DNA of 48,294 bases from a virus: positions 1-48,294 of the IMG/VR virus record IMGVR_UViG_3300027621_000467; one strand, given 5' to 3'. Position 1 is the first letter of the stretch. Each line of letters opens with the position of its first letter. The notes beneath the pieces are model-generated. The model was not told the origin of the DNA and did no database searches. It worked only from the letters and a program-made list of their open reading frames with translations. Below are positions 1 to 48,294 of this stretch, piece by piece. The position numbers and the translations under genes are program-made.

Positions 1-4
1 TGGA

Positions 5-3000
5 ATGACAGATGCCTTTAGGGATACCTATGACACCACGGCAAAGCGGATGAAGGAGTTTTCCATGCGTACGACTGGAACGGTCATTGCTGGAACGGCA
101 GACGCAGTCGCAAAACCATTTTCCTATGTCCAACAAAAAATCGCTCAGGGCACGACTGCCTTCGCTGAAACCTCTGGCCAAAATGCGACTGTCCTCCGTA
201 ATGCCACTCAAACCGCAATTGCAGACGCTGGAGAAAGGGCAATCGGCGAAGGGCTCTCCCTTTCGCCCATTCGTTCAACGCTTTTCTCGCTTGGTGTAAA
301 GCCACTTACTGAATACGCCAGTGTGCTCGGCAATGAGATTGTGGACCTCGCTAACGGCGTTGTTCAAGTCAAGCCACAGCAGATTGGTATGGGCATGCTT
401 GAAAGGCTTGCCACTAAGAACGGTAGCAGGGTTCCCCTCAGTGCTGAAGCACTTGCCGTAGCCAAGTTTACCAACGTAGTAGTCGGCTGGCCAGCATCGA
501 TGGCTGTGCCAGTGCTCAGGCGTTCCGTCGGTGACGCCGCCTTCATGGGCACCTTGGGATACCTTAACGCTCGTGGTGAAGGTGCCGCCGCTGGTATTGG
601 CATTGGCTTCTCTTGGGGTGGTCTGTCTGGAAGCCTTAGGCACATCCATAACGTATACAGCCAGAAGAGTGGCCATGCGTACGTCATCAGCAATTTCGAC
701 AAGTCTCAAATCAACATGATTGAGGCTAAGAATCCAGAGACCGCAAAGCACATGAGGGCTACCCTTAGTGCTATTGACGGAATGAATGACACTAGGATTG
801 GTGCCACCATCCGTGCCGCCTTTGCACAGTCTTTCACAGTAGACCCAACGGCACAGATTAGGTTCTCAACTAGGGCAGAGTTAATTAAAGAGTTTGGTCC
901 AGAAAAACAAATTACGGACATGCCAGAAACTGGACTTGGCTCTCAATTTAAAATTAAGAAGAACGGTGGAGAACTTGATGTCATCTGGATTAACAAGAGT
1001 CAGGCCTCGCCAGAGACTATTGTCCACGAGATTGCACACCTTCATCTTAACTCTCTTTTAAAGAATGACGCCGACTCTGTTGAGATTTACAAGCAGTTCT
1101 ATGGAGACAGGAAGGACGCTGGCGTTATCAGCGATGATGCCATGGCACATCTCATTGCCGACTACAGGAGTAAATTTATTGGCCTTCCAGACAAAGCAGA
1201 TGGTGCGGCCTACGCTAGGGCAGTTGCAGAGAGGAAAATTGCTTACGATGCACACCTGTTCATGGCACAGGAAAAACTTAAATCCTTCAGGCAGACGCAG
1301 GGTGGGTCTGGCTCAATGGACAACGTTAAGACCGATGTAAATGGTCATACGATTCCACTAGCCATTGCGGAAGCCGCCGATGGCGACATGAACTACCTGA
1401 AGGAAATTGTAGATGAGACATTTGCGTCCTCCTACTCCAACAGCGTACTCAACAAGAGCCCAGACTATTTTATCAGGAACCCAGAGTACAGGAGTCTTAG
1501 GGCAAGCCTTGAGAACATGTACATGCTTAGAACCCAGCGTACTGTTGCGAAGATGGAACAGGCTGGCATCCTACTCAGGCCGACCAACCCTCTGAACAGC
1601 AATGCTCAGATGACCACGTTCATGTGGGAAAATGGCAGTTACCTGCACATGCCTATGCTGGACTCTTGGACCAAGAGCGTCGTCGCACAGGCCATGAGGC
1701 ACGGAGACATTAACGTATCCCTGATGAGTCCAGAAAGGGCTGAAGCCTACTTTAAACAGACTGGCAAGGAGCGATTCGCAAACACTATCAAGGGCGGCAA
1801 GGTGATGAAGGGTAAGCGTGAAATCGACCAAATCATTTCCGAAAACTCCAAGAAAGTCGTAGACGCACTTGAAGCCCTCCCGCAGAACGAGCGTCCTAGG
1901 TTTATCATTAGCCAGAGCGGAAACAAGTCCTTGGACATGTCTGTTCTCAGCAATAAGCAGTGGGATGCCATCATTAACGTTAACGTGTTCAGTCTCGAAG
2001 AGGTGAAGCAGTTGCGTGGTTTGACCGAGATGGTCAGGAACGTTCGTGCTGGAAAGCCAGTCTTTAACACTGTTACTGGTCAGTACCTAGGCCGTACGCA
2101 TCAGGTCGTCATCGATGGTCAGGTCAGGCGACTCACTGGTAGCGACGTTCCAGTTACCAACAGGCACTTCTCGCCTTACGCCGTTGAACTCAAGTTTGAT
2201 AACTTCGACGACTTCGGCAACCCTCTCAAGGAGGGCAAGGGTCACATCACGGTTCACGCTGTTGATGTCCGTGTCCTTAACAGGCGTAGGCTCAAGATGT
2301 GGCAGAGGTCTGACGTCCGCTCCATGTTCACTGACTTTGGTCACTACACTCGGACCTTCGCCGACTACATGGACAACCTTTCTCAGGATGCTTCCAGCAG
2401 GAAGACTTCCGTAGAGAAGTTTAGGCCTGAATTTGGTTCGAACGCCGAAGCCGTCAGGGACGTCATGTATGAAACTTTTGGCGGCAGGAAACGTGCAGAC
2501 GAGTCCTACATCAACGCCCCAGAAGGTGGCTACAATGGGAACACTGATGGCCCTAACTACCCCTTCCACTCCCTTAGGTTTGAACTCCTAGCCAACCTAG
2601 AGACGCAACCATCCGTATTCCAAGAGACCTTTGGCAATAACCTGATGGCGTTGCCTTACAACCATGTCAATGCATACGAAGGCGTACGCAGGAACATGAT
2701 GGTTGGCGGGTTTGTTGAGTACCCTATCGGTGAAGACAAAAAGTACTGGGGCAACCACATTGGATACGAAATCAGGCAGAACGGAAACAGGCTATCCTTG
2801 TTCAGTCCGTTTGGCTCTTTGATTGGCAACTTTAAGACGCTCGCTAGGGCACAATCCTATGCAGAGCGTAACATGCGTAACCTTCCTCAGGAAGAAGGGC
2901 GTGGCATGGTCGGCACCGAGCAAGGCCCGACGCAGGATTCTGACTCACAGATTAAGGTGACCTTGCAGGACATCAGCAGTGGTCGTGCTAACATGATGGT

Positions 3001-6000
3001 TGGTGCTAAGGGCTACTTTAACGCCGAAGTTACACTCAAAGACAATGAGGCTTGGGACAGGTTTGTTGATGACGCAAGGAACAGCATGTTTAACAGTGCA
3101 ACTCAGGCGAGGAACGAAAATCAGTTCTACAGACAGGCCAGCATCAAGTTGTCGGAAATCCTAAAAGACCGTAGGCTGCTTGCTCAGTATCCATTTATCG
3201 GAGATTTTGAAATCGTATCAAGTGGCATGGCTGTGCTCCATGGAGGATTTGTTGAAGGAATCTGGGGCTCTAGGAATGGAAGGACTATCTTGGGGCTTTC
3301 CACAAACCTTATTGATGCCCTTGGCGAAAACGCCGAGATGAGCATCAAGACAGTACTTCAAGGTCACCTTCAGGAATTAATTTCGTTTGCAGACGGCACG
3401 ATTAAATCTGGAAGACTGGCATACGTCGATGGGGACATCAGGTACATTGGAAACTCGGCCATGATGTCGCAGATGAAGAAGATGAAAGAACTTTTAGATG
3501 AGCAAAAAAAGTCTAATCCTAATGCCACGATTGAAGACGTCCTAAAGTCTGAGGCGGATAAAAACATCGAAGCGACTATTAAAGACCACTGGCAAGTAAC
3601 GGACGACGGTAAGGGCAAAAAGATAATTGGGCTGTTAGGGAATCAATTTAATAAGCAAAGGATGCTCACAAAAGGAGAAATATCCATGGTTGAGTCTCAT
3701 TTTCTTGGAATCTTAAATTCATTTTCAGGAAAGAACCAAAGCAGTTACGTGATTCAGGCAATGAATTCTACGACTGTGTTCGTTAATCCAAAATTGCTAA
3801 AACTTTCCGCCTCGCTTGAGACGCTTTTAAACGAGCCTATAAGGGCTGGCTCGATTGCCACAGCCAAGGATGTCACCACGTACAGGGACCTGTATGACAA
3901 TTTGTTAATGGCTGGCATGTCTGGATTCCACCACGTCACTAAAACTGGAGACAGGGTGAGAAAGGATGCAAAGAAAAACCCAAACGCCCAACTGTCTGAC
4001 ATTGAGAAGGATTCAAACAATTACGCCAAGGACATGGGCTGGTCATCCGACTACGAGATGGGCGTGTTTAAAAGTGGAAGCCCAAATGCGGAAAGTCAGA
4101 CCTTGGTGGGAATTAATGGGATTGAAAATTACGCTATTTTTACGATTGGAAGAACGTCTGACCCGTTTGAAAAGGCTCTTTCTACTAACGTCACGTTTGT
4201 GACGCCAGCAACCTCTTTCACTTCACTCAGTTTTGTTAGCCAAGAGCGAGGAAGTAGGCCCACCACTGACATGCATGTATTCCCATCTAAGTGGGCCCCG
4301 ATGTCCAACCTAGGGAGGCGTCAGGGCGGATTAAATGTATCCATTAACTCCATGCTGGCAATTAATGGCCTGTCTCCGTTCCTTTACGGCGAGGGCGGTG
4401 AAGTTCTATCCAAGGGTTCGTTGCACAAGTTTGTGGCCGATGGAACGTTCTCCGACGCACTTGAATACATGTATGCAGAAGCATTCCCACAAAAGCATGC
4501 TGAGTTGATTCAAAAGAATCCAGAAGCGTTCTCTGATTACACATTGGTAAGGAAGATGGCTGAAGATGCTTGGAAGAGTGGCCTTTCTACGCCTCAGGAG
4601 CATGCCGTATTCCACCTTGCTACTGCCGTATCTCAGATTCTTTTGGGCATGGAGATGGTTAACCAAAGCCCCATCGGGCTTCAGGCCGTAGACCTAATGT
4701 CAAAAGACCTCCAAAGGACGGAAGTAATGGACAAACAGGGAGTCATGGTTCCGCCAGCCTCAGTTAAGGTGCTCATGGACGCCCAGTACTTCTCTCCAGA
4801 GTACCTTGGTGCTGGTGCCGTCAACGAAGGCGTGGCGAGAGTCATGCTTATTGGCGAACGCATGGGCTGGGGCACTATGGGCGACAGCAGTAACCTTAAT
4901 AACTTTGTTAACCAAAGGGTTGTAACTAAAAACCGCTACGGTGGCGACGTTCTAAGGGCGTCTGCGTTTGTTAAGCAACTTGCAAACATCGGAACGCAAC
5001 TAGACGGCATTCTTAAACAGGCTGGGTTCGACAAGAACGCACCAATCTCCCCAGTAGCCAAGTACTCCAACATGATGGTTGGTGGATTCTTTGGCTCGAT
5101 GGACGCCAACGAGAAGATGATGGAGGCCGCTGGCATGCTCAGGATGGTGAGGACCGACGGCGGTCAAATGTACAAGGCGTTCGAATTTAGCGACAAGGGC
5201 TCAAGCCTGTTGCTTGGTGCAGTTGATGAGAAGATTCACCTTCTTCCGTTCATGAACGACTTAGAGTCTCCGACCAAGGGCTTTACGTCCTTCATGGCTG
5301 ACTACAAGACGGCGGTAGACGCTAAGGATAGCGTCGCCATGGAGAACATTGTAAGGAAGTTGAGCACCATTAGGCTGGATGAAATCCTGAAGCACGACCA
5401 ACTCTACAGGTACTACCCCAGCCTTAAGTCTGTAAGGGTCGGCTTCGTCGAGGGCTTCGGTGCTGGTTACTACCCTAAGCAGAACTTTATTGTCCTTGGT
5501 ATCGACAGGATTATCTCTGGCGAAATTGCCAAGGCCAACGGCGTCGATGACGTCATCATCCCAGACAACGTCAGGGCGAACAGCATCCACTCCAGCCTCC
5601 TCCATGAGGTCCAGCATGCGATTCAACGCATGGAAACTTGGACTCAGACTGGCGACGTGACCGAGTCCGCACAGTACAAGCGGGGCATCTTTAAATACCT
5701 TATTAAGAACGTCATGGGTCTTGGCGGTTCATTCCCAGAGCCTCTCATCTCCGCACGAACCAAAGGCTCCGACGCTATCAGGCTCGAAGTCGAGAAGGCA
5801 CGTGAGGCTGGCTTGGACGACCCAGAAATACAAAAGGCCCTAGAACTAAGCCCAGCAGAGTTTGAGAAGCACCTGATGGAGTTGGCTGACAGCCCAATGG
5901 CTCAGAGGGTTATCGAACTCGCCGCCCCATCTGCATATCAACTTTTTGGTGCTGACGCCATGGCGTACGAAAGGATTTCCTACGAACTTGCCAATGATGC

Positions 6001-9000
6001 AACTAACTCTAGGCGAATGGCTGGCTTTGCTAGAGAAATGATGACCTTGCAGGAGGAAGCCGCCGTCATTGTTAAGGAGGCAAGGAGTGGCCTGTTCACC
6101 GCCGAGCAGGTCCACATGATGATTTACGGTGATGGCGGACTGCTTGAAAGGCGTGACAACGTGTCCTTGGCGATTGATAAGTCCCTTGGCAAGGAAGTGA
6201 GCGACTTGTCCTACGAGTACACCTCACACCACTCTAGGTATCTGGACCTTATCCTAGATGTCGGCAGGACAATGGATTCGGTTAAGCACTCCACTCAGAA
6301 TGGGCTTGGTTTTACCTCAGTTAAGATGAGGAACTTAGTTCACTCCCTAGGACTTATGCAGTACTATGGCCAGTTGACCGAGAAACAGGCCTACGAAACA
6401 GCCGAAAGGAAGGACATGTCCCAAGGCGAACTTAACAAGTCACGCCGTGCTGACGACTACTTGCTCAAGACTGCAACCGATTCTCGTGCCAACTCCCTTA
6501 AGAACCTAGGCATCATGATGAAGGAGGGCAAGGTGCCTCGTGTGTCTAACATGATGGTGGGTGGCCTAGGCATGGGCCAGTCCGTCCTAAAGGGTAACAG
6601 CGATGACTACAAACTGGATGCACTTCGTAAGATTGCTAGGCTCACGACGATTTCCTATTACATCTCCGCCGCCGACGCTGAATTGCAAAGGCTTAACAGG
6701 TATGTGGTTTCGGCACGAGGCTGGGAAGTAATCAACGGAAAGGCTAGGCTTGTCTATAAGACTGGCATCATTGAATCGGCTAATTTTAAGCGTGGTGAAA
6801 TGGATGATTCGCCATCAGGAAGGTACGGCCAGCGGGTCAAGCAATCCCCCATGTACGAGAATGCCAACGACGGCGTTGATTCGTACCTCCATATCTACAA
6901 CGGACTTTCGGAAGACGGCATGAATTCCATTAGCCTAGAGGAAGTTGCAAGGCTGATTGATGGCACGGTTATCATGGAGAATGAACTGGCAACTACCACT
7001 GAGGCCGTTGATGCGGTTTACAGGCAGGATTTTCCAGCAAGGATTGAAATGGATGACCTTAGGTCCGTGCTCACCTCAATGGGCGTGACCGAAGAAGGGT
7101 TACAGATGGCTAATATCAGTGCCATCCAGTCCGCCTTTGCGGGTGCGACCATGACTAAGGAAGAAATTGCCAACATCATGGCGATTCATCACCAGTTTGT
7201 TATCAGCGAGTTTGCCTACGGTGAAGCCTTCGGGAAAGAAAGGCTTACCAAGGCAATTAACGAATCAAACCCGACCCCAGAGTTGCTCTCACAGGCAGTT
7301 ATTAAGACTTGGGGCAAGAGCGGTGGAGTGCGTCTCGCACAGGCACTCAACTCTATTGGCATCAAGACGGACGCTTGGACGAAGGGAGAGGCCATGAGGA
7401 GTTCATTTGGTTTATTCTCTGCTGGCCGTGGTGCCATTCAGTTCACCCCAGTCAGGCCAGACTTTATCCCTGAAGGTGATTGGTATGAATGGGTGGAACG
7501 CAAGAAAGCCGAGGGAACTTGGCCCAAGGATAAGGCGTACATCGAAATCGGGCATGATGAAATCCATCAGATGTTTGACGTGTACAACACTATGGACCCA
7601 TCGGATAGGCAGATTAACAAACTAAACAGCCTGTACGCCCAAAGGTGTATCAGGATTAGGCCAATCTTTGAAAAGTTCATGGCTAACATCGATGAAGCCA
7701 GCAAGGACCTGAAGTTTGCACTCATCGACACGGCCATCCTGCTGACTACCCGATACGAGCCAGAGTCATTGCGTACCCGAAGGGCTGACGACTTTGGTAT
7801 AAGAAAAATGTGGAGGGAAGAATTAAACACCGAGGCTGGAAGAACGGCACATACAGAAACGTTCAAGCAATCTCAGTTCGACCCCGAAGAGGAGAACACT
7901 GGTGTGGTTGGAAGGTTCGGCCCTAGCATCCTCCTTGGAAATGTATTCAGGGAGTCTGGCTCCTTCAAGGACTCGAGCATGTTTGGTACCGAACTCGTGC
8001 TCCTTCCAACGGTAGGACACTCACTTGATAGGCAGATTAACAACTCATACGGAGAAGCAAATGCCACGTTTGGCCTTACGATGCCAGCGAACAACGTTCT
8101 AAACGACAGGGGAATGCCAGCATATGAGTATCCAGCACTTCGTGATTTTGGATACGCAGTAAATCCGTTTTCAATCACTTACGGTTCTGACGGCATGACT
8201 AAAGGCAGGTTTAGGCAAGAGGCAGATTTTGTGCTTAGGTCAATCGACTCGGCACACTTCGGCTTGATGCAACTAATCCAAACTATGCAGCATCATTACG
8301 ATACAAACACACGTGAAGCCGTAAAAAGAATGGAGAGGCAGAACTCCGCCGTGGAGTGGGTTGAAACATTTTCCCGCAACGCCGCTAACGTTTCTGCCAT
8401 CATGGGCGGATTAGTGAAGAGCATGCAACTAATTACAAGTTCGCTTCAGGATAGACATTCGTTACTGGTCCCATTTAACAATCATAGGGCTAAGATGGGT
8501 TCTAGCGTTATCCCTCGTGAGTCGGGAAGAACAGACACGGCTACATCTATAGTACGTTCTAGGGGCTATCTAGGTGCTGACGGCTCTCTTGTTGTCGAAT
8601 CCGTAGATGAAAACGTTTTAAATGGAAGCAACTCTCACAATGAAGTTCTATCTATCCCTTACCTAGTTCCTCGGAGCGGTGGCCAGTCGGAATCAACCAA
8701 TCAGGCCCTAGCAAGAATGCATGGTATCGTTTTATCTGGAGTCGTTGGAGACTTGGAAAGGGCGTTCTTAGTAAATGGTGAACTCGACGACCCGACTACT
8801 GGCACCAACATGCAGTCTGGGGATGTTCATCTGGCACTTAACCAACTTATTGGCAACGGCTTTGCCACGTCGTCGCAGATTGATAACCTCGCCATAACCC
8901 TGAGAGATAACAACTACGTTGCATACACTGGTGTTCACGCACTTCACTCCGCATTGTATCAGTTAGTTGTAGCAAAAGGCATCGAGCAACAGGCATTGCT

Positions 9001-12000
9001 TAACGCACTTCAGGAATCACCAGAATTGATGGAGATTCTGAAGAAGACCGACTTTAATGGTACTGGCGTCGTGTTCCCAACCGCCAAGACGGACTCAACC
9101 ACACAAATTGACTCGCACTTTTATGCGGTTGCGATGGTCCCAATTTTGACAAAAGCCTTCTCAGAAAGCACCATTACGTTTAGGGATGGCAAGATTTCCA
9201 AGACCGACATTCTTTCCGACGGACAGCGTCAGGAATTTAACGCCCTGCTTGCAGAGGTAAGTGATGAAAATCTAGGCATGACTCCTGCTGGCGGCGGCGG
9301 AAACCCAGAATACGTAGGCCGTATCGCCACGTTTATCTCCTCCCTGACCCAAGAGCAAAAAGTGCTTATCTCTGAGATGTGCTCGGACGTGAACAGCAAC
9401 ATGCTCCTTGATTCTATGATTTCTGGCATGCAAGGCATGGCCGCAATTGAATTGCTAGGAAACTACCCAGCGATGGAGGGGCTTGTTCCGAACTTCAAGG
9501 AAGAGATGAAGAAGCGGATGCGTCATTACATTCAGTCTGGTGCTATCCAGTGGGAGCAGGGCGTTCAAAGTCAGATTGCTAACCCTATTCTGAGAAAGAA
9601 CTTGGCTGACGAGAAGCCATACAAACAAGCAATTCTTACCCTACTTAGGAGCGACAATGCTCACGCATTTGGAAAGTTCCTGTACGGCATCAGGACGCTT
9701 AACAAATTCCCAGCATACGAACTTAGCAGGGGTGATACCAACGCACAACTGGTGTCCGTGGGTGATGCGGCCTCAACTTCTATCAGAGGCTTATTCAGGA
9801 TGTCGCTGATGACATCCGACTACGGATGGTCAGCCCTTGCCAAGGATGCATCTGGCGAAGTTTCAAAGTCCATGATTCTGGACGCTGGGTCTAGTGATAT
9901 AATCAGAACGCATAGCCTAGCCGACAAGGATGCCCTTTCTAGGAACACTCCTAAATACATCTCAGCAAGGCCAATCGCCAACACTGGTATGGGCGACGCC
10001 CTGCTTAGGCCAATGAGATATGATGGCGTTGATGGTTTTGGCGGAGGGATTGGAGCGGTTGAGGGAGTCCATACTAGGGTAATCGTCCCACGTCGTGCGG
10101 CGGCTATCTCAAAGCCGTTTGTCAGGAAGATGATGGTTGATATCTTAATCCGTGAAGCAAAGAAGGCTGGCACGAATAAAATCAGCCTACAACCAGCAAG
10201 GGTGGCGACCATGGGTCGCAAACTTGTTAGTAAGGGCCAAGTAACCACCGCAAACAAAACTGGGTTGGCGGGGCCAAAGGGTTTGCTTTACGACCAAGGC
10301 ATAAGGACGATACCACTGCTTGGATACACGTCACCCCTGCCAAGGCTGTATCATGGTGCTAGTCCAAGTGACAACGCCCCCTTTAAGACTGGTGAAATTT
10401 CACCATACGGACAAAAGGCCTCCCTAGGATTTGCTTTCAAGCGTCTTGAGGACGGAAGAATCGTAATCAACATCAGTGGAGATGTGTTGGGGTATAAAAA
10501 CTTTACCACCCTGTCTTCTAGGGGTGGATGGGATAACTTATCTGTGGGCGTAAACCTCGAAGAAGCACTGGGTTACTCGGTAAGCGACAAGACTATTGCA
10601 CACATGGACCCGAAGTACTTGGCAAACGGATTGGAATCCGTAAGCAGTAACGACATTCACCTTGCAAGAATGCTGAATGTGCACGGCGGGGCTTGGCGTG
10701 TTGAAATCCTAAAGAAAGCACAGTCCATACTATCTAATGGAACTCACGAGTCTCGTCAGGTTAATCAAAGAATTATCGGCAACACCAGCCTGTTTACGAG
10801 GGATGCGGCAGACACCATTGCGAGAATTGCAGCAGGTCAGGGAAATCCGAATAGCAGTTCAGACATCGTGGTGGCTATGGCCCTAATGCGTGACTCGGCC
10901 ACGGATAATTACCTCACATTAACCCTTAACGAAGGCTCTTCTCAGGACTCAATTAAAGCGGCAATTTTTAGCCTACTAATGGAGAGGATTGGAGTTAATA
11001 GAATCATGACTTCGCTTGGTCATAAGAGGGATGCTGGAAATGATTTTAACGTTTTTGCATCTACCATCTCATTTGGAGTCATGAATGATGACAGTTATCT
11101 TATGAGGAGCGTAATGGGTGAGAGCGGAATTTCTGCAAGGGGTGGCTCAGATTTTGGTAGTCAACAGCCAGCACGAGGGTCACTTCACGGAGTGCTTGAG
11201 ACGCACGTCAGGGACATGAGCACAAGGGATAGTACGAATGACGACACCTCCCTTAGGACTCTCGGCCCACGAGGCTCTGCCGAAATGCTGATGGCAAATC
11301 TTCCGCACATTAATGCAGACATTGAAAAACTTGCGGCAATGGCTTCTGGCAAGGACAGCGGGTACTTCCTGCCTGACCTTGAGCGTCAGTTGGCAATGAA
11401 TGGAGACAAGCGTTCCGCAATCGAGGCCCTATTTCCAGACAGGCCAGAACTTACGGAGTTTGCGTGGGACAGTTCTTCAAATTCCAATGTGGTGATTATC
11501 CCAAGGAAAGAAGGCAAAAAGATTGTTGGCTACTTGGTCGGATACGACATCCCAAGTGGTGTTGATAAGTCTTCTGGCAAGCCGATTTTTTCTAGAAAAA
11601 CTGCTTGGGTTAAGACGATGTCCGAAGCCGAGTCACTACGTAATAAATTCACCCTGAGCACTTCAAAGGCCGAACTGGCTCAGGCTATCGACAGTCTGTC
11701 TAATCAAACTGGTAAATTTGCAATTATCAGCAAGGACGTCACGAAGGGTGCTTACGCACCTGTCAGGAGAAACACTACGGTCAAGGTATCCGAGGGAGAC
11801 AAGGGCTCTGGAATGTTTGAGTTAGATTACTCAAATGGCTCTACCTACACGGTAGGAGACTTAGAACTAAGGCTCAGTAGGGAACAAGCGGGTGCACTTC
11901 AGGCTAGCCTTTCCGTTTCCGACGTGCTCCAGACCGAAATCATTGAGACTAGGTCTGCTAACATGATGGTTGGCGGAACTGGCAGTGACCCTAAGGAACT

Positions 12001-15000
12001 TGAGTCATTACTAAGGCGTAAGATTAACTTTGGAACTGGCATGGGCAGGGTTGAGTTCTCCTCTAGGCTTATGAGTGCCGTCGCCCATGGCAAAACGAGG
12101 AGCGGAAAGAACAAGTATCCAGAACTAATGACTGGTGCCGAGTGGTATAAGTTCATCAGGGAGAATAACGTGTCTAAGGATGAAATCAGGATGAGCGGTA
12201 TTGCCCACCTGTTGTTCGAAAACAAGGACATGCAAATCAGCAGGAGCGAGTTGGCTGAATTTGTGTTTACCATGTATCCTAGGAACTTTAGGCAAGATAG
12301 GGGCGGACCACTGGGCGACCAGCAGTACCTGTCCCACATGACCGCATCAAATGGCTCCGATGGATTCCCGAGCGGGGCCTACATCTATCCATTTATCTTT
12401 GATGCTGAAGCAAAGGAAATGCAAGTGATGGACGCCCACGTGGCGAATCTCCAGAACATTCAATCCCACCTGTCTGAACTTCGGACCAAAGGAGAAGAGG
12501 GCAACGCACGTGCAAATGTAATCGAATCGGCAATGAAGAAGTCGATTGACGAACTTGTTGACCTTGCTGGATTCCCCAAGGAAATTTTGGGCGAAGACAC
12601 GCTCGACGGTAAACTTGCATTCATCTTTACTCAGGCAAACGATTCAAAAGACCACATTAGTGAACAGGACTTCGTCTCTGGCTCATCCAGAAGGATTCGG
12701 CCAGCACAGATGGATTACTTAGTAAGGTCTGCAATCGACGCAAAGATGCAGGAGGTTAACGGCATTGTCTCTTCTGCTATCGAAAAAGACATTGGGATTG
12801 TTGACCCATGGAACTGGGCGTTCTCGCACACTGGTAGTAAGTTTGACCAATTTGAACTCGCAAACGGTACTAGGATTAAGCCTGAGCGTAGGCCGATTCT
12901 TGGCTCACCTTCCATGGCGGATAAGGCAGATAGGTTGCTCATTCAGCAGGGCGTCCTTATCTCCCACTCTGGAAACTCCCACGAAGGTATGGCCACTTAT
13001 AAAGGTAACTACAGTACTGCCATTTGGCTTACGGAACTTTGGTCTAAGCGTATGCAAGCAGAGCACACAAGATTTGTTGGAATACTAGAGCAAAGAAAGA
13101 CTACGGCGACTAACCCAGAAGACGTAAGGAGGATTCAAAGTATCATAGACTCCGCTGAACGTGTTAAAACGATGAGGTCATCTTTCGATGCTGAACGCTC
13201 AAGTGCCATGGGTAATGCTGGCCACTATTCCTCTCCGATGACTGGACTGTTCCAGTTGGGCCACATTAGGACCACGGCTGGTGCAATGACTGCCTCTCAT
13301 GGCATTCATACGCTTGGCACTGGCATCGGCTCTATTGACGAGTCAGACCCAATCGTCGGCGTAAGGCGAGAATTTGAGCCAGCGTTCATGATTGAGGAAA
13401 TCCAATCTGACACGTTCCAGTACCAGACGATGGGCGAGTCGACCCAGCCAGAGTATGCAATGCCAGACACCCTTGAACAGGCCGCTGGCTTAAGGGATGT
13501 CTCAATCTTCCAAGGAGTTAAGAGGGAAATTGAAACGCTGACTAATTCGCTTCATGGCACTAATCAGGCACTACTGAACCACCTCAACAACATTAAGCAA
13601 AGGGTCGCACCTGTGCCTAATGGTATACTAAATCACGGAATTCAGTGGAGGGTTCTTGAGGCTACTACTGCTCTTGAGAGGTGGCTACTTAAGCGTGACT
13701 TAATCGATAACAATTTCGTAGGCTCTACCATTCTAACCGAAACTGGGGGCACCGCAAAACTTACCCCAGCAATGGCGGCAAAGTATGGAATTAGCGAGGT
13801 GCCGACTTACAGGTGGAACAAAGACTTTAATCTAGATGAAGAACATTCAAGGAGTGTTAGTACTGCCCTCTCAAAGGCCTTGTTTAAAGCCTCTGCTATG
13901 GCGTTCCAAGAAATCTGTCCAAAGACTTTTGGTGTTCTTGATTTAGAGAACGCTGGATTCACTTCATTGTACACGGAGGGTAACTACTCTGAAAATGCCA
14001 GCCCCACCCCGCTGTTGGTTCTCTTGCAATACGCCATGCTTGATGACCAAGCCCAGATGTCTGCTCAGGAATTAAAGAGGGCTCTTCTTAACCATAGCCA
14101 GCCTAACTTTGACTTCGACGCCATGGCTGGAAGACTTGTCATTAGGATTGAGGACGCCGTAAGGGCTTGGAAGCATGGAGACCCATCTTTCAGGCGTTAC
14201 GAAACTGGCAATAATTCCGTTAAGATTAAGGTGCTTGAAGCGTACGTAGATACACTGAGGGAGTTGCAACGTTCGGAGCGGTTCACCATTCCTAACTTTA
14301 CTTGTTCCATCGAAAATGGTCCGACTCAGACCCAGTCAATAATTAGCGGTATGGTAAAGGCCCCATTGGCTTTTGCTGGCGGTAATTACGTCGCTTACCA
14401 TTGGGATGCGGTGAAGGGAAAGAATAGCGTCCACAACACTTTCACTAACGACTTTTACACGGCTCGACTAAACCCTGATAAATTTCAAGAGAAGCATGAC
14501 AGTGGAGGCACTCTTAGGTATAGGCAAACGTCTCCGCTTGCAAATAACGGACTGTCGCAACTGCTGATGGACTACATGAGTCTGTTTGCATGTCAGGCTG
14601 ACATCGGAGACGCACCAAAGAAACTGGCGGAATTAAGGGTCAAGATGGATGTACTTAGCAAAAGCATGGCCGTGAACACCACGGACCCTGATGCTAGCAT
14701 GCCACACATCATCACTTCACAGCCATACGGCGTTGAGGATATCTACAGACCAATCTCGTTGCAGGGAACTGTTTTACGTGCCGCAAATGCTGGCTTTAGG
14801 CAGATTGGAATGACTGATGCACGTCACCATTTTGTGCGTGGTCACGGTTCCGACTCCAAGGGCTCACTCATCCTTGGTCGCCGCCGCCGTGCATTCGCAA
14901 ATACTGAAGGCGAACTTACTTACCCGATGCGGGCTCTCCGAATGCTTGGAGACGAACAATACTACGCACTTCATGGCGGACTGTTTGATAGGCTCAGGAA

Positions 15001-16696
15001 GATGGAAGATGCTGAACTTAAGCCAGCCCTACTTGGAAAGAAATTTGAGCACAACGGCGTGGAGGCAAATTTGGTAGCCCACGTAATTCATGCCATGATG
15101 GATTCAAAAGACCTTGTAGAACTTGGAGGCTCAACTGAGGCATTAAGGGTTAAGGACATGGCTAAGGCCCTTGCCGAACCTAGTTACATGCAAAACGTGT
15201 TTGGCGACGCTCGCCAAATGCTTGGCATTCCAAATCCCTCTGACATTGAAAAAGCCTTTTATGAGGATGGTGGCAACGCACTTCTTAGTGAGGATGGTAA
15301 GCCAGTTGCTTACAAGAAGTCTGGCACTAACTGGTGGAGTCGCAGTTACGGCACCCTTGTGAGCGGAGAAAAGACAGGAATCCAAAGGCTCATTGATACC
15401 GCCGCCGCAAACGTCGGACAGATTTATGTGCAGGGGGAGTACGAGCGTGGCTCTGGCTACATTAATAACTACGGCTTGCCGATGTGGTATCAGCGTATGA
15501 ACTACGCTGGTCAGGAAACTAAAAACCTGATGAAGACCTCTACGGATGCCTTCGAGCGTCCAGTTATCGAACGTGGTGAAGACGGCATGTACAGGATTCT
15601 CGACCCGAAGACCGCTAAACTGATTTTACAGTCTGATAACCCAGACATGGTTCGTGAAACCCTATTGCAGAATTCAAAGTATCTCGGAAGCCTTCCTTAT
15701 CTTTCAGGATTCTTGGGAGAATGGAAAGCCGTCGGCGGCTACGTATTCTCTGGATACGGACACGGTATCATACTTGACCACCACCAGATTGCTGGCGGCG
15801 AGGCGGGCAAAGGGATGCCATACACGACACAGCCATTTGAGCAAAATGAGGATGTCTTTGATTTCACGTTCCACCCGACGGAAGGGCAAGTTAAAGACAA
15901 CGAGAGAAGCAAGGTGTTTATGAGGACCGACCCCAATCTCACATCCGTGGAAAAGTCTAATAACGCCGCCCACACGATTACATCCCGAGCCCAAAAGGCT
16001 TGGAGGCAAGTCCCTAACTTTGCCGAAGTGATGCCTATCAAGTTGGTGACCAAACTTATCTTCGGACTTGAACCTACTGACGCAAACGTAGGCTCGGCAC
16101 TCAGGCTCATGAATTCAAATGCGGCCACGATGTTTAGGTTCGCACCTAACTTCCAAACCGATGCCCAGCGTACGGCGTTCAGGCAGAAGGTTATCTCTGG
16201 CATCCCATCCATGATGGTAGGGGGCTTCGGCGACAACGGTATGCCTCAGGCTAACCCAACACTGCTTGCTTGGCTTCAAAATGTCTCGGCTAACTATGAG
16301 TCTGCTGGATTTGTGAATCGTGCACTTTACGATTTCGAGACTCAAGAAATTTCTCAAGAAGCGGCGGCTAAAAGGCACGGAACCGACGTACGTGTTATGC
16401 GAAACCGTCGGGCCGCACTTAGGAAAAAAGGAATAGAATTCCCGATTGGAAAAACAGCCCAAACCAAAAAATCTGGTGCAGAATTAGAACTCGGTAAAAA
16501 TAATCAGTACAGAATCTCTAGTGAGGTGATTCGCAAGATGAAGGATATGAGCAACTCTGGATATTCGTCTCGCGAAATCGCTAGAGAGTTGGGAATGGCT
16601 GATGGTACGGTGAGAAATCTACTGAAAAAACATAGGGTTGATTACAGGCCAGACCGAGCAGACCCAACTGAACCGTACGGAGGTCCACATGCATGA
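5..16696 (+). CDS. Giant polyvalent protein, main part (continues from the right window end)
   Basis: An unbroken frame of 5,563 residues. The first ATG is probably not the true start: the sequence from base 14 matches 48184 onward in frame, so the gene really begins at 47356 and encodes about 5,836 residues (add 273 to the numbers below). Seen: an Ala/Gly-rich hydrophobic N-terminal part; HEIAH at 341-345; a degenerate zincin-like segment near 1050-1130; a fuller copy with HEVQH at 1867-1871; RLYHGASPSD at 3447; IEEIQSD at 4463-4469; HTH-like segments near 5340-5390 and 5505-5545. The hexapeptide NMMVGG or a close variant occurs at 897, 996, 1689, 2182, 3986 and 5402. Family knowledge: phage polyvalent proteins string such domains together and are thought to enter the host with the DNA. 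Inference: an ejected or internal virion protein, possibly processed. Arginine is mostly AGG and proline mostly CCA. The stop overlaps the holin start (ATGA). Confidence 0.9.
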   Translation: MTDAFRDTYDTTAKRMKEFSMRTTGTVIAGTADAVAKPFSYVQQKIAQGTTAFAETSGQNATVLRNATQTAIADAGERAIGEGLSLSPIRSTLFSLGVKPLTEYASVLGNEIVDLANGVVQVKPQQIGMGMLERLATKNGSRVPLSAEALAVAKFTNVVVGWPASMAVPVLRRSVGDAAFMGTLGYLNARGEGAAAGIGIGFSWGGLSGSLRHIHNVYSQKSGHAYVISNFDKSQINMIEAKNPETAKHMRATLSAIDGMNDTRIGATIRAAFAQSFTVDPTAQIRFSTRAELIKEFGPEKQITDMPETGLGSQFKIKKNGGELDVIWINKSQASPETIVHEIAHLHLNSLLKNDADSVEIYKQFYGDRKDAGVISDDAMAHLIADYRSKFIGLPDKADGAAYARAVAERKIAYDAHLFMAQEKLKSFRQTQGGSGSMDNVKTDVNGHTIPLAIAEAADGDMNYLKEIVDETFASSYSNSVLNKSPDYFIRNPEYRSLRASLENMYMLRTQRTVAKMEQAGILLRPTNPLNSNAQMTTFMWENGSYLHMPMLDSWTKSVVAQAMRHGDINVSLMSPERAEAYFKQTGKERFANTIKGGKVMKGKREIDQIISENSKKVVDALEALPQNERPRFIISQSGNKSLDMSVLSNKQWDAIINVNVFSLEEVKQLRGLTEMVRNVRAGKPVFNTVTGQYLGRTHQVVIDGQVRRLTGSDVPVTNRHFSPYAVELKFDNFDDFGNPLKEGKGHITVHAVDVRVLNRRRLKMWQRSDVRSMFTDFGHYTRTFADYMDNLSQDASSRKTSVEKFRPEFGSNAEAVRDVMYETFGGRKRADESYINAPEGGYNGNTDGPNYPFHSLRFELLANLETQPSVFQETFGNNLMALPYNHVNAYEGVRRNMMVGGFVEYPIGEDKKYWGNHIGYEIRQNGNRLSLFSPFGSLIGNFKTLARAQSYAERNMRNLPQEEGRGMVGTEQGPTQDSDSQIKVTLQDISSGRANMMVGAKGYFNAEVTLKDNEAWDRFVDDARNSMFNSATQARNENQFYRQASIKLSEILKDRRLLAQYPFIGDFEIVSSGMAVLHGGFVEGIWGSRNGRTILGLSTNLIDALGENAEMSIKTVLQGHLQELISFADGTIKSGRLAYVDGDIRYIGNSAMMSQMKKMKELLDEQKKSNPNATIEDVLKSEADKNIEATIKDHWQVTDDGKGKKIIGLLGNQFNKQRMLTKGEISMVESHFLGILNSFSGKNQSSYVIQAMNSTTVFVNPKLLKLSASLETLLNEPIRAGSIATAKDVTTYRDLYDNLLMAGMSGFHHVTKTGDRVRKDAKKNPNAQLSDIEKDSNNYAKDMGWSSDYEMGVFKSGSPNAESQTLVGINGIENYAIFTIGRTSDPFEKALSTNVTFVTPATSFTSLSFVSQERGSRPTTDMHVFPSKWAPMSNLGRRQGGLNVSINSMLAINGLSPFLYGEGGEVLSKGSLHKFVADGTFSDALEYMYAEAFPQKHAELIQKNPEAFSDYTLVRKMAEDAWKSGLSTPQEHAVFHLATAVSQILLGMEMVNQSPIGLQAVDLMSKDLQRTEVMDKQGVMVPPASVKVLMDAQYFSPEYLGAGAVNEGVARVMLIGERMGWGTMGDSSNLNNFVNQRVVTKNRYGGDVLRASAFVKQLANIGTQLDGILKQAGFDKNAPISPVAKYSNMMVGGFFGSMDANEKMMEAAGMLRMVRTDGGQMYKAFEFSDKGSSLLLGAVDEKIHLLPFMNDLESPTKGFTSFMADYKTAVDAKDSVAMENIVRKLSTIRLDEILKHDQLYRYYPSLKSVRVGFVEGFGAGYYPKQNFIVLGIDRIISGEIAKANGVDDVIIPDNVRANSIHSSLLHEVQHAIQRMETWTQTGDVTESAQYKRGIFKYLIKNVMGLGGSFPEPLISARTKGSDAIRLEVEKAREAGLDDPEIQKALELSPAEFEKHLMELADSPMAQRVIELAAPSAYQLFGADAMAYERISYELANDATNSRRMAGFAREMMTLQEEAAVIVKEARSGLFTAEQVHMMIYGDGGLLERRDNVSLAIDKSLGKEVSDLSYEYTSHHSRYLDLILDVGRTMDSVKHSTQNGLGFTSVKMRNLVHSLGLMQYYGQLTEKQAYETAERKDMSQGELNKSRRADDYLLKTATDSRANSLKNLGIMMKEGKVPRVSNMMVGGLGMGQSVLKGNSDDYKLDALRKIARLTTISYYISAADAELQRLNRYVVSARGWEVINGKARLVYKTGIIESANFKRGEMDDSPSGRYGQRVKQSPMYENANDGVDSYLHIYNGLSEDGMNSISLEEVARLIDGTVIMENELATTTEAVDAVYRQDFPARIEMDDLRSVLTSMGVTEEGLQMANISAIQSAFAGATMTKEEIANIMAIHHQFVISEFAYGEAFGKERLTKAINESNPTPELLSQAVIKTWGKSGGVRLAQALNSIGIKTDAWTKGEAMRSSFGLFSAGRGAIQFTPVRPDFIPEGDWYEWVERKKAEGTWPKDKAYIEIGHDEIHQMFDVYNTMDPSDRQINKLNSLYAQRCIRIRPIFEKFMANIDEASKDLKFALIDTAILLTTRYEPESLRTRRADDFGIRKMWREELNTEAGRTAHTETFKQSQFDPEEENTGVVGRFGPSILLGNVFRESGSFKDSSMFGTELVLLPTVGHSLDRQINNSYGEANATFGLTMPANNVLNDRGMPAYEYPALRDFGYAVNPFSITYGSDGMTKGRFRQEADFVLRSIDSAHFGLMQLIQTMQHHYDTNTREAVKRMERQNSAVEWVETFSRNAANVSAIMGGLVKSMQLITSSLQDRHSLLVPFNNHRAKMGSSVIPRESGRTDTATSIVRSRGYLGADGSLVVESVDENVLNGSNSHNEVLSIPYLVPRSGGQSESTNQALARMHGIVLSGVVGDLERAFLVNGELDDPTTGTNMQSGDVHLALNQLIGNGFATSSQIDNLAITLRDNNYVAYTGVHALHSALYQLVVAKGIEQQALLNALQESPELMEILKKTDFNGTGVVFPTAKTDSTTQIDSHFYAVAMVPILTKAFSESTITFRDGKISKTDILSDGQRQEFNALLAEVSDENLGMTPAGGGGNPEYVGRIATFISSLTQEQKVLISEMCSDVNSNMLLDSMISGMQGMAAIELLGNYPAMEGLVPNFKEEMKKRMRHYIQSGAIQWEQGVQSQIANPILRKNLADEKPYKQAILTLLRSDNAHAFGKFLYGIRTLNKFPAYELSRGDTNAQLVSVGDAASTSIRGLFRMSLMTSDYGWSALAKDASGEVSKSMILDAGSSDIIRTHSLADKDALSRNTPKYISARPIANTGMGDALLRPMRYDGVDGFGGGIGAVEGVHTRVIVPRRAAAISKPFVRKMMVDILIREAKKAGTNKISLQPARVATMGRKLVSKGQVTTANKTGLAGPKGLLYDQGIRTIPLLGYTSPLPRLYHGASPSDNAPFKTGEISPYGQKASLGFAFKRLEDGRIVINISGDVLGYKNFTTLSSRGGWDNLSVGVNLEEALGYSVSDKTIAHMDPKYLANGLESVSSNDIHLARMLNVHGGAWRVEILKKAQSILSNGTHESRQVNQRIIGNTSLFTRDAADTIARIAAGQGNPNSSSDIVVAMALMRDSATDNYLTLTLNEGSSQDSIKAAIFSLLMERIGVNRIMTSLGHKRDAGNDFNVFASTISFGVMNDDSYLMRSVMGESGISARGGSDFGSQQPARGSLHGVLETHVRDMSTRDSTNDDTSLRTLGPRGSAEMLMANLPHINADIEKLAAMASGKDSGYFLPDLERQLAMNGDKRSAIEALFPDRPELTEFAWDSSSNSNVVIIPRKEGKKIVGYLVGYDIPSGVDKSSGKPIFSRKTAWVKTMSEAESLRNKFTLSTSKAELAQAIDSLSNQTGKFAIISKDVTKGAYAPVRRNTTVKVSEGDKGSGMFELDYSNGSTYTVGDLELRLSREQAGALQASLSVSDVLQTEIIETRSANMMVGGTGSDPKELESLLRRKINFGTGMGRVEFSSRLMSAVAHGKTRSGKNKYPELMTGAEWYKFIRENNVSKDEIRMSGIAHLLFENKDMQISRSELAEFVFTMYPRNFRQDRGGPLGDQQYLSHMTASNGSDGFPSGAYIYPFIFDAEAKEMQVMDAHVANLQNIQSHLSELRTKGEEGNARANVIESAMKKSIDELVDLAGFPKEILGEDTLDGKLAFIFTQANDSKDHISEQDFVSGSSRRIRPAQMDYLVRSAIDAKMQEVNGIVSSAIEKDIGIVDPWNWAFSHTGSKFDQFELANGTRIKPERRPILGSPSMADKADRLLIQQGVLISHSGNSHEGMATYKGNYSTAIWLTELWSKRMQAEHTRFVGILEQRKTTATNPEDVRRIQSIIDSAERVKTMRSSFDAERSSAMGNAGHYSSPMTGLFQLGHIRTTAGAMTASHGIHTLGTGIGSIDESDPIVGVRREFEPAFMIEEIQSDTFQYQTMGESTQPEYAMPDTLEQAAGLRDVSIFQGVKREIETLTNSLHGTNQALLNHLNNIKQRVAPVPNGILNHGIQWRVLEATTALERWLLKRDLIDNNFVGSTILTETGGTAKLTPAMAAKYGISEVPTYRWNKDFNLDEEHSRSVSTALSKALFKASAMAFQEICPKTFGVLDLENAGFTSLYTEGNYSENASPTPLLVLLQYAMLDDQAQMSAQELKRALLNHSQPNFDFDAMAGRLVIRIEDAVRAWKHGDPSFRRYETGNNSVKIKVLEAYVDTLRELQRSERFTIPNFTCSIENGPTQTQSIISGMVKAPLAFAGGNYVAYHWDAVKGKNSVHNTFTNDFYTARLNPDKFQEKHDSGGTLRYRQTSPLANNGLSQLLMDYMSLFACQADIGDAPKKLAELRVKMDVLSKSMAVNTTDPDASMPHIITSQPYGVEDIYRPISLQGTVLRAANAGFRQIGMTDARHHFVRGHGSDSKGSLILGRRRRAFANTEGELTYPMRALRMLGDEQYYALHGGLFDRLRKMEDAELKPALLGKKFEHNGVEANLVAHVIHAMMDSKDLVELGGSTEALRVKDMAKALAEPSYMQNVFGDARQMLGIPNPSDIEKAFYEDGGNALLSEDGKPVAYKKSGTNWWSRSYGTLVSGEKTGIQRLIDTAAANVGQIYVQGEYERGSGYINNYGLPMWYQRMNYAGQETKNLMKTSTDAFERPVIERGEDGMYRILDPKTAKLILQSDNPDMVRETLLQNSKYLGSLPYLSGFLGEWKAVGGYVFSGYGHGIILDHHQIAGGEAGKGMPYTTQPFEQNEDVFDFTFHPTEGQVKDNERSKVFMRTDPNLTSVEKSNNAAHTITSRAQKAWRQVPNFAEVMPIKLVTKLIFGLEPTDANVGSALRLMNSNAATMFRFAPNFQTDAQRTAFRQKVISGIPSMMVGGFGDNGMPQANPTLLAWLQNVSANYESAGFVNRALYDFETQEISQEAAAKRHGTDVRVMRNRRAALRKKGIEFPIGKTAQTKKSGAELELGKNNQYRISSEVIRKMKDMSNSGYSSREIARELGMADGTVRNLLKKHRVDYRPDRADPTEPYGGPHA
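14..124 (+). repeat. Left copy of the inexact terminal overlap
   Basis: These 111 bases match 48184-48294 except at positions 31 (T/C), 85 (C/T), 105 (C/T) and 124 (C/T). Both copies lie in the same frame of the giant gene. Three differences are silent and one changes Ala to Val. Bases 1-13 do not match, so they may be a divergent read end. The overlap implies a circular map of about 48,170 bp. Confidence 0.9.
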
Positions 16697-17001
16697 ACCC
16701 TCCAGACCCAGATTTTAATTCCAGACTGGATGACCTTAAGCAGGGTGGCTGGGTCATGGCTGTACTCGGTGCCCTTGGAGCCGTAGTTAGGGTGCTCGTC
16801 AGTAGTGAAAACCTAGGCTGGGTGGTAGCAATACGGCGTGTCATTGGAGGCGGTATGATTGGCGTTGTCGCTTATTTCTCCGTTCATGGTTTGATTGAAC
16901 CGCTTTACGAGGCTATCACCTACAGCATCTGCGGGTCTTTCGCCCCTGAAATCATCGAAGGCATTAGGTTTAGAATTAACAATTTCCGCTTGAAAAAATA
17001 A
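16693..17001 (+). CDS. Holin-like membrane protein
   Basis: A protein of 102 residues. A short polar N-terminus (NPPDPDFNSRLDD) is followed by two hydrophobic stretches near residues 20-38 and 48-72 and a basic tail ending FRLKK. Size, topology and position directly before a small membrane ORF and a lipoprotein fit a phage holin, which opens the inner membrane at lysis. The start overlaps the stop of the giant gene as ATGA, so translation is probably coupled. The endolysin is not next door; the best candidate lies at 26.5-27.1 kb. No residue-level holin signature exists, so the call rests on topology and context. Confidence 0.6.
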   Translation: MNPPDPDFNSRLDDLKQGGWVMAVLGALGAVVRVLVSSENLGWVVAIRRVIGGGMIGVVAYFSVHGLIEPLYEAITYSICGSFAPEIIEGIRFRINNFRLKK

Positions 17002-17023
17002 GACGTAATGGCATACTGCCTAC

Positions 17024-17131
17024 ATGGACAAAATCAAAGAACTCGCTAACTTCTACTGGAACGAAACCGTATGGCGTTATCGAATCATCTCCTTTGTTGC
17101 TGGATTTATCCTTGGCTGGCTCTTGGGCTAA
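17024..17131 (+). CDS. 35-residue single-span membrane protein in the lysis cassette
   Basis: A short frame starting MDKIKELANFYWNE and ending GFILGWLLG before TAA. The first half is charged and aromatic, and the second half is one hydrophobic span (about residues 21-35). It lies 22 bases after the holin-like gene, and its 3' part overlaps the start of the spanin-like gene at 17071 in another frame. Nested lysis genes are common in phages (Rz/Rz1). It could be an antiholin, a second holin or a partner of the lipoprotein. Its conserved position is the main support, and it could be chance. Confidence 0.45.
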   Translation: MDKIKELANFYWNETVWRYRIISFVAGFILGWLLG

Positions 17132-17847
17132 TCGGTTGTAGCACCACGCCTCCTCCACCTTTAATTAAGGTGGCAGAGAACCCAGAGCGTGAGAAGTACA
17201 TCGACAAGATTGAGTACGAGGTGTCGGAAGCATCCGCCGCACTCAAGGTGGCCAAGGATGGAGTAAAGCCACCTCACTCCAAGTTAGTTGACCTCACCAT
17301 CGTTAGGCTCGACGGTATCAAGCCCCCGACGCTTAAACAGATTGAAGTGTTCAGGGCTACACTCGGCAACGAGAAGGAACTTAAGAAGGAAGAGGACAAA
17401 GCCAGCAAGGTAGATGTCGAGACCTCAACGCTCCACGACTTGATTGAGGAAAAGGACTTGGAAAACCAGTCCCTCAAGGAGGAGAATGAAACCATCAGGC
17501 GTGACCAAGCCTTTGGAGAACTCAGGGCCAGATGCTTTACGCTCGGCTCGTGGTTCATGCTTGGTGGTGCTGGGTTGCTGGTAGCGTCTAGTGTAGTTCC
17601 ATTTGTGCCCAAGAAGTCTGGGTTCATTCTGTTGCTGATGGCGTCGCTATGCTTCGCTTCACCTTTCCTGCTTAAAGACCTCCTTGATGCTATGTGGTTC
17701 AAGGTTCTCGCTGGTACGCTCGTGGGCGTCTCAGGCGTCGCTGGAGCGTTCACGGCATACAAGGCTCACGCTCACGTAAAAGACCGCTTGACCAGCCAGC
17801 CAGATGGCAAAGATGAACCTGTGCGTGTCATGGGTCCGCAAGGTTAA
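17071..17847 (+). CDS. Spanin-like lipoprotein with C-terminal membrane spans
   Basis: A protein of 258 residues. The N-terminal hydrophobic stretch ends in a lipobox-like LIGC with Cys at residue 23, followed by STTPPPP, as in outer-membrane lipoproteins. The middle (about 25-150) is charged and helical, with a Lys/Glu-rich, probably coiled-coil part. The C-terminal part has three hydrophobic segments (about 155-176, 181-198, 206-228) and a polar tail. A lipid-anchored N-terminus, periplasmic coil and C-terminal inner-membrane anchor is the layout of a unimolecular spanin, which fuses the two membranes in the last step of lysis of Gram-negative hosts. Three spans instead of one is unusual. 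It overlaps the 35-residue ORF in another frame and is the last rightward gene. Confidence 0.55.
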   Translation: MALSNHLLCCWIYPWLALGLIGCSTTPPPPLIKVAENPEREKYIDKIEYEVSEASAALKVAKDGVKPPHSKLVDLTIVRLDGIKPPTLKQIEVFRATLGNEKELKKEEDKASKVDVETSTLHDLIEEKDLENQSLKEENETIRRDQAFGELRARCFTLGSWFMLGGAGLLVASSVVPFVPKKSGFILLLMASLCFASPFLLKDLLDAMWFKVLAGTLVGVSGVAGAFTAYKAHAHVKDRLTSQPDGKDEPVRVMGPQG

Positions 17848-17890
17848 ATGGGCGTCGTTCTGGTTGTTCGATAGCCCAGCCCACAGGCAC

Positions 17891-17916
17891 AAAAAAGGAG
17901 AGACTTTCGTCTCTCC
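17891..17916 (-). terminator. Intrinsic terminator of the leftward operon
   Basis: On the minus strand GGAGAGAC-GAAA-GTCTCTCC forms an 8-bp perfect stem with a GNRA tetraloop, followed at once by TTTTTT. It sits 4 bases beyond the tRNA-Arg gene and ends the leftward early transcript. On the plus strand the stem is preceded by A's and lacks a U tract, so it is not a good terminator for the lysis genes. Confidence 0.9.
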
Positions 17917-17920
17917 AAAC

Positions 17921-17992
17921 TGGCCCCACTAGGAATCGAACCTAGATTTAGCGTTTAGGAAACGCCTGTCCTATCCGTTGAACGATGAGGCC
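17921..17992 (-). tRNA. tRNA-Arg (anticodon CCU)
   Basis: The minus strand folds into a full cloverleaf: acceptor GGCCTCA/TGGGGCC, a D arm with GGATAGG, an anticodon stem around the loop TTCCTAA (anticodon CCU), and a T arm with TTCGATT. The discriminator is A and CCA is not encoded. It reads AGG, the favoured arginine codon of the giant gene and other late genes. It is the last gene of the leftward operon, right before the terminator. Confidence 0.93.
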
Positions 17993-17998
17993 TAAGGA

Positions 17999-18733
17999 TT
18001 AGAACGGAACGTCCTCGCTCGTGTCTTCCTCTGCCTGTGTGTTGCCACCAGAAAGCCTGTCGAGTGCCTCACGGAGTGCGACGTCCTGAGGGCTCAACTT
18101 GCCGTTGTAAGGCTTGGCTTGGAATTCCTTGATGTACCAGTCGAGTGAGTTCTTAGGAAGTTCACCGAGCGTCTTGCCCTTGTTCTTACCGAAGTGCAAA
18201 ACGAGGGAAAGGTCAGGGTTGCCAGAGATGGGCTTCTTGATTTCAGCGGACTTGTCGTTGATTTTCTCATACGCCTTATCAATTGCCTTTTGCTCCTTGG
18301 CAAAGTTGTTCATGTTCACCTGCTTCATGGGCTGGGCATGAGCCTGTCTGTCTGCTTCCCCATCGTCATCAGAGGTAGCAAGATTCGCAACGCCAGCGAT
18401 GGCATATCTCCTCAAGTACGAGACCAGTGAGCCTACCTCCTGACCCTTGACGCCTTCAGCGACAGGGAGTGTGATGTAGTTCTGGATGTACCCGCCGTCC
18501 TTGTGGATGACCATGGTGTTAACTCCCACTTGATTGGCGTCCCCAAAAGGGAACTGCACGATGGCAAGGCCATGCTGGGCGAAGATGCTCTTCGTCGCCG
18601 AGATGTGTGCCGACAGTGTGGCGTAGGAATTTTTGTGGAAACTGTTTTCTGCGTCTGGCAGGACGTCACGAGTCTTAGAAACTGCTTGGACGTATGCTAA
18701 TGCGAACTCAGGTGTGATGTTGTTTGTGCTCAT
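17999..18733 (-). CDS. erf: ERF-family single-strand annealing protein with extra C-terminal domain
   Basis: A protein of 244 residues from the ATG at 18733; upstream codons in the frame have no support. Residues 30-125 carry the ERF pattern: NSYATL near 35, HGLAIVQ near 54, then GSLVSYLRRYA at 101-111 and DDDGEAD at 122-128. ERF proteins pair complementary single strands in phage recombination. Residues about 178-200 (LHFGKNKGKTLGELP...LDWY) resemble the short domain found at the C-terminus of exonuclease X-type proteins. The last residues, EEDTSEDVPF, resemble the acidic tip of SSB, which recruits repair proteins; that is inference. The start overlaps the stop of the RHH gene. It probably works with the RecE-like exonuclease at 21438-22319. 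Confidence 0.88.
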   Translation of the reverse strand: MSTNNITPEFALAYVQAVSKTRDVLPDAENSFHKNSYATLSAHISATKSIFAQHGLAIVQFPFGDANQVGVNTMVIHKDGGYIQNYITLPVAEGVKGQEVGSLVSYLRRYAIAGVANLATSDDDGEADRQAHAQPMKQVNMNNFAKEQKAIDKAYEKINDKSAEIKKPISGNPDLSLVLHFGKNKGKTLGELPKNSLDWYIKEFQAKPYNGKLSPQDVALREALDRLSGGNTQAEEDTSEDVPF

Positions 18734-18945
18734 TTTGTTTGGGTTAGATTGGAGATGTCTTTGCGGACGGTGAGTGAAGATTCGGGATTCCTCAAGAAGG
18801 AAGATACGATGAGGCGACAGAGCGAAGCACGGGTAAGTTCCCATTGGCTAGCGATAGTATCGAGTTCATTGGCTTGTTCTTTAGTAACCTTAATCCACAC
18901 GAGGTGGTGGGTTCTGCTGTTTGGTTCGGTTGGATTTTTTTTCAT
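18730..18945 (-). CDS. Small ribbon-helix-helix-like protein
   Basis: A protein of 71 residues. Residues about 14-52 (LVWIKVTKEQANELD ... RASLCRLIVSSFL) have the alternating strand and two-helix layout of RHH/CopG DNA-binding proteins. The stop overlaps the start of erf as ATGA, and the 5' end overlaps the preceding gene, so all are co-transcribed. A second RHH-like protein is encoded at 23882-24145. It may repress or time the early operon; targets are unknown. Confidence 0.55.
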   Translation of the reverse strand: MKKNPTEPNSRTHHLVWIKVTKEQANELDTIASQWELTRASLCRLIVSSFLRNPESSLTVRKDISNLTQTK

Positions 18946-19243
18946 TTGGTTTGGAGAAAAGGGAATGGAGAAGTTCTGTCATCTCTCTGGCCTTGATGTT
19001 GCTATCGCCCCAGCGTACTTCGTTGGCGTTGTTCATGGACTGCCATGTCTTGCCATACTCTTTGAGTTTGCAGACCATAGAGCCCCATGATGTGTATCCG
19101 CTATCGTAGAACTGCTTACACAGGTCATACAGGTGCTCGTCGTTTGAGATGTAGTGAGCGGTCTGCCATGTGACGTGATTGCTGTAGCCATTGTATGGCT
19201 CTAGGGCGGATGTGAACTTGGTGATGTTCTTTGCTGATTTCAT
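18890..19243 (-). CDS. DUF7249-like early protein
   Basis: A protein of 117 residues. Residues 16-35 read like the conserved phage and plasmid motif PYNGYSNxxTWxxAxxIxND, here PYNGYSNHVTWQTAHYISND, which I associate with the DUF7249 family of unknown function. The C-terminus is basic and polar. It overlaps the RHH gene by 56 bases in another frame. Its function is unknown; the position among recombination genes suggests an accessory role early in infection. Confidence 0.65.
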   Translation of the reverse strand: MKSAKNITKFTSALEPYNGYSNHVTWQTAHYISNDEHLYDLCKQFYDSGYTSWGSMVCKLKEYGKTWQSMNNANEVRWGDSNIKAREMTELLHSLFSKPNEKKSNRTKQQNPPPRVD

Positions 19244-19284
19244 GTGCGTGTGTAAAAGGGTAGGGGCTTTGCACCCCCTTGGGC

Positions 19285-19527
19285 TTACTTGGCTTTCGCT
19301 TCGAGTGCCTTGACCTGTTCCGTAAGTTCCTCGACACGCTGGATAAGAGCGTTGTGAAGGTGAATGACGGAACCAGCCTTGTTTGCGTCGAGGTCGCTGA
19401 ACTTGATGCCAAGGCCCTTGATGACAGGGTCGTTGATGGCCTCACGCTCTTCTTTGGCCTGACTCATTTGGCTTTCAAGGGCCTTGAGCCGAGCGGCAAG
19501 ATGCTCGATGTTGATGTCGGATGACAT
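19285..19527 (-). CDS. Coiled-coil protein of unknown function
   Basis: A protein of 80 residues from the ATG at 19527. It has two heptad-rich helices (about 4-30 and 55-80), with IKGLGIKFSDLDANKAGSV between them. An in-frame ATG at 19563 exists, but the bases between are a C/A-only-like leader (CCAACCAACAACC), as seen before other early genes, so the inner start is preferred. A GGGG/CCCC hairpin lies just beyond the stop. No family recognised; probably an oligomeric early protein. Confidence 0.6.
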   Translation of the reverse strand: MSSDINIEHLAARLKALESQMSQAKEEREAINDPVIKGLGIKFSDLDANKAGSVIHLHNALIQRVEELTEQVKALEAKAK

Positions 19528-19567
19528 GTGGTTGGTTGTTGGTTGGTTGTTGGTGACTGACAACGTG

Positions 19568-19774
19568 TCAGTCGAGATTGGTCAATGTGGCGTTGGTCTT
19601 TATCGATGCAAGCGTTTTCTTCAAAATAATTTCGGGCTTCCACTTGTTCCTAGCGTAGAGCGACTTCCACATCTCCTGCACCCTGTACATCTCTGAGTTC
19701 ATCGTCTTTCTTTCCTCAGGCGTAAGCAATTTAAGGCTAACGGTCAGGCGTTCAGGCCTACGCTTTTGGGCCAT
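19568..19774 (-). CDS. Small basic early protein
   Basis: 68 residues from the ATG at 19774 (MAQKRRPERL); a start at 19786 would add four residues. It is basic and helical, with LTPEERKTMNSEMYRVQEMW in the middle. The 5' end overlaps the 3' end of the 51-residue ORF at 19758-19913, typical of this tightly packed operon. No family recognised. The N-terminal RPERLTVSLKLLTPEE could be an RHH-like strand and helix, but this is weak. Confidence 0.5.
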   Translation of the reverse strand: MAQKRRPERLTVSLKLLTPEERKTMNSEMYRVQEMWKSLYARNKWKPEIILKKTLASIKTNATLTNLD

Positions 19775-19913
19775 CGAGTTCTTCATCGAGTTTCTTATCT
19801 AGGTAGGAGATGTTGTTCTTCAGACGTTCGACCTCGGCTTTAAGAAAAGCGTTCTCGGCCTTCAATTCACCGATGATTTTCATCATCGTTACTTCAAGTG
19901 GTATTGGTTTCAT
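19758..19913 (-). CDS. 51-residue coiled-coil protein
   Basis: A short frame MKPIPLEVTMMKIIGELKAE... ending in GPKA. Residues 11-48 form one continuous amphipathic helix with leucines or isoleucines at heptad spacing, so a small coiled coil is likely. It fills the gap between the genes on either side, in the same direction and with a short overlap with the next one. No family recognised. Confidence 0.5.
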   Translation of the reverse strand: MKPIPLEVTMMKIIGELKAENAFLKAEVERLKNNISYLDKKLDEELDGPKA

Positions 19914-19921
19914 GTAAGTGT

Positions 19922-20119
19922 TTATTCAGTACGGATGCCGAAGGTGTCATTGCGAACGAACTTGAATTGGTCGGATGCAAAATGCCTTAGAGACCCATCG
20001 TTGTCTAGCACGATAGCAAACACGTCATTAGAGAACGTGCCACCATCACGCACATACACCAGCATGCCATAACCTAACTCGGTTTCAACTGGCATAGGAT
20101 TGCGAAACTCGTGAATCAT
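19922..20119 (-). CDS. Small early protein of unknown function
   Basis: 65 residues, mostly predicted beta structure (GYGMLVYVRDGGTFSNDVFAIVL, then DGSLRHFASDQFKFV). The start overlaps the stop of the helicase-loader gene as ATGA, so it is translated with it. The strand-rich layout with a repeated Asp-Gly turn suggests a small barrel. No family recognised. Confidence 0.55.
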   Translation of the reverse strand: MIHEFRNPMPVETELGYGMLVYVRDGGTFSNDVFAIVLDNDGSLRHFASDQFKFVRNDTFGIRTE

Positions 20120-20799
20120 TTTGCGGCTACTCTCTCGAATAGGTCTGGGTCTTTCAGGCGAGCAACGAACGCAGTGCCAGTCTCCTTGTCATGGAAACGC
20201 TCCAGCAGGGTATCGCCAGTCAGGTTGGTGGTAATGATGGTGGGACGCTGATGCATCGTACGTTGGTCAACAAGAGCAAACAGGCACGAGGCCATGCGTT
20301 CAGTCATCTTCTCCTTGCCCAAGTCGTCGAGGAACAGGAGTGGCACGTTGGTCATCTGAAGCATAGTCTTATCCCACGTGCTATTGCCCCACGAGGATGC
20401 GATACGTGCTTCCAGTTCAAACATAGTGAGGAAGAGATACCTGTGTTTGTATGGGTTCGCATCCCAAAGCCTCTTGGCAATGAACCAAGCCGTACGTGTT
20501 TTCCCCTTACGTGTTGAACCGTGGATAAGCAGACCTTTACCCTTTGGACTCCAAGTCACTGCGGTCTGCCACAAGTCGCCCAGCCTTTCAGGCTCGGTGT
20601 CCTCAAACAGTTGAGGGATGGGCGTCTCTGGCTTGGGCTTAGGTGGCGTAGTAGTGGACAGTATAATCTTATCCCAGTGCACCAAACATGGCTTGCACAG
20701 CGTCTCGTAGATTGCGATGTCCTCGGAGTACTCCCTGATGTGGGCTGGATTGTTGCAGTTAAAGTTCCTGCACAATGGTGCGTTAGAATCCTTTTGCAT
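20116..20799 (-). CDS. DnaC/IstB-like AAA+ helicase loader
   Basis: A protein of 227 residues. The Walker A motif GSTRKGKT is at about 94-101, the Walker B LLFLDD at about 154-159, and TTN (sensor 1-like) follows. The N-terminus has four cysteines (C10, C15, C35, C38) that could bind zinc. This layout matches phage DnaC-type loaders, which place the host DnaB helicase on the origin. It lies directly downstream of the initiator gene (overlap of 17 bases), like the lambda O/P pair. No phage helicase gene was found, so it probably acts on the host helicase. Confidence 0.85.
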   Translation of the reverse strand: MQKDSNAPLCRNFNCNNPAHIREYSEDIAIYETLCKPCLVHWDKIILSTTTPPKPKPETPIPQLFEDTEPERLGDLWQTAVTWSPKGKGLLIHGSTRKGKTRTAWFIAKRLWDANPYKHRYLFLTMFELEARIASSWGNSTWDKTMLQMTNVPLLFLDDLGKEKMTERMASCLFALVDQRTMHQRPTIITTNLTGDTLLERFHDKETGTAFVARLKDPDLFERVAAK

Positions 20800-21445
20800 G
20801 GTCGGTGGAGGTCTTGGCTTGTTGGTTGAGATACTTGTTAAAGGCTATTCTGGTGCGAGGTTTAAAGATACCTTGGTATCCATTATTTAATGACGTGGTG
20901 ACGGCCTCGGTTGCATCCAATAGCCCCCACGTCATGAACTCGGCGTTCCATCTATTGACATAGGAGTTGCTGGAGGGCTTGCGGTTTGCCTTACGCCATT
21001 CCATGTAATCGTCCCATGCCTTGGACAGGGTTGGGTCAGACCTGATAAAGGAGTCATCAACCAGAGGCTGTGCCTTCTTATCTTTAGTATCTATATCCTT
21101 GTTTCTATATGGGTGAAATTCCTTGCACCCCTCGGGTGAAATTGGCTTCACCCCCTCGGTGCAATTGGCTTCACCCTCTAGGGCGAGCGTAAGGATGTCC
21201 CAGATAGTTCCGTCCTTGCTACGTCTGACGTAACCAGATTCAACAAGTCTGCCTATGCCATACTGCACGTTACGCTCGGACATATCCAGATACTTGGCCA
21301 GAGTCTCACGTGTGGCGAAACAGCCCTTAGCGTTAGACAGGATGTGTACGATTGACCACAGGAACTTGTCCGACTGGGTCAGCCGTGCGTCCTTGAATAC
21401 CTTGGCGGGTATCCACACGCCCTTGAATGGAAATTCCTCAGGCAT
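20783..21445 (-). CDS. Replication initiator-like winged-helix protein
   Basis: 220 residues from the ATG at 21445, which overlaps the exonuclease stop; the longer frame upstream lies inside the exonuclease gene and is not supported. The N-terminal 80 residues are winged-helix-like: FKGVWIPAKVF, then ATRETLAKYLDMSERNVQYGI and LVESGYVRR. A polar linker follows and then a C-terminal helical part with AWDDYMEWRKANRKPS. Such proteins bind phage origins and recruit the loader. Three 20-bp repeats with 23-bp period and an AT-rich tract lie inside the linker-coding part (21080-21176), as in lambda O. Neighbour and iterons together make the role likely. Confidence 0.72.
   Translation of the reverse strand: MPEEFPFKGVWIPAKVFKDARLTQSDKFLWSIVHILSNAKGCFATRETLAKYLDMSERNVQYGIGRLVESGYVRRSKDGTIWDILTLALEGEANCTEGVKPISPEGCKEFHPYRNKDIDTKDKKAQPLVDDSFIRSDPTLSKAWDDYMEWRKANRKPSSNSYVNRWNAEFMTWGLLDATEAVTTSLNNGYQGIFKPRTRIAFNKYLNQQAKTSTDHAKGF
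21111..21176. other. Probable replication origin: three iterons
   Basis: Three 20-bp units start at 21111, 21134 and 21157, exactly 23 bp apart. The middle unit is GGGTGAAATTGGCTTCACCC, an inverted repeat with 7-bp arms; the others differ at a few positions. About 30 bp rich in A and T (21080-21110) lies directly beside them. Since 23 is not a multiple of three, the repetition is not protein-driven. The arrangement equals lambda ori inside gene O. Confidence 0.75.
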
Positions 21446-22319
21446 TGAGTTCGGTGACTCCGACGTAAGCGTAGTCAGCAGGACGTCCATTCTTGTGCCA
21501 CTCAGCGACCTCGACGAGGGCACGGAGGTAGTTGTGCCTACCACGCTCAATCATCTCGCTAGAGACGACGAACTCACGGCTCAGGTTAGGTTCTTCCTTT
21601 TCGGAACACACGTAGGTGAACTTAGGGAAACACTTAAAGACTTCGTTGATGCAGTCGGAATAGAATGCGGACTGGATGCCCCAGCAACTGCCACGAGCGG
21701 ACGCAATCACGTCATTGTCGGACAGGCTGGCCATGGACTTGAGGTCAAGTATCTCCAACTCCCCCTTGCCCTTCTGGACACGAGTGAGGAGGTCGAGTTT
21801 TCCCTTAATGGAGAAGTCATGGTAGCGGTCTTCGCCATTCCATTTGTAATACACCTTGGCCCTACCAGTGTAGGCAATCTCACGTGCCACGCTGGCTCGC
21901 TCGAAACGGTCCTTGATGATTTCGTATGCGGACTCGGACATAGCCTTAGCCACGTCCCAGTCGTCGGATTTAACTACGGCTCGACCACCAGCGTTCGCTT
22001 CGAATTCCTCATGGATGTCCTTACCCTGCTTCGTGCGTCTATCCACATTGGGAGCGACACTGTAGCGGGACTCTACCTCGTTGGGCTCAAGCGTCAGGCA
22101 GTGGTAAAGACTACCAATGACGAGGGCCTTGGTCTTATGGTCTCTCGATACCTTGTCTCGCTCTGCGTGGGCGACACCATGCGTGTGTACACGCTTGATG
22201 TAGGACTGGTTGAGGGCGTCGTATGCCCTGTACTCTGCGTCAGTCATGTCCTTCTGGAGACTGACGTTGAGGAGTACGAGGTTAGGATTGGACTGTGATA
22301 GTAATAGGCTGTGACTCAT
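21438..22319 (-). CDS. RecE/exodeoxyribonuclease VIII-like PD-(D/E)XK nuclease
   Basis: A protein of 293 residues. LNQSYIKR (36-43) and IGSLYHCLTLEP (68-79) are typical of the N-terminal part of phage RecE-type nucleases. KGKLDLLT at 173-180 and EILDLKSM at 189-196 give the D...DxK active site (D176, D192, K194). GIQSAFYSD (214-222) is the late helix motif of the family. It would degrade one DNA strand and hand the single strand to ERF. The start is preceded by AACAACC rather than a Shine-Dalgarno site. A 347-codon frame on the opposite strand is a coding shadow. Confidence 0.85.
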   Translation of the reverse strand: MSHSLLLSQSNPNLVLLNVSLQKDMTDAEYRAYDALNQSYIKRVHTHGVAHAERDKVSRDHKTKALVIGSLYHCLTLEPNEVESRYSVAPNVDRRTKQGKDIHEEFEANAGGRAVVKSDDWDVAKAMSESAYEIIKDRFERASVAREIAYTGRAKVYYKWNGEDRYHDFSIKGKLDLLTRVQKGKGELEILDLKSMASLSDNDVIASARGSCWGIQSAFYSDCINEVFKCFPKFTYVCSEKEEPNLSREFVVSSEMIERGRHNYLRALVEVAEWHKNGRPADYAYVGVTELNA

Positions 22320-22533
22320 GGTTGTTCTCTTTGATGTTCGTATTCAGTTCATCCATCGCAATCTGAATCTTTGCCTTAATGCGTGAGGCGAGATTCTTAT
22401 CGGACACACAGTCCAAGTCTTTGATTGCGTAGTGCAAGAACCGCACGGCCTGCCACTGTCTCCGACGTTGGATGTCGGAGAGGAGGTCTGCATTGACCTG
22501 CTCAGTGGAGGGCCGATTGGAACGAATGGCCAT
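22282..22533 (-). CDS. Small helical early protein
   Basis: A protein of 83 residues, mostly helical (STEQVNADLLSDIQRRRQWQ, then a second helix around 45-70). It starts in a TAATG overlap with the DUF932-like gene and overlaps the exonuclease start by 38 bases in another frame, so it is part of the same operon. No family recognised. The position suggests an accessory factor of the exonuclease or replication. Confidence 0.55.
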   Translation of the reverse strand: MAIRSNRPSTEQVNADLLSDIQRRRQWQAVRFLHYAIKDLDCVSDKNLASRIKAKIQIAMDELNTNIKENNHESQPITITVQS

Positions 22534-23462
22534 TAGTTGTAGGAGGCGTCGATGCTGTCGAGCAGGATGATGCCAGAGTGCTCGTGCTCGGAAGCCGTGA
22601 CGAGTGCACTGAGCAGACGCCCAGACTTACGCTCATTGGATTCATAGCGATGGTTGCTGGCCTCGTGCGTGAACACCTCGGTAAAGGCGTTGTACAGATT
22701 CCACATCGAGCGTTCGGAGTCGTGCTCGAAGGAAGGAGACTGCCAGCGATTCAAGACACGATTGCCATCGAACCTGTTGACGACACCACGATTCACAAGG
22801 TTTTCAATTGCGTTGAATCCCTGTGTATTGGAAATCTGCTTACTGGCGAGCGAGGTGCTGTTTCGCTTGAGTACATCCCACTGGAGGAGTGCATCGTCGA
22901 GCACGTTGAGTGCGAACTCAGGGCGGATGTGGCTGTTGTGCTTGCTCGTCAACGTCAGTTCCTCACAGAAGGAGGTCATGCCATTGGTGCATACGAGACG
23001 TACGGCACCGACAGAGACCGCCGCAGGTGCGGAGCCGTTGAACGAGTTGTGCGTGATGAGGCGAAGACAGATGATGTCGCCTTTCTTCTTGGTGGGCACC
23101 TCAAAGGATGCGTCACTGAAGTCATACCGCACGTGAACACGTGAGCCATGCTTGGCCACGATGCCCTCGGTCAGGTTAGGTTGGAGGTTACGCTCACGGA
23201 GACCACCAAGGATGGCGTCTTCGAGTTCGTTGTTCTGGAGGATACCATATCGCTCGGACGTGACACCAATGACGATGTTCGTGTCCTCACGGACGTTGCC
23301 CCAAGCGTTGGCGGGAACGCCGTCTTCGGTGAACAGAGGCACGGACTTCACGCTGAAGCGGTGTGCGTTCTGGTCACGGACGATTTTCTCGCTGTTGACT
23401 CGGCTGTTGTTGACACGTGCTCGGTAGAGCGAACGTGCTTCGTTTCTGTTGTTTTGACTCAT
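22533..23462 (-). CDS. DUF932-like phage/plasmid protein
   Basis: 309 residues from the ATG at 23462. The open frame runs further upstream, but through the tRNA-Pro gene, so that part is not coding. It shows the order of motifs I know from DUF932 proteins: SERYGILQN (about 78-86), VHVRYDF, then ITHNSFNGSAPAAV and VRLVCTNGM near 150-170. The family is common in phages and plasmids and its biochemical role is not established. It lies between the tRNA and the exonuclease operon and starts after an A/C-rich leader (AATACAACC). Confidence 0.72.
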   Translation of the reverse strand: MSQNNRNEARSLYRARVNNSRVNSEKIVRDQNAHRFSVKSVPLFTEDGVPANAWGNVREDTNIVIGVTSERYGILQNNELEDAILGGLRERNLQPNLTEGIVAKHGSRVHVRYDFSDASFEVPTKKKGDIICLRLITHNSFNGSAPAAVSVGAVRLVCTNGMTSFCEELTLTSKHNSHIRPEFALNVLDDALLQWDVLKRNSTSLASKQISNTQGFNAIENLVNRGVVNRFDGNRVLNRWQSPSFEHDSERSMWNLYNAFTEVFTHEASNHRYESNERKSGRLLSALVTASEHEHSGIILLDSIDASYN

Positions 23463-23491
23463 GGTTGTATTATGTGTGTGGGTGAAATTCG

Positions 23492-23564
23492 TCGGGTAGA
23501 CAGGACTTGAACCTGCAACACCCTGCTCCCAAAGCAGGGACTCTACCAATTGAGATACTACCCG
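23492..23564 (-). tRNA. tRNA-Pro (anticodon UGG)
   Basis: The minus strand forms a cloverleaf: acceptor CGGGTAG/CTACCCG with discriminator A, anticodon arm CCTGC-TTTGGGA-GCAGG (anticodon UGG), and T arm GCAGG-TTCAAGT-CCTGT. CCA is not encoded. It reads CCA, the main proline codon of the giant gene. It lies in the leader of the DUF932-like gene, 7 bases after the preceding stop. Confidence 0.92.
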
Positions 23565-23571
23565 ATGTGTG

Positions 23572-23877
23572 TTAGTTGATACTCTTAGGGATAGGGTTCT
23601 TGTCCATGAAATTCTCGAACAAAGACAAGAAAAGTCTCCGTCGGCTGATTTTGATTCCATGTTTCATGTAGGTGTGGTTGACGAGTTCGTTTATGTACTC
23701 ATCTACCCTGCATGCACGTTTAACGTATTCATCGGTGTCGCTGACAGCCCAGTTGAGTTGGGCAACGTTGGCCTGAAGACGCTCATGGGTGTGAGCAACC
23801 TTGTAGGTTCTGCTCCCACGTTTGAACGTGCGTTTCTTCGTGCTCTTGAAAGCACTCTCTTCTTTTAATTGAGCCAT
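23572..23877 (-). CDS. Basic early protein of unknown function
   Basis: A protein of 101 residues. The N-terminal third is very basic (STKKRTFKRGSRTYK), followed by a helical part (HTHERLQANVAQLNWAVSD) and a basic C-terminus (KISRRRLFLSLFENFMDKN). It may bind nucleic acid. It starts after ACAACTAATACC, without a Shine-Dalgarno site, and ends 7 bases before tRNA-Pro. No family recognised. Confidence 0.55.
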   Translation of the reverse strand: MAQLKEESAFKSTKKRTFKRGSRTYKVAHTHERLQANVAQLNWAVSDTDEYVKRACRVDEYINELVNHTYMKHGIKISRRRLFLSLFENFMDKNPIPKSIN

Positions 23878-23881
23878 GGTA

Positions 23882-24145
23882 TTAGTTGTTGGATTTGTTT
23901 TTAGATGCGGTGTCTTTGATAATCAAAGCGATTGCGTGGTTGATGCTCACGTTTTTTTCACGAGCGATGTCTACTACGTATTGGAATTCACTTTCGTCCA
24001 AGGACAGGCCCACCAGACGCTTTTTGTCTTTGCGTATGCTGGCCTGAGGCTCTTTGAATTCGTGGTGCTTCTTACGGTACTTGCCACTATCTCGAATGAG
24101 CGAGTGAAGCCAAGAGACGTCGGTGATTTTAGGTTCGTCGGACAT
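23882..24145 (-). CDS. Second ribbon-helix-helix-like protein
   Basis: A protein of 87 residues. Residues about 43-78 (RLVGLSLDESEFQYVVDIAR ... VSINHAIALIIKD) match the RHH layout: a short strand, helix A, a turn and helix B. The N-terminus is basic. It sits 4 bases before the next leftward gene. It could regulate the early operon; no target is visible. Confidence 0.55.
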   Translation of the reverse strand: MSDEPKITDVSWLHSLIRDSGKYRKKHHEFKEPQASIRKDKKRLVGLSLDESEFQYVVDIAREKNVSINHAIALIIKDTASKNKSNN

Positions 24146-24149
24146 GGTA

Positions 24150-25163
24150 TTATTCAGAGACGTGTACGTCGCTCATCCAAGATTGGCGATTCCAGATGGC
24201 GGTGATGTTGATATCGACCATGTGCATGACCAAGTTAAGCAAGCCCTTGATGCGTTTGATTTGATTCTTGTCCTTAGAGAAGAACGTGACGTTGCTGTTG
24301 CCACTGCGGATGCGGACGCTGTCCTCTTCGTTGAAGTAACGAATCGCTTTACCCTCTTCACGTGCATTCAGTTTCATGTGACCGATGGCTACCTCTTTGA
24401 TAGAGCAACCCTTGTCGCCAGTCGCATAATTGCTACGGCCATTGCCCTCGTACTTAACATCGACGACGTAGTACATTGAGGAGCACTTGTCGGTATTGCG
24501 TTGGTCACGCTCTTCGACATCTTTGAGGCTCATTTGGAAATCCTCATGCAACACGGCGTAGGTAATGCGAAACTCGCCCCCTGCACTCATGTCCGTGATT
24601 TCTGCGTGTGCAGTGTAGCCAGATTCGGTGAGGGCACTCTTAATCCCAGTGTGGATTAAGCCCTTAAGGTAATCGACCTGATGGTCAACACGTGCATCGA
24701 CGAACACGATGGCTTGGTCGCTGACCTTCTGCTCACAGTCCGTGGCCTTTTTCTTGTAGAGGCGGAACATCACAGAGCACTCATTCTTAGCGAGACTCTT
24801 GAAGTAAGAGCGAGTCGCCTTCTTGATAGCCTTGTCATCAATGTTGCTCCACTCGACGCCATCGTAATGGTCTCCAGCGATTCGGTTAACCCATTGCTCT
24901 ATGCTAGAGACCTTCTCAAGTTCTTTGGTGAACCCTTCGTTGGACTCAAGCCAAGCATTGAAAGCGAGGCCTATGGTTGCGTGTGCGGACTTGGCCTTCG
25001 AGCGAAAGGACTTCAAGTTCTCGAACTCTTCGTGCCCCTCGCTGATGACGGCACGTTGGAACACGTGGTCTTTACGCCAGCCTTCGTCGGCTGTGTAAGC
25101 CTGAACAGTCAGGCCTTGGATGGACGTGGTGAGCACGTCCAGTACTTTGATTTCTTTACTCAT
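24150..25163 (-). CDS. Early protein of unknown function, 337 residues
   Basis: A protein of 337 residues, not recognised. It is soluble, with mixed charge. A helical N-terminal half contains KSFRSKAKSAHATIGLAFNA. A beta-rich C-terminal half contains FRITYAVLHEDFQMSL and SSMYYVVDVKYEGNG, and it ends in helices. The start codon follows a long leader made mostly of A and C (AAACAACCAAATCAAATACAACC). tRNA-Pro(AGG) is encoded within its upstream leader. Its size and position in the early operon suggest a DNA-metabolism or host-takeover role, but nothing in the sequence proves it. Confidence 0.7.
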   Translation of the reverse strand: MSKEIKVLDVLTTSIQGLTVQAYTADEGWRKDHVFQRAVISEGHEEFENLKSFRSKAKSAHATIGLAFNAWLESNEGFTKELEKVSSIEQWVNRIAGDHYDGVEWSNIDDKAIKKATRSYFKSLAKNECSVMFRLYKKKATDCEQKVSDQAIVFVDARVDHQVDYLKGLIHTGIKSALTESGYTAHAEITDMSAGGEFRITYAVLHEDFQMSLKDVEERDQRNTDKCSSMYYVVDVKYEGNGRSNYATGDKGCSIKEVAIGHMKLNAREEGKAIRYFNEEDSVRIRSGNSNVTFFSKDKNQIKRIKGLLNLVMHMVDINITAIWNRQSWMSDVHVSE

Positions 25164-25208
25164 GGTTGTATTTGATTTGGTTGTTTTGGTTTTGGTTTGG
25201 TGAAATGG

Positions 25209-25280
25209 TCAGCAAGACAGGATTCGAACCTGCAACACTATGCACCCTAAGCATAGACTCTACCGTTGAGATACTTACTG
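25209..25280 (-). tRNA. tRNA-Pro-like (anticodon AGG)
   Basis: The minus strand folds as a cloverleaf: acceptor CAGTAAG/CTTGCTG with A as discriminator, anticodon stem TATGC/GCATA with loop TTAGGGT (anticodon AGG), and T arm GCAGG-TTCGAAT-CCTGT. It is similar in the D and T arms to the tRNA-Pro(UGG) at 23492, so the two are paralogues. A34 would be unusual for a bacterial proline tRNA. CCA is not encoded. Confidence 0.85.
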
Positions 25281-25289
25281 ATAAATTGG

Positions 25290-25303
25290 TCCCCCGAAGG
25301 GGA
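25290..25303 (-). other. cUUCGg hairpin after an early gene
   Basis: On the minus strand TCCCC-TTCG-GGGGA forms a 5-bp stem with the very stable UUCG loop. It starts 7 bases after the stop of the gene at 25311-25589 and precedes the tRNA. No U tract follows, so it is more likely a 3'-end stabiliser or processing signal than a full terminator. Confidence 0.55.
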
Positions 25304-25310
25304 TAGAACA

Positions 25311-25589
25311 TTAGATGCCTAACTGCTTCTCGACTTGGGTGAGAGCGTCTTCGACGACGCACGTTGCCCATTCAGTCTTGATGAATCGGAAGCCCCGCTT
25401 GCTGGCTTCGCCCTTGATTCGCTCCATTCGGAGGACAAGGTTCTCGACTCGTGCATAGTGCTCAAGGGTGTTGGTATCGCCTGAGGCGATGGTCAGTGCA
25501 CAGATGGCTTCGCCCTTTTTAGCGGACTTGCATTTGCGGACGGACCTGATGCCCTTGATGCCCTTGATGTTCTTGATGTGGTTAATCAT
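25311..25589 (-). CDS. Small basic early protein
   Basis: A protein of 92 residues, basic at the N-terminus (HIKNIKGIKGIRSVRKCKSA), with a central helix (LEHYARVENLVLRMERIKGE) and a C-terminal helix. The leader is A/C-only-like (CAACCAACCAAACAACCAC) without a Shine-Dalgarno site. It is the second gene of the leftward operon and is followed by a UUCG hairpin. No family recognised. Confidence 0.5.
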   Translation of the reverse strand: MINHIKNIKGIKGIRSVRKCKSAKKGEAICALTIASGDTNTLEHYARVENLVLRMERIKGEASKRGFRFIKTEWATCVVEDALTQVEKQLGI

Positions 25590-25636
25590 GTGGTTGTTTG
25601 GTTGGTTGTGTGGTTGTGTGTGTGGTGGGAAAGGAT

Positions 25637-25650
25637 GCCCCCGAAGGGGC
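25637..25650 (-). other. cUUCGg hairpin after the 33-residue membrane ORF
   Basis: GCCCC-TTCG-GGGGC on the minus strand, starting 6 bases after the stop at 25657. It has the same loop, and nearly the same stem and spacing, as the hairpin at 25290-25303. The downstream sequence ATCCTTT is only weakly U-rich. Confidence 0.5.
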
Positions 25651-25656
25651 TGGCAC

Positions 25657-25758
25657 TTAGTTCCAGAGGAGGCCGACTGTCACGAAGAGGCCAATTAGGA
25701 TGGCCGTGTCAATGATGGTGGCGACTACCCAGAGGGTGCCGATTTGGTGTTTGTTCAT
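25657..25758 (-). CDS. 33-residue single-span membrane protein, first early gene
   Basis: A short frame MNKHQIGTLWVVATIIDTAI... ending LLWN. Residues 7-32 form one hydrophobic segment. It starts after a CAACCAACAACCAACCAAC leader, the same type as other early genes, and is followed by a hairpin, which together support real expression. As the first gene of the early operon, a membrane peptide could act in superinfection exclusion or host modification; that is speculation. Confidence 0.5.
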   Translation of the reverse strand: MNKHQIGTLWVVATIIDTAILIGLFVTVGLLWN

Positions 25759-26044
25759 GTTGGTTGGTTGTTGGTTGTGTTGGTATCTGATGTACGAAGT
25801 GTTGGATGTTTGTAAAGAGAGAACTGAAGAAAGAATTGATTATCTTTATCTGGACCCGCCATGGGCCCCGCATTGACCCGCCTGTTACAGCGTTGGGTTT
25901 TTATACTACTTCAGTTGTCAGTGATAAGGCCTTATGGGCTAACACCGACTCCACTGAACATGTGAACTATGTGGGCACGTGCAACAACTAATCGTATATT
26001 CCTGCCAGATTCATCGTAAGTCGTTGATAGCCAACGAAATAAAC
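25759..26044. promoter_or_regulatory. Gap upstream of the early operon with operator-like repeats
   Basis: A 286-base stretch without a convincing gene. It holds a perfect 12-bp palindrome ATAAGGCCTTAT (25924-25935), a direct repeat GACCCGCC (25853-25860 and 25875-25882, 22 bp apart) and an A/T-rich part (25830-25850). The first early leader starts at its left side, so the early leftward promoter should lie here. I could not assign -35 and -10 boxes with confidence. Confidence 0.4.
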
Positions 26045-26479
26045 TTACGCATTATCTACTGATTCGGCCTGAATCATAGGCCTATTTATGCCCATGTATG
26101 GTATTGCTCGCATGGTATTGTACTCGACGAACTCTTCAGCCTGAGACTGGATATCGTGATACGATTCGTGTCTGTACATTTCCATTACATCCGACCACTC
26201 CTTGTAGTTGGCATTTGCATACAACATGGAGATGCCTGTCCACTTGACCAAGAGAGGATACGAGTACACAACATGGAATGAGCCATCAGCAACGTCACGC
26301 ACCACGTCCTGAATTGCATGGTCAAGCCACACACGTGGCTCAAGCATCACTCCGTTGAACTCACCATCATATCTCACAATCACTTCACCAATGAGTTCGC
26401 TCTGCCATGCATCAGGTATGATTGATTCACGCTTTGGCTTCTTCTCATTGCGTTTACTCGCTTTGTTATTCTTGGCCAT
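26045..26479 (-). CDS. Leftward protein of unknown function
   Basis: 144 residues from the ATG at 26479; a start at 26515 would add 12 residues. The N-terminus is basic (MAKNNKASKRNEKKPKRES). The rest is mixed alpha/beta with many aromatic residues (VVYSYPLLVKWTGISMLYAN, then HESYHDIQSQAEEFVEYNT). Its start codon overlaps the start of the divergent lysozyme-like gene, so both must be driven from inside each other's coding region. No family recognised. Confidence 0.55.
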   Translation of the reverse strand: MAKNNKASKRNEKKPKRESIIPDAWQSELIGEVIVRYDGEFNGVMLEPRVWLDHAIQDVVRDVADGSFHVVYSYPLLVKWTGISMLYANANYKEWSDVMEMYRHESYHDIQSQAEEFVEYNTMRAIPYMGINRPMIQAESVDNA

Positions 26480-26495
26480 GACAGAGATGTGTGCG

Positions 26496-27080
26496 ATGAA
26501 TGATGTCCAGAGCAAGCGAATGTTAATCTACGACGATAGACGTGCCCTCACGTCGGCCCTGTCTCTGATTGAGTCTGGTGATGATGACTTGGCCGTAGGC
26601 GACAGGCGTGACCCTGATGGCCCAGCCCTTGGTAGATTCCAGATACACCAGAGTGCTTGGGCTGACATCACTGCTATGCGTATCAAGGAAGGCCGTGCTG
26701 GCTTCACCTATCACAGTGCATACAACCGTCATGCGGCTGAAGAGTATGCCTACTATCTGTTGAATGCTATCAACGCTGAGTTCATTAAGCATCACAGGCA
26801 TAGCCCACACCCAAGCGTGCTGTATGCGTGCTACTCATTAGGCCCAAGCACCATAGCCAAGATACCACGTATGCGTGGTCTCATGGCATTCCAGATACCA
26901 CATGATGCCATCATGCTCATCCCCGATTGGACCAAGCCCTATTCATTCCTCACATCAGTTGGCTACACATCGTATATGGCCAAGCGTAAGATGGAAGCAG
27001 GTGCACGATACTCCAATTTGTTGTTTGACCACACCAACTCGATTAGGCTCTATGGCCGACCAACCCTCTACAAGCCATGA
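26496..27080 (+). CDS. Lysozyme/lytic transglycosylase-like protein (candidate endolysin)
   Basis: 194 residues from the ATG at 26496; ATGs at 26478 and 26520 are also possible. The first part reads ALSLIESGDDDLAVGD...GPALGRFQIHQSAW, the pattern of goose-type lysozyme and transglycosylase folds with Glu of IESG as the likely catalytic acid. Later HAAEEYAYYLLNAIN and SPHPSVLYACYSLGPS fit the helical lobe. It would cut peptidoglycan, either as the endolysin or as a virion enzyme. No signal peptide is evident in the short form, so release would need the holin. It is 9 kb from the other lysis genes on the circular map and overlaps the next gene by 4 bases. Confidence 0.68.
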   Translation: MNDVQSKRMLIYDDRRALTSALSLIESGDDDLAVGDRRDPDGPALGRFQIHQSAWADITAMRIKEGRAGFTYHSAYNRHAAEEYAYYLLNAINAEFIKHHRHSPHPSVLYACYSLGPSTIAKIPRMRGLMAFQIPHDAIMLIPDWTKPYSFLTSVGYTSYMAKRKMEAGARYSNLLFDHTNSIRLYGRPTLYKP

Positions 27081-27529
27081 GCAATGACAGAGCCAAGTTT
27101 GATATAGACCTCCAGTATGGTCAGGCTGGTGAACGCTGGCTCACGTGGCTAGGAACAGACCAAGCCAAGGTTGAGGTGAAGACAGAGCGTGATACTTGGG
27201 CCACCACAGGTAACGCTTGCTTCGAGTACAAGTGCAGAGGAAAGAAATCAGGCATAGCCATCACAGGCTCAGACTATTGGGTTCATCTATTCAAGTTAGG
27301 TGATGCCACTCACATGGGCTTCATTTGGTCCGTAGCAGACCTCAAGGACTTCCTAAGGCTATGCGTATCATCCAAGGGTTATGCTGGCTCTAGAGTCGTA
27401 CTAGGTGGTGACGATGACCAATCTACAGTCATACTCGTACCGATTACCGAATTGTGGCGTGTATCCACATTTGGATTACCGATGAGCACTAAGCCTAGAC
27501 CAATCACCGAGGACAATCAGGGGAATTGA
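27077..27529 (+). CDS. PD-(D/E)XK nuclease-like protein
   Basis: A protein of 150 residues. YGQAGERWL at 14-22 supplies a helix with Glu19; VEVKTERDTW at 32-41 holds the E-x-K core (E33, K35); TTGNACFEY follows at 43-51, and SGIAITGSDYWV near 58. This order is familiar from small phage nucleases of the PD-(D/E)XK group that look like Holliday-junction or Cas4-type enzymes. The exact substrate is not visible. It overlaps the lysozyme-like gene by ATGA, so the two share a message. Confidence 0.68.
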   Translation: MSNDRAKFDIDLQYGQAGERWLTWLGTDQAKVEVKTERDTWATTGNACFEYKCRGKKSGIAITGSDYWVHLFKLGDATHMGFIWSVADLKDFLRLCVSSKGYAGSRVVLGGDDDQSTVILVPITELWRVSTFGLPMSTKPRPITEDNQGN

Positions 27530-27770
27530 TTGATTAACCTAGGATTAGATGCGTCGCATGGCTGATGGTAATTCCTAAAGAAAGCACTATGTGTCAACCC
27601 CCTAATCGTCTGTCCCCCCTATCTGATACGCTTTTAGGTTAAGATACCTACCTGATACTGACTAGACATAATACCTGTTGTGCGAATCTACCTAGCCTAT
27701 TGGGCCTATCTATTAGGCTGAAGGGGGCGGGGGGGGGTCGAGGAGGAGGATACGTGGAATTCCGAACGCA
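27530..27770. other. Convergent intergenic region with a G tract
   Basis: 241 bases between a rightward and a leftward gene. It contains C-rich blocks (CCCCCTAATC, CCCCCCTATC), an AGCCTA/TAGGCT inverted repeat (27694-27699 and 27714-27719) and, right after it, five G's, a C and nine G's (27723-27737). It may serve as a terminator region or a packaging-related site. No ORF is supported. Confidence 0.45.
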
Positions 27771-28328
27771 TTAGGAGACTTCCCCTTTTTCCTCAAAAAG
27801 GTTCTTCTTCGGGTCCTTAGACCAGTTGAGGAACTCAGTAGTGAACTTAGGCCTTTCCACAACTACCTCTGCGTCAAGGATGACCTCCTTAGCCCTCCTG
27901 AGACTCTCACCCTTCTCTTTCAACAGTTTGTTGATAGTGTCGTGAGTGATGCTAAATCGGTGCTCTACCACGGCTGTCGGTTGGTCCTGTAAAGTCTGAA
28001 TTTTATCGATGGCGATGCCCATGGCGATGGGTATCTGGGAGACGTGCAAGTTCTCAATCTCAGCCACCAACTTATGTGAGGCTAGTTGGACGAAGGTCTT
28101 GAGGTTACGAACTGTAGTCGCTTTGAACTCATCCCTAAGTCCAGTTGACTCTGGCATTTCCCGCTTGATGGCCATGACGTTGTTAGGGGACATCTTGTTG
28201 GCCTTGGCAATTTCGAGGATAGGGGTACCGTCCCTCAGGGACTGCTCGACTGCGTCCTTCCTCTCCTTCGAGATTCTACTGGCATTGTGCTCCGAAGAGG
28301 GGTTGGTGTCCAGACGCTCGTTTTCCAT
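27771..28328 (-). CDS. Helix-turn-helix DNA-binding protein
   Basis: A protein of 185 residues. An HTH-like segment lies at about 33-55 (DGTPILEIAKANKMSPNNVM). The middle is helical (ATTVRNLKTFVQLASHKLVA, then IPIAMGIAIDKIQTLQDQPT), and the C-terminus is charged. It is leftward and divergent from the RusA gene, between two rightward blocks. The HTH plus helical body and the location just upstream of the packaging block would suit a transcription regulator or a small terminase subunit; the sequence does not decide. Confidence is good for a gene and low for the role. Confidence 0.65.
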   Translation of the reverse strand: MENERLDTNPSSEHNASRISKERKDAVEQSLRDGTPILEIAKANKMSPNNVMAIKREMPESTGLRDEFKATTVRNLKTFVQLASHKLVAEIENLHVSQIPIAMGIAIDKIQTLQDQPTAVVEHRFSITHDTINKLLKEKGESLRRAKEVILDAEVVVERPKFTTEFLNWSKDPKKNLFEEKGEVS

Positions 28329-28362
28329 TGACGCAATGTGGGCCTAAGCAAGCATCTGGTCA

Positions 28363-28848
28363 ATGGAGAACCAACCCAACTACTTTGAGCGTAAGTGCAT
28401 GCTTGAAATCACTCCAATCAAGAGTACTCACCAGTCGGCACTCCGAGTCATGCACAGGAAGGGTGGAAAGCCGTTTGTAGGCAAGTATGCCAAGAGTGAC
28501 GTTAAGAAGTGGATTGAGACCTTTACGGTGTTAGCCAAGCAGAAGCGGCCAGATAAGCCTTTTCACGGTCCTCTCGAACTTACGCTGTATTTCGGATTCC
28601 CGCTAATCAAGGCAGACAAGGGCAAGGACACCGCCATGACGACCAAGCCCGATTTCGACAACATGGCCAAGTCTGTCTGTGATGCTCTGACTGAGGCTGG
28701 ATTCTGGCATGACGACTCCCAGATTGTTTTTGGCAAGGTCCTCAAGTTTAGGACCCATAGGCCCTTTGTAGGTTTCTGCGTCAAGACCTGTGATTGGGTC
28801 GATACCGCTTACTGCGACCAAATCAGGGCTTTCCTCTCAGATGCGTGA
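28363..28848 (+). CDS. rusA: RusA-type Holliday junction resolvase
   Basis: 161 residues; an inner ATG at 28399 (MLEITPIK) is an alternative start. KPDFDNMAKSVCDAL at 95-109 followed by GFWHDDSQI at 113-121 is the RusA signature, with acidic residues D97, D99, D107, D117 and D118 around the metal site, and N100 and K103. RusA cuts four-way DNA junctions symmetrically. In phages it clears recombination and replication branches before packaging. It is the first gene of the rightward packaging and structural block and overlaps the next gene by 8 bases. Confidence 0.88.
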   Translation: MENQPNYFERKCMLEITPIKSTHQSALRVMHRKGGKPFVGKYAKSDVKKWIETFTVLAKQKRPDKPFHGPLELTLYFGFPLIKADKGKDTAMTTKPDFDNMAKSVCDALTEAGFWHDDSQIVFGKVLKFRTHRPFVGFCVKTCDWVDTAYCDQIRAFLSDA

Positions 28849-29290
28849 ATCACTCGTCGTAGCCACCTATGGCATCCCTAAGGCAGAACTCCAAGAATTC
28901 AGACGAACCCTCGAAGAGGGCAAGATGTGGGTTCGGGAGCGTTCGGGGGACAAGCCAGCCACCCTGTGTCCTGTCACTTTCACAGAGGAAGGCCTTAAGA
29001 CTGTTCTGGTCCGCTTTGGCGTCAATCAGTCCAAGCCAGCCGAAATCAGCCCTGATGCACTTTCCGCCAAGGTGGTCCGATGCGACTTTCCCAACCGACG
29101 TATCATGTCGGTCATTATTGAAGGGTCTGACAAACCAGTGACTGTTCAGACCTTTAATGCTGGCCTGTTCTACCACGGAGCCATCGTCACCCTCACACGT
29201 AGGGGGAATTCACTTATCTGCTTGCAGAAGCCAATAAGTAAGGAGAAACTCTTTACGAACTCCAATCGAACCAAACCCGCCGACAAATAA
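28841..29290 (+). CDS. Protein of unknown function after RusA
   Basis: 149 residues from the ATG at 28841, which overlaps the RusA stop; a frame extension to 28790 lies inside rusA and is not supported. The N-terminal half is helical (KAELQEFRRTLEEGKMWVRE). The C-terminal half is beta-rich (MSVIIEGSDKPVTVQTF, GAIVTLTRRGNSLICLQK) and the tail is basic. No family recognised. Translation is probably coupled to rusA. Confidence 0.6.
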   Translation: MRESLVVATYGIPKAELQEFRRTLEEGKMWVRERSGDKPATLCPVTFTEEGLKTVLVRFGVNQSKPAEISPDALSAKVVRCDFPNRRIMSVIIEGSDKPVTVQTFNAGLFYHGAIVTLTRRGNSLICLQKPISKEKLFTNSNRTKPADK

Positions 29291-29296
29291 AAAGAC

Positions 29297-29878
29297 ATGG
29301 CTATGATGAAGCAAATTATGAACGTCGGCCGCAAGGCTCGTACGGCTTACATGAAGACGAATCGTCCAAAGACCTCGGCCCCGAAGCCAATGTCGGATGA
29401 ATGGCGTTCTCGCCATGCCTCAGGCGACCCAGCGGCAAAGACTGAACTCAAGAAGCACCATCAGGATGCATACCAAGCCATGGAAAATCGAAGGAATGCA
29501 TCGTCTTCCCGCCCCGCTGAAAAGAAAAAGCCCCAGACCGTCAACGTGCGTGGCACCAAGATGCAAACTAGGAACTTTGAAAAAAACTTTAAGACAGTTG
29601 CTGGCTATCGAATTGGCGGAACTGACGTATCAAAAAAAGCCCTAAGAACCCAAGGACCTAATTCCGTTCGGGACGCACTCAAGGGCGACCTTAAAGAGGT
29701 TGGTGCATTTAAGAAATTTCCACGTCAGGCTTCCGCCCATGACAGGGCTAATGGCTTCCCATCTGGCATGGGACCAAAGCGAGCCCAGACTGATGCCGCC
29801 CTTGATGGCGTAAAGTCTGGCAGGACTGGCTATTCGCTCTGGACTGCACACAAAGCCTCCCAGAAATCTTGGAAATAA
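29297..29878 (+). CDS. Basic protein of unknown function
   Basis: A protein of 193 residues, strongly basic and of low hydrophobicity, with many Lys, Arg, Ala and Ser (AMENRRNASSSRPAEKKKPQ). It contains no membrane span. It starts 6 bases after the previous stop, after AATAAAAAGAC. A basic, probably extended protein ahead of the terminase could be a DNA-associated virion protein; that is inference. Confidence 0.55.
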   Translation: MAMMKQIMNVGRKARTAYMKTNRPKTSAPKPMSDEWRSRHASGDPAAKTELKKHHQDAYQAMENRRNASSSRPAEKKKPQTVNVRGTKMQTRNFEKNFKTVAGYRIGGTDVSKKALRTQGPNSVRDALKGDLKEVGAFKKFPRQASAHDRANGFPSGMGPKRAQTDAALDGVKSGRTGYSLWTAHKASQKSWK

Positions 29879-29896
29879 TTTTTACCCACAACAAAC

Positions 29897-30424
29897 ATGG
29901 CATACTCAAAGAAAATCCAAGCAATCGTTAACAAGGCCGTTAAGGCCGCTAACTCAAACTCCGCTCGTCGTGCTACACGTGCCGCCACCGCCGCCAAGGC
30001 TTCACAGACTTCCGCCGTTCGCTCAACCGCTGGCCGTACTCGCTCGAACACCCTAAAGGGCGTTGAGAAGAATATGGGCGGGGTCCAAAGGGCTGGCCGT
30101 TCCGTCGATAAGGGCCTCACCTACGCTGGTGCGAAGTTGTCCGAAGGCGGCAAGGCCGTCGGTAGGGTCGCAGGTAAGGCCGCTCTGGGCGAAAGTAAGT
30201 TGATGACAAAAATTGGCAGGGCTATCGGCTCCGACAGCGGTAAGAAGTACGACGCAAAGATGGGCCGAGCCCTTACCTACGGCTCCCTCGCCGCCGTACC
30301 CGCCTCCAAGGTCGTCGCCGAAACTGCTTACGGCTCTCCGAACTCCTCTTGGTCCCTCAAGAAGAAGGAAGGCTCTGGCTCTGGCTGGTCTGCCCCCAAA
30401 AGGCCCTCCCCTTACGGACTTTAA
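29897..30424 (+). CDS. Ala/Lys-rich basic protein, possibly DNA-associated
   Basis: A protein of 175 residues. The first 50 residues are rich in Ala, Arg and Lys (ARRATRAATAAKASQTSAVR), similar in composition to histone-tail or internal phage proteins. A Gly/Ala helical middle and a Ser-Gly-rich tail (KKKEGSGSGWSAPKRPS) follow. It starts after ACCCACAACAAAC, an A/C-rich leader without a Shine-Dalgarno site. No family recognised. Confidence 0.55.
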   Translation: MAYSKKIQAIVNKAVKAANSNSARRATRAATAAKASQTSAVRSTAGRTRSNTLKGVEKNMGGVQRAGRSVDKGLTYAGAKLSEGGKAVGRVAGKAALGESKLMTKIGRAIGSDSGKKYDAKMGRALTYGSLAAVPASKVVAETAYGSPNSSWSLKKKEGSGSGWSAPKRPSPYGL

Positions 30425-30427
30425 TTA

Positions 30428-30988
30428 GTGGCCGAAGACGACGTCATCGTCCCTTCGGAGGGCAATTCGGCCCTAGACCCAACTAAGGCCTCGAATGGCC
30501 TTAAGCCATCGGAGCCACTTAAGCCATCGGAGCCACTTAAGCCATCTTCTACGCCCACCGAAGATAAAAAAGCGGGTCGCCCCATAGGGGGCGACAGTGG
30601 GAAGCAAAAACTTGAAGACTATTGGGCAAATCGTCGTGCAAAGGCGGCAGAGGATTTAGCGAATGGTATAAAGCCAAGGCCTAAGGTTATCTTTAACGAA
30701 GGTGGTGGGGGAGGCGGAGGCGGTGCGGGAGGCGGCGGACGAAGGAGTGGTAAATTCGGAATCACGAACTCAAGTGCTAGAGACTACGGTGCAATGAAAT
30801 TTAAAAGCAAAATATTCGCTGACGCTTGCTCTGGGGCGTACACGTGTATTTTCCCGCTTTCTGGCTACCTACCTCAGGTGTGCGGTCCGTTTAGGCCAAT
30901 CACGGTAGAATCAATCGGCGGATTCCCGCAATCATTGGCACAAGAAGCATCTAACGTCGGCGGTCCAGTAAACTCGGACGAAACCTAA
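30428..30988 (+). CDS. Low-complexity protein before terminase (GTG start)
   Basis: A protein of 186 residues. GTG at 30428 is the likely start, 3 bases after the previous stop, since no ATG precedes the conserved-looking acidic N-terminus. It contains LKPSEP repeated about 2.5 times, encoded by 18-bp tandem repeats (30500-30535), and a glycine run (GGGGGGGGAGGGG) that probably acts as a flexible linker. The last 60 residues look folded (FADACSGAYTCIFPLSGYLP). No family recognised. Confidence 0.55.
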   Translation: MAEDDVIVPSEGNSALDPTKASNGLKPSEPLKPSEPLKPSSTPTEDKKAGRPIGGDSGKQKLEDYWANRRAKAAEDLANGIKPRPKVIFNEGGGGGGGGAGGGGRRSGKFGITNSSARDYGAMKFKSKIFADACSGAYTCIFPLSGYLPQVCGPFRPITVESIGGFPQSLAQEASNVGGPVNSDET

Positions 30989-30990
30989 TC

Positions 30991-32619
30991 ATGGCTTTTG
31001 AACGTGTAACCATTGCTGGCGTTCAGTTGACCAAGCATCCTGTGATTCACCTTCCAACCGAGGATGAGATTCTAGAGATTGCCAAGGAACTAGGTGCGGA
31101 GGCCACAGCCGAAATCCTAAAACGCCGTGAGGAAAAAATTAAGGCCGAAGAGCAAGACCCCTACAGGCACGGCTTTGAGCCTGAATGCTGGTCAGACGCT
31201 GATGAAATTTTGATGTCTGGGAATGAACTCCTAATCATGGGGGGCAACCGTGCTGGAAAGACTGAGTACGCCGCCAAACGAGCAATGCAACTCTTGTGCA
31301 CTAGGCCAGAGAGCAGGGTGTGGTGCCTTCACACGACGTCCCAGACGTCTATCCAGATGCAACAAGCCATCATCTGGAAGTACATGCCACCAGAATTTAA
31401 GAACGCAAAGAAGACCAAAGTGACTAACATCCAGTATTCCCAGAAGAATGGGTTTACTGACGCCACTTTCGTCCTCCCGAACAGGTCTCAAATCTTCTTC
31501 ATGAATTACGGTCAGGAAAAGAAGGTCATTGAAGGTGGAGAGCCAGACCTTATCTGGTGCGACGAACTTGTGCCTTCTGATTGGGTCGAAACTCTGAGGT
31601 ATCGTCTAGCCACCCGAAGCGGAAAGATGATTATCACCTTTACTCCTATCACTGGATTCAGCCCAGTGGTTAAAGACTACGTTGCTGGCTGTAGGATTAA
31701 GAAGACCCTGCCAGCCACACTGCTACCTACGACCCAAAATGTTCCAAGCATCCCGCTTGGTCACATGCCATACACGGCCAAGTGCTCAAAAGGTGCGGCT
31801 GGGGTCATTTGGTTCCACTCCGAACTAAACCTGTATTCGCCATTCGAACAAATCAAGTTGGCACTACGTGGCCGAGGTCCTTACGAAGTCAAAATCCGAG
31901 CATACGGATGGGCCGAGTCTCTTTCTGGCTCGCAGTTCCCAAGGTTCGGCGAACCAAACATTATCCCCCAAGACCAAATCCCAGAAGAAGGTACAAACTA
32001 CCTAGCCGTTGACCCTGCTGGGGCACGAAACTGGTTTATGCTTTGGATGAGGGTCGATGAATACGGAAACAAGTTCGTGTACCGTGAATGGCCAGACATC
32101 AGCATGGGTGAATGGGCTATGGCTGGTGATAAGCACGACGGAAAGGCTGGCCCAGCCCAACGACAAGGTTCTGGCATGGGTCTTGATGAAATTAAGAATC
32201 ACATTTTAACACTTGAGGACGGCGAAGAGATTGCAGACAGGTACATTGACCCTCGTGCTGGCGGAACGACAATTATCCAAAAAGAGGGAGGCACCACCCT
32301 AATTCAACTTCTCGATGAAGGGGACAATCCAATGTTCTTTACCCCATCCGCTGGCCTTAGGCTCGAAGAAGGCGTCTCTATTCTTAACGACTGGTTTTCG
32401 TACGACCCCAACCAGCCAATCAGCGGTGCTAACCAGCCAAAACTTTACATCTCCGAAAATTGCCACAATTTGATTTGGTGCCTTAGGGAATGGACTGGCC
32501 TAGATGCCGAGAAGGGTGCGAGCAAGGACCCTATTGACGCCCTAAGGTATCTTGCAGTCATGGACCCGCTCTATGGTGGCTCTGACTCCTATCGTGCAAT
32601 CGGAGGAGGCTCTTACTAA
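30991..32619 (+). CDS. terL: Terminase large subunit
   Basis: A protein of 542 residues. The ATPase domain has Walker A GGNRAGKT at 84-91, Walker B DLIWCDE at 186-192 and the coupling motif TFTP at 216-219. The C-terminal nuclease domain has acidic residues in LAVDPAG (D341), YIDPRAGG (D420) and the late DPIDALRYL near 516. It pumps and cuts DNA during packaging into proheads. It is followed after one base by a small HTH gene and then the portal gene, the usual packaging order. Confidence 0.95.
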   Translation: MAFERVTIAGVQLTKHPVIHLPTEDEILEIAKELGAEATAEILKRREEKIKAEEQDPYRHGFEPECWSDADEILMSGNELLIMGGNRAGKTEYAAKRAMQLLCTRPESRVWCLHTTSQTSIQMQQAIIWKYMPPEFKNAKKTKVTNIQYSQKNGFTDATFVLPNRSQIFFMNYGQEKKVIEGGEPDLIWCDELVPSDWVETLRYRLATRSGKMIITFTPITGFSPVVKDYVAGCRIKKTLPATLLPTTQNVPSIPLGHMPYTAKCSKGAAGVIWFHSELNLYSPFEQIKLALRGRGPYEVKIRAYGWAESLSGSQFPRFGEPNIIPQDQIPEEGTNYLAVDPAGARNWFMLWMRVDEYGNKFVYREWPDISMGEWAMAGDKHDGKAGPAQRQGSGMGLDEIKNHILTLEDGEEIADRYIDPRAGGTTIIQKEGGTTLIQLLDEGDNPMFFTPSAGLRLEEGVSILNDWFSYDPNQPISGANQPKLYISENCHNLIWCLREWTGLDAEKGASKDPIDALRYLAVMDPLYGGSDSYRAIGGGSY

Positions 32620-32620
32620 C

Positions 32621-32824
32621 ATGGAACTACCCAAAGAAACCCCACCACTTCTTCGTCTGGCTGATGCCGCACGAATCTTTAACATCTCAAAGTCTACCCT
32701 GCTTAGGTTAAGGCGTTCTGGGCTTATCAAGACGTTTAAGACGCTTGGCGGTCAGCACATGCTCTACAGGGATAGCATCAACGACTTTATCACCGAACAC
32801 TCTAATGAAATTCAAAAGCACTAA
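32621..32824 (+). CDS. Small MerR/excisionase-type HTH protein (candidate small terminase)
   Basis: 67 residues from the ATG at 32621; the longer frame lies inside terL. LLRLADAARIFNISKSTLLR is a helix-turn-helix, followed by RSGLIKTFKTLGGQHMLYRD, the wing, and DSINDFITEH. This is the HTH_17/MerR-like fold also found in lambda gpNu1, the small terminase DNA-binding part. Lying between terL and portal, it may give terminase its DNA specificity or regulate late genes. GGAGGAGG lies 12 bases before the start but also encodes the end of TerL. It overlaps the portal gene by 20 bases. Confidence 0.65.
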   Translation: MELPKETPPLLRLADAARIFNISKSTLLRLRRSGLIKTFKTLGGQHMLYRDSINDFITEHSNEIQKH

Positions 32825-35036
32825 TCCGCACAGCGACAAACTGGCGTTCCACAGCGAAAAGCCAGACATCCAGTTACTCCTAGAAGAATACGAACGGTCT
32901 GCGTACATGGGCACCATGGTGTCCAAGATGAACTACGCCGACGACATCAGGCTTTGCCGATGGGCTGGCCAAACCGAAGATGGAAAGAAACACTCTTGGG
33001 CTAGGCCCGAAGGCGACCCAGCGTTCCCATTTGAGGGTGCTTCCGACGTTCGTGTTAGGCTTGTTGATAGGCTAATCAACGACCAAAAGGCACTACTACT
33101 TACCGCCTTTAAGGGTTGCACCCTAAAGGTTGGTGGAACTGAAATCAACGACACGATGGCGGCGGCGTCTGCAACCAACCTCATGCGTTGGCTTGTTGAG
33201 ACCAAGATTAAGAACGAACTACACAAGGAGGCCGAACTAGCCGCAGACTACGCACTGACTTACGGATGGTCGGTAGTTCAGGTGACTTGGGAGCAACAGA
33301 TGTCCATCCGAATCCAAAGCATGACGATGCAGGAACTTCAACAGATGGCGGCGGCGGAATTGCAGTCTGGCAACCAAGGTGGCGAATTTAACAAACTCGT
33401 GAACGCAATCGCAGACCCAGCAAAGGAAGAGTACGCCGTATCCCTTGTCAGGGACCTTATCAGGGATATGAAGGTCAAGGACATCAAGAAATTTGTCCGT
33501 GACATGCGTGAAAAGGGACAGGGCGACATGCCAGAGCAGTTTGTATCTAAGAACCTTCCGTGCATTGAGGCACTTAAGCCTTTCGATGAAGTGTGCTTCC
33601 CGCCCGAGACGGCTGACCTACAAAAAGCCCGTGTAATTTTTAGGCGTCAGTACATGACCGAGGTCGAACTTCGCTCAACGGCAAAGATTGACGGCTGGGA
33701 TAAGGAATGGGTGGACAAGGTGGCTGGTACGCTAGGCAACCATTACTACTTCAATGACCCGAATCTGATTCCTACCACCACTATGCTCAACTCGAACATC
33801 GAGCGTGGCAACAATCTCTGCGAAATCGTTTGGGCATACTACAGGCAATTAGACGCTGATGACGTTCCAGCCATCTACTACACTGTGTTTTCTCCTCGTG
33901 TTGGGGAAGGGCTCTACGCAAAGCAAGAACTTCTTAACTACGCTCACGGAGAGTATCCATTTATTGAATACAGGCGTGAACGGCACCGCAGGGCCGTGTC
34001 CGAGTCTCGTGGTATCCCAGAAATCAACAAGACCGAGCAGGATGAAGTCAAGGCCCAGAAGGACGCAATCAGGGACAGGACGGCGTTTGAGGTGTTGCCT
34101 CCTGTAAAGGTCGTTAAGCGTATTGGTGCACTCAATCGAATTGCACCAGCACAGGTCCTCCCAGTCTCTAATAAGGACGACTACACTTGGCTTGAGCCAC
34201 CAAAGGGTGACGCTTCAATTGCATTCCAGTGCATCGCTCAAGTGGAGCAAGACCTTGGCAATTACTACGGATACGCCGTGGGCGAAGCCATCGACCCACA
34301 GAAGATTCAAATGCTGAAGCAACTTCAGGTAGACAACTGGCTTCAGTTCTGGACTAGGGCGTTCTCGCAGATGTTCTCCCTTTGCCTTCAGTACATGCCA
34401 GAAGAGCAAATTGTCAGGATTACAAACACCCCGCTCAAGCAGGGCATGTCGGACATCCATTCGCAATACGACTTCAATGTAAGGTTCGACGTGCGTGACA
34501 CTGACCCAGAATTCGTCCAAAAGAAACTCGAAGCAATTATCAAGACGGTTATCCCGCTTGATAGCAGTGGCATCATCGACAGGAATAAACTGGTCAAGTT
34601 GGTCATCGAATCCATCAGCCCAGACGCCGCAAGGGAACTTGTTATCGACCAGACCTCCGCCTCGCAGAAACTGTACAAGGACGTGGTCAGCGACATCGGC
34701 ATGATGATGCTCGGCAACGAAGCGACCTACGTCGAGCAAGACCCAGCCGCATCGAGCAAGTTGCAATTCGCTCAAGACATCCTGCAAAAGAACCCGAAGG
34801 CTCAACAGGCATTGCAGGGCGACCAAATCTTCCAGATTCTATTCCAGAACTACATGAAGCAGTTGCAGTTCTCGATTGACCAAGAGAAGAACAAGCAAAT
34901 TGGCCGTGTCGGAGTATCCCCAGCGTCCGACGAAATCCAAAAGGAGTTTGGCGAAGTGGCACAAGAGTCAGCGGCGGAAGACCTCAGTGGCCAGCAGGGC
35001 GAAGAGATGGACCTTAATCAGCCAATGATGCCATGA
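32805..35036 (+). CDS. Portal protein
   Basis: 743 residues from the ATG at 32805 (MKFKSTNPHSD); the longer frame to 32745 runs through the HTH gene. The N-terminal region DPAFPFEGASDVRVRLVDRL is typical of large podovirus-type portals; then come a long helical stem region, GESRGIPEINKTEQDEVK-like wing sequence (SESRGIPEINKT) and a helical Gln-rich C-terminus. It forms the ring through which DNA enters and leaves the capsid. Position after terminase and before scaffold supports the call. Its last four bases overlap the next gene. Confidence 0.87.
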   Translation: MKFKSTNPHSDKLAFHSEKPDIQLLLEEYERSAYMGTMVSKMNYADDIRLCRWAGQTEDGKKHSWARPEGDPAFPFEGASDVRVRLVDRLINDQKALLLTAFKGCTLKVGGTEINDTMAAASATNLMRWLVETKIKNELHKEAELAADYALTYGWSVVQVTWEQQMSIRIQSMTMQELQQMAAAELQSGNQGGEFNKLVNAIADPAKEEYAVSLVRDLIRDMKVKDIKKFVRDMREKGQGDMPEQFVSKNLPCIEALKPFDEVCFPPETADLQKARVIFRRQYMTEVELRSTAKIDGWDKEWVDKVAGTLGNHYYFNDPNLIPTTTMLNSNIERGNNLCEIVWAYYRQLDADDVPAIYYTVFSPRVGEGLYAKQELLNYAHGEYPFIEYRRERHRRAVSESRGIPEINKTEQDEVKAQKDAIRDRTAFEVLPPVKVVKRIGALNRIAPAQVLPVSNKDDYTWLEPPKGDASIAFQCIAQVEQDLGNYYGYAVGEAIDPQKIQMLKQLQVDNWLQFWTRAFSQMFSLCLQYMPEEQIVRITNTPLKQGMSDIHSQYDFNVRFDVRDTDPEFVQKKLEAIIKTVIPLDSSGIIDRNKLVKLVIESISPDAARELVIDQTSASQKLYKDVVSDIGMMMLGNEATYVEQDPAASSKLQFAQDILQKNPKAQQALQGDQIFQILFQNYMKQLQFSIDQEKNKQIGRVGVSPASDEIQKEFGEVAQESAAEDLSGQQGEEMDLNQPMMP

Positions 35037-35281
35037 ACGAAGACAAAGCCAGAATTGACGCCTTAAAGGCCTTCATGTTTAGGGAGCAAGAATCCCAAGA
35101 ACTGTACAAAAACATCCTAGTTGTATGCGATTTAGCACTACAAATAGAAATGTCTAAAGTGATGTCCCCCAACACCTTAGGTGAGGCTAGGATTCACGCC
35201 GCAGGACGCATGGATGCTATTAACGACCTGCTCCTTGAGTTCCAAAAACTCAGGGAAGAGGCGTTAAAGCACCGAACTTAA
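35033..35281 (+). CDS. Small helical protein after portal
   Basis: A protein of 82 residues, nearly all helical (ARIDALKAFMFREQESQELY, then EARIHAAGRMDAINDLLLEF). The start overlaps the portal stop as ATGA. It may be a portal or scaffold cofactor. No family recognised. Confidence 0.6.
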   Translation: MNEDKARIDALKAFMFREQESQELYKNILVVCDLALQIEMSKVMSPNTLGEARIHAAGRMDAINDLLLEFQKLREEALKHRT

Positions 35282-35386
35282 GCGAAAAACGGCTCAAACC
35301 ATCTATGTGTGCTCATGTACTTGATATCTCGATACATCGGGTAACAGTAGTCAACGCTTCTGGGAGCATTAAACCCTGATTCCTAC
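35282..35386. other. Short gap before the scaffold gene
   Basis: 105 bases, the largest gap in the structural block. It contains TTGATATCTCGATACATCGG, with nested short repeats of GATA and CGATA. A promoter for scaffold and capsid would make sense here, but I cannot point to convincing boxes. Confidence 0.3.
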
Positions 35387-36436
35387 ATGGAAAACGAACA
35401 ACAGCCCACCGCTGACCTCGAACTTGGGACCGAGTATAATCCCCCCATGCCACAACAGGTCGAAAAATCCGATTCGACCAACGAACAAAACCTATCAGAT
35501 TATTTTCTGAAGGTCCTGTCTGACGGACAGACTAGGGAGGAGAGCGACAACTCCGATAACAATGAAGTCGAAAGTGCCGAGGCCGAAGCCGCCATCGACC
35601 CAGACGATGAAGATGATGACGACTCCCAACAGGTGTCGTCCGATTCCGAAGAAGAAGGTCAAGAAACGGAAGAAACCGAGGCAGACACGGAAGTAGAAGA
35701 AGTCGAAACGTTCGCCAAGTCCAACAAGACGCCTAAGGGAGTCGAGAAAAGGCTGGCAAAACTAACGGCATTACGACGTGAAGCGGAAGCGAAGAATAAA
35801 CAACTCGAAGAAGAAGTTGATACGCTCAGGCGAAATCAGGCCAACCCCCAGAACTCCAATCCATATCGAAATGTGGGCGATGAGGGTAAATTAAAGGCCG
35901 AGTTTGAGCGTCAACGGAATATCCGATTGTTCTGCGAACGCTATCCAGACGGTTACTACGAGAGTGAAAGTCCCAAGGACCACGTAAGCAGGGAGGAGAT
36001 TGCCAAGGCGAAAGTCGTGGCACTTCGAGCCCTTGAAGAACATCTGCCCCAACAGGCTGAGTTCATCGTGGTCCAACAGCAGTTCAAGCAAAAGGCCCGA
36101 GATGAGTTCCCTTGGCTAAATGACCCCTCCGACAAGAGGGCAAGCATCGCTAGGAAGTTCATCGCCGCCGTTCCAGAAATCAAGAAGTTCCCCGACTACG
36201 AGATTTATGCCGCTCAACTTGCTATGGGAATGTCCACCTATCAGGACCAGAAAAAGTCCGCACGTTCAGGCGTCCAGCCAGAGCGTCGTGCACCTTATCA
36301 GCCGTCCCTGATGTCCTCGGCCCCCAGAGCATCTACCAAGGTAGATGAAAGGGAAGCCAAAGAAAGTTACAGTCGCTTCAGACAGTCGGGTTCCATCGAT
36401 GACCTCGCTGACGTGTTTAGGTCTAAGTTCGTCTAA
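35387..36436 (+). CDS. Scaffolding protein
   Basis: A protein of 349 residues directly before the capsid gene. Residues about 50-112 are very acidic (AIDPDDEDDDDSQQVSSDSE and more Glu runs). Residues about 115-155 form a charged coiled coil (RLAKLTALRREAEAKNKQLE). The C-terminal part is helical and ends in SIDDLADVFRSKF, a likely capsid-binding tail. Such proteins direct capsid assembly and then leave. No prohead protease is seen next to it. Confidence 0.78.
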   Translation: MENEQQPTADLELGTEYNPPMPQQVEKSDSTNEQNLSDYFLKVLSDGQTREESDNSDNNEVESAEAEAAIDPDDEDDDDSQQVSSDSEEEGQETEETEADTEVEEVETFAKSNKTPKGVEKRLAKLTALRREAEAKNKQLEEEVDTLRRNQANPQNSNPYRNVGDEGKLKAEFERQRNIRLFCERYPDGYYESESPKDHVSREEIAKAKVVALRALEEHLPQQAEFIVVQQQFKQKARDEFPWLNDPSDKRASIARKFIAAVPEIKKFPDYEIYAAQLAMGMSTYQDQKKSARSGVQPERRAPYQPSLMSSAPRASTKVDEREAKESYSRFRQSGSIDDLADVFRSKFV

Positions 36437-36458
36437 ACCCCCCTAATACAAAAAACAC

Positions 36459-37889
36459 ATGGCTTCTCTGTTCGAATCACAATTCAACAATCAACGTCCG
36501 CTCTTGGGCTCCGACCCCCGCACTGGCTCCACTGTTCGTGGTGGCCGTATCGGTATTCGTGAAGAACTCTCGGACCTCATCGCCAACGTCGATGCCAAGG
36601 ACACTCCTATCTCGTCCATGGCAAAACGTGGCTCAAAACCTGGAAATACTACGTTCCGCTGGCAGGTTGACCGCAACCCAGACCCTTCGATTGAACTCGG
36701 TGTTCTCGACGGTGCTGACGTTGACCCAAGCAATCCGTCGCAGAACCCTGCCTTCAAGCAGTACACCCTCGGCTACCGTGAAGAAGTGGAAAATAACATC
36801 CACATGTTCCGCCGTGCCGTTCACGTGTCCAACCTGACGCAGGATATTCTCAACGTCGCTGGCGTTAAGGATGAACTGTCTCGTCAGTTGTCCAAGGCTA
36901 CCATCGACCTTAAGCGTTCGATGGAACTCACGTTCACGTCCGACATCCTCCCCGCCATCGATAACGGCTCTACTCCATATCGTACTCGCTGTCTCACGGC
37001 TTGGATTAAGAATGACCTTCTTTCTGCCAGCAAGAATACCCAGCAGAAGTATGGCACTCAGGACCAAGACATCCGTTCCATCGGCGAAAACTTCCGCACC
37101 CCTGCGTCGTCTATCGTCGGCACTAGCGAAACGGTTGACCAGTTGGGAGAAAACACGGTTCAGGACGTCATGACTTCGGTCTATGAGCAGACTGGCCAGT
37201 TCAAGAACCACGAAGCCGTTGTCGGTACCGCTCTGAAGCGTCAGTTCACTAACCTCGTTTACACGAAGTCTGGTGACGCTGGTCCGTCCTCGGTGTCTGG
37301 CATCCGCAACACCCGAGACGCCGCCTCCGACACCATCAAGGCGTCGGTTGACTACTTCGAGGGCGACTTCGGTAAGTTGGCTCTTATCCCAACCCAGTTC
37401 CTCCATGCTGGCGTTAACCCATATACCATTGTCGATACTGGTGCCTCTGGCTCCTCGTACACGACCACTGGCCGATATGCGGTTGTCGATGGCGTCTATC
37501 TCGCCTCCGATGCCACCTCTAACGGTGCTGGCCTCAACGGTTCTGGAAAGAACCTTGTCTGGCTTAAGGATGCTACCACGAACAAGTATGAGCGTGTCGT
37601 CTTTGGCACCGCAAGTGCCGTTCCTGCTCGCTTCGCTACGGAAGCCGAAGCCAAGACCTACGTCAACCTCCACGCCAACAACGCTAAGTGCAAGGGCTTT
37701 ATCATCCCTTGGAACATGCTCGAAATCCGCTACGGCGGTAACATCGCTCAGGTTCGAGAACTTACCGAAAATGGTGGCGGTCCTCGCCGCATGATGGAAG
37801 CAATGGCCGCTCTCGTGGTCCAAAGCCCCCTCACGTTCGGCATGTTCGACTACCGTGCCTCCACGGCCAACGGCGGTCTCCTCTCCTAA
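36459..37889 (+). CDS. Major capsid protein, SU10/DUF5309 type
   Basis: A protein of 476 residues. IREELSDLIANVDAKDTPIS at about 32-51, then GNTTFRWQVDRNPDPS, is the start typical of the SU10-like HK97-fold capsid family (DUF5309). The later part holds GFIIPWNMLEIRYGG and the closing PLTFGMFDYRAS. It builds the shell. Arginine codons here are largely CGT and CGC, unlike the AGG-rich giant gene, as expected for the most highly expressed gene. An inserted segment around 325-390 has SSYTTTGRYAVVDGVYLAS. The start follows CAAAAAACAC. Confidence 0.9.
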   Translation: MASLFESQFNNQRPLLGSDPRTGSTVRGGRIGIREELSDLIANVDAKDTPISSMAKRGSKPGNTTFRWQVDRNPDPSIELGVLDGADVDPSNPSQNPAFKQYTLGYREEVENNIHMFRRAVHVSNLTQDILNVAGVKDELSRQLSKATIDLKRSMELTFTSDILPAIDNGSTPYRTRCLTAWIKNDLLSASKNTQQKYGTQDQDIRSIGENFRTPASSIVGTSETVDQLGENTVQDVMTSVYEQTGQFKNHEAVVGTALKRQFTNLVYTKSGDAGPSSVSGIRNTRDAASDTIKASVDYFEGDFGKLALIPTQFLHAGVNPYTIVDTGASGSSYTTTGRYAVVDGVYLASDATSNGAGLNGSGKNLVWLKDATTNKYERVVFGTASAVPARFATEAEAKTYVNLHANNAKCKGFIIPWNMLEIRYGGNIAQVRELTENGGGPRRMMEAMAALVVQSPLTFGMFDYRASTANGGLLS

Positions 37890-37898
37890 CAAAGAGGA

Positions 37899-38270
37899 AT
37901 GGACGGACTAGAGTCCATCCACGAAGCCATCCCTTCCGACCTCCTCCCGCAAATGCTGGAGGAGTTTCGGACGGGATGGGCCCTTCGTAAAGTTCAGGCA
38001 AAGGCTCACGCTAAACTGCTGGGCAAACTAAATCAAGAAGAGCACCATCACGTCGATGGGCTAGGCGAGTTGACCATGCGGATTCCAGTCGAATCGTACC
38101 ATTATTGGGGCAAACGCCTCGGATACGACTGCTGGAGGGATGCTGGTTTCAGGCAGGAATTCCTGCGTGATAACCCAGAGTGCAAGGTTAACACAAAAGC
38201 GGCCAAGACAACTGTCAGGGTCGAGGGTAACAAGCCCCTCTATGACGCTTATGGCGTCCCAATTTCTTAA
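37899..38270 (+). CDS. Small protein between capsid and connector
   Basis: A protein of 123 residues. The first part is helical (LLPQMLEEFRTGWALRKVQA), then HHHVDGLGELTMRIPVESYHYW. The C-terminal part is basic and polar. Similar small proteins follow the capsid gene in related podovirus-type genomes, but I do not know the function. It overlaps the next start by one base (TAATG). Confidence 0.62.
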   Translation: MDGLESIHEAIPSDLLPQMLEEFRTGWALRKVQAKAHAKLLGKLNQEEHHHVDGLGELTMRIPVESYHYWGKRLGYDCWRDAGFRQEFLRDNPECKVNTKAAKTTVRVEGNKPLYDAYGVPIS

Positions 38271-39025
38271 TGCGTACCGTTCCTTTCAGCGAAATCCTAT
38301 ACTCCTCACTGCAACTTTGCGGTCTGGATAGGAACCTGACTACCGCTGATAGGTTTGCTACAGTCCGTGATTTTACCTCTCGTAGGCTTCAGTCCATCTG
38401 GGAAACCCAAGACTGGCCAGACCAACGCCGATACCTCAAGTGCGAAAGTGTCTTAACTGACAACAGGCGTAAGGTTACGTTCCCCGACAACTTTAAAGGC
38501 CAAGTTATGGCCGTGTGGAACAAGGACCCGCTTGCCTACTCCGCTATCGAAAAGGACTTCACGCTGTACAATAGCGACGTCTACCTAGTCAACGACGCCG
38601 AGACCACCGTCTGGGTGGAATACAGGCTAGATTCCCCTAAACTCTTCGGCACCCACTGGAAATACGCCACTACGTACTCGCTTGGTTCACAGTCTTATTA
38701 CGATTCTGGTGCGGCTGATGCCGTAGAAACTGGATTGGTACCAAAAGAGGGATGCCCAAGCGTCGGAAACTTTTATGAATACACTGGAGTCACTGCTCTC
38801 TCGGGCCAAATCCCTACTATCGGACCTTGGCAAATGGTTGAAATCCCTCGCCTCTTCGGGTCCTACCTCATCCATGGTTGCCACGCAGACTATCTGCGTT
38901 CCCAAGGCCAAATGGAAGAAGCCAACCTCGCCGAGCAGGACGTCGCCAAAGCGTTCGACGAAGCGGTTGACCAAACCCTCCGCCAGCAAGGCCAAACCCG
39001 CAAAATAAACTTTAGAACCTACTAA
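38270..39025 (+). CDS. Head-to-tail connector/adaptor-like protein
   Basis: A protein of 251 residues. The helical start (FSEILYSSLQLCGLDRNLTT), LQSIWETQDWPDQRR, then beta-rich TVWVEYRLDSPKLFG and a helical C-terminus (YLRSQGQMEEANLAEQDVAK) fit the layout of podovirus tail-tubular A or gp4-type adaptors that sit under the portal. The position after the capsid and before tail genes agrees. No direct motif proves it. Confidence 0.55.
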   Translation: MRTVPFSEILYSSLQLCGLDRNLTTADRFATVRDFTSRRLQSIWETQDWPDQRRYLKCESVLTDNRRKVTFPDNFKGQVMAVWNKDPLAYSAIEKDFTLYNSDVYLVNDAETTVWVEYRLDSPKLFGTHWKYATTYSLGSQSYYDSGAADAVETGLVPKEGCPSVGNFYEYTGVTALSGQIPTIGPWQMVEIPRLFGSYLIHGCHADYLRSQGQMEEANLAEQDVAKAFDEAVDQTLRQQGQTRKINFRTY

Positions 39026-39026
39026 A

Positions 39027-39326
39027 ATGTCACACTCCCTACAGCCCCAAAACATCCCTAGCGTAGACGTTCAGGTTTTTAACAGCGTTGGCACCAAGAT
39101 TAAGGTGCTTGAGGCCGTTAGGAACCGCCGCCTATTTGGTATCGTTAACACTTCTGACACGGCCCTACTCAGTATCTGGCTTCAGACCGATGGTACTGGC
39201 TCGCCTATCATCCTTACCCATGAAAAGACCGCTAACAAGAACGATGGTGGTTCTTTTGAGTTGAACGGCTACAATGGCGAGGTCTGGTGCGATGGTGAAG
39301 GTTACGTCTACTACTACGCACAGTAA
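39027..39326 (+). CDS. Small beta-rich virion protein
   Basis: A protein of 99 residues, mostly beta strands (RRLFGIVNTSDTALLSIWLQ, then YNGEVWCDGEGYVYYYA). Size and composition fit a head decoration or tail completion protein. It begins one base after the preceding stop and its stop overlaps the next start as TAATG. No family recognised. Confidence 0.5.
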   Translation: MSHSLQPQNIPSVDVQVFNSVGTKIKVLEAVRNRRLFGIVNTSDTALLSIWLQTDGTGSPIILTHEKTANKNDGGSFELNGYNGEVWCDGEGYVYYYAQ

Positions 39327-40450
39327 TGCCCTTCAAAGGCGACATGAGGCTAGGCGGACGCCATAGCAATGTGGCCACGTTGAATGGGACCGCCAGCGAC
39401 CTTGTCAGCGTACCTGCGGCTGGCACTGTGCTGTCTGGACCTACGGACACTAGTAGGTACGTCAATGACTTCTTGGGCACTCCTTTCTACATTCCGTACA
39501 GCACGACTGTGTACGCCGACGGCCTTGGTGGAGAAAACCCAGTAGAGACTTGGGGCCTTCAGTACCTGCCAGCAGGCTGGGTTACTACGACCAGCCAAGA
39601 CCCTCAGTACCTAAGTTGGGATTTTGTTACAGAATTTGATAACCTAACCACCAGTGGAACCATTCAGTGGGGTTACAATACACTTAACCACATTGAAGAC
39701 GGAACTGGAATTAATTACACGTCCATAGCCCTCACCACCGAAACTATCGCACGTGGGTCGGTTCTGGCTTCTAGTGACAATGGTACTGGTGCGGACAGGT
39801 ACAGGGTTGTCTTTAATCCCGACTACGCCTTCAGTGATGCCCTATTTCAAGATTTCACTATGTACCCAGTGCTTGGGACTAACCTTGGTGGTGCCAATAG
39901 TGGTCACAACTACATCACAACCCCATGTTCAAGCATCATTGCTGGTGGCTGGGGTAACCCAGATGCATTCGCTGATGGCTATGGAAGTTCCTACGATGAT
40001 GGAAGTTCCTACAGTAATTACGACGACTACCCAGCAGGGTCTTTCCTTGAGGAGTGCAACGGAGAGTACCTGTACAGCAGTGGTAGCGGCAATTACCACA
40101 CTGGTTTTGCTCCCCTCGGCTGGCCAATAAGCACAAGTTATTCCTATTCCCTGCACTGGCAATCGCCTAACTTTAACTACGACAACACCGAGGGGGACTT
40201 TAATTATAGTGCGGGAGGATGCAGTGGCACTTCTGATGGCTATGGTGGAATGAATAATTCATCCTGCGGAGGATGGAATGCGGCCCTCGGCGACCCTATT
40301 ACTAATGGCACGTACTATTACCAAGTTGGCACTGGCACCTTCGATGAAAACAACAGCGAAATCATGGAAAATCACCACGTTGTTTGGTCGTACACCTACA
40401 ATGGAGATGCTGGTTACAACGTCACCAGCACGGATAACATTGTTGGATAA
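39326..40450 (+). CDS. Tyr/Ser/Gly/Asn-rich tail or surface protein
   Basis: A protein of 374 residues, very rich in Gly, Ser, Tyr, Asn and Asp, with few Lys or Arg. It holds short repeats (YGSSYDDGSSYSNYDDY, encoded by a 14-base repeat 18 bases apart at 39981 and 39999). This composition is typical of adhesins and receptor-binding or fibre proteins, but no fold is recognised. It sits between connector and nozzle-type genes, so a tail spike or capsid fibre is the best guess. Confidence 0.5.
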   Translation: MPFKGDMRLGGRHSNVATLNGTASDLVSVPAAGTVLSGPTDTSRYVNDFLGTPFYIPYSTTVYADGLGGENPVETWGLQYLPAGWVTTTSQDPQYLSWDFVTEFDNLTTSGTIQWGYNTLNHIEDGTGINYTSIALTTETIARGSVLASSDNGTGADRYRVVFNPDYAFSDALFQDFTMYPVLGTNLGGANSGHNYITTPCSSIIAGGWGNPDAFADGYGSSYDDGSSYSNYDDYPAGSFLEECNGEYLYSSGSGNYHTGFAPLGWPISTSYSYSLHWQSPNFNYDNTEGDFNYSAGGCSGTSDGYGGMNNSSCGGWNAALGDPITNGTYYYQVGTGTFDENNSEIMENHHVVWSYTYNGDAGYNVTSTDNIVG

Positions 40451-40452
40451 CC

Positions 40453-40821
40453 ATGCCCTACCGTCGCTCATCTTACGTTCAGTTTGGAGATACCAGTAGG
40501 ACTGCGACCACTGGCAAGGGCACTGTAGTTAAGAAGCCAAGTTCCCCAACTAGAAACCCTGAAAAAAACCCATCCTTTACTATCAATGCTACGGAAGGAG
40601 ACACAACTTCGGCTACCATTACTGGCACCTTTCCAAATTTCCACATTGAACTTGTGGTTAAGAAAGGCACCGACGGCATCGACGGCGACGACGGCGTATG
40701 CGAGTGCGATTGCGAATGCTGTAACGGTGGCGGCGGCGACGACGTTGACCCCCCGCCATGCGAAGAAGGATACTATCGTGACGAGTCTGGCAACTGCGTC
40801 CCAACTGAAACGCCGCCCTAA
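40453..40821 (+). CDS. Collagen-like and cysteine-rich small protein
   Basis: A protein of 122 residues. The first half is basic and beta-like and contains the motif FTINATEGDTTSATITGTFP. Near residue 77 GTDGIDGDDG gives three collagen-type G-x-y triplets, followed by CECDCECCNGGGGDDVDPPP (positions about 89-108), which packs five cysteines, and then CEEGYYRDESGNC. It may be a fibre or a capsid-surface protein with metal-bound or disulphide-linked ends. Confidence 0.55.
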   Translation: MPYRRSSYVQFGDTSRTATTGKGTVVKKPSSPTRNPEKNPSFTINATEGDTTSATITGTFPNFHIELVVKKGTDGIDGDDGVCECDCECCNGGGGDDVDPPPCEEGYYRDESGNCVPTETPP

Positions 40822-40826
40822 TAGCC

Positions 40827-42200
40827 ATGCCTAAAGAAATCAAACAGGATGGAGACATTAGGTTCGAGGGATTCTCCTCGTACCCTAACAGTTGCACCTT
40901 CTCTGGTGACTCTGGGGTACTTGAGTACGCAGAGAACGTTGAGATGCTAGGTGGCAAGGTCTTCCCTAGGATGGGCTACACGCTTGCTGGAACGGCGACA
41001 GCACCAGTAACGTACGCATGTGCCGCCCAGTCTAGCACTGGGGACAGCATACTTTTGTGGGGTACTAACCAAAGGTTTAATTGCCAGAGCGAAACGTTCA
41101 CATCGGTCAATCTGGCGTCTAAGCAAAAAGCCCGAGGTCAAGGCTATCAGGACGCCCTCACCATGGAGACGGCTGACACGGATTTTGTCGCAGGGGGCAA
41201 TATCGTCGAACGGCTCGTAACTGCAAAAGGGGATAAACTTAAATTTACGCTCTACTCTGGTGTGGCCCCATACGAGCCAGACAGTGCCTACCTTGTCCAG
41301 CAGACGTACGATGAAATTCAGGCAATTATCCCAGAGGTCAATTCCATGACCATTCTTGGTAAGCGGAGCATTTACGCAGTAAAGGCTGGGCTTGGTCGTC
41401 AGGCCAATATCGACAAGACTCCAGACAAGGCCGTATTCCACAACATCCAAAGGCTGTCCAAGAACGACGGCGTGGTGGGAAAAGACGCTTGGGCTAACTT
41501 TGCGGGGAATACTTCCTTCCTTGATGTTGATGGAATCAAAACGTTCAGCGAAGGTAATTTCGGGGAGGGCATTTCTCCAATTTCTAACGCCATTTACGAC
41601 ATCATTAAATTAATCGACCCAGCAAAACTCAGCGACGTCTGTGCGGTTGGGCTTAAGAACAAGGCATACTACGCATTGCCCCTTCTTGCCCCATACAACA
41701 AAACGGTGGTACTAAAGATGAATGCGGACATTAAGGGCATCTTTGAGTCAATCGACGTTTACCCAGACAGTATCGACCTTCTTTGCGTTGCTAAGAAAGA
41801 CGGCGTTTCTCGTGTGTGGGGAATTAACAAGCAGTATGGCCGAATCTACCTGATGGACAGTCAGAACACCGATAATGGTACTGCGGTTCAGTCTAGGATT
41901 AGGTCTAGGAACTACTTTTTTGCCACACACGGAGAAAAGCGTTACGAAAACTGCTACGTTTTCTTGGACACCAAGGGAACAACGGAAGTTGAATTCAATT
42001 TTATCTCTACTAATCCAGACGGCGTTTGGCTCTTAGACAAGTTTAACGACAACCTCGGCACGGCGGTTAGACGTGCTTTGGCTAACAAAAAGAGCATGAT
42101 TGGTAAGTTGGAAGTAGTCGTAAAATCAGGTAGGCCACACATCATGAGCATCGGGGTGGAAGCATCCCTCATTGGACGCTCAATCTTCTCCTCCTTCTAA
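40827..42200 (+). CDS. Tail nozzle/stabilisation-type protein
   Basis: A protein of 457 residues. Many short beta blades with turns are visible. KDGVSRVWGINKQYGRIYLM near 326-345, followed by AVQSRIRSRNYFF, resembles the propeller-type tail tube B or gp10-like proteins of podoviruses. It would close the tail tip below the adaptor. Its order after connector-type genes and before internal virion proteins supports this. The stop overlaps the next start by TAATG. Confidence 0.55.
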   Translation: MPKEIKQDGDIRFEGFSSYPNSCTFSGDSGVLEYAENVEMLGGKVFPRMGYTLAGTATAPVTYACAAQSSTGDSILLWGTNQRFNCQSETFTSVNLASKQKARGQGYQDALTMETADTDFVAGGNIVERLVTAKGDKLKFTLYSGVAPYEPDSAYLVQQTYDEIQAIIPEVNSMTILGKRSIYAVKAGLGRQANIDKTPDKAVFHNIQRLSKNDGVVGKDAWANFAGNTSFLDVDGIKTFSEGNFGEGISPISNAIYDIIKLIDPAKLSDVCAVGLKNKAYYALPLLAPYNKTVVLKMNADIKGIFESIDVYPDSIDLLCVAKKDGVSRVWGINKQYGRIYLMDSQNTDNGTAVQSRIRSRNYFFATHGEKRYENCYVFLDTKGTTEVEFNFISTNPDGVWLLDKFNDNLGTAVRRALANKKSMIGKLEVVVKSGRPHIMSIGVEASLIGRSIFSSF

Positions 42201-43132
42201 TGCCTGACAATATTCCAAATCCAGAGACATATCCTCCGTACGCCAACCAAACGTATGTAAAGGTGCATGAAATGAATTTGCAGGGCGTTGGGTCGCAGCC
42301 GTACATTCAAGTCATACGGCATTATACCAACACCCTTGTTAACGGCGTTTGGACTCTCGGCCCCGACCAAGCCCCAGATGGAGCGTCCTACACGACCACT
42401 GGAAAGTATCAGGTATGGTTTGCTTCAACTGGGCTAGTTTATGTAACCTCTCTCGTAACGCCGTTCACCCGAAGTCCGTACAGTGGAGTTGGAATTCCGT
42501 TGGCCTTCTCGACCTTGGCGGCGGCGGAACAGGCACTGCAAAATTTGCCAATAGGTTTAAATTCCGTCAACAATGGTACTTACAATTTTTGGGGCCGAAA
42601 CCCTCGGTTTGAAATGGCTCAAGCCCTTGATGCTTACAAGCAGAACTCTGATGAATTCGACCATGTAGATTCATTAATCACCGCTCGCTTAACGGCAAGA
42701 AGCGTGACGAACGCTGGTGCAATTTACAATTTCATAGCCAGTAAGGTAGTCAATCAGGACTCAAATCAGCAATACGCACTTGGCTTAAGTGCGGCGTCTG
42801 GCGGCGGTCAAAACACTACCTACATTGCTAACTCTATTTCTGCGACTCAGTACCAAGCCTTTGCCGAAACAGCACTTAAGACGGCATTCGAGATTCCAAT
42901 TGTAACTCCATTTGAATCACCGCTCATTGCCGAGGCACACGCTCAGGGTGTTGAAGCCAAAAACGCTGGAGAAATTAGAGACCAACAAATCAGGCAAGCA
43001 ATCTCATCGGCAGAAGGTGTTTCCGCTGGCATTCTCAAGGCCGAGGCGGGCGGCACAATGTGGGGCGGCTGGGATGGGGCTTCCATTCTTATTGGTGCCT
43101 ACGGCCAACAGGGTGCCGCAAGACAAACTTAA
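42200..43132 (+). CDS. Virion protein of unknown function
   Basis: A protein of 310 residues. The first third is beta-rich (SYTTTGKYQVWFASTGLVYV), then long Ala-rich helices (QYQAFAETALKTAFEIPIVT, EAHAQGVEAKNAGEIRDQQI) and a Gly/Trp-rich tail. The SYTTTGKY stretch shares 14 identical bases with the capsid gene (42389-42402 and 37458-37471). No family recognised; the place in the tail and internal-protein block suggests a structural role. Confidence 0.55.
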   Translation: MPDNIPNPETYPPYANQTYVKVHEMNLQGVGSQPYIQVIRHYTNTLVNGVWTLGPDQAPDGASYTTTGKYQVWFASTGLVYVTSLVTPFTRSPYSGVGIPLAFSTLAAAEQALQNLPIGLNSVNNGTYNFWGRNPRFEMAQALDAYKQNSDEFDHVDSLITARLTARSVTNAGAIYNFIASKVVNQDSNQQYALGLSAASGGGQNTTYIANSISATQYQAFAETALKTAFEIPIVTPFESPLIAEAHAQGVEAKNAGEIRDQQIRQAISSAEGVSAGILKAEAGGTMWGGWDGASILIGAYGQQGAARQT

Positions 43133-43134
43133 CC

Positions 43135-43734
43135 ATGCAATACTCTTATCTAGGTAGCGGTCAGGAAAGCGGACGTTCGTCCGTGGCTCAGGCGTTGGGC
43201 CAGACCTATTCCCCGCTAGAGAACATTCAAAAGATGGGCCAAGAGTTTGTCCAGCAAGGCTTGAGCAACGCTGGTGCAAACTACCGTGCACAACTGGCTG
43301 AATCGGGAGCGGACAATAGGGCCCAGCAAGCCCGACGTGACTCGCTTAATGATAAGAAAAAAGAAGAAAAGGGCTTGAAGCAGGAGAGGCTTGCCTACCT
43401 AGGAGAGATGATTGACGAGCAAGAAATGCTTATCCGAGCCGCAGGTGAATCTGGAGACCCAGACCAAGAAAGACGCATTCCTGAACTTCAGGATAACGTG
43501 ATGCGTGTGCGTAAACTTCTAAGCCTTAATCCATCCCTATCAACTTTAACTGGATTGCTTGAACGCAACAAGGACCGTGCCTCTCTAGAATTTGAATCCG
43601 CTGGTGGGCGTGGAGGACTTCGGAAGGCTAAACAGGAAGCCGAACAGAAGCCTACGGCTCCAACGCCGAAGAAGGAAGAAAAGAAGGACGGCACAACGGC
43701 TTTAGCGTCTTCAAGGAAGACCATTAAACTTTAA
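43135..43734 (+). CDS. Helical virion protein, possible internal protein
   Basis: 199 residues from the ATG at 43135, 2 bases after the preceding stop; the longer frame lies inside that gene. It is highly charged and helical (RRDSLNDKKKEEKGLKQERL), probably coiled coil over residues 55-130, with a Lys/Pro-rich tail. Together with the next three genes it forms a set of Ala/Lys-rich proteins that precede the giant gene, as internal or ejection proteins do in podoviruses. Confidence 0.55.
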   Translation: MQYSYLGSGQESGRSSVAQALGQTYSPLENIQKMGQEFVQQGLSNAGANYRAQLAESGADNRAQQARRDSLNDKKKEEKGLKQERLAYLGEMIDEQEMLIRAAGESGDPDQERRIPELQDNVMRVRKLLSLNPSLSTLTGLLERNKDRASLEFESAGGRGGLRKAKQEAEQKPTAPTPKKEEKKDGTTALASSRKTIKL

Positions 43735-43738
43735 CAAC

Positions 43739-45532
43739 ATGGCTACATCTAAACAACTTCGAGACGCCGCAAATAAGGCCAAAGCCGCCCTCGACAAGGC
43801 TAACAAGGCCGCTCTTGCCGCTAATACTCCAGCCGCTAGGAAAAAGGCTAAAGCCGACCTTGCCCTCGCTCAGAAGAATCATACCGCCGCAACTAGGGCC
43901 GTCTCTGCTGGTGCTAATGCTGGCAACACCGCCCCAGTCGCTGGTGGTTTAGGCGAAGCAGTAAAGAAGGCCACGCCGCTCGCCCTTGGCGGTGCCTTGG
44001 GGGGAGGACTTTTAATTAACCAATTGAATAACAATGATGCCGCCTCCACCGCCGCAGCCCCAAAATCACCGAATACCGCAGTTGACCCATCTAAGGTTAC
44101 CGTAAATCCATCTACCGTTAAGAAACAGGCTGAGACCGAAACTCCACAGCAACAGAGCGGGAGTGGCGACTTGGCCGATGGCCGACGCCCTGAGAATACT
44201 CCTGCTACCGAAGGTGGCCTTGGTGCTAACGCAACTAATGAAGCAGACAGGAAGGCAAACCTTGCCAAGGACCCTAATTCATCTGGAAGGGCTTGGGGCA
44301 TTAGGCAGGGTGGTAAATACGCAGATGCAACTGGCCGAGCAACGTCACCTAATGGAATTGCGGCTGGTCAAGCGGCGTACATGAATCAATACGGTTTGGC
44401 CACCGCTAGACAGCATAGCATGGATTTTGAGGCTCAGATGCAGGACAAGAATAGCCCAGCGTTTATGGCCTTGGACAGGACAATGGGCGGAGAACTTACC
44501 CGAAGGATGGAATGGCAGGAAAAAAATGTCAGGGAGCCTATAGAAAATAAGAAACTTGTCGATGGAGTGTCTCCTGAACAGCGTGCGATTTTGTCTAAAT
44601 TTAATTCTACTGGTGAAGGACCTGAACCGAAATTTAAAGTTTACGGCGAAACTCCAGCAGAGCAAGTAAAGGCACAAGCAAGCAGTCCAGCGGGAGACGA
44701 CACGGATGCCTATGCCGCCGCCCAAGCCGCTGGTGGAGCCGAAGACGTTAAAGCCCAAGCGGGGGGAACAGGCAACGAAGATTTTGACGCCTTCTTGGCT
44801 GACCTTACTGCTGAAAACCCATTTAAAGGCCCTGATGAGGAGGAGGAGGAGGAGGAAGTATTAGTTGATGAAGCCAGTACCGATTCCGAAATCCCCGATG
44901 AGCCCCAAAGCACCGCCGATATGGTTCTTGGTGGTATGTTCGACGCTGGCGGCATGGCCGATGAAGCGATGAGGGCGGGTTCAAGCGTTAAACAATACGG
45001 TGTAGGCAAAACTCTTACTGGTGGCGGTAACCTCGCTGGCCTGCAAGGCCCAGCCGCTGGCATTATGGATAAGATTGGTCGGTTTGCTAACAGAACCGCC
45101 GCCGTCACTAACGTAGCAGGTGGGCTTACTGATGCTTGGGATGAACTCACTGGAACTGATGGTAGCCTCATTGCTGGGATGGTCTCTAAGGGAGAATCTT
45201 TTGGAACGGCAACTGGCAATAAGGGACGTCGTGCTAATGCTTGGGGTGGGAATGGCCTTGCTTCTCGTGCCGCTGGCGGTGCCGAAGCCTTCCTTAATGG
45301 CATTAGCGGTGGTGGCTATGATGCCATGCGAGCCAACATTTACGGAGGCGATGAGTACGTAAAACAGCGTGGCGGTAAAATCGAAAAGGACCCCCTTAAC
45401 GCTGGGAAATTTGCAGAATGGGCTTCGGGGGCGTTGTTTAAGAAATGGGATGACTACCAAAACCGAAAATCGGTCGCAAGTACCCGCTCGCAAGTTGCCG
45501 CCAATACTAGGGCTAACGCCAAAAGGGCTTAA
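43739..45532 (+). CDS. Ala-rich putative internal virion protein
   Basis: A protein of 597 residues. The N-terminal 60 residues form an Ala/Lys helix (KALDKANKAALAAN-like). A hydrophobic Gly/Leu/Ala segment (TPLALGGALGGGLLINQL) lies near 80-98, and a glutamate run encoded by GAG repeats near 364-372. Gly/Ala-rich helical parts and a basic C-terminus follow. It starts after TTAACAAC. The membrane-like segment and composition suit ejection proteins that leave the capsid with the DNA. No family recognised. Confidence 0.55.
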   Translation: MATSKQLRDAANKAKAALDKANKAALAANTPAARKKAKADLALAQKNHTAATRAVSAGANAGNTAPVAGGLGEAVKKATPLALGGALGGGLLINQLNNNDAASTAAAPKSPNTAVDPSKVTVNPSTVKKQAETETPQQQSGSGDLADGRRPENTPATEGGLGANATNEADRKANLAKDPNSSGRAWGIRQGGKYADATGRATSPNGIAAGQAAYMNQYGLATARQHSMDFEAQMQDKNSPAFMALDRTMGGELTRRMEWQEKNVREPIENKKLVDGVSPEQRAILSKFNSTGEGPEPKFKVYGETPAEQVKAQASSPAGDDTDAYAAAQAAGGAEDVKAQAGGTGNEDFDAFLADLTAENPFKGPDEEEEEEEVLVDEASTDSEIPDEPQSTADMVLGGMFDAGGMADEAMRAGSSVKQYGVGKTLTGGGNLAGLQGPAAGIMDKIGRFANRTAAVTNVAGGLTDAWDELTGTDGSLIAGMVSKGESFGTATGNKGRRANAWGGNGLASRAAGGAEAFLNGISGGGYDAMRANIYGGDEYVKQRGGKIEKDPLNAGKFAEWASGALFKKWDDYQNRKSVASTRSQVAANTRANAKRA

Positions 45533-45537
45533 ACTTT

Positions 45538-46383
45538 ATGAGTAGCAAAAAAATTGTTAAAGCCGTTCGTAAGGGCCTAAAGTCAAGAAGGTCGAACCAA
45601 AATGTTGGTGGCCAGACCCAGTCTAACGTAGCCCCTCCAGCAACTCAACCCGCACCAAGCCTGTCAGTGAACGGCAGGATAGATAAACTTTCGGATTTTA
45701 TTTCAGAACAGGCTCCGCTGGGTGCTCTCAAAATTGCAGGTGCAGTACTGCAATCTCCATTTAGTTTTGCAGGAGGGGCAGGACGAGGGCTTGGAAGGCT
45801 TATCGGCGGTGTGGGTGGCAACTTCCCTCAGGCTGGCGAATACGGCGGACAAATCGGTAGTGCCATGGCTAAAGGTGGCCTACTTGGCCAAGGGCTTGGT
45901 TACCTTGGTAACTTGATTGACTCTAACTGGGATAAAATTACCGAGCCAAAAGAGAAAAAACAGGCTAGAATTAAAACTGAAGAGCAAAAAAAGTATGAGA
46001 CCAAGTTCAGGAAGTCCGTCATGGGCGAGATGACTGACGGATTTAGTATGCAAGACCTTGATGATTACGACAAGGGTCAGGACGAGGGCTGGAGGTCTGC
46101 CATTACTAGCATGAAGGACGACGAGTACGAAGGCCTTGTCTCTAAGGCTATTAAGGATGACGACCCAAATAAGGTCTGGAACGCAGTAATCAGGAAGGCC
46201 CAAGCAAATGGCAAAAAGGTCAACGCATCTAAGCCATTATTTCTCCCTAATACATTTGAAAAAGACGGAAAGAAATACGCCTACGCTATTGATGGAAGCG
46301 AAAAGGACGACAATGGCCTTCCAAAGGTCAGATTTGTACCAATCGAAATCGGCAAAATGCCCTTTGCCCCTGAAGAAAAATGA
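45538..46383 (+). CDS. Putative internal virion protein with Gly-rich segment
   Basis: A protein of 281 residues. It has a basic start (SSKKIVKAVRKGLKSRRSNQ), an amphipathic Gly-rich stretch at about 62-125 (AGGAGRGLGRLIGGVGGNFP), which could interact with membranes, and then a charged C-terminal half with DGFSMQDLDDYDKGQDEGWR. The stop overlaps the next start by ATGA. No family recognised. Confidence 0.55.
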   Translation: MSSKKIVKAVRKGLKSRRSNQNVGGQTQSNVAPPATQPAPSLSVNGRIDKLSDFISEQAPLGALKIAGAVLQSPFSFAGGAGRGLGRLIGGVGGNFPQAGEYGGQIGSAMAKGGLLGQGLGYLGNLIDSNWDKITEPKEKKQARIKTEEQKKYETKFRKSVMGEMTDGFSMQDLDDYDKGQDEGWRSAITSMKDDEYEGLVSKAIKDDDPNKVWNAVIRKAQANGKKVNASKPLFLPNTFEKDGKKYAYAIDGSEKDDNGLPKVRFVPIEIGKMPFAPEEK

Positions 46384-47363
46384 TTGACGACGAAATGCAG
46401 GAACAGGAGCCGATTGAGGCCGAGCAGGAGGACGCTCAGGGGTACAACGCCATGGCTGGCCTCGTGAGGCAACAGTCAACCAAGCCGACTGGGTTTGATG
46501 ACATGACCGAGGCCCAGCAAAATGTGTCTATGGGTTTCAGTCCTTGGGCCCACATCGGCAAAAATACCCAGACCGCCCAATTGGGAATTGCTAGGCAGAA
46601 CATGCTAAGGGCGGCTTCAAAAGCCCCCCCTAAGGCTCCAGACCCTAGGATGAGAGATGCCCAGTTCTATGCTGGCCTTGGTGACTATGGTGCCGTTGAG
46701 GCCCTTATGAAAAGCAAGGGTGCCGCCATCTTCCAGCAGGATGAATCTTTTGAATTAGACGACGTCGATGAGCAGGGTAAGGTCTTTAAACGTAAGTTTA
46801 CCCTAGGGCCTAAGGGCGTCTACAACATGAAAGGACCAGATGGCAAACCCATGTCCGTCCCAGCACACATGCTTGCCCGAAGGGCTGGCATTGGCTCTGT
46901 CCCATTCAGGGGTGGAGATGAGTCGGCTAGGGCCTTCAGGGGTAGCCTTAGCAAGTTAACCAAGATGAATAGGGAACTGGCTCAACTCGAGTCTTTGTAT
47001 CGAAAAAACACATACCTAGGTAGCCTAGACCCATCTCAAGACTCGGCTCTGGCCCGAATGTTGGAGTCTAGCATCAAGACTGACTACCTAGCCCTCATGA
47101 AAGACATGAAGGGCATGGGTGGTTCCGTCTCCGACAATGACATGCTCATTGCCTCCCACATGGTGCCCCAAAGGGCCTCTTCTTCAATCACTAGGCTTGG
47201 TGGAAACGAACTTGCTATCCTCAGGAACGTAAGGGAAAGTGCGATGCGTAAGGCGATGGAAGTTGGTGAAGCCAATGGACTTAGTTTCATTGACTCCTCG
47301 CCAAGGACCAAGGCCAACCAATACTTTAACAAAGGCGTAATCGACACTCAGACCCATGATTAA
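46380..47363 (+). CDS. Putative internal virion protein before the giant gene
   Basis: A protein of 327 residues. The acidic N-terminus (IDDEMQEQEPIEAEQEDAQG) is followed by mixed helices. A short beta part (EQGKVFKRKFTLGPKGVYNM) lies in the middle and a helical C-terminus from 185. It overlaps both neighbours by 4 and 8 bases and is therefore translated together with the giant gene. No family recognised. Confidence 0.55.
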   Translation: MIDDEMQEQEPIEAEQEDAQGYNAMAGLVRQQSTKPTGFDDMTEAQQNVSMGFSPWAHIGKNTQTAQLGIARQNMLRAASKAPPKAPDPRMRDAQFYAGLGDYGAVEALMKSKGAAIFQQDESFELDDVDEQGKVFKRKFTLGPKGVYNMKGPDGKPMSVPAHMLARRAGIGSVPFRGGDESARAFRGSLSKLTKMNRELAQLESLYRKNTYLGSLDPSQDSALARMLESSIKTDYLALMKDMKGMGGSVSDNDMLIASHMVPQRASSSITRLGGNELAILRNVRESAMRKAMEVGEANGLSFIDSSPRTKANQYFNKGVIDTQTHD

Positions 47364-48294
47364 CGAACAGGATGGCCAAGATACTCCAGAGCAGATTGAC
47401 CCAGCAGTACTAGACCAAGCAATCAACGAGGCCATGACGGATGGCCTGAGGCTATCCTATCAACTGTCGCCAGAAGAGAAGTCCATGTCCGATGGCGACG
47501 TCGGCTCTCATGAACCCACCCCAGATGAAGTGTGGGAATACTTTGCGGCAAACAGGACTAAGACCTTCGACAAGACCACTTCGGAGGGGAAGCGTCTTTA
47601 TGAACTTTTTAGGGTAGCCAACAAGGACCGACATGAGTTTACCATGGAGACGGTTAAGCAGATGGGAAATGTCATCGCTAGGGTCCCAGTTGATATTGTT
47701 AAAGGAATTGCTCGCAACCCACTTAAGGCACCAATTTCCGCAGTGGACGCCGTGGCTCGTGACGTCCGTGACCTTTACGGTATCTTGGCTCAGTCCGAGG
47801 ACCCAGACTCTGTATTTTACAGGTTTAAGGACTACATCAATGGCACTGGAACTATTGAAGACCAAATCGACCAGTTTAACGAGGCTCGTTGGTTTAATAA
47901 TCGCTCGATGGAACTCGAAGAGGGCAAGACGGACATTATCAGCGACTGGGTTCCAGCAGACTACAAAGGATTTGTTAAGAACCTCATCGACCCAAAACTG
48001 GCTAACGCACTTTCGTATCTTGGATTAGACATTCCCCACATGCTACTCAGCCCACTCAGGGCTGGTGGCAGGGTAGCCTTAAAGGATTCCGCTAGGGCGT
48101 ATAAGGCTACTGGCGTGATGGGCAAAATTGCTGAAGACGAAATTCAGAAGGGTGCCATTGAAGGCATGTCGAGCCTAACAACCGCCTTTAGGGATACCTA
48201 CGACACCACGGCAAAGCGGATGAAGGAGTTTTCCATGCGTACGACTGGAACGGTTATTGCTGGAACGGCAGACGTAGTCGCAAAACCATTTTCT
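47356..48294 (+). CDS. Giant polyvalent protein, N-terminal part (runs off the window)
   Basis: This frame holds the true start of the giant gene: ATG at 47356 overlaps the previous stop by 8 bases, and 313 codons run open to the window end. From 48184 the sequence equals base 14 onward in the same frame, so the gene continues as 5-16696 after circularisation. Seen: an acidic N-terminus (INEQDGQDTPEQIDPAVLDQ), helical segments (VKQMGNVIARVPVDIVKGIA), and a hydrophobic to basic part (ALSYLGLDIPHMLLSPLRAG). No family motif is in this part. It fits the N-terminal arm of an ejected protein. Confidence 0.88.
   Translation, partial: MINEQDGQDTPEQIDPAVLDQAINEAMTDGLRLSYQLSPEEKSMSDGDVGSHEPTPDEVWEYFAANRTKTFDKTTSEGKRLYELFRVANKDRHEFTMETVKQMGNVIARVPVDIVKGIARNPLKAPISAVDAVARDVRDLYGILAQSEDPDSVFYRFKDYINGTGTIEDQIDQFNEARWFNNRSMELEEGKTDIISDWVPADYKGFVKNLIDPKLANALSYLGLDIPHMLLSPLRAGGRVALKDSARAYKATGVMGKIAEDEIQKGAIEGMSSLTTAFRDTYDTTAKRMKEFSMRTTGTVIAGTADVVAKPFS
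48184..48294 (+). repeat. Right copy of the inexact terminal overlap
   Basis: Matches bases 14-124 with four transitions at 48201, 48255, 48275 and 48294. The difference at 48275 changes Ala to Val; the other three are silent. This is what two closely related phage genomes in one population, joined at a circular breakpoint, would produce. Confidence 0.9.

Follow-up and report, generated by a model that had tools for sequence, protein, structure and literature searches.

The window analysed here is the whole stretch of 48,294 nt of the IMG/VR record IMGVR_UViG_3300027621_000467, and its dominant feature is one giant gene on the plus strand, the product of which is referred to as W. The 5' part of the gene (codons 1-276) is located at 47356-48183 and begins with an ATG located inside the 3' end of the ORF that precedes it (46380-47363), and the remainder (codons 277-5836 plus the stop codon) occupies 14-16696. 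The ORF that terminates at 16696 runs in from the 5' end of the window, and the one that begins at 47356 runs out at the 3' end; joined, they give 5,836 residues with a single terminal stop. The first-pass annotation had proposed such a frame, of 276 plus 5,560 codons, and the ORF analysis confirmed it: the gene takes up about 36% of the genome (17.5 of 48.2 kb), with a product of about 640 kDa. The comparison of the window ends revealed an overlap of 110 nt (14-123 and 48184-48293) with 97% identity; counted over 111 nt (14-124 and 48184-48294), it contains four mismatches, every one of them C/T, which indicates that the contig ends probably derive from slightly different strain variants. The terminal overlap shows that the two contig ends meet within the giant gene. 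The record is classed as linear in IMG/VR and is likely a complete genome.

The four mismatches in the overlap, along with a frame break in one relative (L151), are the observations that could speak for an assembly artefact or a chance open frame. This reading, the probability of which is negligible, is refuted by the relatives, in which the frame is unbroken in many independent contigs, and by the selection acting on the gene. In the independent contig G001/L109, a frame of 5,718 residues crosses the 48183/14 junction without a stop codon, and its product shares 90% identity with W across the protein (94% at the N-terminus). For a sequence of this composition, the chance of 5,836 codons without a stop corresponds to a log10 P of about -124. 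Moreover, the dN/dS ratio between W and L109 is 0.14 overall and stays low in every 500-codon block (0.08-0.24). The giant gene is under purifying selection, and the earlier claims that the frame is kept across the junction and that selection acts on it both held, the former also in other independent contigs.

The giant gene lies at the end of a late operon of the tailed-phage type, which is marked by the terminase large subunit gene (30991-32619, plus strand) and also comprises the SU10-type major capsid protein gene (36459-37889, plus strand) as well as portal, scaffold and further virion genes. Directly upstream, three genes of the same operon (43739-47363, plus strand) encode proteins of 597, 281 and 327 aa without a database match, which are possible ejection proteins. 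Downstream, a holin-like gene (weak match) and a lipoprotein-like gene (16693-17847, plus strand) are probable lysis genes, and the giant gene stops just before them. W is therefore encoded with virion genes, in a terminase-portal-capsid operon and before a holin-like gene, as phage-type polyvalent proteins are. Elsewhere in the window, three tRNA genes are found on the minus strand at 17921-17992, 23491-23564 and 25206-25280, namely Arg(CCT), Pro(TGG) and an unusual Pro(AGG), and the early region contains two 23-bp units in tandem at 21111-21156 (GGGTGAAATT...CACCCC).

To gather relatives, IMG/VR was searched with the SU10-type capsid protein as the query, which yielded 76 relatives, many of them of 46-52 kb. 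The N-terminus of W was matched in 29 of the 32 long IMG/VR records, and the frames in the matching long records span about 5,300-6,460 residues, barring records that end inside the gene; in some 20 relatives the stop-to-stop frames measure 5,615-6,460 residues. A further 11 records, with frames of up to 6,340 residues, were found through the giant protein itself. Conservation of the giant protein extends to dozens of related phages, with an identity to W of only about 18-36% outside its own subclade. Neither half of W had a relative in 50,697 phage records, and profiles of the giant and capsid proteins retrieved no host or prophage relatives from a collection of bacterial and archaeal genomes. 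These records represent a new, uncultured phage family, the giant protein of which fills 36-40% of the genome.

Most of W resembles nothing described. Searches of Pfam and PHROGs (both single-sequence and member-by-member) and profile searches of PDB sequences gave nothing credible for the bulk of the chain; RNA polymerase, ART and other Pfam, PHROG or PDB domains were considered there and rejected on the basis of these searches. The parts with a match are two polyvalent-type modules and a weak, variable helix-turn-helix (HTH) tail. The one chain thus unites an EEIQSD block and this tail with a pair of zincin motifs. The active-site motif of zincin-1, HEIAH (residues 614-618; 1025-1039, plus strand), is present as HExxH or HExxxH in 26 of 26 aligned members, the HExxxH form being confined to one clade. 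The zincin-2 module (5366-5665, plus strand) contains HEVQH at 5603-5617 within the core LLHEVQHAIQ, and HExQH is found in all 27 aligned members. Its profile matches modules of virion proteins from F116, 8P and StenR_269 (hhalign 99%, E 9e-19) as well as modules from other phages, and 63 members of a searched set of more distant loci and comparators also gave a match. In the alignment, a Glu downstream of this motif that is invariant in 27 members (E459; 6380-6382, plus strand), within the block YxxxPxExxAxxTExR, is a candidate for the third zinc ligand of zincin-2. The protease-like block announced by the first-pass annotation thus found support in motifs and homology, with two HExxH sites, one of which (LHExQHxIQ) profile-matches the zincin module of known phage virion and ejection proteins.

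The EEIQSD block (13394-13411, plus strand) is kept across the family and is shared, as IEEIQSD, with the zincin-bearing polyvalent-type protein L191; a tblastn search of phage records with this region returned chance-level matches only. The polyvalent-type character proposed earlier consequently applies to the zincin-2 module and the IEEIQSD block, and not to most of the remaining chain, which matches nothing. The HTH claimed in the same annotation corresponds to a weak match at 16541-16633 (plus strand), in the variable tail of W. Most members have a tail of 32-50 residues at this place, and L109, 90% identical to W, also lacks the HTH; longer, HTH-like tails of 157-256 residues are present in some. 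The HTH does not, therefore, belong to the core of the protein. This terminal segment (16226-16696 in the window) is swapped between close relatives (L109, L110, L111, L118-L131). Another variation concerns L118 and L119, which have two extra HExxH motifs (HEIAHKP and HEIGHSR) around residues 3500 and 5025, perhaps further peptidase domains. In many distant phage proteins (L162-L223), the stretch upstream of the LLHExQH motif belongs to a shared module with the layout [MF]xxG..A - TGWxRGxDGKWRxEI - LxDxLxHxxLFxxYP - LLHEIQHAIQ.

An unbiased k-mer scan identified NMMVG as the most over-represented word of W, with five copies against 0.002 expected, a feature that had escaped the first-pass annotation. 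Together with one variant, it defines six [NS]MMVG[GA] tags, starting at residues 1170, 1269, 1962, 2455, 4259 and 5675, all on the plus strand: s1 NMMVGG (residues 1170-1175; 2693-2710), s2 NMMVGA (1269-1274; 2990-3007), s3 NMMVGG (1962-1967; 5069-5086), which stands at the start of the zincin-2 segment, s4 NMMVGG (2455-2460; 6548-6565), s5 NMMVGG (4259-4264; 11960-11977) and s6 SMMVGG (5675-5680; 16208-16225), near the C-terminus and just ahead of the variable tail. None of 39 other ORFs that were examined contains the full tag. A loose match, MVLGG in the gene at 43739-45532, was rejected as a seventh tag, as it is not conserved in the relatives aligned. In L151 (record G035) a break in the giant gene lies at 5241-5360, some 46 residues ahead of the place of s4. 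The upstream frame ends in ...AGATGA; its stop overlaps an ATG (ATGA), preceded by GAGG, from which the following frame can begin. This reflects either two naturally separated, coupled genes or a single-base error of the assembly.

At the aligned six positions, other clades carry their own versions of the tag, such as NLMVGG, LMIGG/LMASG, SVGG/SVGD and QITG/MITG. In one column, M is replaced by S in clade C and mostly by Q in clade D, and the tags mostly end in G-G, G-D, A-G or T-G. When a PSSM built from the other members of a clade was scanned over each whole protein, the same six positions came out at or near the top; they were the six best matches in W, L109, L127 and L137, and the signal was weaker in L124, L126 and L131 of clade C, where several sites ranked below other words. 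The similarity of tags within a protein across sites exceeded that of label-permuted controls, both with hand-read sites (p <= 2.5e-4) and with automatic site extraction in which the tested columns were not used (p 1e-4 to 6e-3), although in both cases one protein per superclade was taken and, with only four superclades, independent events are few. Shared, co-varying recognition-type sites along one chain, the operational mark of a viral polyprotein, are accordingly present in W. Since the copies use different synonymous codons and their residues vary from clade to clade, recent DNA duplications and DNA-binding sites were rejected as explanations of the tags. Internal Met-Met translation starts were also discarded, since Met is absent from the second position in clade C and at most clade D sites. 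No enrichment of indels was found around the six sites (p 0.34), so the idea of the tags as unusually variable, indel-rich linkers is not supported. The six sites form a candidate set of co-varying recognition sites that appears to be new; no report of such a set, or of such a phage family, was found in the open-access literature, covered mostly as titles and abstracts.

The tags might also be structural start signals of successive modules, alike by module descent and without a common reader. In unrelated phages, the sequence ahead of zincin-2 modules is indeed enriched in the similar pattern [MF]xxG (18 of 42 against 123 of 670 control windows, p 4e-4), a value to be read with the fact that the regular expression was chosen after seeing examples, and s3 may for this reason be an old module-start element. 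However, apart from the tag, the repeat search gave no longer repeats linking the segments, and common descent leaves unexplained why the same residue change occurs at several sites in one lineage. This explanation is thus considered improbable. The same side-chain change at several separate places in one lineage is most simply accounted for by one common reader of all six tags.

AlphaFold models were obtained for residues 541-1330 and 1861-2300 of W. In the former, s1 and s2 lie in or overlap stretches with pLDDT<50 (622-634 and 694-738), and in the latter s3 falls within such a stretch (92-111), ahead of the confidently modelled zincin-2 module. Foldseek found no significant match in the PDB for either model. 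Both consist of mixed alpha/beta structure with HExxH domains and contain no long helical rod, which is of importance for the possibility that W is a tail or tape-measure-type structural protein with incidental peptidase domains. Peptidases are present in some tape measures, and the gene belongs to the late operon. On the other hand, the modelled architecture, the end of the gene adjoining probable lysis genes and the nature of the comparators (virion proteins from phages of the F116 and N4 types) all argue against a tape measure, and this interpretation appears very unlikely.

Among the closest parallels to W are the polyvalent proteins. The zincin-like MPTase is their most common, though not universal, domain, and the HExxxH zincin variant has been described for them as well (Iyer et al., 2017; PMC5512222). 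W has this MPTase, with HExQH in 27 of 27 members, HExxH/HExxxH in 26 of 26 and the hhalign match of 99%. Like polyvalent proteins, W is a long, probably multidomain chain in which the zincin-like MPTase occurs more than once, with the HExxxH variant in one clade, zincin-2 and IEEIQSD modules and a place among virion genes. It differs from them in that the greater part of it resembles no described domain and in having six co-varying tags, which were found neither in the peptidase section of PMC5512222 nor in the comparators; the tag is not repeated within the comparator polyvalent proteins. Pseudomonas phage 8P resembles the present phage in having a giant late gene, 8P_023 (a structural protein of 5,145 aa), before holin and lysozyme genes, and this gene makes up 24% of a 64-kb genome, compared with 36% for W. 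The zincin-2 module of W recurs in 8P_023 and in F116 p60 (F116 p59 was also compared), but convincing homology is restricted to this module (W ~1950-2500, in profile blocks), and the 8P and F116 proteins have no repeated tag. Among phage records, the best portal match was phage C75C1 (OQ984151), with 28% identity over 94% of the query. Its large genes (2,769, 375 and 1,343 aa) follow the tail-fibre gene, at a place comparable to that of W, but their products lack an HExxH motif and are not convincingly homologous to W.

The virion RNA polymerase (vRNAP) of N4 (Schitoviridae) is likewise giant, with ~3,500 residues and an HExxH motif; it is ejected (PMC12633501) and packaged full-length and uncut (PMC5512222), whereas cleavage is proposed for W. 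No credible T7-like single-subunit RNA polymerase was detected in W with Pfam, PHROGs and PDB sequences, a search that a very diverged one could escape. The N4 example supports the idea that W also works uncut and that the tags are docking motifs co-evolving with one partner, such as the portal, the ejection-protein ring, a chaperone or the packaging machinery, since a concerted change needs only one common reader, which does not have to be a protease. However, the two zincin motifs, unneeded by a passive cargo, are kept in all members aligned, the tags mostly have the endings G-G, G-D, A-G or T-G, and the three that were modelled lie in or overlap low-confidence stretches. Docking without cleavage is therefore regarded as rather unlikely, though it is the most serious of the alternatives.

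The explanation preferred here is that W is a polyvalent internal-virion (ejection) polyprotein in which the six tags serve as cleavage sites that delimit seven pieces, a reading from sequence to which an even chance is given. Several observations weigh against it: indels show no enrichment around the sites, several tags are poorly recovered in L124, L126 and L131, the comparator polyvalent proteins do not repeat the tag, neither model has a significant PDB match, and N4 vRNAP, likewise with a zincin motif, enters the virion uncut. The single ~640-kDa chain, encoded by one gene that occupies 36-40% of the genome, would consist of segments separated by the tags, and proteolysis at or next to them would release pieces of about 1173, 99, 693, 493, 1804, 1416 and 158 residues. 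Given the two conserved metallopeptidase motifs in the chain, a protease is the simplest common reader. The most plausible candidate for the enzyme is zincin-2 of the polyprotein itself, the segment of which starts with s3; it is favoured on account of the [MF]xxG enrichment described above. The cutting might take place before packaging or after ejection. The family is probably short-tailed, and the 640-kDa chain would in this way become pieces that could pass the tail and act in the host. That they would be ejected with the DNA is suggested by gene position and kinship, which also make the earlier proposal of an injected toolbox against the host plausible. The gene is intact and conserved, and two zincin active-site motifs are maintained along with six tags that change in concert in a lineage-specific manner. 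The picture taken as a whole, of a DNA phage with an RNA-virus-style polyprotein, six co-evolving cleavage tags, its own metalloproteases and seven ejected proteins, is held with slightly less confidence than cleavage at the tags itself.

The processing of polyvalent proteins by zincins has already been proposed (PMC5512222), and both this idea and giant ejection proteins are known. The question addressed here is the route by which such giants enter the host, as the passage of a 640-kDa protein through a phage tail is not obvious. The six conserved, co-varying tags suggest a concrete and testable answer, namely that the chain is cut. If this is true, the phage would be a DNA virus that makes a polyprotein cut at multiple sites, and its tag would provide a defined candidate target for the zincins of polyvalent proteins, the substrates of which are only conjectured.
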